The notes below the pieces were generated by a model. The model was not told the DNA's origin. It saw nothing but the letters and a program-made list of their open reading frames with translations, and did not search any database. Shown here one piece after another: positions 1 to 64,000 of a stretch of 64,000 nt of DNA (position 1 is the first letter of the stretch; each line of letters starts with the position of its first letter). Source of the stretch: Asterella californica (Eukaryota > Streptophyta > Marchantiopsida > Marchantiales > Aytoniaceae). The stretch lies in assembly GCA_036924285.1 (NCBI GenBank), contig JAYKYS010000005.1, positions 9,238,001 through 9,302,000 of the forward strand, in the 5' to 3' direction. The position numbers and the translations under genes were made by a program.

Positions 1-573
1 TCAAGAAGGACACTTCTCATGCACAATTGAGAGCGAATTCAAGGAACCCACCACCCAAAAGACACGAATTAAGCTTCTGCACTCAAATCAGCAATCTATT
101 TCTCGAGACGATGTCACATTGACATTGGGAAGCTCACTCTCTCTACTTCATGCGCCTACTCCTCGACACACCAGTCTAGACAACAGAACTGCACGATGAT
201 GCCGTTCCCTGTTCCTAAACTGTCCACTACATCTATCTACATCCTCGGACCACTGCTGGTAACAAGCATGCAGACCCCTCTTGTATAATCCTCGACTATT
301 CGTATGTCCCTAACATCGGGTGTAGTGTGTGTCACTAACGAACTAGATTTCCTACTCTTCAATTCTACTTATGCATCCACCACAAGAGAACAGAAGGAAC
401 CACCACCAGGGAGAGAAAAGTTGCCCCTCACATGCAAACGGTTTCCCTTTCCTGTTCTTGCGGTTCTTACTCTGCCACATGGCTGCCTAACTAATTTTAC
501 ACTGAAAACTGCCACCCTTAAGATAGCATGTTCGGTGCCTACTAAATCTGGAATTGTCAACTTCGGTTACTAT
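1..573. other. Unassigned flank downstream of E
   Basis: No gene is supported here. The short ORFs have no recognisable domain and overlap on both strands. By position it would be the 3' flank of gene E, whose stop codon complement lies at 574-576. No LTR terminus or transposase is visible. Confidence 0.4.
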
Positions 574-671
574 CTACTCTGATTGCTCGGTGGTAATCTC
601 TACCTGATCTGTCCCTATCCGAGCTTCTGCTTCGGAAGACGGAAGCGTCTTCTGGGAAGCTGGGTCGAGCG
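574..671 (-). pseudogene. C-terminal end of gene E, cut off by RLG-A
   Basis: On the minus strand this stretch reads as an open tail ending in TAG at 576-574. If RLG-A is removed and one copy of the shared GCG at its edges is kept, this tail joins in frame to the E segment that resumes at 9184: the codons for EEAP run on into LDPASQK. It contains GAAGAC and GTCTTC, the hexamers that are dense throughout E. The function is unknown. The in-frame junction is direct evidence that both pieces were one ORF before the insertion. Confidence 0.6.
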
Positions 672-1953
672 TGTCGGAGTGTAATCCGTCTACCTAGGAA
701 AGCGCCGGGCTTCTGGCTGTGGTTGTTCACTCAAGAGGTTGGCTTTCAGGTCACAATAGGGCTATAAACACTCACACAAATGTGTAAGATCTAGTAATAT
801 ACCCAGAAGGCGAAATTCAGGTCTAGCTGGCAGTAATAGGATTCGGCGGTGAACTTTGACACTCACGGAGAGGAAAACTATGAAGGTTTAGACCTCTAAA
901 CTTCCCCTACATGCAAATGAGGTACTACTGAACTCACAGATGAAATTTCAGCCTGAGATCAAATTCTGACACGGAGATATGAACAGAAAAGTTTTGAGCA
1001 AGAAAACTACGGCAATTTCTGGTACCTAGCTGGCTATTTCAACCTATAACAGGAGTTTGGCTCGATCAATTTCGAAGTTTCTTACAGGATTTGCAGTCTA
1101 CAGGGTGCTGAACATCCCTGTGAAGTTGGGACTCCTGAATGTACACAGAACTGTAGATCTCTTCCTCTGAAGTCGCTGCTATAGATTAAGAGCTTTTCAG
1201 ACCCCCTCAGCTTCAGCGGCCGCCCTGAATTACTCAGTTGCTCAATCGATATGAAACTTTTTGTGAAATCGTAGCCCTGCTGGCGGAGAACACAACCTCG
1301 AAGTTTTGAAGCAATTTCCTCAAATCTGCTGCGAGTGACACTGAAAACCCTAAATTCAACCAAAATGATTCAATTCTAGCACAATCCGAACTTCAATTGC
1401 TCATAACTCCGTCTTTATTGACTCAAATCGATCGAAATTTTCACTGGAAGTGCTTGGCATGACGAGACCTCTCTCCCTGTGCTCTCAGATTTCGAAGATC
1501 CCCTCACCAAATGCTCGAACTCCACTCTAGAGCTCTGTTTCTAAATTTAGAGTTTAACAAAAGACAAAAACGGACCAATGGGAGTTCATAGCTCCACTTG
1601 GTTGTCCTTTAGTACCCTAAACCACGTGGCAACTTAGTTTTACTCATAGGCTACCACGTCAAGCCCCTAGAGTGCCAACGTAAAACTTAAATTACTTAAA
1701 ATGACACGCAGCCCTGAAAAATAACTTAAATCAGCTAGAAAGCGTGCATGGGCGACACGCAAATACAACCCATGAGCTTAAGCCCTATCAACATGGTAAT
1801 CAACCTACTAAGACTCAAAATAGTGTTAACACCGTATGCAAAGGTGTCAAACATATACATAAACGACTAGAAGTAATAAGAGCTAACTTCTAGAACTTCT
1901 AAACTCAAGCGTCGGAGTAGAAATATAACATGTAGCCGCCAAGTAGCGCGACA
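672..1953 (-). repeat. 3' LTR of RLG-A
   Basis: The sequence runs from TGTCGGAG to GCGCGACA on the + strand, giving TG...CA ends on either strand. It is near-identical to 7904-9183. Its inner end is followed directly by the polypurine tract. About half of it is related to the RLG-D LTR (for example the stretch around gctaccacgtc), marking A and D as sister subfamilies. Confidence 0.93.
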
Positions 1954-1970
1954 TCCACCCCCTCTGAACC
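1954..1970 (-). promoter_or_regulatory. Polypurine tract of RLG-A
   Basis: On the minus strand the sequence ggttcagagggggtgga ends exactly at the TG that opens the 3' LTR. This is the expected site for priming plus-strand DNA synthesis, and it matches the tracts of RLG-D and RLG-C in the same position. Confidence 0.85.
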
Positions 1971-1999
1971 TGCACATCCTCCGGTATGTGCCATCCAGA

Positions 2000-3324
2000 T
2001 CAAGACTCTTCAGCTTCGGCTTCAAACTCATCTTCAACCTGCATTGAGTCTTCAGCTTCATCCTCTGTAAACTCTGCAACGTTCCGGTCCTCCCCTCTCC
2101 TTCTAAAGAGCTTGATTCTCTTTCCTGCGACTGGTATCTTGAGCACGGCACCATCTAACTCTCTCAAGGAGTATGTGGCATTATCATAAACTTCTAACAC
2201 CACATAAGGTCCAAATCATCTCTTGGAGAACTTTCTGATAGTGCTATGCTGATTATCAAGACTACTATCATAGACTAACACCCAATCACCTTCTTTAACT
2301 GGTTTGGGTCGTAATCTATGCGTTCTATCAAATCTGCCTTTGTTTCTCTCTCTAGCAGTCTTCAACCTTTCCACAGCTTTGGCAACATCCTCAGGTCTCC
2401 GTTCTAACTGTTGGATCCTTAATGCAAGAAGATCCTCCGTACTTCTACCATCTTCCCATGGCAAAACATTCCAAGTAGGCACAACCTCCTCAATCGGCAT
2501 CACAGGTTTTTGCCCTAGTATCAACTCTGCTGGCATGTAACCTGTAACGGTACTATGAGTTGTACGGTCTGCCCATAAAGCAAACGGTAGCAGTCTAGGC
2601 CATTCACGGATCTTACCCTTGCAAGCTTTTACCAAAGCTTTGATGATTGACGGATGACCTCTTTCGCTCTTGTCATTCCCTTCAGGATTGTAAGCAGTGG
2701 TTAACGCCAACTTGATTCCCAATCGCTTGAAGAACTCAACTGCTTCTTGTGAATCTAGCTCACCTCTATCTGCAATGATCTTTCCCACACACCCATATCT
2801 ACAAATAACATCTTCAAGTAGAAAGCGGCAGACACTAGCAGTGGTCTTCGTCCTCAAGGCACGGCCTTCAACTTGGTTAGATAGATCTTCTCTAGCCAAG
2901 ACTAGATACGTCATTTGTCCAAGCCCAAATGGCATAGTTACCAGATCCACTACCCATTTGTAATGAATGGCTAAAGGATAAGTAGGATGCAATCCATCAC
3001 GATGACGTACGTTGGAATACATCTGGCAAGGTATACAGGATGAAACAAACTGTACTACATCCTTATACATACCCTTCCACCAATACTTCTCCTTCATCTT
3101 GGCAAATGTAGCCCAAACTCCTCTATGACCGGCCCATAGACTCTCATGAAACTCCTTGATCAGCTGCTGCTGCAATTCCAAGTCACATACCACCCGTTGC
3201 GGTATACCTCCTTGTAGCTTAGGACGCTTCTATAGATGTCCTCCATGTAAAAAGTAACCATAAGCTATTCTACGGATCCTCTTGAAATCTGCATCAGACC
3301 AGCCTTCTTGCCTTTCCAGTGAAC
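2000..3324 (-). pseudogene. Integrase of RLG-A, broken
   Basis: The minus-strand reading carries the HHCC zinc-binding motif (EFHESLWAGHRG, then CIPC), the catalytic core with D (VVDLVTMP), D (IIADRGELD) and E (NPEGNDKSERGHPS), and a C-terminal GPY/F module (FGPYVV) followed by an acidic tail ending EFEAEAEES. No chromodomain is present. Three lesions separate it from RT-RNase H or split it: the frameshift near 3360, TAG at 3232-3230 and TGA at 2218-2216. Both of these stops replace tryptophan codons that RLG-D or other copies keep. Confidence 0.9.
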
Positions 3325-5501
3325 TCAAATAGCGTCCAAGATCCAACCACTCGCCATCATACATACAAACTCCAACGAGGCTGCAAAACAGCTTCTATCT
3401 CTTCTAGCAAGAGCACTAGAATAGAACTCGGTTCCCACATCCTCCTGATCATCTATCATTTCTTTCTCATCGTAATACATAGCCCTTGATAACATATCTG
3501 CCACAAGATTGTCCTTTCCTGCAATATGTCTAAACTCTGGGTTCAAGGACTTGATATATGCTATCCACCTCAACATAGCAATATCTGGAGTTGTACAGCT
3601 AATGATCATTCCTAAGAGAGGTAAACAATCTGTCTCCACAACCACAGGTGCTCCTATCAAGTATTCCTTGTCACTCTTCATCGCAGTAACTACTCCCCAT
3701 AGTTTTCTCTTGACCTGAGGGTAGTCTCTCTGCCGTGAACTTAATACCTTAGCACCAAAACGCACCACATATCTATTCCCATCCTCATCGTCTTGCCCTA
3801 CAGCCCATCCAATGCCAATAGGACTAGTATCAACAGTAAGGATAACAGGTCTGCCCAACTCATATGTTACCTTCCGTAGAGTTGGTGGTGAAGACAACAG
3901 ATCCTTCAACTTCTTCATAGACTCGCTTTGCTCCTCTTGCCACTGAAATCTCTGCCCCTTCCTCAGCAACTTGTACAACGGATCTGCTACATGTGCAAAG
4001 TGTGGAATCCATATATGATAAAACACACATGCACCTAGAAACCTTCTCACCTCAGTAACCGATCCACATGTCTCCTTCATCCTTCGGATGGCATCAACCT
4101 TGTTTGGACAAGGTTTCCGACCATAAGATCCACACAGATGTCCCACTATTAACACCTCCTGCTCTCCAAATACAGACTTTGCTCCTGATAAAGTCAAATG
4201 AACCTCCTCCAGTCGACTCAGTATCTTATCACAATCAGCTATGTGATCTGCAACAAACTTACGGCACCCCCTCTGATCCTTTACCTCATTCTTCTCCTCC
4301 TCAGCACACCCTTTGATCGGCACATCATCAAGGAATGGCATAGTTTTTTCAGGAATGAAATCCCTCAAAACTTTATTCATGCCATTCATCATATGTGCTA
4401 CAGAATTCGTAGCACCTTGTGGCAAGGTGCACATCCTTAGTAACCCCAAAGGTGTCCTCATTGTAGTCAAGTCTCTACTCTCAGAGGATAACTGAAACTG
4501 ATCATAACCTGAATATAAGTCTCCCATTGAATAGATAGCACGACCAGCAAAAGCCTCTGCAAATTCGTCTACAATAGGTCCTATACCCATATTCCTGATA
4601 GTCACCTTGTTAACTGGCTGCATATCTTGGATAAATCTCAAAGCTCCACTCTTCTTCGGAACAGTAAACCATCTGCTAGAGTAGGGAGCTATAGATGGTT
4701 CCAAGATACCCATCCTAATCCTCTCATTGAGCAAGTCTATCAGCTTTGGTAGATGAGCTCTAGGTACAGGGATAGGACGTAGATTCCAAGGCACATGCGG
4801 TATAGTAAAGATTACCATAGGTGCAACTACACTTGGATCTACACATCCTACTTCATGTGACTCAAACGCAAACGTCTTACCATGCCTAGATAGCATCTCC
4901 CTGAAGCTCTTCTTCTCTTGCTCAGTAAGAAATCCATCGCCTCCAATCCTCAGCTCCTTTAGTGTTGTTTCTGTGAACTGATGCCCAATTCTTCTCGGTC
5001 CTCTGAGCGTCGGTTCTCGTGCAGCTTGCTCCATCTTCTGATTGTAATCGAGTGGTAAAGACAAAGCCACTGGTTTGACTTTCTTTGCCACTGACTTGTA
5101 CTTGGTCTCCACATACATCTCTTGTCGATCTATAAACTTATCAATTACATCATAAAGCTCCTTGGAGCTCACTCTCACCACTCTATCTACATCATCTATA
5201 GAACTTTCTACTATAGATTTCAACTCCCCTATAGTATCTACCAAATACTGCTCTTCAAACACTCCAGATATGTATTCATCTCCGGCTAACTCTCCACTAT
5301 CCCTCAAAGACTGTTGTACATACTTCACATGTTGCCTCTCAAACCTCTTTAGATTCTCAACCTTCCTATAACACACTGATCCATATGACGTCAATCCTAA
5401 GAAGCTAGTGGATAAAGCTTCCTGCTCTACTGGATCAGGCGAGAATCCTAGCTCTACTGTACCGTTGAAGTCTCGCTCTTCAATGGTACTCTGCCAAAAC
5501 C
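3325..5501 (-). pseudogene. Pol (reverse transcriptase and RNase H) of RLG-A
   Basis: The frame is open on the minus strand from the slippery site at 5502-5496 without needing its own ATG. The only available early start in the long ORF is a TTG, which fits synthesis as a Gag-Pol fusion. The RT palm shows FIQDMQPVNK, LYSGYDQFQL, LPQGATNS and the FLDD active site. The RNase H shows VDTSPIGIGWAVGQDD, ETDCLP and the HIAGKDNLVADMLSRA end. The frame breaks near 3360 just before integrase. RT and RNase H themselves appear uninterrupted. Confidence 0.9.
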
Positions 5502-5502
5502 T
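5439..5502 (-). promoter_or_regulatory. -1 frameshift signal of RLG-A with pseudoknot
   Basis: Read on the minus strand: AGGTTTT at 5502-5496 in codon phase A-GGT-TTT; spacer GGCAGA; stem 1 GTACCATTGAAG (5489-5478) pairing with CTTCAACGGTAC (5470-5459), 11 of 12 pairs with one A/C mismatch; loop AGCGAGA; stem 2 GCGAGA (5476-5471) pairing with TCTCGC (5444-5439). The gag frame stops at TAG 5456-5454, and pol is open in the -1 frame from the heptamer onward. The heptamer is imperfect (A for G in position 1). The fold is inferred from base complementarity; no energy was computed. Confidence 0.75.
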
Positions 5503-7826
5503 CTAGACTCTCTAAACTCCTGAGTAATCTTAGGCAGTGGACGGTCTCTCAAGCTATCACGATTCCTCTCATGTTCTGCAGCAACGGTCAAAAACTGAAC
5601 AGCTCTTTTGCCGTCTCTACTACATATCCTAGCATAGGCTGAACCATCATCCATAACTCATGTCTCCATTCTAACAGCAGTAATGTAAGGCTGTCCTAGA
5701 ATGATAGGATAGGTTGACATGTCTTGCACAAAGAAATTCTGAACATCACTAATGTCACCCACAGTTACCTTGATGTTGGGGCAAGCACCATAGAGTTCTC
5801 CTCGCTGGTTGTTGGCAGCACGGATAAGCCATCCATGGTCGGTGTCTATAGGCCACCTCCCACGCTTGTACAGCTCCTTAGACATCAGATTAATCTCTGA
5901 GCCATGATCAATCAATGCCACCACAAGTTCCTCTAGATCTCCCAGCTTCACTAAGGTCTTTGTGGTTGCTCTCGCCCAATGGTTGTGAGAATAATGGCTC
6001 TTCTGCGATGCTTCCACCTCATCTTCAAACCTCACGTGCTGATCTGATCTTCCCTCTGATACTTGAGAGCAGTAACCAGCAATCTCATCTTCCTCATCCT
6101 CCGACAGTTTGGTCCCTAGAGCGTTAAGCGTAATTGCTTCACCCAAAATCTGACGTTTCCTCTTGATGATATCTATGATAACCTCATGGAACTCACGCTT
6201 TGCAATCCCAAGAATCTCACCCAAAGTAAACTCAACTTTCCCATTCAAGATACGGTTCTCTAACACCTGCTTCAAGTCTGTAGCAATCTCAATGTCAGAC
6301 TGAAGTTTGTATGCAGGCATCTTACCCTTCTCCTTGCTTCTCTCCTTCTCCTTTGGTGTTGTAGATGGTAGATCCTCCATAGTCTCCTCCCGAGTAGGTG
6401 TTGTCTCCTGCCTTGCATATGGTCTAGTCCTTTCACTCCTTGTAGCAGGTCGTTTGGCTGTAGAAGCCTCACCTGCATCCTCCCTCCTGCGTTTTTCTTC
6501 TAGTAGAACTTCATGCTGACTTCTTGCAACATAAGCATGCACTGACATAGTATCCACAGGGTCATTCCATCCTGTAGTTTCTCTAATTGAGTTGCCAACC
6601 CTTCGTAGCACATCCTTGTCTAGCTCTGTTCTAGCTACGGACCGCACTACATCTGACCACAACCTAGTAGTCCCTTTCTCTCTCTCCATTTCCACTTTCA
6701 CTCCGCACGTAGCAGCATTCACAAGAGAAACAGCATGTGATGCTGATATATCATTCACAAGTCTCTTCATACCACCCTTGCCAAAGTTGGTTCCCAGCAT
6801 CATCCCAGTCTCTCTCAAATGGATCTTACCATCTTTGAAGAAGATAAGATCCTTCCTCAATGCATCTGAAAACTCTCCACAGTCTCTCCTTACATGGTCT
6901 AGGCTATCACACCATATACAACGATGAACAAAGCCTTCTCTCATCTGAGGTCTCTGCATAGCAGGTTGTACATTCTGCTCCTTCTCTTCTAACCTAGTGA
7001 GCTTAAGCTTAAGCTCCTTCATGCCCTTAATCAACTCATCAAGCGGTGAGTCTTCCTCTCTAGCAATTACCAAAGCGGGCTTAGTAGGCAACTGCTTGAC
7101 AGGAATTATCAGAGGTGCTGCTTCACTTACCACCACCTTGTCCCTTCTTCTCTGTCTCTTGGTCAGCAAAGAAACAGCCTCTTCAACCTCCTTCCAGTCA
7201 GTCTTCAATCCTCTCTCCTCACTCTTGTCTTCCAGCAATAGCTCAAGCTTCTCCTGAATAGTCTCGTCCGCTGCTTGTAGGAAAAGCTCGGTCTTCTCCA
7301 CCTCTAGTGTAAGCTTCTCTGTCCTAGAAAGCTGAGCATACTGACGATCAAACTCCCTTAACAGCTCATTTACAGACAAACCTTTGTTAGGCTTCACCAC
7401 CCACTCCAAGAACGTTCTCTTGGTCACCCTCTCTGAATCTTCAGTGTAGTACTTCTCCTTCAAAGCTCGCATAAAGCTCTCCCAACTCTGTCCTTGCTGC
7501 TGCTTGAGCTCCTTCACACGCCCACAAATCTCAGGCACAACAGCAAGTTCAAAGTTCTCCACCATCTCCTTCTCAGGTACCTTGTTCACCTCCATCTCCC
7601 TAGCATAGTATCGCACGTACTTGGAAATATCTGTCCCCTTGAACTGGTCCATCTGATGCACCACAGATTGCAACGCCTTGGTTGCTAATACCTCCTTCCT
7701 CTCTGTGCTCTGCTGCTGCTGCATAAACATGGAAAAAGCTTGGAACATCTTCATCGTAGCAGCATCCAACTGAACAAGTTGCTGAGCATCAGCAGCAGCT
7801 CCACTTGATGACCCTTGGTTGGCCAT
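5454..7826 (-). pseudogene. Gag-protease of RLG-A, with an internal TGA
   Basis: The ATG is at 7826 (MANQGSSSG). The capsid-like region carries a QQQQ segment and coiled-coil-prone helices. A CCHC zinc knuckle reads CIWCDSLDHVRRDC (C-x2-C-x4-H-x4-C). The protease has D-H-G-S (ALIDHGSEINLMS) followed by the conserved ILGQPY. The frame is stopped by TGA just after AVRMET, where RLG-D reads METKV. Past it the same frame continues (MDDGSAYARI) to the TAG at 5456-5454 within the frameshift signal. Without that TGA, Gag-PR would have about the same C-terminus as RLG-D. Confidence 0.9.
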
Positions 7827-7876
7827 GATATCTGATCCTGTAACACTCTCAAGAAAACTCCCACCCTAGGTATTTC

Positions 7877-7892
7877 ACGTCGAGTTCACCAA
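7877..7892 (-). promoter_or_regulatory. Primer-binding site of RLG-A
   Basis: On the minus strand TGGTGAACTCGACGTG lies 11 nt inside the 5' LTR. RLG-C has the same sequence at 36482-36496. I could not match it with confidence to a particular tRNA 3' end. Confidence 0.65.
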
Positions 7893-7903
7893 AAAGAGAG
7901 TAT

Positions 7904-9183
7904 GTCGGAGTGTAATCCGTCTACCTAGGAAAGCGCCGGGCTTCTGGCTGTGGTTGTTCACTCAAGAGGTTGGCTTTCAGGTCACAATAGGGCTATAAAC
8001 ACTCACACAGATGTGTAAGATCTAGTAATATACCCAGAAGGCGAAATTCAGGTCTAGCTGGCAGTAATAGGATTCGGCGGTGAACTTTGACACTCACGGA
8101 GAGGAAAACTATGAAGGTTTAGATCTCTAAACTTCCCCTACATGCAAATGAGGTACTACTGAACTCACAGACGAAATTTCAGCCTGAGATCAAATTCTGA
8201 CACGGAGATATGAACAGAAAAGTTTTGAGCAAGAAAACTACGGCAATTTCTGGTACCTAGCTGGCTATTTCAACCTATAACAGGAGTTTGGCTCGATCAA
8301 TTTCGAAGTTTCTTACAGGATTTGCAGTCTACAGGGTGCTGAACATCCCTGTGAAGTTGGGACTCCTGAATGTACACAGAACTGTAGATCTCTTCCTCTG
8401 AAGTCGCTGCTATAGATTAAGAGCTTTTCAGACCCCCTCAGCTTCAGCGGCCGCCCTGAATTACTCAGTTGCTCAATCGATATGAAACTTTTTGTGAAAT
8501 CGTAGCCCTGCTGGCGGAGAACACAACCTCGAAGTTTTGAAGCAATTTCCTCAAATCTGCTGCGAGTGACACTGAAAACCCTAAATTCAACCAAAATGAT
8601 TCAATTCTAGCACAATCCGAACTTCAATTGCTCATAACTCCGTCTTTATTGACTCAAATCGATCGAAATTTTCACTGGAAGTGCTTGGCATGACGAGACC
8701 TCTCTCCCTGTGCTCTCAGATTTCGAAGATCCCCTCACCAAATGCTCGAACTCCACTCTAGAGCTCTGTTTCTAAATTTAGAGTTTAACAAAAGACAAAA
8801 CGGACCAATGGGAGTTCATAGCTCCACTTGGTTGTCCTTTAGTACCCTAAACCACGTGGCAACTTAGTTTTACTCATAGGCTACCACGTCAAGCCTCTAG
8901 AGTGCCAGCGTAAAACTTAAATTACTTAAAATGACACGCAGCCCCGAAAAATAACTTAAATCAGCTAGAAAGCGTGCATGGGCGACACGCAAATACAACC
9001 CATGAGCTTAAGCCCTATCAACATGGTAATCAACCTACTAAGACTCAAAATAGTATTAACACCGTATGCAAAGGTGTCAAACATATACATAAACGACTAG
9101 AAGTAATAAGAGTTAACTTCTAGAACTACTAAACTCAAGCGTCGGAGTAGAAATATAACATGTAGCCGTCAAGTAGCGCGACT
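7904..9183 (-). repeat. 5' LTR of RLG-A
   Basis: Partner of 672-1953. It carries a conserved ORF-like stretch also present in the other LTR, with no sign of being a gene. Its outer edge reads gcgcgact where the other copy has gcgcgaca, so the terminal base is changed or the edge is eroded. Confidence 0.92.
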
Positions 9184-10238
9184 GCGGTGCTTCCTCGCTC
9201 TTCTGATGTATTGGTGCGGCACTAAGGACCATGACGACCTCATAAGGGTCCGGGGAAGTCGCTTCCTCCACGCGGAATACCTGGGAAGACGGTTCTTCTT
9301 CCTGTCTTCCGGGGCATCTTCCGGTGTCTTCTCGGCTTCCAACGCTGTTACTACTAAGTGGACAGCGAGGTCGAACTCCTCCTTCTCCAATCCGGATCCA
9401 GTCGATGGTGCTGGAGCTTGGGAAGACGCGGTTGCAGGTGACGGAGTCAAGGGAAGACCATAGAGTGTCTTCACTCCCTCTATCTGCCGATCTAAATACC
9501 TGAACATGCTCTCCTTGCACTCGACCAACCTCGCTCTGGACTCCTCGTCCCAGTCTCTAGCCAAGATAAACAACTTCCTACCCCGGTGAAGTTGAACTTC
9601 TTCCGGAGTGCCTCCACCAACTGTGCTAGCATCTCCTGCGCACGAGCTTCCGTTGCTTCTCGCTGCATCTTCTCGGTTGCAACTCGTGCTTCTGCGGCTT
9701 CCCGCTGCGTCTTCCATGTTGTCTTTTCTTTTGCGAGGGCGGTGATCTTCCCCCGCACTTGGAGAACCTCTTGGTCGCACTGCTGTAATCGTGCCTGCAA
9801 CTCCTGGTTGCTCTTCCTCAGTTGGGTCAGCTCCTTGGCAGAAGCAGCTGCTTCCGCCTTGCTCCTCGCTGCGAGCTTCTCCGTGGTGCGGAGACTAGCT
9901 TCTAGCGCTTCTGTCTTCTTCTGGCCTTCTTCCGGCCTTCTTCCTGACGCATCAAGGTGCGCAGACCGAATCCAGGCTGCAAAGGCTTTTCCTGAGCCTT
10001 CGCTCTCTTCTCCAGCAACTCCATAGCTGGTTGGATCTCTGCGTGGAAGAAGGCGCTGAACTCTTCCAATCTTCTTCTTGCGGAAGACAGGTTCATCTCC
10101 ACAATTCGGTTGGAGGTGTCGACCTTGTCTTTCAGAGGCAAGGATGCCTCTTCCACCACAATGGCTTCAACTTTTGCACACGAGAAGAAGCTACTCTTCT
10201 CATCTTCCGAGGTGGAAGATCTGTCCCTATGGTAGAAG
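9184..10238 (-). pseudogene. Gene E, coiled-coil part
   Basis: Minus-strand reading, spread over all three frames and therefore frameshifted. It begins near 10230 with a Ser/Glu-rich stretch (SSTSEDEKSS), then KDKVDTSNRIVEMNLSSARR, a long Glu/Lys/Gln/Ala coiled coil (QARLQQCDQEVLQVRGKITA and on), a short block LFILARDWDEESRARL, and a Pro/Ser-rich tail. It joins in frame to 671-574 if RLG-A is removed. The family is not recognised. Its right edge abuts RLG-B gag at about 10230-10240, mid-domain, so it is a breakpoint and not a natural end. The segment is rich in GAAGAC/GTCTTC. It is likely the C-terminal half of the protein whose N-terminal half is at 35129-35965 (inference). Confidence 0.55.
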
Positions 10239-10239
10239 C

Positions 10240-11530
10240 GAGAGATAATTCCTTCAGTTGTCTCGAATGGAGAAGCTCACACTGAAGAACGACAAAGTGG
10301 AGTTGTTACTACAAGCAGCTAACAATGAGCTACAAAAGGAGTTGGAGCTACTTCTGAAAGATAGGATGGAAGATACTGGACTCACAGCTGATTGGAGAAA
10401 GGTTTCTCAAGCAATGGGTGTACTTGCAAAGTGAGAATATCGAAGAGAAAAGGTGGTGGTAAGGCAAGAAGTGTGGTCAATGTCAATCGTACTACCCCGT
10501 AGGCAGCCAACAATACCTAATGTACAAGTATCTTCTATTTTGTTTCCTATTGTTCTTGTCCCTACAGTTGCACCTCAAAAAGATGTAATAGAGGAATTGG
10601 TAAAAGAGACTTGTAGATTAAGCTAGCAAGGCTAGAGGAGAAAGGGGGAGTACTTGAGAGCAAACTCGCTCCAAAGCAAGGATATGTGCAGAGATGTATT
10701 TGGTGCGATAGCACTGAACATCATCGAAAGGAATGCAGAGACTTTGCTGACGTCTTACGATAAGGAGTGATTTACTGGAAGGAAGGGAAGGTTGCCTTGA
10801 AAGAGACAGTTGAGATCCTCAAAACTAACTTTGGAAGAGGAGGAATGAGGTAAGTTTTAGAGGATTATCTTTCACAACATGCTGAGGTTTCAGTACAAAC
10901 CGCTACCTATGGGATTGAAGTAGTGAAAGATAGAGATAGTACTTCTGAAAAAGAAGTAAAGACGAGTGAAATATGGAGTCATGTTGTGATCATAATGGAG
11001 AAAAGAAAAGCAACAAAGGGTGGATTACTCAAGGTGACCACGACAATCAGAGGTGCTACTGGATGGAGTGATCCAGTAGATACAATGTCTGTACACGCCT
11101 ACTTGGTCAAGAATCAACATGAGACTCTCATGGAGGAGAAGCGTAAGAGAAATGATGCTGGTCCTAGTGAGGAGAGAAGTACTCATAAGAGGTAATTACG
11201 AGGAGAGAAACCTCGGCTAGATACAATACCGGTGCGAGAAGATACCATGGAGGAAGTCTCATCATCTACCACTACTTCGTATCTGGTGATTCTTGGACAA
11301 CCATACATTACGGTTGTAAGAATGGAGACAAAGGTGTTGGATGATGGATCTGCATGTTGGATGTTGGATGATGGATCTGCATATGCTAGGATTAGAAATC
11401 AAGATGGTAAGAGAGCAGTGCAGTTTTTGACCGTACCTCTTAACCATGAGCGCAATCGGGAGAACTTGCGGAGTGGTTCTCTTCCTAGAGTCAATGAAGA
11501 GTTTAAGGATTTTTGCATAAGGCCACTATA
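10240..11530 (+). pseudogene. RLG-B gag, fragment
   Basis: Homology to RLG-A Gag runs from the capsid end (EKLTLKNDKVELLLQAAN) through the zinc knuckle CIWCDSTEHHRKEC to the gag C-terminus ending KDFCIRPL and TAG at 11528-11530. The N-terminal third is absent, and so is the stretch from the KLQSDIE-equivalent through the protease active site. A 24-bp tandem duplication (ttggatgatggatctgcatg unit) repeats the LDDGSA codons near 11338-11385. Stops and frameshifts are numerous. Confidence 0.85.
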
Positions 11531-11575
11531 GAGCAAGGGTATAGTGGTACCAGTACACAAAAGGAGATACTCTCG
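11510..11575 (+). promoter_or_regulatory. Relic of the -1 frameshift signal in RLG-B
   Basis: At the place where RLG-C has TTTTTTC, RLG-B reads tttttgc (11510-11516), then 6 nt, then a perfect 8-bp stem CCACTATA (11523-11530) with TATAGTGG (11540-11547). The downstream partner CTCTCG (11570-11575) survives, but the loop (gagcaaggg) has lost complementarity, so stem 2 is gone. The pol frame in -1 is still open through the stem and resembles the RLG-C protein there (HKATIEQ against HRVTIER). Confidence 0.65.
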
Positions 11576-12877
11576 TCAGCGAAAGGAAGTGCTTTTTGTA
11601 TAAGAGTTGTGAGATTTTCTGAGAGTGGATTTGCTTTATATACACAGCTTGTTGATCTACAAAAAATGGGAGCGGAAGGCTATGGAAAGAGTTGAGAAAG
11701 ATATAAAAAGAGTGTGTGTGCTTGACAAAGAGGATAAAATAGCGAGTGTTTACATGGAGATGTGATTAGAGGATCCTTTGGAGGAACTTACCAAGATTGA
11801 GAAAAGGAGTGAAGATCAACTGGTGGAAATAAATTCTAGAGAGCTCTACTTGATCATAGAGTCATTCCAGAAACCAGAAGTCATGGTTGAAACCAAGTAC
11901 AAAACGGTTGATAGAAAAGTTAAGCCTGTAGCTCAACCTTTACCCGATGACTCCAACCACCCAGTTCAGCAAGCTTCGAAGGAAAAGAGCTTAAGAGATC
12001 CTCGCCAAGTGGGTCACAAGTTTACTGCAGCTACACTCAAGGAGTTCAAGGTATGATCCACAGATTTTCTCGTTCTTATTGAAGAGCGAGAGTTCAAAGA
12101 GATGTTGAGTAAGCATGGAATGGCTTTTTCTTTTGAAGCTTCAAAGATAGGATGTGTGGATCCGAGTGTAGTAGCTTCAATGATCATCTTTAGAGTGCCA
12201 CATGCACCTTGGGACTTGAGGTCAATCCTTGTACCTAGGGTTCATCTACCTACGCTTATGGAGCTCTTGAAAAAGAAGATGCAGATAAAGATTCTCGAAC
12301 CTTCATTTGCACCGTATTCCAGTCATTGGTTTACAATTCCGAAAAAGAGTGGAGCGTTACGCTTCATTCAAGATATGCAGCCAATGAACCAAGTGACTAT
12401 CAGGAATACAGGGATATGACCGATTGTAGGAGAGTTTGCTGAAGCATTTGCTGGAAGAGCGATCTATTCCGTAGGAGATCTCTACTCTAGATATGATCAA
12501 TATCAACTTGCCGAAAGGAGCAGGGATGTGATCACTATGAGGACTCCGTTGGGACTGATAAGGATGTGCACATTATCGCAGGGAGCTACAAACTCAATGA
12601 CGCACATGATGAATGGAATGAATAAAATCTTACGAGATTTTATTCCGGAGAAGACAATGTCGTTCTTGGATGACATTCCAATCAAGGGTTGTTTAGAGGA
12701 GGAGAAGGAGGAAGCAACAGATCAGAGGGGGTGCCATAAGTTTGTTGCTGATCACATTGCAGATATTAATAAGATATTGTCACGACTTGAGAAAGTCCAC
12801 TTGACGTTATCAGGAGCTAAGTCTTCATTTGAAGTGCGAGAGGTTGTGATCGTGGGACATTTGTGTGGATGGTTTGG

Positions 12878-12991
12878 TCGTAAGATTTTATTCATTCCAT
12901 TCATCATGTGCGTCATTGAGTTTGTAGCTCCCTGCGATAATGTGCACATCCTTATCAGTCCCAACGGAGTCCTCATAGTGATCACATCCCT
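12878..12991 (+). repeat. Inverted copy of an RT segment inside RLG-B
   Basis: These 114 bp match the reverse complement of 12522-12635, the codons for MRTPLGLIRM onward, with no difference found by eye. They interrupt the RT frame after the GGWFGR-equivalent. The identity, within an otherwise mutated element, means the copying is recent or that both halves have been homogenised. Confidence 0.9.
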
Positions 12992-12997
12992 ATCTCT

Positions 12998-13034
12998 GAC
13001 ATCTACTTTACTTGACCCAAGTAAAGTAGATGTC
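12998..13034. repeat. Perfect 17-bp fold-back hairpin
   Basis: gacatctactttacttg (12998-13014), loop acc, and caagtaaagtagatgtc (13018-13034) form a perfect inverted repeat. The right arm is the original pol sequence (KVDV codons). The left arm is its reverse complement, lying next to the end of the inverted copy at 12991. Confidence 0.92.
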
Positions 13035-13915
13035 ATCCAACGGATGAAGGATACATGTAGTTCCCAAACTGAAGTACATAGGTTCTTAGAAGCTTATGTG
13101 TTCTATCATGTTTGGGTTCTTCACTTTGCACATGTTGCTGATCCTTTGTACGGCTTGCTTCAGAAAGACAAGAAGTTTAAGTGAGACGAGAAGCACTCAA
13201 TGGCAGTTGGAAGGCTAAAAGAACTGTTGTCTTCTCCGCTTGTACTTCGTAGGGTCAGCTGTGAAGGGGGTACACTTGTAGTTTTGACTGTTGATAGTAG
13301 TCCTATAGCAATTGAATGGGTTGAGGGGCAAGATGATGAAGAAGAGAACAGGTTTGCTGTGCGGTTTGGTGCAAAGGTGTTGAGTGAACGACAAAGGAAG
13401 TACCTGCAAGTGAAGCGAGAACTAGGGGAGGTGGTTACAGCTATGAAGACTGAGAAAGATTATCTGATTGGAGCATCGGTGGTTGTGGAGACTGATTGTT
13501 TGTCATTGTTGGGAATGATTACGAATTGTAACACTCATGATATTGCTATGCTAAGGTGGGTAGCGTACATCAAATCATTGAATTCTGAATTTAAGCACAT
13601 AGCTGGTAAGGATAACCCAGTAGCAGACATGTTGTCTCGAGCAAGGTATGAACGAGAGGAAGATATGATTGAAGATACGGAGGATGTTGGCACTACCGTC
13701 TTTTCTAGAGCGCAAAAGGGAGAAGTAGTGTATCCAAAATCATTCGAAGAGGAGTTGTACGAGGATGAATGGATAGATATTGGGCGTTATCTTAGCACGT
13801 TGCTGAAGCATCATGAATGGAGTGATACACATTTCAAACAGATCAGGAGGAAGGATTACAACTACCTACTACAAGGTGGTTATCTGTGAAAGCGATCTAA
13901 GCGAGATGTTGATCT

Positions 13916-14135
13916 AGGACAATGCCACATATTCACTAAGAGAGCTTGAGGGGACAAAACTTAAGGTTTTCATTGCAAGCAAACATGTGAAACTCTTCAA
14001 GAAGCGAGATGAGAAGATAATCATGGAGGAAGTCAGAGCAGAGTTTGATCTCTTCGATGATGACGGAGAAGATTTGGATGTCGAAGATATTGTTAACGAT
14101 AACATCAACCAAGAGGACGAAGATATAGTGTAATG
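13916..14135 (+). pseudogene. RLG-B integrase C-terminal tail
   Basis: This starts at NATYSLRELEGTKLK, continues through the basic KHVKLFKKRDE segment and ends with an acidic tail NDNINQEDEDIV and TAA. It follows the RNase H end almost directly, so about 1 kb of integrase, including HHCC and DDE, is deleted. The tail is the equivalent of that in RLG-C at 16600-16800. Confidence 0.85.
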
Positions 14136-14228
14136 TCACTTTTTTCTTGCATGATATCTACACAGCCATATATCTCACGTATTCTTAGATAATTTTCACG
14201 TGTAAAATTTATAATGATATGATAACGG
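14136..14228. other. Unassigned 93 bp between RLG-B and RLG-C
   Basis: AT-rich and non-coding. The first bases after the RLG-B stop resemble those after the RLG-C stop, then similarity ends without a polypurine tract. Its last four bases, ACGG, are the left target duplication of RLG-C. Confidence 0.5.
14225..14228. repeat. Target duplication ACGG, left of RLG-C
   Basis: ACGG directly precedes the TG of the LTR at 14229 and recurs directly after the CA of the other LTR at 38709 (38710-38713). A four-base duplication is also what RLG-D shows. Confidence 0.6.
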
Positions 14229-16519
14229 TGTCGTAGGGCGTGAAGTGTGGTCCGAGAATACACGGGGTATCTGACTATGGAGAGATACAACGGAACCCAG
14301 GACCTAATCGATGAAAAACTAATGCTCTCAATATCTAATCTATCAGTCTTTGTCTTGGTTACTACTGATCTAACCTGACCCCAATTGCAACACATGTGCA
14401 TCGCACAAACGACTTGGAGCTCAATCCTATTCTATGTACAAGCAGGGATCATACATGGTACATGTTTGCTTTAGATCTTAAAGCACTTTTCATACAATCT
14501 TTTGGCAATACTCGCTTCACTACTTCTTCTCGACAAACTACCTAAATGTTCAACTCTGACCTTTTACTCTCCGTTGATACGAGCTTCGTTCAGGACGAAA
14601 TCCACAGCAAGGGACGGCCTACTATACAAGCTTCCTAGTGATACAAGGCATATGGGCAGCAAACAACCAGAGAGTTCGGAGCGAGACATCGAAGATAACG
14701 ATACCTCGCAGTTAGGAATTTCTAATCGGCGACTTCAGCAAGGTGTGACATCTTCACTGATAGTGATCACCGTACCAATCTCACAATATAGCTTCTTTGT
14801 CGTCCTTGCAGCACCTCCAAGAAGCCCACCTCCAATCCTCAAGTCGTTTGTTCAAGACCAATCAAGAGATTTAGGCAAAATCTCTCTTCATCTTCCTTCC
14901 GTCCGTTGTAAACTGAACTTTGACAACCTCGTGCTCCCACCTCGATCATCCAATCTGGCTCAAACTTCACAAGAAATCCCCTCTGACCCTTCTCTACTAC
15001 TGTATGAAATTTTAGCCTCAGATCTGAAAGCAATTGTCTGCAATGGATCACACCGTCCGTCTGTGCTAACTCATGAGCTTTACAGACCCCGATGGCAAAA
15101 TCTAGGATCTCTACACATTCTCTTATCCAAATGAGCTGAAATTTCACACGTGGCAAGCTGATAGAGCACACTCCCATCCTGGAAAATTCACTCAGAGATT
15201 CGATCCAATGCTCACGGAGCAACTCAAACTTTGAATCCAAAGAAAACTGCTTTACTTATGTCTCTCAATTGTCACAGCCAACTTCAATTTACCACTTCAA
15301 GATCATATCCAATCCAAATGTAGGAGTATTTTACATCAGTGTAACCACCATGACGTGAACTACCCGATCCCCTTGATAGCTCTTAAAGATCATCTCTCAA
15401 ACTCTCGGATCACTCAAAAATGTGACTCGGGGTACTAATTTGACCCCCCTGACTTTGAACGACCATCACTCTCTCCTCAGAACTCCAAATCGACAGATCC
15501 TCACCTCCAGATTGTAGCCCGACTCGAGAGCTTTCCATAAAGACCCCACACTTCTCAAATGACCCCGGGAATACCTCCAAAACCCTAAAGTTGTCCGTAG
15601 AACTTGAATGAAGTTGATTGATTGAAAGTAGACCAATAAGAAAAGAGATTTGAAAACCAATTTTTTCCCCTACTTGACACCCTAGAATAAACTATAACTC
15701 TAATAATCTCTCACGCCTTTAAGGCATCGGCCTCAACCTTAGGGCATTCACTCCCGTCAGATTATAGAGATCATACTTAACACTTAAGATTCAATACAAA
15801 GTCAAGATGACGACCTTGAATCGACCTACGGTGAAAAACACTACAAAAGAGAATGGAGAAGTCATCACTTGATTACAATATTCCTCGTCAAAGTTCCTTG
15901 CGATCCACGCACGATGACTGATCTTCCGCCGAAAGTGACATCGAATATCCACCCAGACGTTGAAAGGGACGTTGGCTGGAAAGTTTAAGTCCATTCATCC
16001 CGTCAAAGTAAGATATACATAGTCAGGTCTTAGTTCTCCCCGTAGTGACGATTAGTAAGATCACCGGAGTAGGCGAGTCCATCATCCTTCCCATGAACTC
16101 TTCTCCAAAGTAAGCCACGAACCACTGTCGCAAGTGATCGCGGTGGATGCAGTGGAGCTTGATATGAAACGGGTTCGGAGATGAGAGATCCAGAACTCAG
16201 TTTAGTCTTCCATCCATAAATACAATCTTGTAGCTCCCCACTAGATACTAAGACACCCTCACGAAACACCACCTAAAGAAGAAGAATGTCTCACGAACCC
16301 TCGACCCATTATCTTATATCCAAGTTTGACAACAAGAGCCACTCACACGAATGTCCACGGATCACTGAGTCGGCACATCTTGTTATCGTGCGATCTCACA
16401 TCCAGATATCAGTGAAGCACGCTCTCATGCGAGCTACATGAAAGATTCACGAAACACAAAAGAAAACACAACACACATTTTATACTGAGTTCACATGTGA
16501 GACATTTCACAACACGACA
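14229..16519 (-). repeat. 3' LTR of RLG-C
   Basis: The sequence runs from TGTCGTAGGG to AACACGACA on the + strand, 2291 bp, against 2211 bp for the partner. Differences include an 80-100 bp stretch near 15040-15160 that is shortened in the partner. A TATAAAAT on the minus strand lies at 16484-16477, about 36 nt from the outer U3 end. Confidence 0.9.
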
Positions 16520-16545
16520 TCCACCTCCTCTAAACCTATGCATCC
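16520..16545 (-). promoter_or_regulatory. Polypurine tract of RLG-C
   Basis: On the minus strand aggtttagaggaggtgga ends exactly at the TG of the 3' LTR. The upstream context (ggaggatgca) matches that of RLG-A and RLG-D. Confidence 0.8.
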
Positions 16546-16589
16546 TCCGATGTGCGTCACAAACACTTACAAGTTGTGGACGGCATCAC

Positions 16590-17835
16590 ACAACGTCTTC
16601 GTCCTCCTGAATAATGTCGTCGTTATCAGCATCTTCAATAACCAAGTCATCTTCGTCGTCTTCCAAGAGATCAAACTCCACTTCGACTTCTTCCACGCTT
16701 ATCTCTTCATCTCGCTTCTTGAAGAGTTTCACACGCTTTCTTGCAATGAGAACTTTGAGCTCTGATCCATCAAGCTCCCAAAGTGAATATGTAGTATTGT
16801 TATGTACAACAAGAACCACATATGGTCCAAACCACAGCTTAGAGAATTTTCTAAGCGCATTGTGTTGGTTGTCCAAGCTACTATCATACACCAACACCCA
16901 ATCGCCTTCCTTAATCTCCTTTGGCTGTAACCAATGACGATCATCAAACCTGCCCTTATTCTTCCACAGTGCCTTCCTCAACCTATCAATTGTAATCTCT
17001 ATGTCCTCGAGTCTCATTTCCAACTGACGAATCCGAAGTGCAAGAAGATCTTCCTTAGACATATTATCCTCCCAAGGTAGAACGCTCCAAATAGGTATTT
17101 GCTCTTCGATGGACATGATAGGATTCTATCCTTGCATTAGCTCCGTTGGCATGTATCCAGTCACTGAACTATGTGTATAGCGATCAGCCCCTAGAGCAAA
17201 TGGTAAGAACCTCGGGCACTCTTTCACTCTCTCTCTACAAGCCTTCACAATGGCTTTCACAATAGGAGGATGACCTCTCTCACTCTTAGCATACCCTTCT
17301 AGATTGTAGGACGTAGCAAGAGCTAGTTTCATCCCTCGTCTCTCAAAGAACTGCTTAGCTTCAAGATTATTCAACTCTCCACGATCAGCTGCAATCTTCC
17401 CAACACACCCGTATCTACAAATCACATTCTCCAACAAGAATCTGCAAACTCCTTCAGTGGACTTTATACGTAAAGCTCATCCTTCCACTTGATTGGACAA
17501 ATCCTCTCGTGCAAGAGCCAAATACCGCATTTGTCATATTCCCACTAGCATGATAACTAGATCTATCATCCATTTGTAATGGATTACAAGCGGATACGTA
17601 GGTGCAAATCGTCTCGATGTCTTATCTCTGAGTACATCTGACAAGTCTGGCACGATTCTACAAACCTGATAACATCTCTATACATGTTACGCCACCAGTA
17701 CTTCTCCTTGAGCTTTGTGAAGGTTGCATAAATACCTCGATGTCCAGCCCATAAACTATCATGGAACTCTCGGATAAGTTGCATCTGCATCTCTTTCTTG
17801 CACACAACCCTTTGTGACACGTCAAAAATCACATA
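16590..17835 (-). pseudogene. RLG-C integrase, second (downstream) module
   Basis: On the minus strand: zinc-binding region (EFHDSLWAGHRGIYATF, CQTC), catalytic core (VGKIAADRGELN, then the NLEGYAKSERGHPP region), linker SIEEQIPIWSVLPWED, GPY motif FGPYVV and acidic tail ending DIIQEDEDVV. It starts at SQRVVCKKEM, directly after the GPYV of the upstream module. Frames are broken in several places. The duplicate at 17840-18830 is clearly related but diverged, so this is not a recent tandem copy. Confidence 0.85.
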
Positions 17836-17839
17836 CGGA

Positions 17840-18830
17840 CAAACTCATCACTTAGAGAATTTTCTAAGCGCACTGTGTTGGTTTCCAAGCTACTATCGTA
17901 TACCAACACTCAATCTCCTTCCTTAATCTCCATCGGTCTTAACCGATGACGCTTATCAGATCTGTCTTTGTTTCTCAAACGCATCTCTTTCAACTTCTCC
18001 ACTGCAATCTCTACATCTTCAAGTCTTCTCTCCAGTTGATGAATTCGAGCAGCAAGAAGATCTTCTGTAGACATACCATCCTCCCAAGATATAACACTCC
18101 AAGTGGGTATGTGCTCCTCAATGGACATGATAGATTTCTACCCTAGCATCAACTCCGTCGACATATATCTCATGACTGAATTATGAGTCGAACGATCAAC
18201 TCATAATGCAAATGGAAGAAATCTTGATCATTCTCTTGCCCTCCCCTTGCAAGCTTTCACAATAGGAGGATGACCACGTTCACTCTTCGCATTTCCTTCC
18301 GGATTGTAGATTGAGATGAGAGCTAACTTCACACCACATCTCTTGAAGAACGCTTTAGTCTCATCAGTGTTCAGCTCCTATTGATCAGCCGTGATCTTCC
18401 CAACACAACCATATCTACAAACCACATCCTCCAACAGAAATTTGCAGACTCTCTCAGTGGATTTTGTCTGTAAGGCTCGCCCTTCCACTTGGTGGACAAA
18501 TCCTCACGTGCCAAAACTAGGTATCGCCTGTCATATACCACCCGATATAATAACAAGATCTACTACCCACTTATAATTCATTGCAAGTGGATAAGCATGA
18601 TGTAATCCATCTGGATGTCGAATTCTTGAATACTCTTGACAAGTTTGGCATGTCTCTACAAATTGAACTACATCTCTATACATGTTACGCCACCAATATC
18701 TCTCTTTCAGCTTTGTAAAAGTGACATAAATACCTCTATGCTCTGTCCACAAGCTCTCATGAAACTCCTGCATGAGTAACTTCTGCATGTCAACATTGCA
18801 AGCGACCCTTTGTGGCATCTTACCACCTTG
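17840..18830 (-). pseudogene. RLG-C integrase, first (upstream) module
   Basis: The minus-strand reading begins MPQRVACNVDM with the zinc-binding domain (EFHESLWTEHRGIY, CQTC), then the core and linker SIEEHIPTWSVISWED, and stops in the GPY motif, where it is joined to the second module. It lacks an acidic tail. It directly follows the RNase H end, so it is the module in the native position. Confidence 0.82.
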
Positions 18831-18839
18831 CTTAGCTCA

Positions 18840-19252
18840 CTTTCACAAATAACCACCTTGTAGCAAGTAGTTATAAGCCTCCCTCTTGGTTTGTTTAAAG
18901 TGTGCATCACTCCATCTTGACTATATAGTCAACAAGCTTAGATAGCGTCCTATGTCTATTGATTCTCCTTCATATAGCTCCTCCATGAATGATTTTGAAT
19001 GCTCACTCTCACCTCCTTGAGCTCTACAAAAAACAGTAGTACTAACGTCTTTTGTATCCTCAACAATCTCCTCCTCATATCTTGCACTAGACAACATATC
19101 AGCTACTAGGTTGTTCTTCCCCGCTATGTGTTTGAACTCGAGATTTAAAGACTTGATGTAAGCAATCCAGCGTAGCATAGCAATATCAGGGGTGTTACAT
19201 TTTGTAATCATCCCTAACAGCAGTAAATAATCTATTCTACTACTACTGGCGC
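18840..19252 (-). pseudogene. RLG-C RNase H, distal part
   Basis: The minus-strand reading is ETD-equivalent, LLGMITKCNTPDIAMLRWIA, HIAGKNNLVADMLSSA and linker FMEELYEGESIDIGRYLS. It is cut at 19252 by the RLG-D insertion and continues at 28519. Joining the two sides with one GCGC restores an alignment with RLG-A (IGAPVV) of equal length. Confidence 0.88.
19249..19252. repeat. Target duplication GCGC, left of RLG-D
   Basis: GCGC precedes the 5' LTR and recurs at 28519-28522 after the 3' LTR. RLG-A at the same codons (ggtgctcc) shows that the unoccupied RLG-C site was ggcgctcc, so exactly four bases were duplicated. Confidence 0.85.
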
Positions 19253-20734
19253 TGTCGTGATGTGAATCATTTGACATAGTAAATGATTCACTTATCACTG
19301 CTGTCGCGTTACTTAGCGCATGTTATTTCTACTCCGACACTTGACGTTTAGTAGTCTTAGAAGTTAGCTCTGTACTGTTCTTAGTCTTTTATGCTTATGG
19401 TTGACACCTTTTGCATATGGTGTTAACTCTGTCAAATATTTTGGATCCTAGTAGGTTGGTAGTATGACATTTATCTTGTTCAAGCATTCGTACGCTTGTG
19501 TGAGTAAATTCATACTTATCTATGATACTCAATGTACATGACTTAGATTTATCATGTAGATAGGGGGTTTGAACTCATGGGTTGTACTTACTTGTCGCCC
19601 ATGCACGCTTTCTAGCTGATTTAAGTTATTTTTCGGGGCTGCGTGTCGTTTTAGGTAGTTTAAGTTTTACGCTGGCACTCTAGGGAGCTTGACGTGGTAG
19701 CCTATGAGTAAAACTAAGTTGCCACGTGGTTTAGGGTACTAAAGGACAACCAAGTGGAGCTATGAACTCCCATTGGTCTGTTTTTGTCTTTTGTTAAACT
19801 CTAAATTTAGAAACAGAGCTCTAGAGTGGAGTTCGAGCAATTTGTGAGGGCACTTCGAAATCTGAGAGCATGGGGAGATAGAGCTCGTCGAGCCAAGCAC
19901 TGTCAGCGAAAAGTTTGATCGATTTGAGGCAATAAACAAGGAGTTATGGCTGATTGAAGTTCGATTTGTGTCAAAATTGAAGCACTTCTGTTCAATTTGG
20001 GGTTTTGAGTGTCATTTGCAGCAGAATCGAGGAAAGCGCTTCAAAACTTCGTGGCTGTGATCACTGTCAGCAGGGCTACGAGTGTCTCCAAATTTTTATG
20101 TCGATTGAGTCAGTGAGTAATTCAGGGCGACCGCTGAAGTAGAGGGGGTCCGAAAAGCTCTCAATCTGGAGCAGCAACTTCAGAGAGCGAGATCTGGAGT
20201 TCTGTGTGGAATCAGGAGGCCCAACTTCACAAGAGTGTTTATCAAGCTGTGTACTGCAAATCCTGTAAGAAATTCTCAAAGTGATCGAGCCAATTCCTTG
20301 TTATAGGTCGAAATAGCTGTCTGGGTACCAGAAACTGCCGTAATTTCTCTACTCAGAAAGTTTCTGCTCATATCTTAGTGCTCTGAATTGATCTGAAGCT
20401 GAAATTTCGTATGTGTATCTAGTAGAACCTTGTTTACATGTAGGAGGAGTTCTGAAGTCTGAACCTTCACATATTTCTCAATCCGGAGTGTCAAAGTTCG
20501 CCATCTGATCTTATCATTGCTAGTTAAGCCTGAACTCTGCTTCCTGAACTTATCAGAAGAGCCTAGAGACTTACATGAGTGTTTTCAGCTTCACCTTGAG
20601 ACCTGAAGCCTATCCTGTGAGTAGACCAGCCACAGCCAAGAGCCCAACGCTTCCCCGAGTAGATTGAACATAGCCTTCAAGCTCATATCACAGCCAGAAG
20701 GTTCGCCCTTCCCAGGAAGACTCTCAACCTGACA
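19253..20734 (+). repeat. 5' LTR of RLG-D
   Basis: TGTCGTGATG to CCTGACA. Compared with the RLG-A LTR it has an extra 49 bp at its outer edge, made mostly of a palindrome (GTGAATCATTT, 8 nt, AAATGATTCAC at 19262-19291). The A-type start TGTCGCG lies inside at 19302. Confidence 0.96.
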
Positions 20735-20735
20735 T

Positions 20736-20755
20736 CTGGTGCTTCCACTGAGAGA
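20736..20755 (+). promoter_or_regulatory. Primer-binding site region of RLG-D
   Basis: The LTR is followed at once by tctggtgcttccactgagag. TGGTGCTTCC would be the primer-binding site. It differs from TGGTGAACTCGACGTG in RLG-A and RLG-C after the fifth base, so D appears to use another primer. The tRNA was not identified. Confidence 0.5.
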
Positions 20756-20802
20756 TCTTGGGGTGATTGATTGAGAAGGTTGAGTTGCTACAAGGAGAAG
20801 AG

Positions 20803-23358
20803 ATGGATCGCAAGAGCGGAGCTGCTGCTGCTGCCTCTGGGGCTGGAGCATCAACGTCTACTGCTGCACCGTCAACTGCACCTGCGTCTTCTACAGCGAC
20901 ATCTGCATCTGGTCTGGACACGGCTGAGATCTTGAAGACGCTTGCGGCCCTAGTTCAACAGCATCCGATCGTTGGAGGGGGTGAGTTAAAATCCACCAAG
21001 GCTTTGCAAGCGATAGTGAATAGGTGTGGAAGGTTTGAAGGTAGAGATATTTCTAGATATCTGCGTGAGTATAGAGGAGAGATGGAGCTGGTTAGGGTTA
21101 CTGATGCTGAGATGATAGCAAGTTTTGAGTTAGCTGTCATTCCTGAGTTGCGGGACCAAGTTAGGGATGTACAGAGAAGAAATCTTGGAGTCTGGATGAG
21201 TTTTGAGCGATCTCTTCGAGAGGAGTTTCTTGAGGAGGATTCAGAGAGAGTTACTAGAAGGACATTTCTAGACTGGGTTGAGCAGCAACCTGGTCGTATT
21301 ATGAGCCTGAGTGAGTTGCTGAGAGAGTTTGATCGGAGATACCGACAACTTTCAACTCTAGAGCGAATCACCCTAGATGCTAGGAAAACAGAGCTTTTCC
21401 TGCAGGCTACTGATGATGCTACGGCAGATCGGTTATGTTTTATGTTGGCCGATCGATCTGCTGAGGGAGGTGTTACTATGGATTGGGGGAGAGTCGAGGA
21501 TGCTGTGGCTGTACTGACAAGGCAGAGGAGGGGAAGAGTGGCTGTGGGAGGACGTCCGCTTGCAGAAGTGGTCACTCCACCTTATGCTGCTCCTCAAGTA
21601 CAGCAACCCTTGGCCCCTGCTCCCAGACCTATTGTCCCAGCTGCAGTTCCTTTGATGCCAGTTGTGCCAGCTCCAGCACAAAGGGCACCTGTTCAGAGAC
21701 CTGCGGAGAACCATGGTCAACAGAATCAGATTGAAGACCTGATTCGGCAGATGCGAGAGCTGAAGGTAGAGCTAGCTGGATTGCAGAGAGAGCAGCCACC
21801 GGCGCCTGCTGCTGCACGTCCAGGAGGAGCTCCGGTTCGTAGATGTATTTGGTGTGACAGTCCTGATCATTTCCGAGGAGACTGTCAAGAGCTCACAGTT
21901 GCTTTGCGAGATGGTGTGGTTCGCTATCAGAACGGTAGGCTGCACCTTTCTTCTACTGGAGAGCCGTTGAGCACGCAGTTTGGACGAGGAGGCATGAGGA
22001 GTCTACCTCAGATTGCTGCGGCGGCAACTGTACATGCATTGATGGCACCACCGGTAAATCCTGATGTATATGCTGGACATATTGAGGTTTCTTCTAGTCC
22101 TACGTTGCTAGATAGGACTGCTGAGAAGAGTATTGCCCCCGTTCCTTCTGAAGTACTGAAGAGGGGAGCCGAGTCTATTCGTAGGGTCACAGGATGGGGA
22201 GATCCTGTAGATGCTGCTTCTATCAGAGCATTCTTGGATGTAGATAGACACGTTCATTGGCATGATGCTTCTGTGGAGGAGAAGAGGCGGCGAGAAGCCT
22301 CTGAACTTGATACTGGAATTCCTGAGGAGACTGGGGATAGACGGAGAGTCACAAGGAGACGAGCGGCTCTTCCTGAAGACATCCCGTCTACTTCTGCAGC
22401 TCCTCCACCTGTGCCAGGTCCTATGGAGGATGTGCAGAGATCCCAGCAGGAGCCAACGACTGCTGGTAGGCGGTTTACTGCCCAAGAGAAAGGGAAGGGA
22501 CCGGCTTACAAGTTGGCAGCTGATATTGAAACTTCTACTGATCTGAAGAGTATCTTGGAGCAGAGGATACTGGATGCGCGAATCGAGTTTTCTCTTCGAG
22601 AAGTTCTTGGTATTGCAAAGAGGGAGTTTCACGAACTGATCATCGACATCATCAAGCGCAAGAGACAGGTGATGTCCGAGCAGGTAGAGAGCCAGATGAT
22701 AGATGTAGTAGGAGCTTCTCTGAATGATGCAGAGTTTGGAAAGGTGCATTTTCAGGAAGCTGATGACAAGAGATACCAGCAAGAAGCGTTGGTTGCTGGT
22801 ACCGACACTATTGAGTTCAACGATGAGGAAGCTGGTGAGGAGAGTCCAGCTAGTGAAAGTGATTTCAGAAAGAGACATTGGGCTCGTGCCACAACTGCTA
22901 CGCGAGTTCGTCTTGGAAGTTTGGCTGAACCTGTTGCTGCTTTAGTTGATCACGGATCTGAGATCAACATCATGTCATGGGAGGTGTACGAGAGAGGTCA
23001 GTGGCCTATCGAGCTAAACCATGGTTGGGTGTTACGTGCTGCAAACAACCAGAAAGGTGAGCTATACGGCGCTTGTCCTAACGTGAAGGTGAAGATAGGT
23101 GATGTGGATGTGGATCAACATTTCTTCGTGCAATCTTCTGCTTCATATCCTGTGATTCTTGGTCAGCCTTATATCACTGCGGTTCGAATGGAGACCAAGG
23201 TGATGGATGATGGATCTCATTATGCTAGGATCCGTAGTCCAGATGATAGACGTTCTGTGCAGTTTCTGACCGTTCGTACGAACCACGAACGAAACCGTCA
23301 AACTTTGAGGGATTCTCCTATCTGTAGAGGTAAGGGTTTTCTGAAACCACTCTCGTAG
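20803..23358 (+). CDS. Gag-protease of RLG-D
   Basis: First ATG in frame is at 20803 (MDRKSGAAAAA); the open frame upstream has only TTG. The protein is 851 residues. An Ala/Ser/Thr/Pro-rich N-terminus is followed by the capsid-like region (SFELAVIPELRDQVRDVQRR, EEDSERVTRRTFLDW), a Pro/Ala-rich linker, a CCHC knuckle CIWCDSPDHFRGDC, a basic domain, the helix REVLGIAKREFHELIIDII, and a retropepsin with ALVDHGSEINIMS and ILGQPY. It binds and packages RNA and cleaves the polyprotein (family knowledge). The frame ends at TAG 23356-23358 inside the frameshift signal. It is the only uninterrupted gag in the window. His in the D-H-G-S site, where Thr or Ser is usual, is also seen in RLG-A. Confidence 0.95.
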   Translation: MDRKSGAAAAASGAGASTSTAAPSTAPASSTATSASGLDTAEILKTLAALVQQHPIVGGGELKSTKALQAIVNRCGRFEGRDISRYLREYRGEMELVRVTDAEMIASFELAVIPELRDQVRDVQRRNLGVWMSFERSLREEFLEEDSERVTRRTFLDWVEQQPGRIMSLSELLREFDRRYRQLSTLERITLDARKTELFLQATDDATADRLCFMLADRSAEGGVTMDWGRVEDAVAVLTRQRRGRVAVGGRPLAEVVTPPYAAPQVQQPLAPAPRPIVPAAVPLMPVVPAPAQRAPVQRPAENHGQQNQIEDLIRQMRELKVELAGLQREQPPAPAAARPGGAPVRRCIWCDSPDHFRGDCQELTVALRDGVVRYQNGRLHLSSTGEPLSTQFGRGGMRSLPQIAAAATVHALMAPPVNPDVYAGHIEVSSSPTLLDRTAEKSIAPVPSEVLKRGAESIRRVTGWGDPVDAASIRAFLDVDRHVHWHDASVEEKRRREASELDTGIPEETGDRRRVTRRRAALPEDIPSTSAAPPPVPGPMEDVQRSQQEPTTAGRRFTAQEKGKGPAYKLAADIETSTDLKSILEQRILDARIEFSLREVLGIAKREFHELIIDIIKRKRQVMSEQVESQMIDVVGASLNDAEFGKVHFQEADDKRYQQEALVAGTDTIEFNDEEAGEESPASESDFRKRHWARATTATRVRLGSLAEPVAALVDHGSEINIMSWEVYERGQWPIELNHGWVLRAANNQKGELYGACPNVKVKIGDVDVDQHFFVQSSASYPVILGQPYITAVRMETKVMDDGSHYARIRSPDDRRSVQFLTVRTNHERNRQTLRDSPICRGKGFLKPLS

Positions 23359-23402
23359 GACGGGATAGCGAGAGTGATGGATCTACTGCTACTATGATCC
23401 CG
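23334..23402 (+). promoter_or_regulatory. -1 programmed frameshift signal with H-type pseudoknot (RLG-D)
   Basis: Slippery heptamer GGGTTTT at 23334-23340 in codon phase G-GGT-TTT; spacer of 7 nt; stem 1 CACTCTCG (23348-23355) with CGAGAGTG (23369-23376), 8 perfect pairs; stem 2 CGGGAT (23361-23366) with ATCCCG (23397-23402), 6 perfect pairs. Loops are 5, 2 and 20 nt. Gag stops at 23356. The -1 frame is open from 23334 (GGG TTT TCT GAA) into pol. The geometry is that of viral -1 sites. RLG-A and RLG-C have equivalent folds with other sequences. Confidence 0.85.
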
Positions 23403-25018
23403 CTTGAGCAGCCTGAGGGATCACAGGAGGTTGATGAAAAGGCTGCTCAAGATTCAGAAAGTAGTTGCACTGTGCATAGTTGGAAATCTGGGTTGATGGC
23501 TTTCAGTTCTGATGATTGGAGTGAGTTCACACGGATGGAGGATTTGACTGAGAAGAGTAGAAGGCAGATGGAAAAGTGTGCAGCAAATCTGCGTTGTACA
23601 GGAGTTCTGAAGGAAGATGAGATGATTTCTGGTGTTTATGAGGAGTTTGTAGGTGTGCAGTCTTTTGTTCGTTGGCTGGATGGTGTAGATAGGTTGATGG
23701 AACAGATGGGAGGTAGGGTGGTGATCCCCATCCATTCTCGTGAAGTCTATGAGGAAATTATCTCATACTTGCGATATCGTCCTCACCCGAGACTGGAGAA
23801 TGGATGGAAGGATGCAGTCTGTTGGTGTGGCTTACATCAGGAAGCGGAAGTACACGCCAAGTATAAAGCTGTAGCGAGGAAGGTGAGACCTGTGGCGACC
23901 CAATTACCTGTTGATTCTCAGCAGCAGATGGAACTAGCGGCTGCTGAACCTGTGCTTAGAGATCCTACACATGTAGGACACAAGTTTACTCAAGAGACAC
24001 TCGAGCAGCTCCAGATAGGAGGGGGTGGCTTCTTGACTGAAGAGGAGAAACGAGCTTTTGAGCAGATGATAGTGAGCCATGGTAAGGCATTTTCTTTCTC
24101 AGCTGAGGAGATAGGTTGTGTGGATCCTAGTGTGATAGCTCCGATGGTTATCTTCACTGTTCCTCACGTACCTTGGGACTTGAAGCCGATTCCAGTCCCT
24201 CGTGCCTTGCTACCGAAGGTGATTGAGTTACTGAAGGAGAGGATGCAGATGGGTATTCTTGAACCATCTATGGCTCCGTACTCTAGCCGATGGTTCACAG
24301 TACCTAAGAAGACAAGAGCTCTGCGCTTCATCCAAGACTTGCAGCCTGCCAACAACATCACGATTCGAAACGTTGGAACAGGACCTATGGTTGATGAATA
24401 GCTGAGGCGTTTGCTGGAAGGTCAATCTATTCTATTGGAGATCTGTTTTCAGGTTATGATCAGTTTCAGCTTGCTTTGGAGAGTAGAGACTTGACTACCA
24501 TGCGTACACCTTTGGGGTTGATGCGGATGTGTACTCTTCCTCAGGGTGCGACAAACTCAGTAGCCCATATGCAGAATGCGATGCATAAGGTGTTACGAGA
24601 GTTTGTACCTGAGGTCACTATCCCATTTCTGGATGATATTCCCATGAAAGGCTGTCCGATGGAAGACAAAGACGAAGCTGTGACTTCTGATGGATGCAGA
24701 AAATTCGTTGTAGATCACATTCGAGATGTGGAGAAGATTCTGATGCGTTTGGAGGAGGTACACCTCACTCTATCAGGTACCAAATCTCGTTTTGGTATGT
24801 CAGAGATTGTGGTGGTGGGTCATTTGTGTGGTACTTTTGGGAGGCGTCCGAACCTAGAGAAGGTAGATGCTATAGCAAGGATAGCTGACTGCACCAACAT
24901 CACTGAGGTTCGACGGTTCTTGGGAGCTTGTGTGTTCTTTCGTGTGAGTATTCCTCATTATGCACACATTGCCGAGCCTCTGTATGCACTTCTGAGAAAG
25001 GGAAGGAGGTTTACTTGA
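23335..25018 (+). pseudogene. Pol of RLG-D: linker and reverse transcriptase
   Basis: Entered by -1 frameshifting: the frame is open from the slippery site. The linker carries KYKAVARKVRPVATQLPVD. RT fingers and palm show PHVPWDLKPIPVPRA, GILEPSMAPYSSRWFTVPKK, FIQDLQPANN, LPQGATNS and FLDDIP. At 24395-24401 the VDEFAEAFAG codons read GAATAGCTGAGG, a 1-nt loss that creates TAG; the rest continues in another frame from before 24476 to TGA 25016-25018, which replaces a Trp codon. LTRs this similar suggest the defects arose at or soon after insertion, or are assembly errors. Confidence 0.92.
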
Positions 25019-26191
25019 CGGCAAGAACATCATGAGACGATGGAGCAGCTGAAGGAGATTCTGAAGTCCCCACCTATACTAAGGAGGCTTAGCTACGAGA
25101 GCGGGAGACCTGTGGTACTGACTGTTGATACGAGTCCAAAGGCGATTGGATGGGCAGTTGGCCAAGAAGATGCAGAAGGTGTGCGGTTTGTTTCAAGGTT
25201 TGGAGCTCGGATCTTAACAGATAGACAGCGTAACTATCCTCAAGTGAAGCGTGAGTTGTGGGGAGCTGTTACCGCTATGAAGGTAGATCGAGAGTTCTTG
25301 ATAGGAGCCCGGGTGATATTAGAAACAGATTGTTTGCCTTTGTTGGGTATGATAGCAAACCGCAATACACCAGACATAGCAATGCTGCGATGGATTGCTT
25401 ATGTCCGGAGTCTGAACCCTGAGCTAAAGCATATAGCAGGGAAGGACAATCCAGTTGCAGATATGTTGTCTAGGGCTCGTTATACAGATGAGGATGAGAT
25501 GTTTGCAGAGGTGGAGAATGAAGAGAAGAGAGACGTTTGGTGCCGAGTTGGTCAGCAGACTTCAGACTTGGAACCACTGCCGTTCAATGAGGGGTTCTAC
25601 TCAGAAAAGTTCCGCGATATTGGATTTTATCTGAGTTCGTTATCCAGGAGAGAAGGATGGAGTGATGCAGAGTTCAAGGAGATCATACGGAAGGCGTACA
25701 GCTACCTTCTACGTGAAGGTTATCTGTGGAAACGTCCGAAGAGAAGAGACGGGATGCTTGCTAGAGTGGTGGATGATCAACCGACGAAGCTGAATCTGTT
25801 GAAAGAGTTTCATGACACCTTGTGGGCTGGACATCGTGGAGTATGGGCTACTTACACGAAGATGAAGGAGCGTTACTGGTGGAAGGGTTTGTATCAAGAC
25901 GTGGTGGACTTTGTTGGGTCGTGTCTGCACTGCCAATTCTACTCTAAAGTCCGTTACAGAGATGGACTTGTACCTACTTATCCACCTAGTATCCATTTTC
26001 AATGGGTTCTTGATCTTGTGATGATGCCACCGGGGTTATGGGGGATGCGTTATTTGGTGTTAGCTCGAGAGGATCTTTCCAACTATGTGGAGGGACGAGC
26101 ACTACGGACGAAGACTACAGAGAGTATCTGCAGGTTCGTGCTAAGATATCATCTGTCGTTATGGATCGGTTGGGAGATTACGTGCAGATAG
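25019..26191 (+). pseudogene. Pol of RLG-D: RNase H and first half of integrase
   Basis: This continues in the frame of the preceding RT segment after the TGA. RNase H shows VDTSPKAIGWAVGQED, ETDCLPLLGMI and HIAGKDNPVADMLSRA. Integrase follows with EFHDTLWAGHRGVWATY and CLHC (HHCC), then VLDLVMMP carrying the first catalytic Asp. Near 26145 two bases are missing relative to RLG-A, so the frame runs out at 26191. Confidence 0.92.
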
Positions 26192-26990
26192 AGGTGAGTT
26201 GAGAGGCGCTGAAGTGAAGGAGTTCTTTGCTCGTTATGGAGTAAAGCTTCGACTTACCACTGCTATGAATCCAGAGGGCATTGGTAAGAGTGAACGAGGA
26301 CACCCTTCTATTGTTCATGCTTTAGTGAAAGCATGTGATGGTAGACCTAGAGAATGGCCGAGATTACTTCCATTTGCTTTGTGGGCGGATAGAACTACAC
26401 ACTGTACTACGACTGGCTATATGCCAGTTGAGCTTATGTTGGGTCAGAAACCGATCATGCCTGCTGAAGAGTACTTTCCTACGTGGGCTACGCTACCGTG
26501 GGAAGATGGTATAGATCGTGCTTCACTCCTAAATTTACGTATAAGGCAGTTGGAGCGAAGGGAGGAGGATCTTGCTGATGCGCAGGAGAGGCTGAAGGTG
26601 GCTCGAGTCAGAAACAAGGAACGTTTTGACAAGACTCACCGACTACGACCGAAGCCAATACATGTTGGTGACTGGGTTCTGGTATATGATAGCACGTTGG
26701 AGAATCAGCACTCTACACTTCGTAAGTTCTCTCGAAGATGGTTCGGGCCTTATGTTGTGCTAGATGTGTATGAGAATGCCACCTATAGTTTGCGTGAGTT
26801 GGACGGTACTCTTTTGAAGCTATCTGTGGCTGGCAAACGTGTGAAACTGTTCAAGAGACGCGGAGGGTCAGTTGAGTTATTCAACTTTCTGGAGTTAGAG
26901 CTGAGGGCAACAAGAGACGAAGACGTCCCAGTGTCTGATGAGGCTGAGGCGGAGGAGAGCGATGATGATGAGGATCAAACAGAAGACTGA
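26150..26990 (+). pseudogene. Pol of RLG-D: integrase core and C-terminal domain
   Basis: Frame-shifted continuation: ADRGELRGAEVKEFF (second Asp), NPEGIGKSERGHPS (Glu), then LRPKPIHVGDWVLVYD, FGPYVVLDVYENATYSLREL and KRVKLFKRR. It ends in an acidic tail (DEAEAEESDDDEDQTED) without a chromodomain. The TGA stop at 26988-26990 is followed by a 46-nt stretch up to the LTR, the last 16 nt of which form the polypurine tract. Confidence 0.92.
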
Positions 26991-27020
26991 GGAGATTGGC
27001 ACATACCGGAGGATGTGCAG

Positions 27021-27036
27021 GTTTAGAGGGGGTGGA
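27021..27036 (+). promoter_or_regulatory. Polypurine tract of RLG-D
   Basis: gtttagagggggtgga abuts the TG of the 3' LTR at 27037, matching the tracts of RLG-A and RLG-C. Confidence 0.9.
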
Positions 27037-28518
27037 TGTCGTGATGTGAATCATTTGACATAGTAAATGATTCACTTATCACTGCTGTCGTGTTACTTAG
27101 CGCATGTTATTTCTACTCCGACACTTGACGTTTAGTAGTCTTAGAAGTTAGCTCTGTACTGTTCTTAGTCTTTTATGCTTATGGTTGACACCTTTTGCAT
27201 ATGGTGTTAACTCTGTCAAATATTTTGGATCCTAGTAGGTTGGTAGTATGACATTTATCTTGTTCAAGCATTCGTACGCTTGTGTGAGTAAATTCATACT
27301 TATCTATGATACTCAATGTACATGACTTAGATTTATCATGTAGATAGGGGGTTTGAACTCATGGGTTGTACTTACTTGTCGCCCATGCACGCTTTCTAGC
27401 TGATTTAAGTTATTTTTCGGGGCTGCGTGTCGTTTTAGGTAGTTTAAGTTTTACGCTGGCACTCTAGGGAGCTTGACGTGGTAGCCTATGAGTAAAACTA
27501 AGTTGCCACGTGGTTTAGGGTACTAAAGGACAACCAAGTGGAGCTATGAACTCCCATTGGTCTGTTTTTGTCTTTTGTTAAACTCTAAATTTAGAAACAG
27601 AGCTCTAGAGTGGAGTTCGAGCAATTTGTGAGGGCACTTCGAAATCTGAGAGCATGGGGAGATAGAGCTCGTCGAGCCAAGCACTGTCAGCGAAAAGTTT
27701 GATCGATTTGAGGCAATAAACAAGGAGTTATGGCTGATTGAAGTTCGATTTGTGTCAAAATTGAAGCACTTCTGTTCAATTTGGGGTTTTGAGTGTCATT
27801 TGCAGCAGAATCGAGGAAAGCGCTTCAAAACTTCGTGGCTGTGATCACTGTCAGCAGGGCTACGAGTGTCTCCAAATTTTTATGTCGATTGAGTCAGTGA
27901 GTAATTCAGGGCGACCGCTGAAGTAGAGGGGGTCCGAAAAGCTCTCAATCTGGAGCAGCAACTTCAGAGAGCGAGATCTGGAGTTCTGTGTGGAATCAGG
28001 AGGCCCAACTTCACAAGAGTGTTTATCAAGCTGTGTACTGCAAATCCTGTAAGAAATTCTCAAAGTGATCGAGCCAATTCCTTGTTATAGGTCGAAATAG
28101 CTGTCTGGGTACCAGAAACTGCCGTAATTTCTCTACTCAGAAAGTTTCTGCTCATATCTTAGTGCTCTGAATTGATCTGAAGCTGAAATTTCGTATGTGT
28201 ATCTAGTAGAACCTTGTTTACATGTAGGAGGAGTTCTGAAGTCTGAACCTTCACATATTTCTCAATCCGGAGTGTCAAAGTTCGCCATCTGATCTTATCA
28301 TTGCTAGTTAAGCCTGAACTCTGCTTCCTGAACTTATCAGAAGAGCCTAGAGACTTACATGAGTGTTTTCAGCTTCACCTTGAGACCTGAAGCCTATCCT
28401 GTGAGTAGACCAGCCACAGTCAAGAGCCCAACGCTTCCCCGAGTAGATTGAACATAGCCTTCAAGCTCATATCACAGCCAGAAGGTTCGCCCTTCCCAGG
28501 AAGACTCTCAACCTGACA
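27037..28518 (+). repeat. 3' LTR of RLG-D
   Basis: Same length as 19253-20734 with two mismatches found by eye. It is followed by GCGC (28519-28522), the right copy of the target duplication. Confidence 0.96.
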
Positions 28519-30354
28519 GCGCTCCAATCAAATAGTCATTTTCGGCTTTCATAGCTGCAACTACTCTCCATAACTCTCTCTTCACTTTGAGGATAGTTCT
28601 TATATCTCTAACTCAACACCTTTGCTCCAAATCTGATTGCAAACCGATTCTCTTCTTCATCATCATGTCCTACTGCCCATCCAATGGCTATCGGGCTAGT
28701 ATCATCAATAAGTATCACTGGTTTGTTGTCCTCATAACTCACATGACGAAGTACAAGTGGAGAAGATAACAACTACTTCAATCTCTGAATCGCCTCAATA
28801 TGTCTCTACTCCCATACAAACCTTTTGTGCTTTCTCAACAAATCATAAAGAGGATCTGTCACATGTGCAAAATGCGGAATCCACACATGATCAAAGACAT
28901 AAGCTCCAAGAAATCTTCTCACCTCTGTTGGGCTACAAGTATCTTTCATCCATTGTATGACATCCACTTTACTGAGATCAGGTTTGTGTCCAAACCATTC
29001 ACATAGGTGTCTCACAATCACAACATCTCGCACTCCAAATGAAGACTTGGCACTTGATAGTGTTAAGCGTGTCTCTTCAAGTCGTGATAAAATTTGATCA
29101 CAATCTGAAAATGTGATCAGCAACAAAGTTTCTACACCTCTTTTGATCCATTATCTCATCTTTCTCCTCCTCTACGCATCTCTTAATTGGAATGTCATCC
29201 AAGAAAGACATGGTCTTCTCGGGAATGAACTCTCGGAGAACTTTGTTCATTCCATTCATCATGTGCGCTATTGAGTTTGTTGCTCTTTGTGGTAGCGTGC
29301 ACATTTTGACCAGCCCCAACGGTGTCCTCATCGTGGTGATATCTCTACTCTGTTCAGCAAGTTGAAACTGATCGTATCCAGAGTAAAGATCTCTTATAGA
29401 ATAAATAGCCCTTCCAGCAAACGCTTCAGCAAACTTCCTTACGATAGGTCCTATGCATGTATTTCTGATTGTCACTTGATTCACATGTTGCATATTTTGG
29501 ACGAATCGTAATGCACCACTCTTTTGATATTGTAAACCAACGACTAGAGTATGGTGCAAATGATGGTTCTAAGATCTTTATCTGCATCTTCTCCTTCAAG
29601 AGCTCTATGAGTTTCAGTAGATGCGCTCTAGGTACTAGAATTGACCTCAAGTCTCAAGGAGCATCTAGAACTGCGAGTATGATCATTGATGTCACAATGC
29701 TATGATCTACACGTCTGATTTCTGAGGCTTCAAAAGCAAAAGCTTTCTCATGTCAAGTTAACATCTCCCCAAACATGTTCTCCTCCATAAGTAAAAGAAA
29801 ATCTGCAGAACCAACCTTCAACTCCTTGAGTGTAGCTTCTGTGAACTTGTGACCAACTCGGCTAAGATCTCTCAAGCTTTTCTCCTTCGAAGATTGTTGG
29901 ACTTGCTGGATAGAATCACTATGTAATGGTTGAGCAACAGGTTTTATCTTTTTTGTCTATCATTTTGTACTAGTCTAGACTCTAACTTCAAGATCTAAGA
30001 ATGACTCTATGATTGTACATAGGTCCTTAGAGTGTACTTCCACCACATGATCTTCATCTTCTTGCTCATCCATAGCAAGCTCATCCATGAAATCTCCCAA
30101 TCCTAATTCCAGATAAACACATTTTATGTTATCATCCTCTTCAAGCACACCAACTCTTTTCAGACATTTTTCAATTTTTTGCACAACCTTCTACTCTCAC
30201 TTCTACAAGTTAGCAAGTCGTGTATGAGTAGCAAACCACTCCTAGAAAATCTTACAACTCTTATACAAAAGACACTTCTCTCCGCTAGCGAGAGTACCTT
30301 CTTTTGTGTATCGATATCACTATACTCTCGTTCTATAGTGACCCTGTGAAAAAA
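28519..30354 (-). pseudogene. RLG-C RNase H (proximal), RT and pol linker
   Basis: Minus-strand pieces: pol N-terminal region with VEVHSKDLCTIIESFL, RT with ILEPSFAPYSSRWFTI, FVQNMQHVNQ, LYSGYDQFQL, LPQRATNS and SFLDDIP, and the start of RNase H around IGWAVGHDDEEEN. Many frameshifts. It is interrupted at 28519 by RLG-D and resumes at 19252. The -1 frame is open from the slippery site at 30354 and its protein resembles that of RLG-B. Confidence 0.9.
30290..30354 (-). promoter_or_regulatory. -1 frameshift signal of RLG-C with pseudoknot
   Basis: Minus strand: TTTTTTC at 30354-30348 in phase T-TTT-TTC; spacer ACAGGG; stem 1 TCACTATA (30341-30334) with TATAGTGA (30324-30317), 8 perfect pairs; loop GAACGAGAG; stem 2 CGAGAG (30330-30325) with CTCTCG (30295-30290), 6 perfect pairs. 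Loops are 3, 0 and 21 nt. The gag TAG lies at the stem 1/loop border, as in RLG-D. The sequence of both helices differs from RLG-A and RLG-D. Confidence 0.82.
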
Positions 30355-31134
30355 TCATTGAACTCTTGAGTGACTCTAGGTAAAGAACCACTCTCTAAGT
30401 ACTCTCGGTTGCGTTCATGGTTAGGAGGTACAATCAAGAACTACATTGCTCTCTTACCGTCTCGACTTATAATATGAGCATAAGCGGATCCATCATCCAA
30501 CATCTTGATCTCCATCCTTACAGCAGTAATGTAAGGATGACAGAATACAATTGGATATGATATACTGTGTTGAACAAAGAAGTTCTGTTCAATAGCTACA
30601 TCTCCAACCTTCACTCTTACATCAAGACAAGCTCAATAGAGTTCTCCTCGTGTGTTATTCGCCGCCCGGATCATCCAACCATGCTCTGTGTCAATGGATC
30701 ACTTTCCTTGCTTGTAGACATCTTTAGACACAATGTTAACCTCAAATTCATGATCAATGAGAGCAACCATCAGATCTGCCAGATCTCCTACCTTCATCAA
30801 GGTTCTGTAGTAGCTCTAGCCTAATACCCCCTAGTGTAGTGATTGGAAATCTTCTTCATCTTCATTTATAGTAAATCGAACCTTCCGGATGGTGCAACAT
30901 TCAGCTAACTCTAGCTCCTCTTCTTCCGTTATTCTTATGTCTAGAGCATTAGTCATAGCCATCTCTCTTGTCAATTGTCTCTTTCGCTTGATGATGTCAA
31001 TAATGACATCATGAAACCCCATCTTGGCAATTCTGAGTATCTCTCGTAGAGTAAACTCAATCTTCATATTGAGCACTCTCTCTCTTCTAACACCCCCTTC
31101 AAGTCTGTAGCTGTTTCAATATCTGATTGCAGCT
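30355..31134 (-). pseudogene. RLG-C gag C-terminus and protease remnant
   Basis: The minus-strand reading begins KLQSDIETATDLK, then LREILRIAKMGFHDVIIDII, a mutated protease site (ALIDHEFEVN in place of DHGS), then the QPYITAV-like end. The preceding part of gag is absent: homology stops abruptly at 31134, just upstream of KLQSDIE. Confidence 0.85.
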
Positions 31135-34100
31135 TGTCAAGTCATAAAGACGATCCTCAACAAACCATGGTTATAAATCAAGCTAACCGATTATAAATGG
31201 TGGTTTTTACCGTTCTTGACGTGAATATTTTTGCTAATCTTTGATACCCTTAATACTCGTTCTCTTCATTGTCAAGTGATGCACTCAGACGATAAAGTGA
31301 TGTTTCTCATGTTAACTACCTCGACAATAAACAAAGAAAGTGGTAGAAAGAACACCAACATGTGGGAAAAACCTCCACCGCGGAATGAAATGAAATGAAA
31401 GAACAACAAAGAGCAAGAAAGGAAGGAAAAGCGGTCCAACGATATAATAAACTCATCTCTCATAATGGGATGAGTTTATTTTAGGCCATTTTCGCTATGG
31501 TGCTTTCTGCTGTCCACACACTAATAGAACACAACACCCTCTAGCGAGGTTCGAACACCGCTTCGACTACAAGCAGATGAGGTTTCCTCCATGTCTTTTA
31601 GTAGTTTCATGTTGAGAGGTTTACAACAAGGAGCTTCGCTTGCAATGGAATGACGGGGCTCTACATTAACGATTTATTCTCGAATCTATCTCCTCCGTTC
31701 TTTTTTTCGGTTTACACAACTACTTCATCCGTAAATTCTGTTATTTCTTCTTTTTCTGGTTTCCATCCCTCTGTTTCGTTATCCGACAAAAGATATGTAT
31801 AGCTATGCTAAGGCATAACAACAAGGAGTTATGCTTGCAACAAAATTGTGATGTTATGCATACACGGCTTATTCAGATCCAAAAATTTTCCCTTCCTTTC
31901 CGGATTTGACAAGAAAACTTCTTGGAACGATTAATGTCGAACTCCACCTAGTTTTTCATAGCCATTTTTTCTCTCTTACACTTGAAAACTTGAGGGTTGG
32001 TAATTAACGAGTTCCTCGCACCAACTCCAGTTTAGTTTCTCTAAACAGGAGATCTCTTTATCGTACAGTTTTCTTCTTTTTGGGAGACGGGTTGATGTAG
32101 ACATGTATTCCGTTTGAGCTCCGAGATTTTGATATTGACAAGTGAGAGAACTTCGTCGTGCCAAACCTTATGTCCACATCAGCTAAAGTGAGAAAAGCTC
32201 ATGACTCCGGCTCGACACAACTAACTGAAGGTTTATACAAAAGCTGAAGATTTAACACCAACATGGTGCAGTCCCACTCCCATTCTTGTATGAAACACCA
32301 AGATAATCTACTCCTCTCTACCAGGCTCTGAACAGTATAGTTCTTGTAAAAAAAATAAAAAAAACTGTTGAGAAAAACTAGTTGCAGTAGAGCTCTTATT
32401 CCTTGAGTAGGTCCTTCTAGAAATTTACTTGATCATACCTTGAATTGGTTGTGCTTGATCACACTCCTCTGAATGAGGTATTGCTTGATCACATCCCATA
32501 CTTGTTACGTTGGTAAAACTAGTCACTTTGTCATGTAATTAGCTTTCGGAACGTGTATGGTCTAACACGTACTTTACTGTTGAAAATATTTGAACTGCAG
32601 ATGTATTTAGTAATTATAGTTGAAAATAAAAAATGATGAACGACATGGTAAAATAATTAGTTTGAGTCAATCAAGGATGTAATCAAGCAATACTGAGACG
32701 GGTATGAACAAACACAACAAATCTCATGAGGTGTGATAAGAAAATCTCTTCTTAATCATCGACAATACAACAAAATACACTAAACAGTAAAGAATCCTTT
32801 TCTTCCTTTAATGTTCTCACAATTTTACGTATAACTATGCTAACGCAAAGCAAAAAATAAGATTGAGGTTCATCACCAGTCAACATATCGCGTTTGTATC
32901 TTAACCGACATTGAAGGTTTCTATTGGCAAGTAAGTAGTGATGTCCTTGTAAAGATCTGTTTTCGCCATGAGGTTTTCTGCAACCGAACACTGCTGTTCT
33001 TACATAGACTAAACCTCTCAGCAAGAGGACTCCACTCCACTAAAGGTATAGTAGGGCATGTCAAAGCTGGAACCTTTCTGCTTTATTCCTCGACCGTGGG
33101 TGGATGTTACGGCTGCGACCAAGAGGTTACAGAGCTTTTCTACAGTCGTCTCCGGAGATTACCGCAAGTGTTCTCTAATTACTTGTTTTTGGTATTCGTC
33201 GGTAATTTTGTAAGAGAGTACTGTAAGATCTAGATTATTTATTTTAATTTTCAAAATAGTTTTATTAAAAATTTAAATTATTATGTTAATTCACAAATGT
33301 AATGATAGAAAATAGATAATGATAATAGATAGAAAATAGAAAATAGAAAATAGAAAATGATAGACTCTGTACAAAACTGTCTTTGAATAAACTACATCTG
33401 TTTCTCTTGTAGATTTCAGAGAATCTTCTTTCTTAACTTTGACACGCTCTAATAGGTTTCCGTTCAAAAGTGTCACCGAAACAAAACTGATCCAATATTT
33501 GAAATTTTGAAGCTGACGTGTTTTCGTGTTTTTAATTTACGTGCTATGTACCGAATAGACGTGGCTTGTGGACTCTAGTTTCATTAGGTGCATCTTTAGA
33601 GCTTGTTTCTTGTTTTGGACGGCTGGAACTACGACGTGACAGGCTCAAGCTGTAATGTCGCGAAATAATTCTTCGCTCTCAAGTATTTTGTTCTCTAGTT
33701 CACTGGAACACATTCATGTAAACTCCAAGTTCTTCCCCACATGGCAATACAGAACATTGTTAGAAGAACATGAAGCCTATCTTTACAAGAACTATTTTAT
33801 CAATTGGTGTATTCTCTTTTGTATTATTTTTGGCTCGGGAGTTCATTTCGCATATAAGACAAAATAGAGTTGGGCAGTAGGGGGAGGAAGTTGATGCAGT
33901 GGCTCTTATTCCCAATACCTTTGTTAAAAATTATCATTAACATTAGTATTTACAATTAAAAATATAATTTATAATAAAAATCAAAGAAAAATATATTTTG
34001 TATATCCTTCATCTGCAAATGTGTCGAAACCTTCAAAATATCAACACAATTCAGATAGAAAAGGAGGGATTTATAAAAGCAAGAGATCTCTCTGCAACTC

Positions 34101-34315
34101 CCGGTCTGAATAACTAAAAGTATTTTCATATTATTTTAGTCTACAGTTTATATACACTATTTCTGTATTTTTCAATAACAACAAAAGAAAAAAGTTTTCC
34201 AAAAGTGATTGGATATGCTTATTCTCCAATCTATAATTTATTACCTATACTTTTATGGAAAGGTTAGGTAGTAAATTAATACCCAGAATACATTAATGTT
34301 ACAATATGAGAAAAG
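31135..34315. other. AT-rich block inside RLG-C gag, no gene seen
   Basis: No coding potential or LTR termini recognised. Two diverged direct copies of about 95 bp (from 31624 and 31816; acaacaaggag core) are present. A microsatellite lies at 33301-33365. The block separates the RLG-C gag C-terminus from gene E sequence and gag N-terminus. Confidence 0.45.
33301..33365. repeat. AT-rich microsatellite (ATAGAAA type)
   Basis: Repeated units of agaaaat/agat, for example agaaaatagaaaatagaaaa, slightly impure. Confidence 0.85.
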
Positions 34316-35128
34316 TACACATCTTCCCGAACTTAGGAGAGAGTCGTGAGAAGTCTTGCTGGCAGAATCTGGAGAGAATGGTCGAGGGTCATGTCTTCTC
34401 ATCATGCAGCAAGCTTCTTCTGAGTGTGTACGAGAGGTAAGAAGTCAGAAGAACAGAGTGCAAATGTCTTGAGTCTGTTGCGAGGATAGATTGCGCGTAG
34501 GAAGAAGAAGACATGTGAGACCAGTGAAGGGAAGCCTGACTTCGGGAGGTCTTCCGAGAAAGACATTGAATCGGAAGCTGTCTTGGGAGTCTTCCCAGAG
34601 GCCACTGTCACCGCAGGAGCCCGCAACCATCTTCTGACCCTGTTATGCACTCTACTTCTCGCGAATCTTGTATCTTCTGATAGGAAATATGATGTAATGC
34701 AAGGTGGGTTGTCTTCTTAGGAATCCATGCGAGGTCTTGCTTAGTTAGGATTGTTTAGATATAGCTCGGAAGACGAGAGCTATCTAGGAAGTACTGTTAG
34801 AATCCCGGAAGACGGAGTAGCTGTCTTCTGAGAAGTAGAAGCTAGACTGTGGGCACTTGGGAAGGATTGAGCCCTCAGCTCACAGTAAGTGCTTGTGGCT
34901 TAGTGCAATAGATCTTCCAGTATGTCGATGCATCCTCGAGGGTTGGTGTTACCGGCAGCAGAGTTGGCCCAGGCCACACCCTTTCTCAAGGAATTGGGTC
35001 TCAACTTCTTCCTGTGGGATTGAAACCTCGCCGACCAAGGACTTCTGGAGGAGGTTTGGGCAGCCTTACCACCTCGCAACCGTATACCTGCGAAGGTAGG
35101 AGTAGCTCGAGGAAGACCATCTTCCTAA
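34316..35128 (+). other. Upstream part of gene E, non-coding or decayed
   Basis: Composition changes sharply here from AT-rich to GC-balanced, with many GAAGAC/GTCTTC. Short ORFs do not connect. The frame that becomes coding at 35129 is interrupted by TAA at 35126-35128, before which LEEVWAALPP can be read in the same frame. It may hold the promoter or 5' part of E, or a decayed N-terminus. Confidence 0.4.
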
Positions 35129-35965
35129 ACTGAAGATTGGTGGCACAGGGCCTACCACAGGCCAGAATCCGAGGACCGAGGGTATTGGCTCGAGAAGAAG
35201 ATCTTGCCCAGGATCGTGAGTGAGTGGCATGTGCCTGGAAGCACAACTTGCCTCTTCCTGGAGGACAGGCAGGGAAGGAACGGGTGGAAGATCGAATCTT
35301 ACCGGGAGCCGAAGAAGCGACTTCTGGCGAAGTTGTTTTTGCATCTCTTTCCCAAGGGGAAAGCGCAGAAGATGAGGTACCTTGGAGATCATGACGTAGA
35401 GTTCCTGGAAGCAGTGTGGGATGAGGGAGTGCCCGTCAACTGGGGCTCATTCTTCCACATATATGTACAGACGGATTTTGCGTACTTGGGTATCCCGGCG
35501 GGAGGACACTTGACACCTTTTCTCTGTTACTTGTATGTAGCCATGAGGGACCTCACGGAAGGGCAGTTGGTGAAGTATGGGCCGACAGCGCAACCTGAGA
35601 CGAAGGAGGAGACCTCGGAAGAAGATGACCGAGCAGCAGTCGCAACTCCCCCTCCCACTCTGATGTCGCAGCTGAGGCCCGGCTCTCATCAGAAGACGCT
35701 TCTGATGAGGGAAGACGACTCCAGTGGGTCGGAAGACGCCATGCCTCTGAGGAAGATGTGCCCTAGAAGTGTACCTAGGAAGACCACCTCCTTCATACAT
35801 TCGGGATCGGAGTCTGACTCGGATGAAGAACTGCTGAGTACCCGACCGAAGCAGAAGACCGCTTCTGCAACACCAGGGAGTCTTCCGAAGACTCCAGAAG
35901 ACGTAGGATGGATGGATACTCCTACTGCGATGCGGAGAAGCGCAGCGAAGAGGGCCGCTAAATAG
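35129..35965 (+). pseudogene. Gene E, N-terminal conserved part
   Basis: Open frame after TAA 35126-35128: TEDWWHRAYHRPESED, then WLEKKILPRIVSEWHVPGST, GWKIESYREPKKRLLAKLF, VEFLEAVWDEGVPVNW, FHIYVQTDFAYLGIPAGGHL and YLYVAMRDLTEGQ, followed by a low-complexity acidic, Ser-rich tail (GSESDSDEELLS). The first ATG of the long ORF is not a natural start because the same frame is coding upstream of it. The globular part resembles plant-specific, transposon-associated proteins in style, but I do not recognise the family. The TAG at 35963-35965 falls at the junction with RLG-C gag, so it may not be the native stop. The coiled-coil continuation is probably at 10238-9184. Confidence 0.55.
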
Positions 35966-35973
35966 CTCTGTAG

Positions 35974-36430
35974 CAACAAGTCATTTATTGGGTTTGTTTT
36001 TACCCACTCTATGAATGACTTCTTAGTCCTTTGATCTGCATCCTCTAGAGAATATTTTTCTTTTAATTGAAGAGTAAACTCTTCCCATGTAGCGCCATGA
36101 GAGTGGATAATCTCTTTCACATGCTTTCGTACCTTTGGTACGACAGCAAGCTCAAATGTGTTGACCATTTCTCTCCCCGGCACCTACAACTCCATCTCCC
36201 GAGAATAATACTTCAAGTACTTGGAGATGTTTTTTTCCGTCAAACTGATCCAACAAACCCACAACAGATTGCAAAGCTCTAGTAGCCATTGCCTCTTTTC
36301 GCTCAACGGCTTGTTGTTGTTGCATGATCAACGCGAATGCATCAAGCAATCACATGTCAGACCTATTAAGTTTGTTCACCTTCGGAACCTCTCCAGACGT
36401 AGAAGCCTCATCTATGAATTGAGATATGCT
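35974..36430 (-). pseudogene. RLG-C gag N-terminal fragment
   Basis: The minus-strand reading runs from EASTSGEVPKVNKLN, through a TGA, to LIMQQQQAVERKEAMATRAL, then VNTFELAVVPKVRKHVKEII and DADQRTKKSFIEWV, ending at PINDLL. RLG-A continues here with REFDRQYAQLSR; RLG-B begins at exactly that point. Frameshifts are present after LLDQFDGK. Confidence 0.85.
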
Positions 36431-36481
36431 CTCAACGTCAATGATTGCAAACAAAATGTATATCTCAACCCTAGACGTTTC

Positions 36482-36496
36482 ACGTCGAGTTCACCA
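36482..36496 (-). promoter_or_regulatory. Primer-binding site of RLG-C
   Basis: TGGTGAACTCGACGT on the minus strand, 2 nt inside the LTR, identical to RLG-A. The primer tRNA was not identified. Confidence 0.65.
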
Positions 36497-36498
36497 AC

Positions 36499-38709
36499 TG
36501 TCGTAGGGAGTAAAGTGTGATCCAAGAATATACGAGTATCTGGCTGTGGAGAGATACAACGGAACTTAGGACCTAATCGATGAAAAACTTATGCTCTCGA
36601 TATATAATCTTTCAGTCTTTGTCTTGGTTACTACTGATCTAACCTGACTCCAAGTGCAACACATGTGCATCACACAAATGACTTGGAGCTCAATCCTATT
36701 CTATGTACAAGCAGGGGTCATACATGATACATGTTTGCTTTAGATCCCAAAGCACTTTTCATACAATCTTTGACAATACCCGCTTCACTACTTCTTCTCG
36801 ACAAACTACCTAAATGTTCAACTTTGACCTTCTATTGTTTGCTGATACGATTTTCGTTCAGGAAGAAATCAACAGCAAAGGACGGCCTAATATACAACCT
36901 TCCCAGCGATACAAGGCATATGGGCAGCAAACAACCAGAGAGTTCGTAGCGTGACATCGAAGATAACGGTACCTCGCAGTTAGAGATTTCTAATCGATGA
37001 CTTCAGCGAGGCGTGGCACCTTCACTGATCGTGATCATTGTACCAATAACACAATATAGCTTCCTTGTCGTCCTTGCAGCACCTCCAATCCTCATGTCGT
37101 TTGTTCAAGACCAATCAAGAGATTTAGTTGAAATCTCTCTTCGTCTTCCTCCCGTCACGCTGTAAACTGAACTTTGACAACCTCGTGCTCCCACCTCGAT
37201 CATCCAATCGAGCTCAAACTTCACAAGAAATCCCCTCTGACCCTTCTCTACTACTGTATGAAATTTCAGCCTCAGATCTGAAACCAATTGTCCATGTGCT
37301 AATAGAGCACACTCCCATCCTGGAAAATTTCACTCAAAGATTCGATCCCATGCTCACGAGGCAACTCAAACTTTGAATCCAAAGAAAAATGCTTTACTTT
37401 TGTCTCTCAACTGTCACAGCCAACTTCAATAGACCATTTCGAGATCAAGTCCAACCCAAACGTAGGAGTATTTTACATCAGTGTAACCATCACCGCGTGA
37501 ACTACCCGATCCCCTTGATAGCTCCTAAAGATCATCTCTCAAACTCGCAGATCACTCGAAAACGTGACTCGGGGTATCAATTTGACCCCCCTGACTTTGA
37601 ACGACCATCACTCTCTCCTCAGAACTCCCAATCGACAGATCCTCGCCTCCAAATTGTAGTCCGGCTCGAGAGCTTTCCAAAAAGACCCCCACACTTTTCA
37701 AATGACCCCTGAGAATACCTCCAAAATCCTAAAGCCGTCCGTAGAACTTGAATGAAGTTGATTAATCGAGAGTAATCAATAAAAAAAGAGATTTGAAAAT
37801 CACTTTTTCTCCTACTTTGCACCCTAGAACAAACTATAACCCTAATAATCTCTCACGCCTTCAAGGCATCAGCTTCAACCTTAGGGTAGTCACTCCCGTC
37901 AGACTATAGAGATCATACTTAACACTTAAGATTCAATACAAAGTCAAGATGACGACCTTGAACCGATTTACGATGAAAGATACTACAAAAGAGAATGGAG
38001 AAGCCATCACTTGATTACAGTATTCCTCGTCAAAGTTCCTTGCGATCCACGCACGATGACTGATCTTCGGCCGATAATGACATCGAATATCCACCCAGAC
38101 GTTGAAAGGGACGTTGGTTGGAAAGTTTAGGTCCATTCACCCCGTCAAAGTAAGATATACACAGTCAAGTCCTAGTTCTCCCCGTACTGACGATTGGTAA
38201 GATCATCGAAGTAGGCGAGTCCATCATCCTCCCCATGAACTCTTCTCCAAAGTAAACCACGAATCACTGTCGAAAGTGATCGCGGTAGATGCAGTGGAGC
38301 TTGATATGAAACGGGTTCGGAAATGAGAGATCCGGAATTCTGTTTAGTCCTCCATCCATAAATACAATTCTCGTAGCTCTTCACTAGACACTAAGACACC
38401 CTCACGAAACATCACACCCTCACGATGTTTCATGAGGAATAAGAAGAATGCCTAAAGAAGAAGAATGCCTCACGAACCTTCGACCCATTATCTTATATCC
38501 AAGTTTGACAACAAGAGCCACTCACGCGAATGCTCATGGATCACTGAGTCGGCACATTTTGTTATCATGTGATCTCACATCCAGATATCAATGAACGTGA
38601 CACCTAGTACGCTCTCATGCGAGCTACATGAAAAGTTCACGAAACACAAAAGAAAACACAACACACATTTTATACTGAGTTCACATGTGAGACGTCTCAC
38701 AACACGACA
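36499..38709 (-). repeat. 5' LTR of RLG-C
   Basis: 2211 bp, TG...CA, partner of 14229-16519. On the minus strand it opens TGTCGTGTTGTGAGACGTCT, with a perfect 14-bp palindrome GTGAGACGTCTCAC (38687-38700) and then a TATAAAAT box (38674-38667). ACGG follows at 38710-38713. Confidence 0.9.
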
Positions 38710-38713
38710 ACGG

Positions 38714-41700
38714 ACTGTCGCATTGACTCGAGCAATTATTGAGTTGTAGTGGAAGAAATTTCTTGAAGACAAAAGAACTCTATGGCGTAGAGAAAAGGTT
38801 ATGAGTAACTGGAGGAGTCATTTTCTATTTCTATAAGGAGCCAACAAGACTTTTATATGTAGTTGAAGCTCTTGTGTATTGTCAGGAGGATCTACATACA
38901 TCAAAACTGATTTTTTATGTATCAAAAGATCTTCTGGGAGTAGGGAGTTCCAGATACAACGAGAGATTGTTGGAAAGCCACAAGAGCATTTATACAATTC
39001 ACTCTGGCAAGATTTTCTAATGTGACTGAAAGGATTTCAAGCGCAGTTGAGAGATTTCAGTAAAAGTAAGACATTGGTTGCATAAACATTAGTTTTTTGA
39101 GCAGTTGGAAGGTCGTTGTATATACTTGGAGAAATTTATATGAAGGTTCCTTTGCTGTCCATAGGCTTTTTTACGTAGACATGAGTTGAGTAGATAGCCA
39201 AATGTAAGGATTTAGATGTAACTAGTAGTCTTAGATCCATTTTCTTCTTTACTTGTGAGGTTGTCATAAGTTTAATTTAAGAATGCACTCTTCTATACTT
39301 AACTTGATATTTAAGCACTGGCTGTATGAGTTCAGAGGTCCTTATTCCTACATGATGTCATTAGCTGATTTTAGACTTGGTATCATAACTTCATATAGTT
39401 AGAAGATACATTTTGGATTCCAAGTTTTATCTGTACTTTTACACTAGAGATGACATATTATTTCTTGAGATGTTGTCTCGCTCTATACATTTTGCACTGT
39501 CTCGTGATCTCGTTAGACGTTGCACCATCTAGTCATAGTTACTCCCTATACATGACCAAATGTCTTGGAAGATGTTGGTCGTAATTTCAATGGATAATAT
39601 GCATATATGCGAATTAACTATTGAGATCTCAGCAATACGAGATATATGAGATAACATGAGATAAGCAGCAAAGACACATTCATGACTCTTTTTGGTTAGA
39701 TGACAAACATATCTATGTGTGTCACATGAGTTTACTTATCTCTGGAGGAGTCGTTAGAAGAATTGACGTTGTAGGGGCAAGAGGAGCATCAAAAGATATG
39801 GACACTGGACCATTAGTCGCATCTTGTGCTTTCTGAGATTGAGCAATCCAATTATATTATCATAGATATTACTGCCACCGTAGGAGTAGAACAACCGAGT
39901 GGAGAGCCCAGAAGTGAGATATATAGTTAGACTTGATTATAAGTCTTCAATGAATGACCCAATATAGTCGAAAAGTATTAGCAGATTTTGCATGTAATTA
40001 GAGGATTAAAAGTCATTTAGGAGTTTTTGTCTTCTTGTTAGTTTTTATCTTCTTGATGTGCCTCGGTGCTCGAGCTCCTCATGAGGTTTAAAAGATCAGT
40101 CAGTTGTCTTTTATCTATGTGGTGTGTGTGTGTGTGCGTTGGTGGAGTTTAGAGTTAGACGGTGAGGTCTTTTAAGAAGAGGCTTTATCCATAGTTTGCT
40201 CCTTCTCTCGCCTCGCTCACTTAAGTAGTAAGCTCATGAATCTTCTGATATAATCTTTCTAGTTATATTCAATATGTTTTGGAAATAGTTCGTACTTGTA
40301 CCTTGACTCTAGTGCCCATTGTGCGCATCAGCAAGACAAGGATGTGGATGTGAAGAGTATGAGAGAGTGTGATGTGAGTACACTGAGTGGTTACAATATG
40401 CCGGATTAATGACTACATACCAAAGTGACTAAATAACTGACATTGTGAGCATGACGTCGTGTCACTTGAGACCTCTCACACCTTCATATAGAGCATCTTA
40501 GGCTAAAAAGAGTAGGGCTCCATGAGAAAAAGAGTGCTAGAAAACTAGTGACATAGATAGTCCAACGATCGGACTATCACGGACGAGATAGTAAAACAAG
40601 AGACGCCAATCACTTACACAACCACAACCTCGAAAACTCCAAGCAACTATGCTTGAGCTACTCCAACACATGAACGACCTACTCATCTTGCAGAATGATC
40701 CTTTGTGCATCAATCCATCAACTACACTAATCGTTGTCGTACACAGTCATGAACTTGGAGAGATAAGTGAGTGTAGTATTAAGATAAAGAAGCAGTAAGT
40801 AGAAAGTTGTATGAACATTTTTGTATGTACAGATCAGGTGGACGTGAGAGGCTAACAACCTACAATAAGTCAAGCATATTTGGTTACCATATGGACAATC
40901 CTCTATCTCTAAAGCGTAACTTGATGTTTAAGATGTTGTTAGGATCGATCGTGGTTCAGGAGAGTAAGAAAGTATAGTGAGACGACTTGTCATCTGACTT
41001 AGATGAAGTGCTGTCAATTGTATTTTTCGGTTTTAGAAGGGAATTCAAGAATGATGTATAGACAATAATACAAGTAAGTAAGAGTATAATGGAATGGATT
41101 TATGACCTTAAGACCTTGTGACAAAGAAGTGATTGTAAGTCAGAGACGATTGATTGTAAGTGAAGATAAAGTAGTCATTTGGGAGTGAGGGCTACTTATC
41201 ATGATAATTTCTCAGTTAGAGTGTAGATATAGTAAAGTCAACCCAAGTATTCTCAAAGAACAAATCTTTTATGCTAACACAATATTAAAGAAAAACCGTG
41301 TCTATTACATCAATATCCAAGTCTTTATGGACAAGTCACATGTTTTATGTGTGTGAGATAAAAAAGAGTGACAATACTAGAGATCGTGCATGTTCACAAT
41401 TCAAGCTCTGCTATGTCCAAATTTCAAAATGAAGTCTGTTCGTCAAAATACGAGTAAAGCCATGTGTATTTAATTTCATCTGTTGTTTGATATCTCTTAT
41501 TTTGATTAAAGATAAGAGCTCGGCGTACTTCAAAACAAAGTAGTTGTGACACTAAATAGTCTAAGTAAGGATAATTATCTGATAATCTATGGAGATGTAT
41601 CTGGTTTTAGTAAAAGCTTCTACATATGTATTGTATTAGATTCCTCTTGTATCATAGTTAAATTGATTCTCTTATAGTAATATTGAATAAGACCAATAAC

Positions 41701-42560
41701 AACATTTCATATAAGTGTTTTCGAATTCAAAAATAAGCATGATATCTCTATGGCCATGGAAGCAATATAATGTAGTTATATTTTTATGATGGTTCATGAT
41801 AGATCCTATATCATATCAATCTATATAATCCTTTTTCTTTTGATCTTTTTTGATTGTTTCAAAGAAGCTTGTGCAATATGTTTATATTTGGATATTGAGT
41901 CATGATGAGTACTTACATCCTTGGGTGAATCAAGAACAAGCGATTGAGAAGTAAGAGTAAACATCTGAATATACATTTGAGATGCGATTGTATGCTGAGA
42001 TGATAATGAGAACCAAGTGCGGGGTTCCTTCCAGCCAATGAATGTTCATGTTAGGAACAACGGATAACTTTTCTTCAAAAGCTTATATAAATAAGCTTTT
42101 AGACCTATAAAACTGAGATCTTTGTGACACAAAAAACGATGTGTAACATTATAAAACATGAAAGTGTGATGGACTCAAACTATTAAACGTAGGTTATTGC
42201 TACCATTCCTCAAATGAGAACTCATGATAACCAGTGAAATGTATTACTCACAACAAAATTTGAATGTATCAAGTACCGTTATTCTGCAATGAGAACACAA
42301 AAGACTATGTATATTCTTCTCATACAGAAAAAGTTCAAACTAAAGAATGACCTAGAAACGATAGATTGCACTTTTCAACTCTCACCAAAAGTTCTACATC
42401 GTGTCAAAATCAAATGATTCCAGTTCTGATACTGGCGGTGTTAACTATAACAGTTTATTTGTCAAATAAACTAACTTTAAAGTAACAAATATCGGGGCTA
42501 TAGAATGACAACGTCACGTATGTATTTTTTTAGACCGAACTGAAAGCTCATTTGTAAAGA
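38714..42560. other. Gene-poor AT-rich intergenic DNA
   Basis: No ORF of note, no LTR pair and no RNA gene recognised. A short (gt)n run lies near 40124-40138. It could include very old transposon remains, but nothing could be aligned by eye. Confidence 0.5.
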
Positions 42561-44623
42561 CAAGTGAACCCAACTCCCATAACTGACATGGAGATATGTG
42601 CAGAGCTAATCCAGATGAGTGGGAACGGGTCCTGGTTTTGTAAAGACCCCTTTAATGTTGACTTGCGTGAGAAGCTTCTGGTCATTATGGTAACCAGCGC
42701 CTCAGTCGAGATATTTCTATATCCGGAAGCTACAAATGAGCTCCAGAGTCCATATTCGACAACGGTGTCGGTAGTGCGGCAGAAGACGCAAACAAGGCAA
42801 GGAGTGGTGAGCATCGCCCCGAGGAGGAGCGAAGTAGCCGGAAGGAAGGAGGCAGCGTCTAATGGGAATGGGAAGGACGGTCGTGGCGATGTGATTCGAC
42901 TACAGTCGCTCCACGAACGACCACTTACCTTGGCGAGGGCTTCTCCTCATGCGTTTACCACGACGTCGTCTGCGTCGTTCATTGTGCTGTACGAACAGTA
43001 CAGGCTACTACCATAGTTTACTATAACGTAGAATAGTGGTCCTATGACAGTGCCGGAGAAAGTCATGGAGGGAAGAGGTGGTGGTTGGAGGAGAGTTTCG
43101 TCCCTGTCAGAAACGGGTTCATATTTTCTCCGACATACAGTATCAAGTTCAGAAATAATAGGATGGGAGTCATGGGACTTGAATTAAAGCGAAGTTCCCG
43201 GTTGGATTAGAAAGAGTAAAGTAAACCTAGGCTTGGAAGACAATCCAAAGAACCTGAAGACAAAGAACGTCCGGTTTAGTTTAGCTGGAGGGCATGACAT
43301 CGAGGACAATGCAGTAAGTTCTACCGTACTGCGAGACTACAGTATTCAGCACCGCGCGATTGGAGGAAGGAAAAGAAGAAAAGAAAGTAATAAATGAAAA
43401 TGGCGGAAAATGACCGACTGGTGGATTCGAGTTTCCTTGCTCCTGATGACTTGTTCCTTGAGTCCTGATGACTTGCCTTGGCCTGGTAATAGCTTTTGCT
43501 CTCTGCTCTCTGTCCTCTTCCTCCTCGCAGGCGAGCGAGAGCACGAACGAGCACCAGCGAAGACGAGAGGAGAGAGGAAAAGAGAGAGATTTAGTGCAGG
43601 TGCTGCCGCTGCAGCTAGCGAGCTAGAGGGCAAGCAAGCAGGCAGGCACACACGCATTCTCGCAAGCGGTCAAGTAAGGAAGGCCAGTTTGATTCCCAGT
43701 GAGAGATCTTGGCAGGAAAAGGTTTGTGCGCGAGCTACGTCGAGGATCAGCGTCAGAGAAGAGAAGACAAGAGACGAGCGGAGTCCTGGAGTCTGGAGAT
43801 ATCTATCCATAGAGTAATGGTTGTGACGATTGGAAGAAGTAGGAGGAAGAGGAGCTGAACCGACCGTCCGTATCCGTCCGACTTCCGCTCTGCAGAGAGG
43901 GAGAGTAGACAGTAGACATCCGTCGAGTGGGTGTGGAAGATGGCGTGGTCTGTGAATTCTGATGGGCTGTTTCCTGCAGTAGACCAGAGTAGTAGGAACC
44001 AGCGGAGCGTGGACATTGCATTGTGTTGCGAATGTGATGAGGAAAGTGAGCAGATCTGACGAACGTAGCAGGGGGAGGGTGTTCGGCCAGCCGAGAAGAC
44101 ATGGGGAAAATGCAGCTTGAGCAGATGGAGCGGGTTCTTAGTCCTATGGAGAGATTGAGGAGCAGATCTACCGGGACTGAGAGATTCAGCTGGATTCTCT
44201 GACTTGAATGTCTGCACGGCCTGGTCTGCCGGTGGTCATGCGTGGGAACTGTTTTTTCAGGGGCCTGGTTTTTGAGCAAGTGTTAGTGTTTTGCGGCAGC
44301 TCGGCATTTCTTTGAGGCTCCTACAGATTGTTCTGTTTGACTGTGTTGAAGCAAATCATCTGATTTATCAGTCTTCATGACGCACATTACCTGTCTTTGA
44401 CTCTGATGTTCCTGAAGTGAGACTTTTGTAGAGGTTCATCCATCTGCATTCCTCCCTGTCCACCTACGGAGTACCTCCTCTCTTTGCTCAGCTGATGTCC
44501 TCCTCCCTTTCGTGTCTGCGGGGAACCATTCTTTGAAGTGCATCTGCAACTTGTCAGTTTTCTCAAGCACTGGCCTTACAGGGTGCACTGTCACGTCCTC
44601 ACATGCTTTTTACGAGATAAGGT
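42561..44623 (+). other. Upstream region and probable 5' UTR of the kinesin gene
   Basis: The GC content rises, and from about 43500 the strand is purine-rich (gagcgagagcacgaac, gagaggagagagg), typical of a plant 5' UTR. ORFs here (for example 42564-43016) have no domain and lack an ATG or conservation signal. No TATA box could be assigned. The start codon at 44624 is the first that leads into the kinesin frame; a 5' UTR intron is possible but not shown. Confidence 0.45.
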
Positions 44624-47600
44624 ATGGCGTCATCATCCTCCAAAGCCAGGACGAGTTCTCCCTTCCGGTTCAGGAACAAACAACCTGCTTCAGTCAATGG
44701 CAAGCTACCTGGACATCCTCAGAATCATACACCTTCCCACTCGTCCTCATCGTCCCAAGCTGGGCCTAGTCCTGCAAATAAAACTCCTGGTTTAGTAGGA
44801 AGGTCCCTCACGCCAAGCCGAGGTCGAAGCTCTGTGACTAATACTCCTGCTTCATCTATCACTCCCCAAAGAACCCGTATCAGCGCAAACTCTACCGCCG
44901 CTTCTGCAGCAAGTCCAGTCACGCCTACCTCTGACAGGGCCGACTTTCTAAATCGAGCGAAGGAGAATGTATCGGTCACGGTCCGCTTTCGACCTCTCAA
45001 GTAAGTCAGTGCACGTTTGAAGTAGGCAGCAACATTTTCCAGATTGTGTTCAAAGAACGGTTGTGTTGAAACGTCGGTAGATGCCGATCGGCCATAAGTC
45101 AGATTTTGGGTTTCCGCGTATCAAATTCCATGTGGCCTTGAATTTGATGATCACAAGCGATTAGGCTTGGTCTGCTCTTTCCGCAGCTGGAAATCCAGCG
45201 GCGATACGGATGGTTGGAATTAAACTTGCAGTGTGTTGCGGGGGAGCGAGGCGTTTGAATGCTTAACATTGGTATCCAACTAGGAACAACTCCAGTACAT
45301 ACCATCTGCAAGTTAAGAGGACATATTTCAAGTTCCTGATTATCACAGACCTCTAATTCGTTCTATGTTTTGACGATCTTCCATGCCACTTCTTGGATCC
45401 TACATCTTGCGGACGGAGAGCGGACAGTACTTGAAATTGTGAAATTTGGAAGATGGGATGTTTCACGCCATTTTGAGGCTGTTGAAATTTGTTTGGCACG
45501 CAGACTTCTGTCTCTGCTGATTCCGAGAAGAATGGTCCCCGATGACGATTCTACTTTGGCACGAAGTCGCGGTTGGAGAATTTTGATCCAATCTCTGGTT
45601 GGGTAGAGCTCCCGCTGATATTTGATCGGTCTTTTGAGTGATCAGGCCAAACAGATAACTCAGCTGGTTGATGTTACACAGCTACGTTGGTTAGTAGCTA
45701 GATTGTTTCCAGATATTGGGAGATGAAAGCCTATAGCACATGCGTTGAAGCACATGAAATTAGACATAAAAGAGATGACCCAAGACTTGCTTCTGCTGCC
45801 CAGTCAAGTCTGGAGCCTTTTGCTTGCTCTACAGATAAGAGCCATTTCGGTCTCCGATGTGTCAGCAACTGGAAACACGAGTGGAATCACCACGATCTCT
45901 GGTTCGGTTTACCACCTTATGTAAAGTGCATGGCTTCAGAGCCAGGCAATTCTGTAGCTCTTCCAGTCCTGGTTAGTGGCAAGGCTTTCCTACTTTAAGT
46001 AGCCATCTTGGAACTTCGACGCTCGTAAGTTACGTACTTTTGCAAATATGATCGTCACACATTGACCAGAGTCCATCGTTTACTTACACCTTGAGTATGG
46101 CACGTCAGTAAGTGTCGACAGCTGGACGCCATCATCTACCGATGGATTGGTGCTGTTTTGATTAGCATGTTAGGTCATTCGTAACGTCGTGTGACATGGA
46201 CATTATCTCTTTTATTTGTGAGTAGATAGGGACATTTTCTACGAGAGTTTAAAGAATCCACTACTGCAACCCGCTGCCGTAAATTTCTCTGAATGGACAC
46301 TGGGATCATCACACCTAAGAGATGTGTAATGATTGTAGAGTCCCAGATCCTCTTGCCTAGATTCCGTTTACTTGTCGGCTTACACTCTCGCCGAGCAAGT
46401 TACAAACTTTTAGGAGTTGCACGTCAGATAGCGGCATTGTTCGCTGGGGAGAGAAGCATGCACGTGGTCGTGTCCATTTAAGTGTATTGGAAAGCGATTT
46501 GATGTGGCTAAAACATTGGATCGGTTTATTCCCCTCAGTTTCGCTGGAATCTTCTCTCCGCGTGTAGTATCTGGGACGGTATAGGAATCTCTTAAAGCCA
46601 AGGTCGTTCATCGGTGAAGTATAGTTTAGGAATGTTAAAGTATAGATTATTCTCCCGGTCTCCTCTGCTGTTTACGGATATGGCTCCTGTATCTCCAGAT
46701 TATGGCCTGCATAGTCGCCGACTATCCAGAGAAGGGAAGTGTGCTTCGCTCTGTCTAGCGGCTTCTTCATACAGTGAGAACTGATGTATGACTGCTGGTT
46801 GCAGCTCAAGAGAAATTCAACGAGGGGATGAAGTTGCGTGGTATGCCGATGGAGATACAACCGTCAGAAGCGAGTACAATGCAGCAACAGCATATGCCTT
46901 TGGTACGTTGATATACTTTGTTGTCGTGGACATATGTTCGGTCGGCATTCAGAAAGCCGTTGGTGAAGTATGCTTTGTAAGCTGTTGAAGAGCTACCAAG
47001 TGTAATTCTGGTACAGGTGATGCACCCCAGATAGATATGGTAGTCTGAGGATATGGGAATACCCCCGTATTGAATTCCAGTATGCATTCTGCTTTGAACC
47101 TAGCTACTTCCTTGCTTCCAAGTGCAACTGGAAGGACTCTGTTGATTTACGACCTGCTTACAGTAGTCTGGTTAATGATCTTGCGACGCAGATAGAGTGT
47201 TTGGACCTGCTACGACGACCCGTGGTGTGTATGATATCGCCGCGCAACATGTTGTCGGTGGAGCTATGGAGGGCGTCAACGGTGAGATCTGAGACTTTGG
47301 TTGCGACGTGTGAACCGAAGACTCTTGCTTTTCACTTGTCAAGAAAATAACTTAGGCTGACATGCTGGAGTGGATACTGTGAAGAGTCCTATTAGCTTGA
47401 GGATGGTCAGAGAAAACTTTCCCTAAATACATAGACTTCGATCACTTGCTTGAGTATATCCCTTCTTTCTTGATCTAACTTAAATTCGCCTCATTGCATG
47501 GACTCTCGATTCCCAGGTACCGTGTTTGCTTATGGTGTCACCAGCAGTGGCAAGACCCACACGATGCATGTGAGAATCCATGCACATCTTGAAAATATGT

Positions 47601-50600
47601 CGCGACTGATTTGACTGAAGTTCTCGTAGTCTTCCTAGGAGGAGAGAAGTCCTTAGTTTGGTCTTTCTTGTTTGTGGCAATAATAAAGGCTTCCTACGCG
47701 AGAGTCCCGGAGCACTGGAACTTTTGCGTATTCCACTACCTCTAGCTCTCGTTATAGTGCATGCACAGGCTAACTGAAATCAGTTACCCTGTGCATCTGC
47801 CAAGTATTCAGAGATCTAACGGATCCTGCCGTCAAGGAAACAACAAGAGACTGTTGCTTCTGTTGAAATATCAGTTGGGAGTCTTGTCAGAGCAGCTGTG
47901 CCGGTGTATCGTTCACTGTCTCCTGTACCGCATGCGCTGAATACGCTACCGTCCTGGAATAAGAGGATTCTGTCTTAAGTGAATGCTGTCACATGTTTTA
48001 GTCGTTGAGTAACCTTCTGTAGAGTGTGGAGGGGATTCTGAAGAAGACTATGCATATCTCGCTCTCTCCAAGTTGGGAGATAGTAGAATGTCACAAGCGG
48101 TAACGAGTATGTACAAAATGTTGTGCAGGGCGACCAAAAATCGCCAGGCATCATACCATTGGCCGTGAAAGATGTGTTCAGCATCATACAAGAGGTACTA
48201 CATTGTTCGGGATCAAATGTTCTTTCTTGTTCTTTCTGTTCTAGGTTTGTTGGATGCTGTTTTCCTTGAAGGACACTTCGTACGTTATTAATCTAACGTT
48301 AGAGGATATATCTGGCCCAGCAGTGGCGCTGACCACCTACGCCTTTTACAGCATATGAAGTATGATTTTGTGAATATTTTGGACCAACACAAATTGCACA
48401 GTTGGCCATCAATGATAAATTCAAAGCCAAACACTGAAAAGAAGAAGAACATGCATATCCTTTTCGCGTCCTCGTGACATGGACGAGCGTTTGTTGACTG
48501 TTAAGTTAGAGTCAGAACCGCTTCTTATTCTTGATAGATAGGACGTTAATGCCCATTGGAAGCCTGTCTAACCCTATTCTTGTCATCTTGCAGACCCCTG
48601 GACGAGAATTTCTTCTTCGTGTTTCATATCTTGAAATATATAATGAGGTGAAGTTGTCACCAAATAGATATTTGTATGCCAAGTGAAGTTCTGTAAGAGG
48701 ACTATTACGGTACGGGCGAGGAGCTAGCTAGTTCGTTATTAGCCGTGTTCGTTGAGAGTCGAATGTGTTTTGATTACAACGTGATAAATACAAAATCTAG
48801 TTGTTGTGAGGTAAAGTAGGCAGTAAGTCCTTTAAGTTTGGCGCTCTAGATCCTTGGTTTCAGATGTCTGTTGCAGGTTCTATGGACATGCTGTCTTTGC
48901 TTTCTCGTTTTTAAAGAACGGTGTCCCGTCGGCCTCCATTTATATTCAAGCCAGAGAAGATGATGTGTACTGTTTCAGCAATTTGTCTCGGAACAGCAGT
49001 CGCACCAGTTACGCATGTCCGGGGGGCGAGGACATGATTTGAGCTTCGTCAGCACCTGACTACTTGGCAATGTGGAACTCGCTCTCTTGACAGGTCATCA
49101 ATGACTTGCTAGATCCTGCTGGTCAAAACCTAAGAGTACGAGAGGATGCTCAGGTAATGACCCACTGAAGCTGCCATGGCCACAAGTTCTGCCTTACATT
49201 CGTGAAGAAGTGTATGTGGATTATATCCATGCTGAGTGTCTTCCTTACTGGTTAGTCTGGTAAGCAATACGCAAGCTGCATAGATTGGATTGTCTGAGGG
49301 TAGAGGTTCGAGTTTGCTCCGCGAAATATCCTTGAAGATCGCCTGAAAATATAAGAAAGGCCTTTGAAGAAGGCAACTCAATAAAAAGGAAAAGGACAGC
49401 AAAGTCAGCCGCGCGTTCTTTCAACTTTTCTGTCTTATGCTCAAAGTTTTGTTGATTTCAGCAGGGAACATATGTAGAGGGGATAAAGGAGGAAGTAGTG
49501 CTATCACCTGCCCACGCTCTTTCTCTGATCGCAGCTGGAGAAGGTAGTATCTATTCCCTTCACTGGCCTCTTTGAGCGGCGCTAGGATGACTAAATTCTC
49601 CATGTGCATAATCATTCATTATTGTAGTTACTCGTCGAACCGGTACACTTGTCCATATAGATGTACTTAACATTGCTTGCTGTTGCGGAGCATTTGCCTG
49701 TTGGTAGAATTTGTGCAACTTCTTGTAATCAAGAATAGTGAGATATTGTGTTATGCTCACAGTTCGTTGGTATGATGTGTTACAGAGCACCGTCATGTTG
49801 GATCAAACAACTTCAACCTGCTAAGTAGCAGGAGTCACACGATCTTCACCCTGGTACTTAATGTGCTGCCCCTTCTTGTTCTGGCATGATTCATTGTTGG
49901 TTTTCATCGTCGAGGCTTTCACTGTAATTCTGTCTTGTGGAGTCTCCTGGCTCTGATGGTTATGGTTGAGCAGACTGTTGAAAGTAGTGCACGAGGAGAG
50001 GGGTACAATGAGGAGGACGTGACCTTATCTCAGCTGGTGGGTGCCCGCATTCCTTTCCGGTCATGGCCTATGGATTGAGTGTGACTTTCTTGTAGTTCTT
50101 ACAGCGTTCAAGTGAAACCCCGCAGTAGTGCTTCGACACTGGGTCTTGTGTCGTGGTCAGTACTGCAGGCCTTATCTTTTGTAGTTGGACCATCTGCTCC
50201 ATTCGTTTTGATTATTTTGCTTCTCCGGATCAGAGAATACGGTCTATTCTCTCGTGTTCGCTCTCGTTTAAAGAATGCGTATAAAAAGAATAATTTTTGA
50301 ATCTCATGATATGACAATGCGGTCCTTTAGACCAAGAAGTTCTTTAATTCAAGCCCGGTTCAAATTGGTCATGGAGATTGAATATAGTCTGCTAGTAGTT
50401 TTGGATTGGTGCGCAGTTGAATGGAGAAGAATGTTGCATCCAAAGGTGGTAGTGTGCGCATCGTACGGACAACTACTAGTTTTCGTGCATAATGAATAAG
50501 GACTTGGCTGTTCTAGAACAGTTAGCAGTTCGACTATATTACTCTCATGTATGTATCTACATAGTTGGGGGTGTTGTCACAGTTAACGAGCATTCCTTCA

Positions 50601-53600
50601 CAAAGGTGTTTTGGAATTCTGTAGAATCTAATTGATCTTGCTGGATCGGAAAGTTCCAAGACCGAGACAACTGGCCTGCGTCGGAAAGAAGGGTCATATA
50701 TCAACAAAAGTTTGCTCACGCTTGGGACGGTAAAATTTTACTCAACGCTTTTCCCTCATTTGCACCATTTTTGTCATGCATAGTACGCCCTTTCCTGCAT
50801 TCTTCTGGCTATGTACTATGCATAACAAACACTGGCTATCTATAAGTAAAGTGTGCACATCTTCATTCTCCTGGCTATGTTTGATCCGTTCCGTTGGGCT
50901 GTTGCAGGTCATAGCGAAGTTGAGTGAAGGAAAAGCATCCCACATACCCTACCGAGATTCGAAGCTGACGCGCCTGTTACAGTCTTCCTTAAGTGGCCAT
51001 GGTCGAATTTCGGTAAGCTTCTTGCTTATGGAGATGGAACCCCCCGTACGACGTGTATTTTCTGCATATCGCTGGGAGCTTTGGATTTTCATCCGGGGTT
51101 GCTGTCTCTTTTCGTCTTTGTAAAGCAATCCGGCATCTTTAGACTGTTTCTAGCGGTCTGTTGCATACTACTCTCCCCGGCTTGATGTTCTTGAGTCCTG
51201 AGTTTTTGAAATCCAGTGTTACCACTGATTTGGTCTGAAATCGACATTTTACTCGGTTGTTTTGGTCTTTTGTGTGCGTTTCCCGGAACTTCACTGGCGA
51301 AGCCGTCGAGATGTTACTTTCGGAACAGGATGTCCTTCTGACGTGACTGGGGAGAGGCTTGAGTGTTTTCTGTGTTTCCTTGCCGCGGAAGTACGTTTCT
51401 AGCAGTCACGGCTCAGTAGGTAGCACTTCGTAACATAAGGTTTCTCCAATGTTCATTTCAGCTTATCTGCACTATCACTCCTGCATCAAGCAACAATGAG
51501 GAGACTCACAACACCCTGAAGTTCGCTCACAGAGCCAAGCGTGTGGAAATTCACGCTGCCCCGAACAGAGTATGTTTCTCACCATTTGGTGTGCGCGGCA
51601 GGTTTTGTAGTTTACTTCCAAAGCACTCACAGTATGGGACAGCTTAACCTTCGTAGGTCATTCCAGCGGTAGAATATTAGTTCTATGAATTCCCTTTCGT
51701 TTGTGCAGCCATTACAGACACTGTCGAAGCAGATTCCTTGTTCTCAAACGACCTCCCCATACTTGAGTTTGCCCCGTAGTCCTTGTTGCTCGTATCTACT
51801 GCAGTCAACCTTCTTCTTCTCCTTGTTAGAGTAGGGTGGTATACATGGTCTTCACATAATTTTGCCAACAGTAGAGGTTCTTAGCACGCAACAATAGCGC
51901 CTGCCTAATGCTTATAGTTGATAAACATGACAGTCATCTTCCGATTCTAGTATGGAGGGATACTGACGCGGTTATGGGATGAAACAGATTCTTGACGAGA
52001 AGTCTTTGATTAAGAAATATCAAAAGGAGATCAGCAGCTTGAAGCAGGAGCTGGAGCAGTTAAAGCGGGGCATACTTGAAAAACCCTATGTGGTCACAAC
52101 CAGTCAGGAAGATCTCCTGACACTACGTCAGCAGGTTTTACTTCCATCTAGTGGTTTTCAGTGGTTTAAAGGCCATAAGTCTTATGGGCTTTGTTTTGCT
52201 TTTCAGTATCTGTGCGAAGATTTTCACCTCTCAGTTGCTCACATGAATTTCTCAGAAAAGCATAATGGGACCCCGTTTATTCGAGAAGACAACACACCTG
52301 TATCATTTGCAAGCTGTTTAGCAGTTTTATGTGTATGTGTGAAACCTAACTGACTTGGTATTGTTCCCTTTGACACCTCCTGTTCGGTACCTGAAAGGAC
52401 ATAGGCGTTGGTCTGAGAACATCCGTTCGGTTCAAGTTTTCGTGACTTCCATATGCTATTTTTCGTTTGATGCAGTTGGAAGCAGGCCACTTAGTCAAGC
52501 AGGCCACTATGCAGTCTCGACTTGAAGAAGAGGAGCAGGCGAAGGCCGCTCTTATGGGAAGGATACAGCGGCTCACTAAGCTAATCCTGGTCTCCACCAA
52601 AAACACCATCCCTCATACTATTCTTCCAGATAAACCTGCTCATCGTCGGAGGCATTCGTTTGGAGAGGAAGAGGTACGACGGAGCACTGTATAGTGCTGC
52701 ACATGACCCACTCCTTCAGTCTGAAGCTGTCGGTTGTAGGTCTGTTGTGCTTCTTTAAACGCAACGTGTGTTGTCACAAGGTAGAATTTAATATATCGTA
52801 CTGTTGCCTCTGTGTAGCTCGCCTACTTACCCGATAAGAGGCGAGACCTCGTACACTTTGATGAAGATGATGAATCCGGCGTTGGTAACGGCGATAATGA
52901 ATCTGGAGAAGGCAAGGGTGATAGCAGTAGCCTCGACGATCACAATAAGGAGGAGAAGAAGACGAAGAAACGTGGAATGCTGGCTTGGTTCAAGCGTGGA
53001 CTGGTCAGGATAATATTATCAACCGGACCTTTGGCAACTCATTGTTTTCTTTGAACTGTGCATAATCACTCTTTCTCTAGCTGCGTACATGTACTACCAT
53101 TGGAACCTGGACTTGCGCCTCAAATCCCCTAGTTTACCGTCGTACAGTGAGTGAATTGCTTTTCAGTTGTCTCCATGCACCCTTGACGATGTTGTAATTT
53201 TGCAGAGAAATGATAATTTACACGTTAGTCCTGGGACGAGTCTTGACAATGAGCACTCCCCGATCGTCTCACCCGGATCCGTTAATGCTGCATTTGAGCC
53301 AAGTTTTAACTTCAAAGGGTCTCGCCGGAATTCAGTTAGTAGAAGAGTCGATGAGATGCTGCCCGTTGCTGACTCCTTCCCAGAACCAACACAAGCTGGA
53401 GAGCTCTTCAGTGCCACTGTCCGAGGTCGAAGACCCCCACCAGTAAGTTTTATGAGCGCATTTGTGCTTTGAGTCTTACAAACGGCACTTCCTCCTTGCT
53501 GTCTGCTGTCTGGGCAGAACTTGCCTGGTAGTATGGATGCCATGTTTGGCAAAAGTTTGCGGTTTACTCTGAACTTTTGGAAGATCAAGTCACCCCGGTG

Positions 53601-56600
53601 CTAAGTGTAAGTTGTGATTTGTTCAGCCATTACGGGGGACTAGACTTTGAATTTCATTTCCGTCTGATGACTTCGATTGATCGAGATCACCTGTTGACTA
53701 ACTTCAGATGAGGATCAGTAATCTGCTTGTAATTACTTTTATGGAGTTACGTTCCTCGTTTTGAGTATGCAGTTGTTCTATCTCGTGATATCTAAGCTTT
53801 GTCGTGCCTTTTGTCTTTAAACTGGTTGTGTCTGTAGACCGGTACAACAATGGCCGATCAGATGGACCTTCTTCGGGAACAAGTTAAGATGATTGCCGGC
53901 GAGGTTGCCCTGTGTACTAGTTCGCTGAAACGGCTTTCGGAACAAGCTGCGAACAACCCTGATGACGTCCAGCTTCAAAACCAGATGCTAAAACTGAAGG
54001 ATGAAATTCAGGAGAAGAAACGACAGATGAAGCTACTTGAGCAGCGGATTGGAAGCGCAGATGCTCTGCCTTCAACTGCCTCTCCCTTGGAGATGTCGCA
54101 GGTAAAGAGAAACTGATATCTGTGCTGTTTACGGTTTCTTTGTCGTACTGTGGAGTCTGTCTGTTGCTATCAATCTTTTCAGTGATTAGAATAATATCTC
54201 AAGAGTTCCGGCTTTTACCGGCACAAGCAGGAATGTAGCTCGAGGTAAGGGGTTCATCGGACTTGGCAGTTACTGAAGTGGCGTGTAATTGTTCTTGATA
54301 TTCAGACCATTTCTAAGCTGACGAGCCAGCTGAACGAGAAGGCATTCGAGTTAGAGGTATGGATTTCCCCTCTTATTGTCTTAGGTATAATCAAAATCCA
54401 AGGTCGTGTTTGTCATCATACTTCAGACGTATCACGCGAGGTTATACTGCCATCCAGATTGGATGTTAAGTGGCTTACGACATTTTTCTTAGAAGGCATT
54501 CCAGTTGGCCGTTAGAATTTTCTACCGGAGTGGGCGAGCTTGTCGGAAATGGTACGAGTCACTATTTAGTAGACAGTGGAGCATTTAGATAAATGAAATG
54601 TCTCAGGAAAGTATGATTTCAAGTTACCGCGACCGAGTGTTTCAGCACTGACATAGAAACTGCGGTGAACTATTGCAGATTAGAACTGCTGACAATCGCA
54701 TTCTCCAGGAGCAACTGCAAACCAAAGTAAGAAATGTTAATGTTCTCATACCGCAAGGTCCAAGTTTTTACCATCACTTCTCTGACCGTTACTGCGGTAA
54801 CTGAAACACCGCAGTAATAACAATCTTCTTAGTATATGATACTAAGAAGATTGTGGGTTCTGTAGGCTGCAGATATCAATGACATGCAAGACACCATCCA
54901 CTCGCTACGCTCACAGCTTTCCATGGCACTGGAGAAAAAGGTTCATCAACACAAGAAGGGTGGCAGTCTCGTGGATAATACTGAGGAAGCGGGTGGATGG
55001 TTGAACACCGGTGGCCTGTCAGGTGAACTTCGGATCGTAGAAACTGGTTCCGACGCCGGACGACCCACCTCCAGGGGCAGCTCTCGTGACTTTAATGAGA
55101 ACGAGTCTGTTAATTTGCAGTCGCAAATACTTCAGCAGGTCTGTTACATTGTGAAGCCACATATAGCTTGCTGGGTACAGCGGTATGCGTTGTTAACTAG
55201 ATTCAAGCAGCCTTGCTTGACTTAGACTTCACAGATGTCATTGCCACCTCCAATAGGTAATCTTCAGCTTGGAGCTCTTTCAAAAGCTTCGTGTTGCCCA
55301 AACTGTTGAAGTCATAGAGTAGCCCCTTGCGTGTCTAGAATCAACGAATAAGTAGACGAAGGTGATACCATCCGAGAAGAAAGTTCAACTTTTCAGTCTT
55401 TCGTGCTTTTATAATGAAATGCTTAAAACCTAAATGCTCGCCAAGATCTGCATCTTTTTGGGCAGTCACGGATAGGTTCTGTAACATAGAGACACAGTTA
55501 CGGGGGGTTGACTTGATCTAAGCGTTCTGTTGATGGCGAGGATGTTCTACGTGTTTGATGTAGGCAACCGAGATTGATAAGTTGAAGCAAGACAGGACCA
55601 GGTGGCAGGATGAACGGGAGAAGCTGAAGCAAGAGAAGGCTAGATTGCAGGAAGAAAAGAACTGCTTACAGATGGAAGGACAACAGCTTGCTGACGAGGC
55701 TGCTTTTGCAAGAGAGCTTGCTTCGCGGGCTGTTGTGGAGCTGAAGAATCTGGCGGAGGAGGTTACGAAGCTTTCGTATCAAAATGCAAAATTGTCCAAT
55801 GATCTCTCCACGGCTCAAGAGCTGGCATTTGCTGCCAGGTTGTCCCCAAAGTTAAAACATACCGCTAACAAAGAATGTCAAACAGATCAAGAAACATTGC
55901 TTGACATTCCCCTCATTGATAGTGACAGAAGTGTGAATGGTGGTTTCCTCGATGACATTCATAGTTGGAGGTCGGATTCAGAGCCTCTGCTTGATGGCAT
56001 CAAGAGAGAGCTGAAAGCCGCTAAGGAGAAGGAGGCAGCTTTGGAGTTGGCTCTGTTAGAGAAGGAACGGAAGGAAGCTGAGTTAGTGAAGAAGGTTAAT
56101 GAGGCACAACAACATGAGACAGATTTGGAAAATGATCTGGCAGGAATGTGGGTCCTTGTGGCACAGCTGAAGAAGGAGAATGAAATGACAGATTCACGAC
56201 AGGGCCCTCTTCAAGATAATTTGAGGAGTAAAAGCGGCGACGAGTTTCTCTTGCTAAGTAATGATTCCAATGTTACAAAAGTGAAGGACGCTCAGGAACA
56301 GCCGGGTACAGTGGAGGACATAAAATTGCAGTTGGAGCAAGAAAAGCGACGCGCACAAGAACTGGAAACTATTGTAATGCATCTGAAGGTACGTCTCGAA
56401 AATCTATGCGTTTTCCCATATCCTTGTGATCCTAGCGAACAAGATAGCGAGAGCTTGAACACTGCAGTACGCAGAAACAAGGTTCCTGCTTTCCTGTTAA
56501 CGTTTAACGTCCCTTTATCCAGTTCCCTAGGAGTTTCATTAGGGTTGGAAGGTAAGTGATGTGAAGCAGTAAGGTTATGTTACATTGTGGTTGTATGTGT

Positions 56601-58332
56601 TGCGTATTACAAGCTCCTAGCTCCTTCACAGCTTGACACCTCGGTTTTAGGCGAGTACGTTTGACCCTTCCTTTGATCGGGGCCTTTGGTGGGATGGGTA
56701 AGATAGAACCGAGCAGACCGTGACCTGGGGTATGCTTAAGTTTCTGGTGGACGAGAGAACCAGAGTGGTGCACCCTTCGTCAATCATCTTTAGTTTTCGT
56801 GTTCCAGTCTTTCCAGGGAACTGAAGACTTGGAATAATTCTACAGACAACATGGCTCTGCATTCTATCTTTGTAGTCTCCTGACTGCACCCTAATTTAGC
56901 TTAACTCTTCTGACTTTCACTCGAACGTACTCTATACAAAGACCCTATAAACCCTGAACCTAAACTTCAAACCCGTACACACTGTATTCTGCATAAAATA
57001 TAGGATTGAACACCTCCGGTTATTCTTTTATCGTAGAATCTTAGGGGAAAACATAACTTCAGCTGTTTCTGAAGCCTATGGAAGTGAGCGAATTGGATGT
57101 CTGTAGACTTCCGAAAAGAGAAAAGAAACTCGCAGAAGGATGCATCGACTTAACCTCATGGGCAAGGTGATCAGAATTATTTTTCATAGTCCTCGGCAGC
57201 ACTTTGCCAAGTCTCCATACCCTCACCGGGTCTCGAAGTGATTGTCGCCGCGAGCGTGTACAGGAGTTGTGATATTGATCTATCTCCCTGTGCTTAATCT
57301 TGGCTTTCTCTTTAGTTTTTGGGGGAAATGTCTATTTTCAAGTAACGGTGAACGTGTCCAAACTTTGTCCAGTGGTCCTGTCGGTTTGTTATCGAGCTGA
57401 ATCACTGGGCGACGTGTATATATTTTTCAGTGAAATAATAGATCTCAGTTTTTCCTGTATTCCAGAGTGAAGAGTTGGATGGTCTGGACATTGACTCACT
57501 CTATGAGCTACAAAATGTTCATGTGGAAGCCCTTACCAAGTTGTGCCAAGCTAAGGTGTGTATACCTCAAATACGCAGGCCAACACCTCTTCTCCGGTTT
57601 GTTTCTGTACATAGCTTTAGTTATATACATTGAGTCTAAGATGTACCCTTTGATTGTCACTTCACATCCTGTGATCAGGAATTATCTCAAAATTGAATTG
57701 TATTGCGGTTATGTCTAGTGCTTCCTTGTAAGTCATTTGCGTATTTTCTTGGACATTGGGGTTCAGTCAAACACTAGCATAACCGTGACGATCATTTTGC
57801 AGCAACGACAACAGCTGAAATTAGAAACGGAAAGGCTAGAAAGGGAGAGAGTGGAGAAGGAAAGAGAACGTGAAAGAGAAAGGGAATTGCAGGCCAAAAT
57901 GCAGCTTGACCTAGTACCGATTAAGGGAGTCGAACATGAGTTACATGAAGAGGAACGAAATGTCTGTAAAGTGTGCTTTGAATCTCCAACAGCCGCAGTT
58001 CTACTTCCCTGCCGACATCTTTGCCGTATGTCTCTTCCTTATGTTTATTTGAACTTTTAATGGCATTTTCCTATTTTAGCTCTCACGCCCGCATCTAGAT
58101 CAATGCGTTGGATTCGAGTAGTGATTAGTAGTCTGCTAACTCTGTATTCTCCCATCCCCGCCTTCTTCTTCCCCCGCTCTGTGTCCATTGGACCTGTTTT
58201 TGGTGGGGTTTTGTGTAGTTTTTGACTATTGACATCGTTGTGACAGTGTGCAAGACATGTGCAGATGTCTGCACTGAGTGTCCACTCTGTAGAAGTGCAA
58301 TAACAGCTCGTATTGTCACCTACCCATCCTAA
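44624..58332 (+). CDS. Kinesin-7 motor protein with C-terminal RING finger (25 exons)
   Basis: Microtubule plus-end motor of the land-plant KIN7 group. Exons: 44624-45000, 46805-46902, 47192-47281, 47517-47569, 48129-48194, 48594-48647, 49094-49153, 49465-49543, 49786-49853, 49974-50036, 50625-50729, 50908-51012, 51462-51569, 51988-52134, 52476-52673, 52818-53003, 53206-53442, 53838-54101, 54306-54356, 54679-54726, 54866-55138, 55564-56388, 57466-57555, 57803-58025, 58247-58332. All introns are GT-AG; the sum is 3954 nt, 1317 residues, with no stop. Landmarks: Ser/Thr/Arg-rich N-terminus (possible organelle-targeting, as predicted for some homologues), VRFRPL at about 120, P-loop GVTSSGKT (195-202), SSRSH (306-310), DLAGSE (340-345), motor end near 442, coiled coils, and a Glu/Arg helix followed by RING C1270-C1304 (CKVC, CRH, CPLC). 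Least certain: exon 16 donor (GTCAGG) and exon 17 acceptor. Confidence 0.93.
54788..54854. repeat. Two perfect hairpins before the exon 21 acceptor
   Basis: In the 139-nt intron 20: ttactgcggt (54789-54798) with accgcagtaa (54808-54817), 10 pairs, 9-nt loop; and acaatcttcttagtat (54820-54835) with atactaagaagattgt (54839-54854), 16 pairs, 3-nt loop. The second ends 11 nt before the splice acceptor AG (54864-54865). Confidence 0.9.
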
Positions 58333-59567
58333 ACATAGTCTTTCCCTTTGGTGAAGCTAGACAGGTAAGAAGGGGCGGTCGTTCAGTATGTGCATGAAGC
58401 TGTCTTTATTCTCAAGCTTTAATTAAGCTGTGTTCGTATATTTTGATATGATTGGCGGGGAAATTATACTCCCCGTTAATTCCCACATTCTTTTATGCGG
58501 TGTACTTCTGTTACTTGACAAGAGACTCTGGAGCCATCTGTAGTATTCAACGTGTGTGGGAACATATTGTGTATTGTATTGTGTTGTCAACCTTTCTGAC
58601 CATTCTTTGTTCTGTTGCAGGTGAGGTAGTGGATATTTATTATGTAAAGGTAGTCGGGCAACAAGTGCAGCCATGTAGAAAGGAGATGTCCAAGGACTCT
58701 CAATACATCATTCTTTTAAACACTAGATTAGGTTAGACTTGTAATGTTACCAACCTCAGAATCCCTCTAGAAATAGTTGAACCCTGTTGCAGTGTCACAA
58801 AGAGCCAGAACAAGCTTCTCAATAACAGGGAAACGATGGTTCCAAGCAGTGAATTGCTTGAATGGCATGGCCAGATTTCCTCCATCTCAGCATCGGTTGG
58901 GCCTACTTTATGTCCCTCTGTAACTTACGTCCTAGCCCACACCATTGGAGGTGAAGGATTCAGATTAGGCGCACACCTACCCAGGTTGTATTTATTATCG
59001 CCAATTGATGTTCCCATGTTTGACTATTCTGCTGACTGTTGAGAAGCAGGGATACGCTTATGTGGTATGATTATCTGATCATCATCTGAAGTGTTTTGGG
59101 CCAGCTGAGCGGATTGTCAGGTAGGACCCGGCTAAATACAGATTTTGCGATGAAAGCATGTTAGTTTCAGTTTTACCTAGGTGGGCGTTTTATTTTCTTC
59201 TCCGTTAGTAAAGCTCGGCCCTACTAGCACCCAAGTCAAAGAGAACTTGTGATGCACTATGTACAGCTGACATCTACATGTTTAGATTTGATATGACCAG
59301 TCAGTGGTTGTATACTGTGTCAAAATAATTGAATTGGTAATGTCCTGATATGCTGGTCTATACAAGCTTGTCTGACCGGGATCTGCCGCGCGTTTGTAGC
59401 GCGATGTATCAGTCTGATAGCTCTGTTATGCCAGAACTCTTTATCAGACAAAATACTTTTCTGATAACACACAATATTTTCAGAAAAGGAAGTTCAGTAA
59501 GCTTTGGGTTTATCTAAGCGTTATCACATCTTAGATAAACACAAGAATAATCGTACGCAATGCTATC
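58333..59567. other. Kinesin 3' UTR and downstream flank
   Basis: No further coding exon is needed after the RING. A gcag/gtgaggtag at 58617-58629 could be a 3' UTR splice site, but this is not shown. No clear polyadenylation signal was assigned. Confidence 0.45.
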
Positions 59568-59762
59568 GATCTCAAGCAGGTTAGTACGAGATAACAATAG
59601 GTCTTTATTGTATAAGTGAGCAATGAAGAGATGGAGGGAGAATATGACACCTGATCTTTCACTTGATCTCAAGAAGGTTAGTACGAGATAACAGTAGGTC
59701 ATAATCGTACAAGTGAGCAATCAAGAGACAGGAGGATGCATATGACACCTGATCTTTCACTT
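59568..59762. repeat. Two tandem 97-98 bp repeats
   Basis: Units 59568-59664 and 59665-59762 both start gatctcaag and end gatctttcactt, about 85% alike by eye. Confidence 0.85.
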
Positions 59763-59885
59763 GCTCGTGCAACAAGCAGAAAAGAGACTTTTGAAAATAA
59801 CCTGTTAGAAAGGCTGCTTCCGCTTGCTCGTGCAGTAAGGAAACAAGAGATCCTAGAAAATAATTTATTAGATAGACTACGACAA
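59763..59885. repeat. Two tandem repeats of about 62 bp
   Basis: Units start gctcgtgca at 59763 and 59826. In the + frame both encode a LARAxRK...ENNLLxRL pattern within a 74-codon ORF (59736-59960). Whether it is expressed is unknown; the ORF is too short to assign. Confidence 0.6.
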
Positions 59886-61015
59886 AATGCAATAGAGAAT
59901 CGTATAAAACCGGAAGTTCTTGCAATGATCATAGAAACACATGTAGATAGCATGATGTAGGAGAAAAGACACCAAGACACTTAAGAAATAGAACTTCGTC
60001 ATCAATGAAGAGAAAGGACATATGGTTTATGATGACCTGACAGAAGTAGACAGCTCCTCGAATAGTCTTTCTTGACGTGGCCTTCAAGGGGGTCGATCAA
60101 AATAAACGAAATCACGATAGTCATTATAAGTACTAAAGATGATGTTATGATAACTGCATTTTGCAAGGTCTTAGGAGTTGTTTCGCTTACTACCTTGATC
60201 TTGGTTGTATACTATGCTTGCGAAAACCAAGCCAAAATGTCCTTTACTCAGTAACACAAGAGTGTGATGGATTTTTTGGGAGCAATCAAGACTGAGAGGG
60301 CGGCGAAGGGGGCTAAGAGCTTGTAGGGTCTTGTGGCTATGTCCGCCTAGGTGTGCCATAGGGTATATGACGCGATGAGAGAGAACGGGTGCGATCTTTT
60401 CTTTACTTCCATTTGATGCTGCGGGACAAAATTGGCAGGATGCAAAGAGACAACCATATAGAAAAACAGCAGAGAGCAAATGACACGACGACAGAAGAGG
60501 AAGAAGATCAACACAGTGGATTCGCGTTTACTGCTGTAGTTCCAAATCAAAGATTGAAAAAACTTGGGATCAACAAAGCTTCAGCTCTGACGTAGAAGAG
60601 ATTGAACATACCAAGAACTACACTAGGGGACATCACTAATCAATCGGAGTGCGAAAAAGAGACTAGAAGAGGGAAAGTTCCGTCGTCACCCCCGCTCGAG
60701 AAAGTCAAAGAAGCAACGATGTCAGCTAGGCTTAGGGTGCTATATAGCAGCACGCAAGACAAGACCAAGACAAGACCTACAATGGCTGTCGAACGGAGTC
60801 AACCACAATCTTGAGAGATGACCCACTGGGTAAAAAACAATATATCGAAGTAAGAAGAACTCCGGTTGGTGCTTAGGGAAACCGACAAGCAACCATCAGC
60901 CAACCTCGGCGACCACCTGCAAACACACGACCACCAGTGAGCAACTCCAATATAGGAGTTAAACTGGCTCCAAGCATTCAAGTGGACAATGTAAGAAATG
61001 GAGAGGACATTATCG
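59886..61015. other. Intergenic, no gene supported
   Basis: Several ORFs of 60-102 codons on both strands overlap one another and show no domain. One (60072-60254) would have a hydrophobic segment. None is supported. RLG-F starts at 61016. Confidence 0.45.
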
Positions 61016-62990
61016 TGTCAGATTTTGTCTGAAGGATGTCCAGGAAAACACGAGGTTCTTGGCTGTGGAGATGTACTGTGTTGAACAGAGACAAGAAAGA
61101 GAGAAACAAACACGAAAACGAACGTCGCAATATATATCAACTCCTAACGTATATACACAGTCGGTTCTTTCACCCTAAGAACAAAACTGAGAAACAGACC
61201 ATAGCGGTCTGTAATCTACTTCAAAAATCCTAAAACGAACCACTGAATCTCAACCCAGACCCAAAATCACCGAAGCGTAAGTCAAAGTAAGAGAAACATC
61301 TCTTTGCTAACAAAATGAGCTGCACCCGCATCACACGATTCAAACCCAAGTCCAAACAACGTCCACGTATAAGCCTTTAGGTAAAGCTAGCTACCACAAG
61401 CTGTATATAGCCAACTAGATCTCTAACGAACTCCAAAGGAAGAAAACCGTAGCTAAAGAACTGAAAAAGATCTATATGAGAACTTTCTCCTTTCATCAAA
61501 CGGTCTTCAGATGTCGATAAGGTCTTCTTCTTTGACTCTGTTGGCCTAAAAAACCTTCAGATCCAACTCCCGACAGCCGAGATATCGCCAGTTTTCAGTC
61601 GTAGATGATCGAACTTTCAAAAACTCCTCTCTGCGACTTAAAACCGCACACACCGCTCAAACGGATCGCCTGATCTGATATCCGTCTTCTTTGGTAGGTA
61701 GATTTAGCTACCCTGAACCCAACGAGACTCCAAACAAGACGTTTGGAGTTCCTCTTGCAAAACCACGCAAGAAATTTGATCGCAGATTGCAAAAAACTGA
61801 CGTAAATGGAGTCCCTATGGCTCAAACTCGCTCACCACACCCAAATCAACAATCCAATCCACACACGGTCTTCTCTTGTGCGTAGGTGAAGACTCCCTGA
61901 TCGCGTAAGCACCAAGAACGAAAAGCTTGGCTCATCGATCGCGAAGAACAACTCAATCTCAGATCGCAGACGGATGAAAATCTGACATAAGCGTTTTCCT
62001 GCGAGTCAATTTCACTCAGAACTCCCAAACCGTCCGATGAAACTTCGTATCGTCTTCAATTTCCTAAAGAACTCAGCGTTCTGATCTCGATGGATCCAAG
62101 GACAGCAAGTTTGGACTACGGAACAGCCCGAACGGTCCAACTCTCTTTCACAAGACTGAAGCCTCCCAAAAACCTCTGCTGCATCTCAATTTCTCCCAAA
62201 ACACATCCCCTCGATCCTTCTCTTCATGAACCGTCTTAACCAACGTGTAGCCTGCACAGATCTGAACTCAATGACACCTTGCGTGCATGCATTAGACTTC
62301 TAAATTCTCCAAACCGTCCACCGACAAGTCACAGAAACAAGCTAGTCCCTTAAGCTGCCTCCTTACGTCAGACGCTGTACGTACAAGAATTCACAGATAA
62401 CGAGGAAGCAGACCCCTTGCGTCCTTAGTATAGCGCCTGGAGCAGCAAATACCCAGTCAGCAAGAGTAAACTAGGGCCTAGCTTGATTTTCTCTTATTCC
62501 GAGTCTCGTAACTTCTACATTAAGCGTCCAAATGAAATAGACGAAGTGCACGTGAAAAGCTGACAACAAGCTATACCCATCGATGTAATGAAAATGAAGA
62601 TCCGAAGTTGTGCCAAAAGTCCGTAAGCTGAGGTTGTTTTCCTCATCTTTCGAGTCTCGTAACTTCTCCACTAGGCGTATGGAAAGCTGACAATGAGCTC
62701 TACCCGTTGATGCGATGAAAGTGAAGATCCGAAATTGTGCCAAAAGCCCGTAAGCTAAGGTCTAGCTTGTTTTTCTCATCTTTCGAGTCTCGTAACTTCT
62801 CCACTAGGTGTCCAAATGAAGTAGACAAAGTGCCTCAGGGAAGCTGGCAACGAGCTCTACCCTTCGATGTAATGAAAGTAAAGATCCGAAGTTGTACAAA
62901 AAGTCTCATTTTCAGTCCCGTGAGTATCTTTGGAGCGATGATAAGTATCACAACCAGATTTTCTGACAGGAGTCGGTCCACAACACGACA
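61016..62990 (-). repeat. 3' LTR of RLG-F
   Basis: 1975 bp with TG at 61016 and CA at 62990. The boundaries are inferred by alignment to the RLG-C LTR ends and the start of the integrase tail region. The partner LTR is not visible. Confidence 0.72.
62491..62912. repeat. Triple tandem repeat inside the RLG-F LTR
   Basis: Three units of about 151, 134 and 137 bp begin near 62491, 62642 and 62775, each with gagtctcgtaacttct followed by agctgacaa/agctggcaa, gagctctaccc and gaagatccgaa. Confidence 0.85.
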
Positions 62991-63049
62991 TCTATGCACC
63001 AAGAGATATGAACCAAGGAGTGGACCGGCACGCATCTCGTCTTGTCGTC

Positions 63050-64000
63050 CTACTTCCCATCGTAGTCAAGCTCATCTTCAAGCTCTTCTGCATAATCTTT
63101 ATCCTCAAACTGAAACTCTGTCAAGATATTTGCTAGATCGACCTCCTCATCTCTCTTTTTGAAAATCTTGACACATTTACCTGCCACTGGTACCTTCAAG
63201 CTCGTTCCGTCGAACTCTTGCAGGATGTAAGTTGCGTTATCATGAACCTTCTTCATCACATACGGACCAAACCATCGTCTGGAAAACTTCCGGAGTGCAT
63301 ATGTTGGTTGTCTAGACTATTGTCATAGACTAACACCCAATCACCCTCCTTGATTTTCTTAGGTCTCAAACGATGTCGCTATCAAATCTGACCTTGTTCT
63401 TCAACCGTGCTTCTCGTAGCCTATCCAAAGCAGCTTGGATATCCTCAGGTCTTCTCTCTAACTGCCTAATTCGAATAGCAAGAAGTTGTTCCCTAGTCAG
63501 ATTGTCTTCCCAAGGTAACACACTCCATGTCAAAACGTGTTCTTCAATCGACATGATAGGTTTTTGACCTGTGATGAGACCACTAGCATGTAATCTGTTA
63601 CCGAGTTGTGCTTCGTTCGATCTGTCCGTAACGCAAATGATAAGAGTCGAGGTCACTCACACACCCTTCCGTTGCAAGCCTTCACCGAAGCCTTCACAAT
63701 GAGCGGATGATCCCGTTGCTCTTGATATTCCTTTCGGGATTGTATGCAGTTGTCAATGACAATCTCACTCCACACCTTGCAAAGAATTCATCAGCCTCAT
63801 GTGCATCTAACTCTCCCGGATCTGCACTAATCTTTCCCACACATCCATATTGACGAACAACCTCTTCCAAGAGAAATCTACATACCCCTTCAGTTGTCTT
63901 TGTCCGAAGCGTCTTACCCTCGACTTGATTTGAATGATCTTCTTGAGCAAGTACCAAGTATCTCATCTCTCACAATCCAACCGGCATAGTCAACGGGTAA
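63050..64000 (-). pseudogene. RLG-F integrase, degenerate C-terminal part
   Basis: Minus-strand pieces: VLAQEDHSNQVEGKTLRTKT, VGKISADPGELDAHEADEFF (second Asp), NPERNIKS where NPEGNDKSERGHPS is expected (catalytic Glu region damaged), linker SIEEHVLTWSVLPWED, basic FKKRDEE and acidic tail EELEDELDYDGK. Frameshifts occur near 63365 and 63690. The gene continues off the right end. Confidence 0.88.

Follow-up and report, generated by a model that had tools for sequence, protein, structure and literature searches.

Analysis of a 64,000-nucleotide stretch of DNA from Asterella californica (hereafter, the window) suggests that the junction between the two coding regions of RLG-D, a plant Ty3 long terminal repeat (LTR) retrotransposon, is a programmed −1 ribosomal frameshift signal separating Gag-protease from reverse transcriptase (RT)-RNase H-integrase; the probability of this reading is put at about 0.88. 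According to the proposed mechanism, ribosomes would pause at a structure downstream of a slippery heptamer, on which two tRNAs would slip back by one base; a minority of the ribosomes would then make a Gag-protease-Pol fusion, and the remaining ones would stop and release Gag-protease. The frame relation, the heptamer and the structure are kept in RLG-D copies and in divergent families; the signal is thus conserved and more than chance would give, and its function we infer from sequence. The sequence-only reading, in which RLG-D sets its Gag:Gag-Pol ratio by −1 frameshifting, is supported by layout, copies and families as far as the shift itself is concerned. Its products had to be amended to Gag-protease and Gag-protease-Pol, and the setting of a Gag:Gag-Pol ratio is retained as a suggestion.

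The following parts of RLG-D were located in the window:

19249..19252, no strand: left target-site duplication, GCGC
19253..20734, + strand: 5′ LTR, 99.865% identical to 27037–28518 over 1482 nt
20737..20752, + strand: putative primer-binding site, beginning TGGTGCTTCC, recognised by eye
20767..23358, + strand: ORF1 from stop to stop, with gag, zinc knuckle and aspartic protease
23334..24401, + strand: start of pol, the −1 frame ORF from the heptamer
24398..25018, + strand: pol piece with RT, in a different frame and with TGA at its end; broken in the window copy
25019..26191, + strand: pol piece with RNase H and integrase zinc-binding domain (domain matches)
26145..26990, + strand: final pol piece, in a different frame and without a chromodomain match
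27025..27036, + strand: polypurine tract AGAGGGGGTGGA, recognised by eye
27037..28518, + strand: 3′ LTR
28519..28522, no strand: right target-site duplication, GCGC

Given the identity of the LTRs and the GCGC flanking both sides, the insertion is young. The zinc knuckle and the protease of ORF1 were assigned from motifs read by eye (VDHGSEIN and LGQPYI for the protease) and from relatives and their names; ORF1 also matches DUF4100 in Pfam with a score just below the cut-off, and a literature search returned no paper on DUF4100. The order protease-RT-RNase H-integrase is that of the Ty3/gypsy superfamily. In the window copy, pol is disrupted three times, by a frame change near 24398–24401, by TGA at 25016–25018 and by a frame change within 26145–26191. 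Because its pol is broken, this copy is unable to make a complete Pol, and the claim therefore concerns the family. RLG-D is nested in an older relative on the opposite strand (element E), the sequence of which resumes on both sides (17819–19253 and 28521–31137). These flanks align to another element of the window, element A (2190–3652 with 17819–19253, and 3650–4991 with 28521–29859).

In all five cases with both ends located (the window copy and four of the 10 fetched copies), the target-site duplications have the form NCGN, a published mark of the Phygy lineage (PMC6317226, as far as its text was available). No Pfam match to a chromodomain was obtained in the scanned ORFs of two elements. 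Based on the NCGN targets, this result and the moss relatives, the element looks like a member of a non-chromovirus Ty3 lineage resembling Phygy. Like RLG-D, Phygy is a short non-chromovirus element, coding nearly throughout, with moss relatives and NCGN targets (Neumann et al. 2019, PMC6317226); it is described there as Physcomitrella-specific, and the available portion of that text gives no frame relation, heptamer or pseudoknot.

The junction of the window copy is composed of the following elements:

23334..23340, + strand: slippery heptamer G GGT TTT, the same in 30 of 30 fetched copies
23341..23347, + strand: spacer of 7 nt
23348..23355, + strand: stem 1, 5′ arm, CACTCTCG
23356..23358, + strand: stop codon TAG of gag (ORF1), within the structure
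23361..23366, + strand: stem 2, 5′ arm, CGGGAT, in the loop of stem 1
23369..23376, + strand: stem 1, 3′ arm, CGAGAGTG
23397..23402, + strand: stem 2, 3′ arm, ATCCCG, 20 nt past stem 1

The heptamer and its phase, the spacer, both stems, the stop and the open −1 frame had been proposed from the letters of the stretch and were recovered. ORF1 reads AAG GGT TTT at this site, so that an in-phase X XXY YYZ heptamer lies at the overlap of the two ORFs; stem 1 has 8 bp, with one extra U·G pair possible, and stem 2 has 6 bp. From the heptamer, pol is open for 355 codons in the −1 frame, compared with 7 codons in frame 0 and 2 in the +1 frame, and a −1 frame stop (TAA, 23331–23333) is found immediately 5′ of the heptamer. 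Folding no better than that of shuffled sequence had been named as a result that would speak against the signal. When the 110 nt following the heptamer were dinucleotide-shuffled 2000 times, an equally good pseudoknot arose once. When every position of the internal region of RLG-D was scanned, two other sites matched the pseudoknot score of the junction; the region contains four slippery-like heptamers, and a strong pseudoknot (−24 kcal/mol or better) is predicted only at the one in the junction.

The 516.7 Mb host genome was searched for copies, and 40 copies were scored out of 3761 candidates. All 40 match the junction region of RLG-D over the full 1101 nt, at 98–100% identity. In the 30 fetched copies, the window copy included, the heptamer and the −1 frame are unchanged; this frame stays open over 157 codons or more in each of them and, in 13, beyond the fetched stretch (>722 codons). 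One fetched copy has a C to T change in stem 2, where a wobble pair remains. The agreement among copies is non-independent because the copies share descent. These data bear on the possibility that a decaying copy acquired the frame change through a chance indel and that the heptamer and the stems are coincidental. The three further disruptions in pol of the window copy fit such decay, but the junction length is shared by all 40 scored copies, the −1 frame stays open for more than 722 codons in the 13 mentioned, and the same frame relation in other families excludes the descent of all copies from one dead copy. A chance indel thus has next to no probability; in the form of an indel private to the window copy, it is refuted by the copies and the other families.

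In addition to these copies, 20 further D-type loci were hand-picked for spread. GG[G/A]TTTT is present in 19 of the 20 and, altogether, in 49 of 50 D-type loci, two of which have it as GGATTTT; the exception, L065, lacks one T and its −1 frame is closed. In L071 the −1 stop lies later. The motif pattern used for D-type loci missed L039 and L043, and L065 was excluded from the comparison of stems. Among 18 distinct D-type junctions, all stem 1 cells are paired, and one stem 1 pair is fully compensated (U:A in 10 and C:G in eight), which, taken alone, would be modest evidence for pairing. The core of stem 2 is kept in D-type relatives with wobble changes, while the two outermost pairs are absent in some rows; in one D subfamily, stem 2 moves by one pair and still forms. 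Substitutions were counted from distinct rows in register (25 upstream and 40 downstream, of 48). In D-type copies, 33 substitutions 5′ of the junction are synonymous and 11 are not, which fits coding in frame 0. On the 3′ side, the ratio of synonymous to other substitutions is 49/75 for the −1 frame, 38/86 for frame 0 and 30/94 for the +1 frame, so that −1 is weakly favoured.

Junctions of the same kind were found in other elements of the window:

5439..5502, − strand: junction of element A, with AGGTTTT (5502–5496), a 6-nt spacer, an interrupted 11-bp stem 1 and a 6-bp stem 2
11507..11548, + strand: junction of degraded element B, with GGATTTT, a stem 1 and a weak stem 2
30289..30354, − strand: junction of degraded element E, with TTTTTTC (30354–30348) and stems 1 and 2

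The −1 frame of element E is open for 64 codons from the heptamer. The AGGTTTT of the window's element A (5502–5496, minus strand) differs from the GGGTTTT found in five of five fetched copies of its family. In another family, F2, GGATTTT followed by TAG is present in four of four copies. Pfam analysis of eight other ORFs of the window gave a single match, to RT, and no family reached the cut-off in an Rfam scan of the window.

Plant-like retrotransposon contigs (L001–L006) were also observed within cyanobacterial metagenome-assembled genomes (MAGs) of a public genome set, and the contigs filed there encode the same proteins as the RLG-D lineage. Those of the Trichormus MAG we take to be from the fern Azolla, and the contig of the Synechococcales MAG presumably comes from a moss; both assumptions are based on known symbioses and on the likeness of proteins. 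In L001, L003, L005 and L006, GGATTTT is followed by a stop and the −1 frame is open, whereas L002 reads GGATTTC and its −1 frame runs on for 234 codons, with further decay thereafter. L004, a fern-like relative, is an exception, with pol in the +1 frame past a run of six T (L004:2497–2510), which may be either a variant or a sequencing error. Across 14 junction rows, pol is in the −1 frame in 13; L004 and L065 are the exceptions across the comparisons. Inspection of L015 and the overlapping L018 revealed no such junction in either contig, and searches of viral contigs, and of genome contigs with one ORF as the query, gave no matches.

Structures were compared across 11 junctions with a purpose-written pseudoknot scanner, which allowed one mismatch, no bulge and spacers of 4–10 nt and used simplified stacking energies. 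At 10 of the 11, a predicted stimulatory structure better than chance lies 5–9 nt downstream of the heptamer, although the agreement in spacer length is partly imposed, because only spacers of 4–10 nt were admitted. The pseudoknot predicted at these 10 junctions is better than more than 99% of shuffles (equalled by at most 17 of 2000); that of L006 was equalled by 246 of 2000 and does not rise above shuffles with a scanner that admits no bulge. When six elements were scanned, the junction was equalled at 0–2 further sites per element, and L005 contains one further slippery-like heptamer with a pseudoknot of −24 or better. Most families spell their stems differently (those of B and E are alike), so that the layout must have been rebuilt.

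Most of the structural signal comes from stem 1. A rival reading is that the slip is real but needs no structure other than stem 1, stem 2 being incidental. With stem 1 given, 6 to 370 of 2000 shuffles, depending on the junction, do as well as stem 2, which is weak in B, E, L001, L002, L003 and L006; the inconstancy of its two outermost pairs among D-type rows points the same way. On the other hand, stem 2 combined over the 11 junctions gives p ~2 × 10−7, assuming an independence that holds incompletely; D, A, L004, L005 and F2 each form it from different letters, and the one-pair shift in the D subfamily preserves it. A signal that works through stem 1 alone is considered unlikely.

A frameshift assisted by a pseudoknot was also compared with ways of reaching Pol that leave the heptamer aside. 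Readthrough of the stop codon, or re-initiation after termination, could also yield Pol and would suit the position of the ORF1 stop directly at the structure, and an AUG is present within ~10 codons in L001 and in some moss pol proteins. Readthrough, however, would remain in frame 0, where each of the 14 rows meets a stop within 2–15 codons of the heptamer; for re-initiation, no AUG position is shared, and the initial 60 codons of the −1 frame of element A contain no AUG. On these grounds, both routes were rejected as extremely unlikely.

Alternatively, splicing of a short intron could join the two frames, a route published for Ogre. D-type copies carry a donor-like AG/GTAAGG, which in RLG-D (23328–23335) overlaps the start of the heptamer. 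This sequence is absent in five of the 20 further D-type loci (L062, L067, L069, L070 and L072), in the A family and in F2, where the heptamer and the structure persist, and a conserved splice donor is thereby ruled out. Gene models of Riccia and Physcomitrium run from protease into RT, and some of them may represent real transcripts or single-frame copies, but in many such models conserved residues of the protease or the junction are missing, and the models disagree with one another. Splicing is accordingly regarded as very unlikely. In the Riccia gag-pol models (P0121–P0150), protease or junction residues are often skipped, as if predicted introns bridged the change of frame.

The frameshift reading is in line with the lengths of related proteins. 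The gag-protease of RLG-D is closest to proteins of Physcomitrium (a moss) and Riccia (a liverwort) among the best 120 of 212 matches. Of these 120, 31 were judged from their names to be gene models (of Riccia, Physcomitrium or Adiantum) and set aside; the other 89 relatives were analysed. In all 89, ORF1 ends 57–77 residues past the motif LG[QEM]P[YF]I, and 67 terminate in DF, GF or NF, the endings expected of GG(A/G)TTTT followed by a stop. When chains of 831–2644 residues were admitted in a further search, separate pol chains of ~890–1230 residues were among the matches listed; the chains longer than 1254 residues are Riccia gene models (among 120 of 149 matches). Seventeen chains contain protease together with a loose RT motif; three of them, of ORF1 length, match by chance, and the other 14, beyond ORF1 length, are all models from Riccia. 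Had intact relatives carried gag and pol in a single frame, this would have counted against the signal; no intron-blind single-frame gag-pol chain was seen among the 120 of 212 and the 120 of 149 matches listed.

Taken more widely, it appears reasonably likely that Phygy-like Ty3 elements of non-seed land plants (liverworts, mosses and ferns) have an old, lineage-wide strategy for Pol, a −1 shift at G GRU UUU aided by a compact pseudoknot. This retrovirus-like gag-protease / −1 / pol layout would be hidden by predicted introns in annotations. Retroviral −1 signals use H-type pseudoknots, and in alpharetroviruses the protease lies in the gag frame. The heptamer, the short spacer, the H-type pseudoknot (predicted in RLG-D) and the choice between Gag(-protease) and Gag-Pol are features that retroviruses would share with RLG-D; the former have animal hosts and the latter belongs to a plant Ty3 lineage, and the two are likened by layout. 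The best solved relatives of the pol ORF of element A are from yeast Ty3 (PDB 7q5b and 4ol8; E-values, 7.5 × 10−38 and 9 × 10−38), which uses +1 frameshifting (PMC5009743, in the text available), in contrast to the −1 shift proposed here.

According to a 2003 survey, as related in the available part of a 2016 review (PMC5009743), plant gag and pol in separate frames were known only in the +1 arrangement. The two-frame plant LTR elements described in this review share the use of two frames with the RLG-D lineage, and sireviruses have a covarying stem near the junction; their pol is in +1, whereas that of the RLG-D lineage is in −1 and follows a canonical heptamer. Two ORFs, with GAG or GAG-PROT first, occur in some plant groups, and the frames of Ogre are joined by splicing (PMC6317226, partial text); frameshifting or a spliced GAG message are given as the general strategies in the accessible text of PMC12786077. 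No report of a −1 signal in plant Ty3 elements was found among the titles and abstracts listed from the open-licence literature.

Parallels for the heptamer exist in plant viruses. In the portions of the sources available, plant viruses shift at GGGUUUU and GGAUUUU, each closely followed by a stop; GGAUUUU functions in PEMV, with 112% obtained when GGGUUUU replaces it (PMC4737148), and G_GGU_UUU ranks among the most shift-prone heptamers (PMC5009743). Families with GGATTTT thus depart from X XXY YYZ yet match the PEMV site. BYDV and PEMV RNA2 resemble the RLG-D lineage in having GGGUUUU or GGAUUUU, a stop at once or after 3 nt, and plant ribosomes (PMC4737148, PMC5009743, both in part); they differ in using a bulged stem-loop with long-distance pairing, whereas a local H-type pseudoknot is predicted for the RLG-D lineage.

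The excess of Gag over Pol in plant LTR elements is explained by splicing in some cases and left open in others, and a −1 signal conserved across a deep lineage would offer a directly testable answer for one group. If functional, the junctions would also provide many natural pseudoknots acting on plant ribosomes, and bryophyte gene models that cross such junctions may be artefacts.

The window also contains a diverged repeat pair (14229–16519 and 36499–38709; 88–89% identity) and a tandem repeat pair (16810–17819 and 17823–18817; 73% identity).
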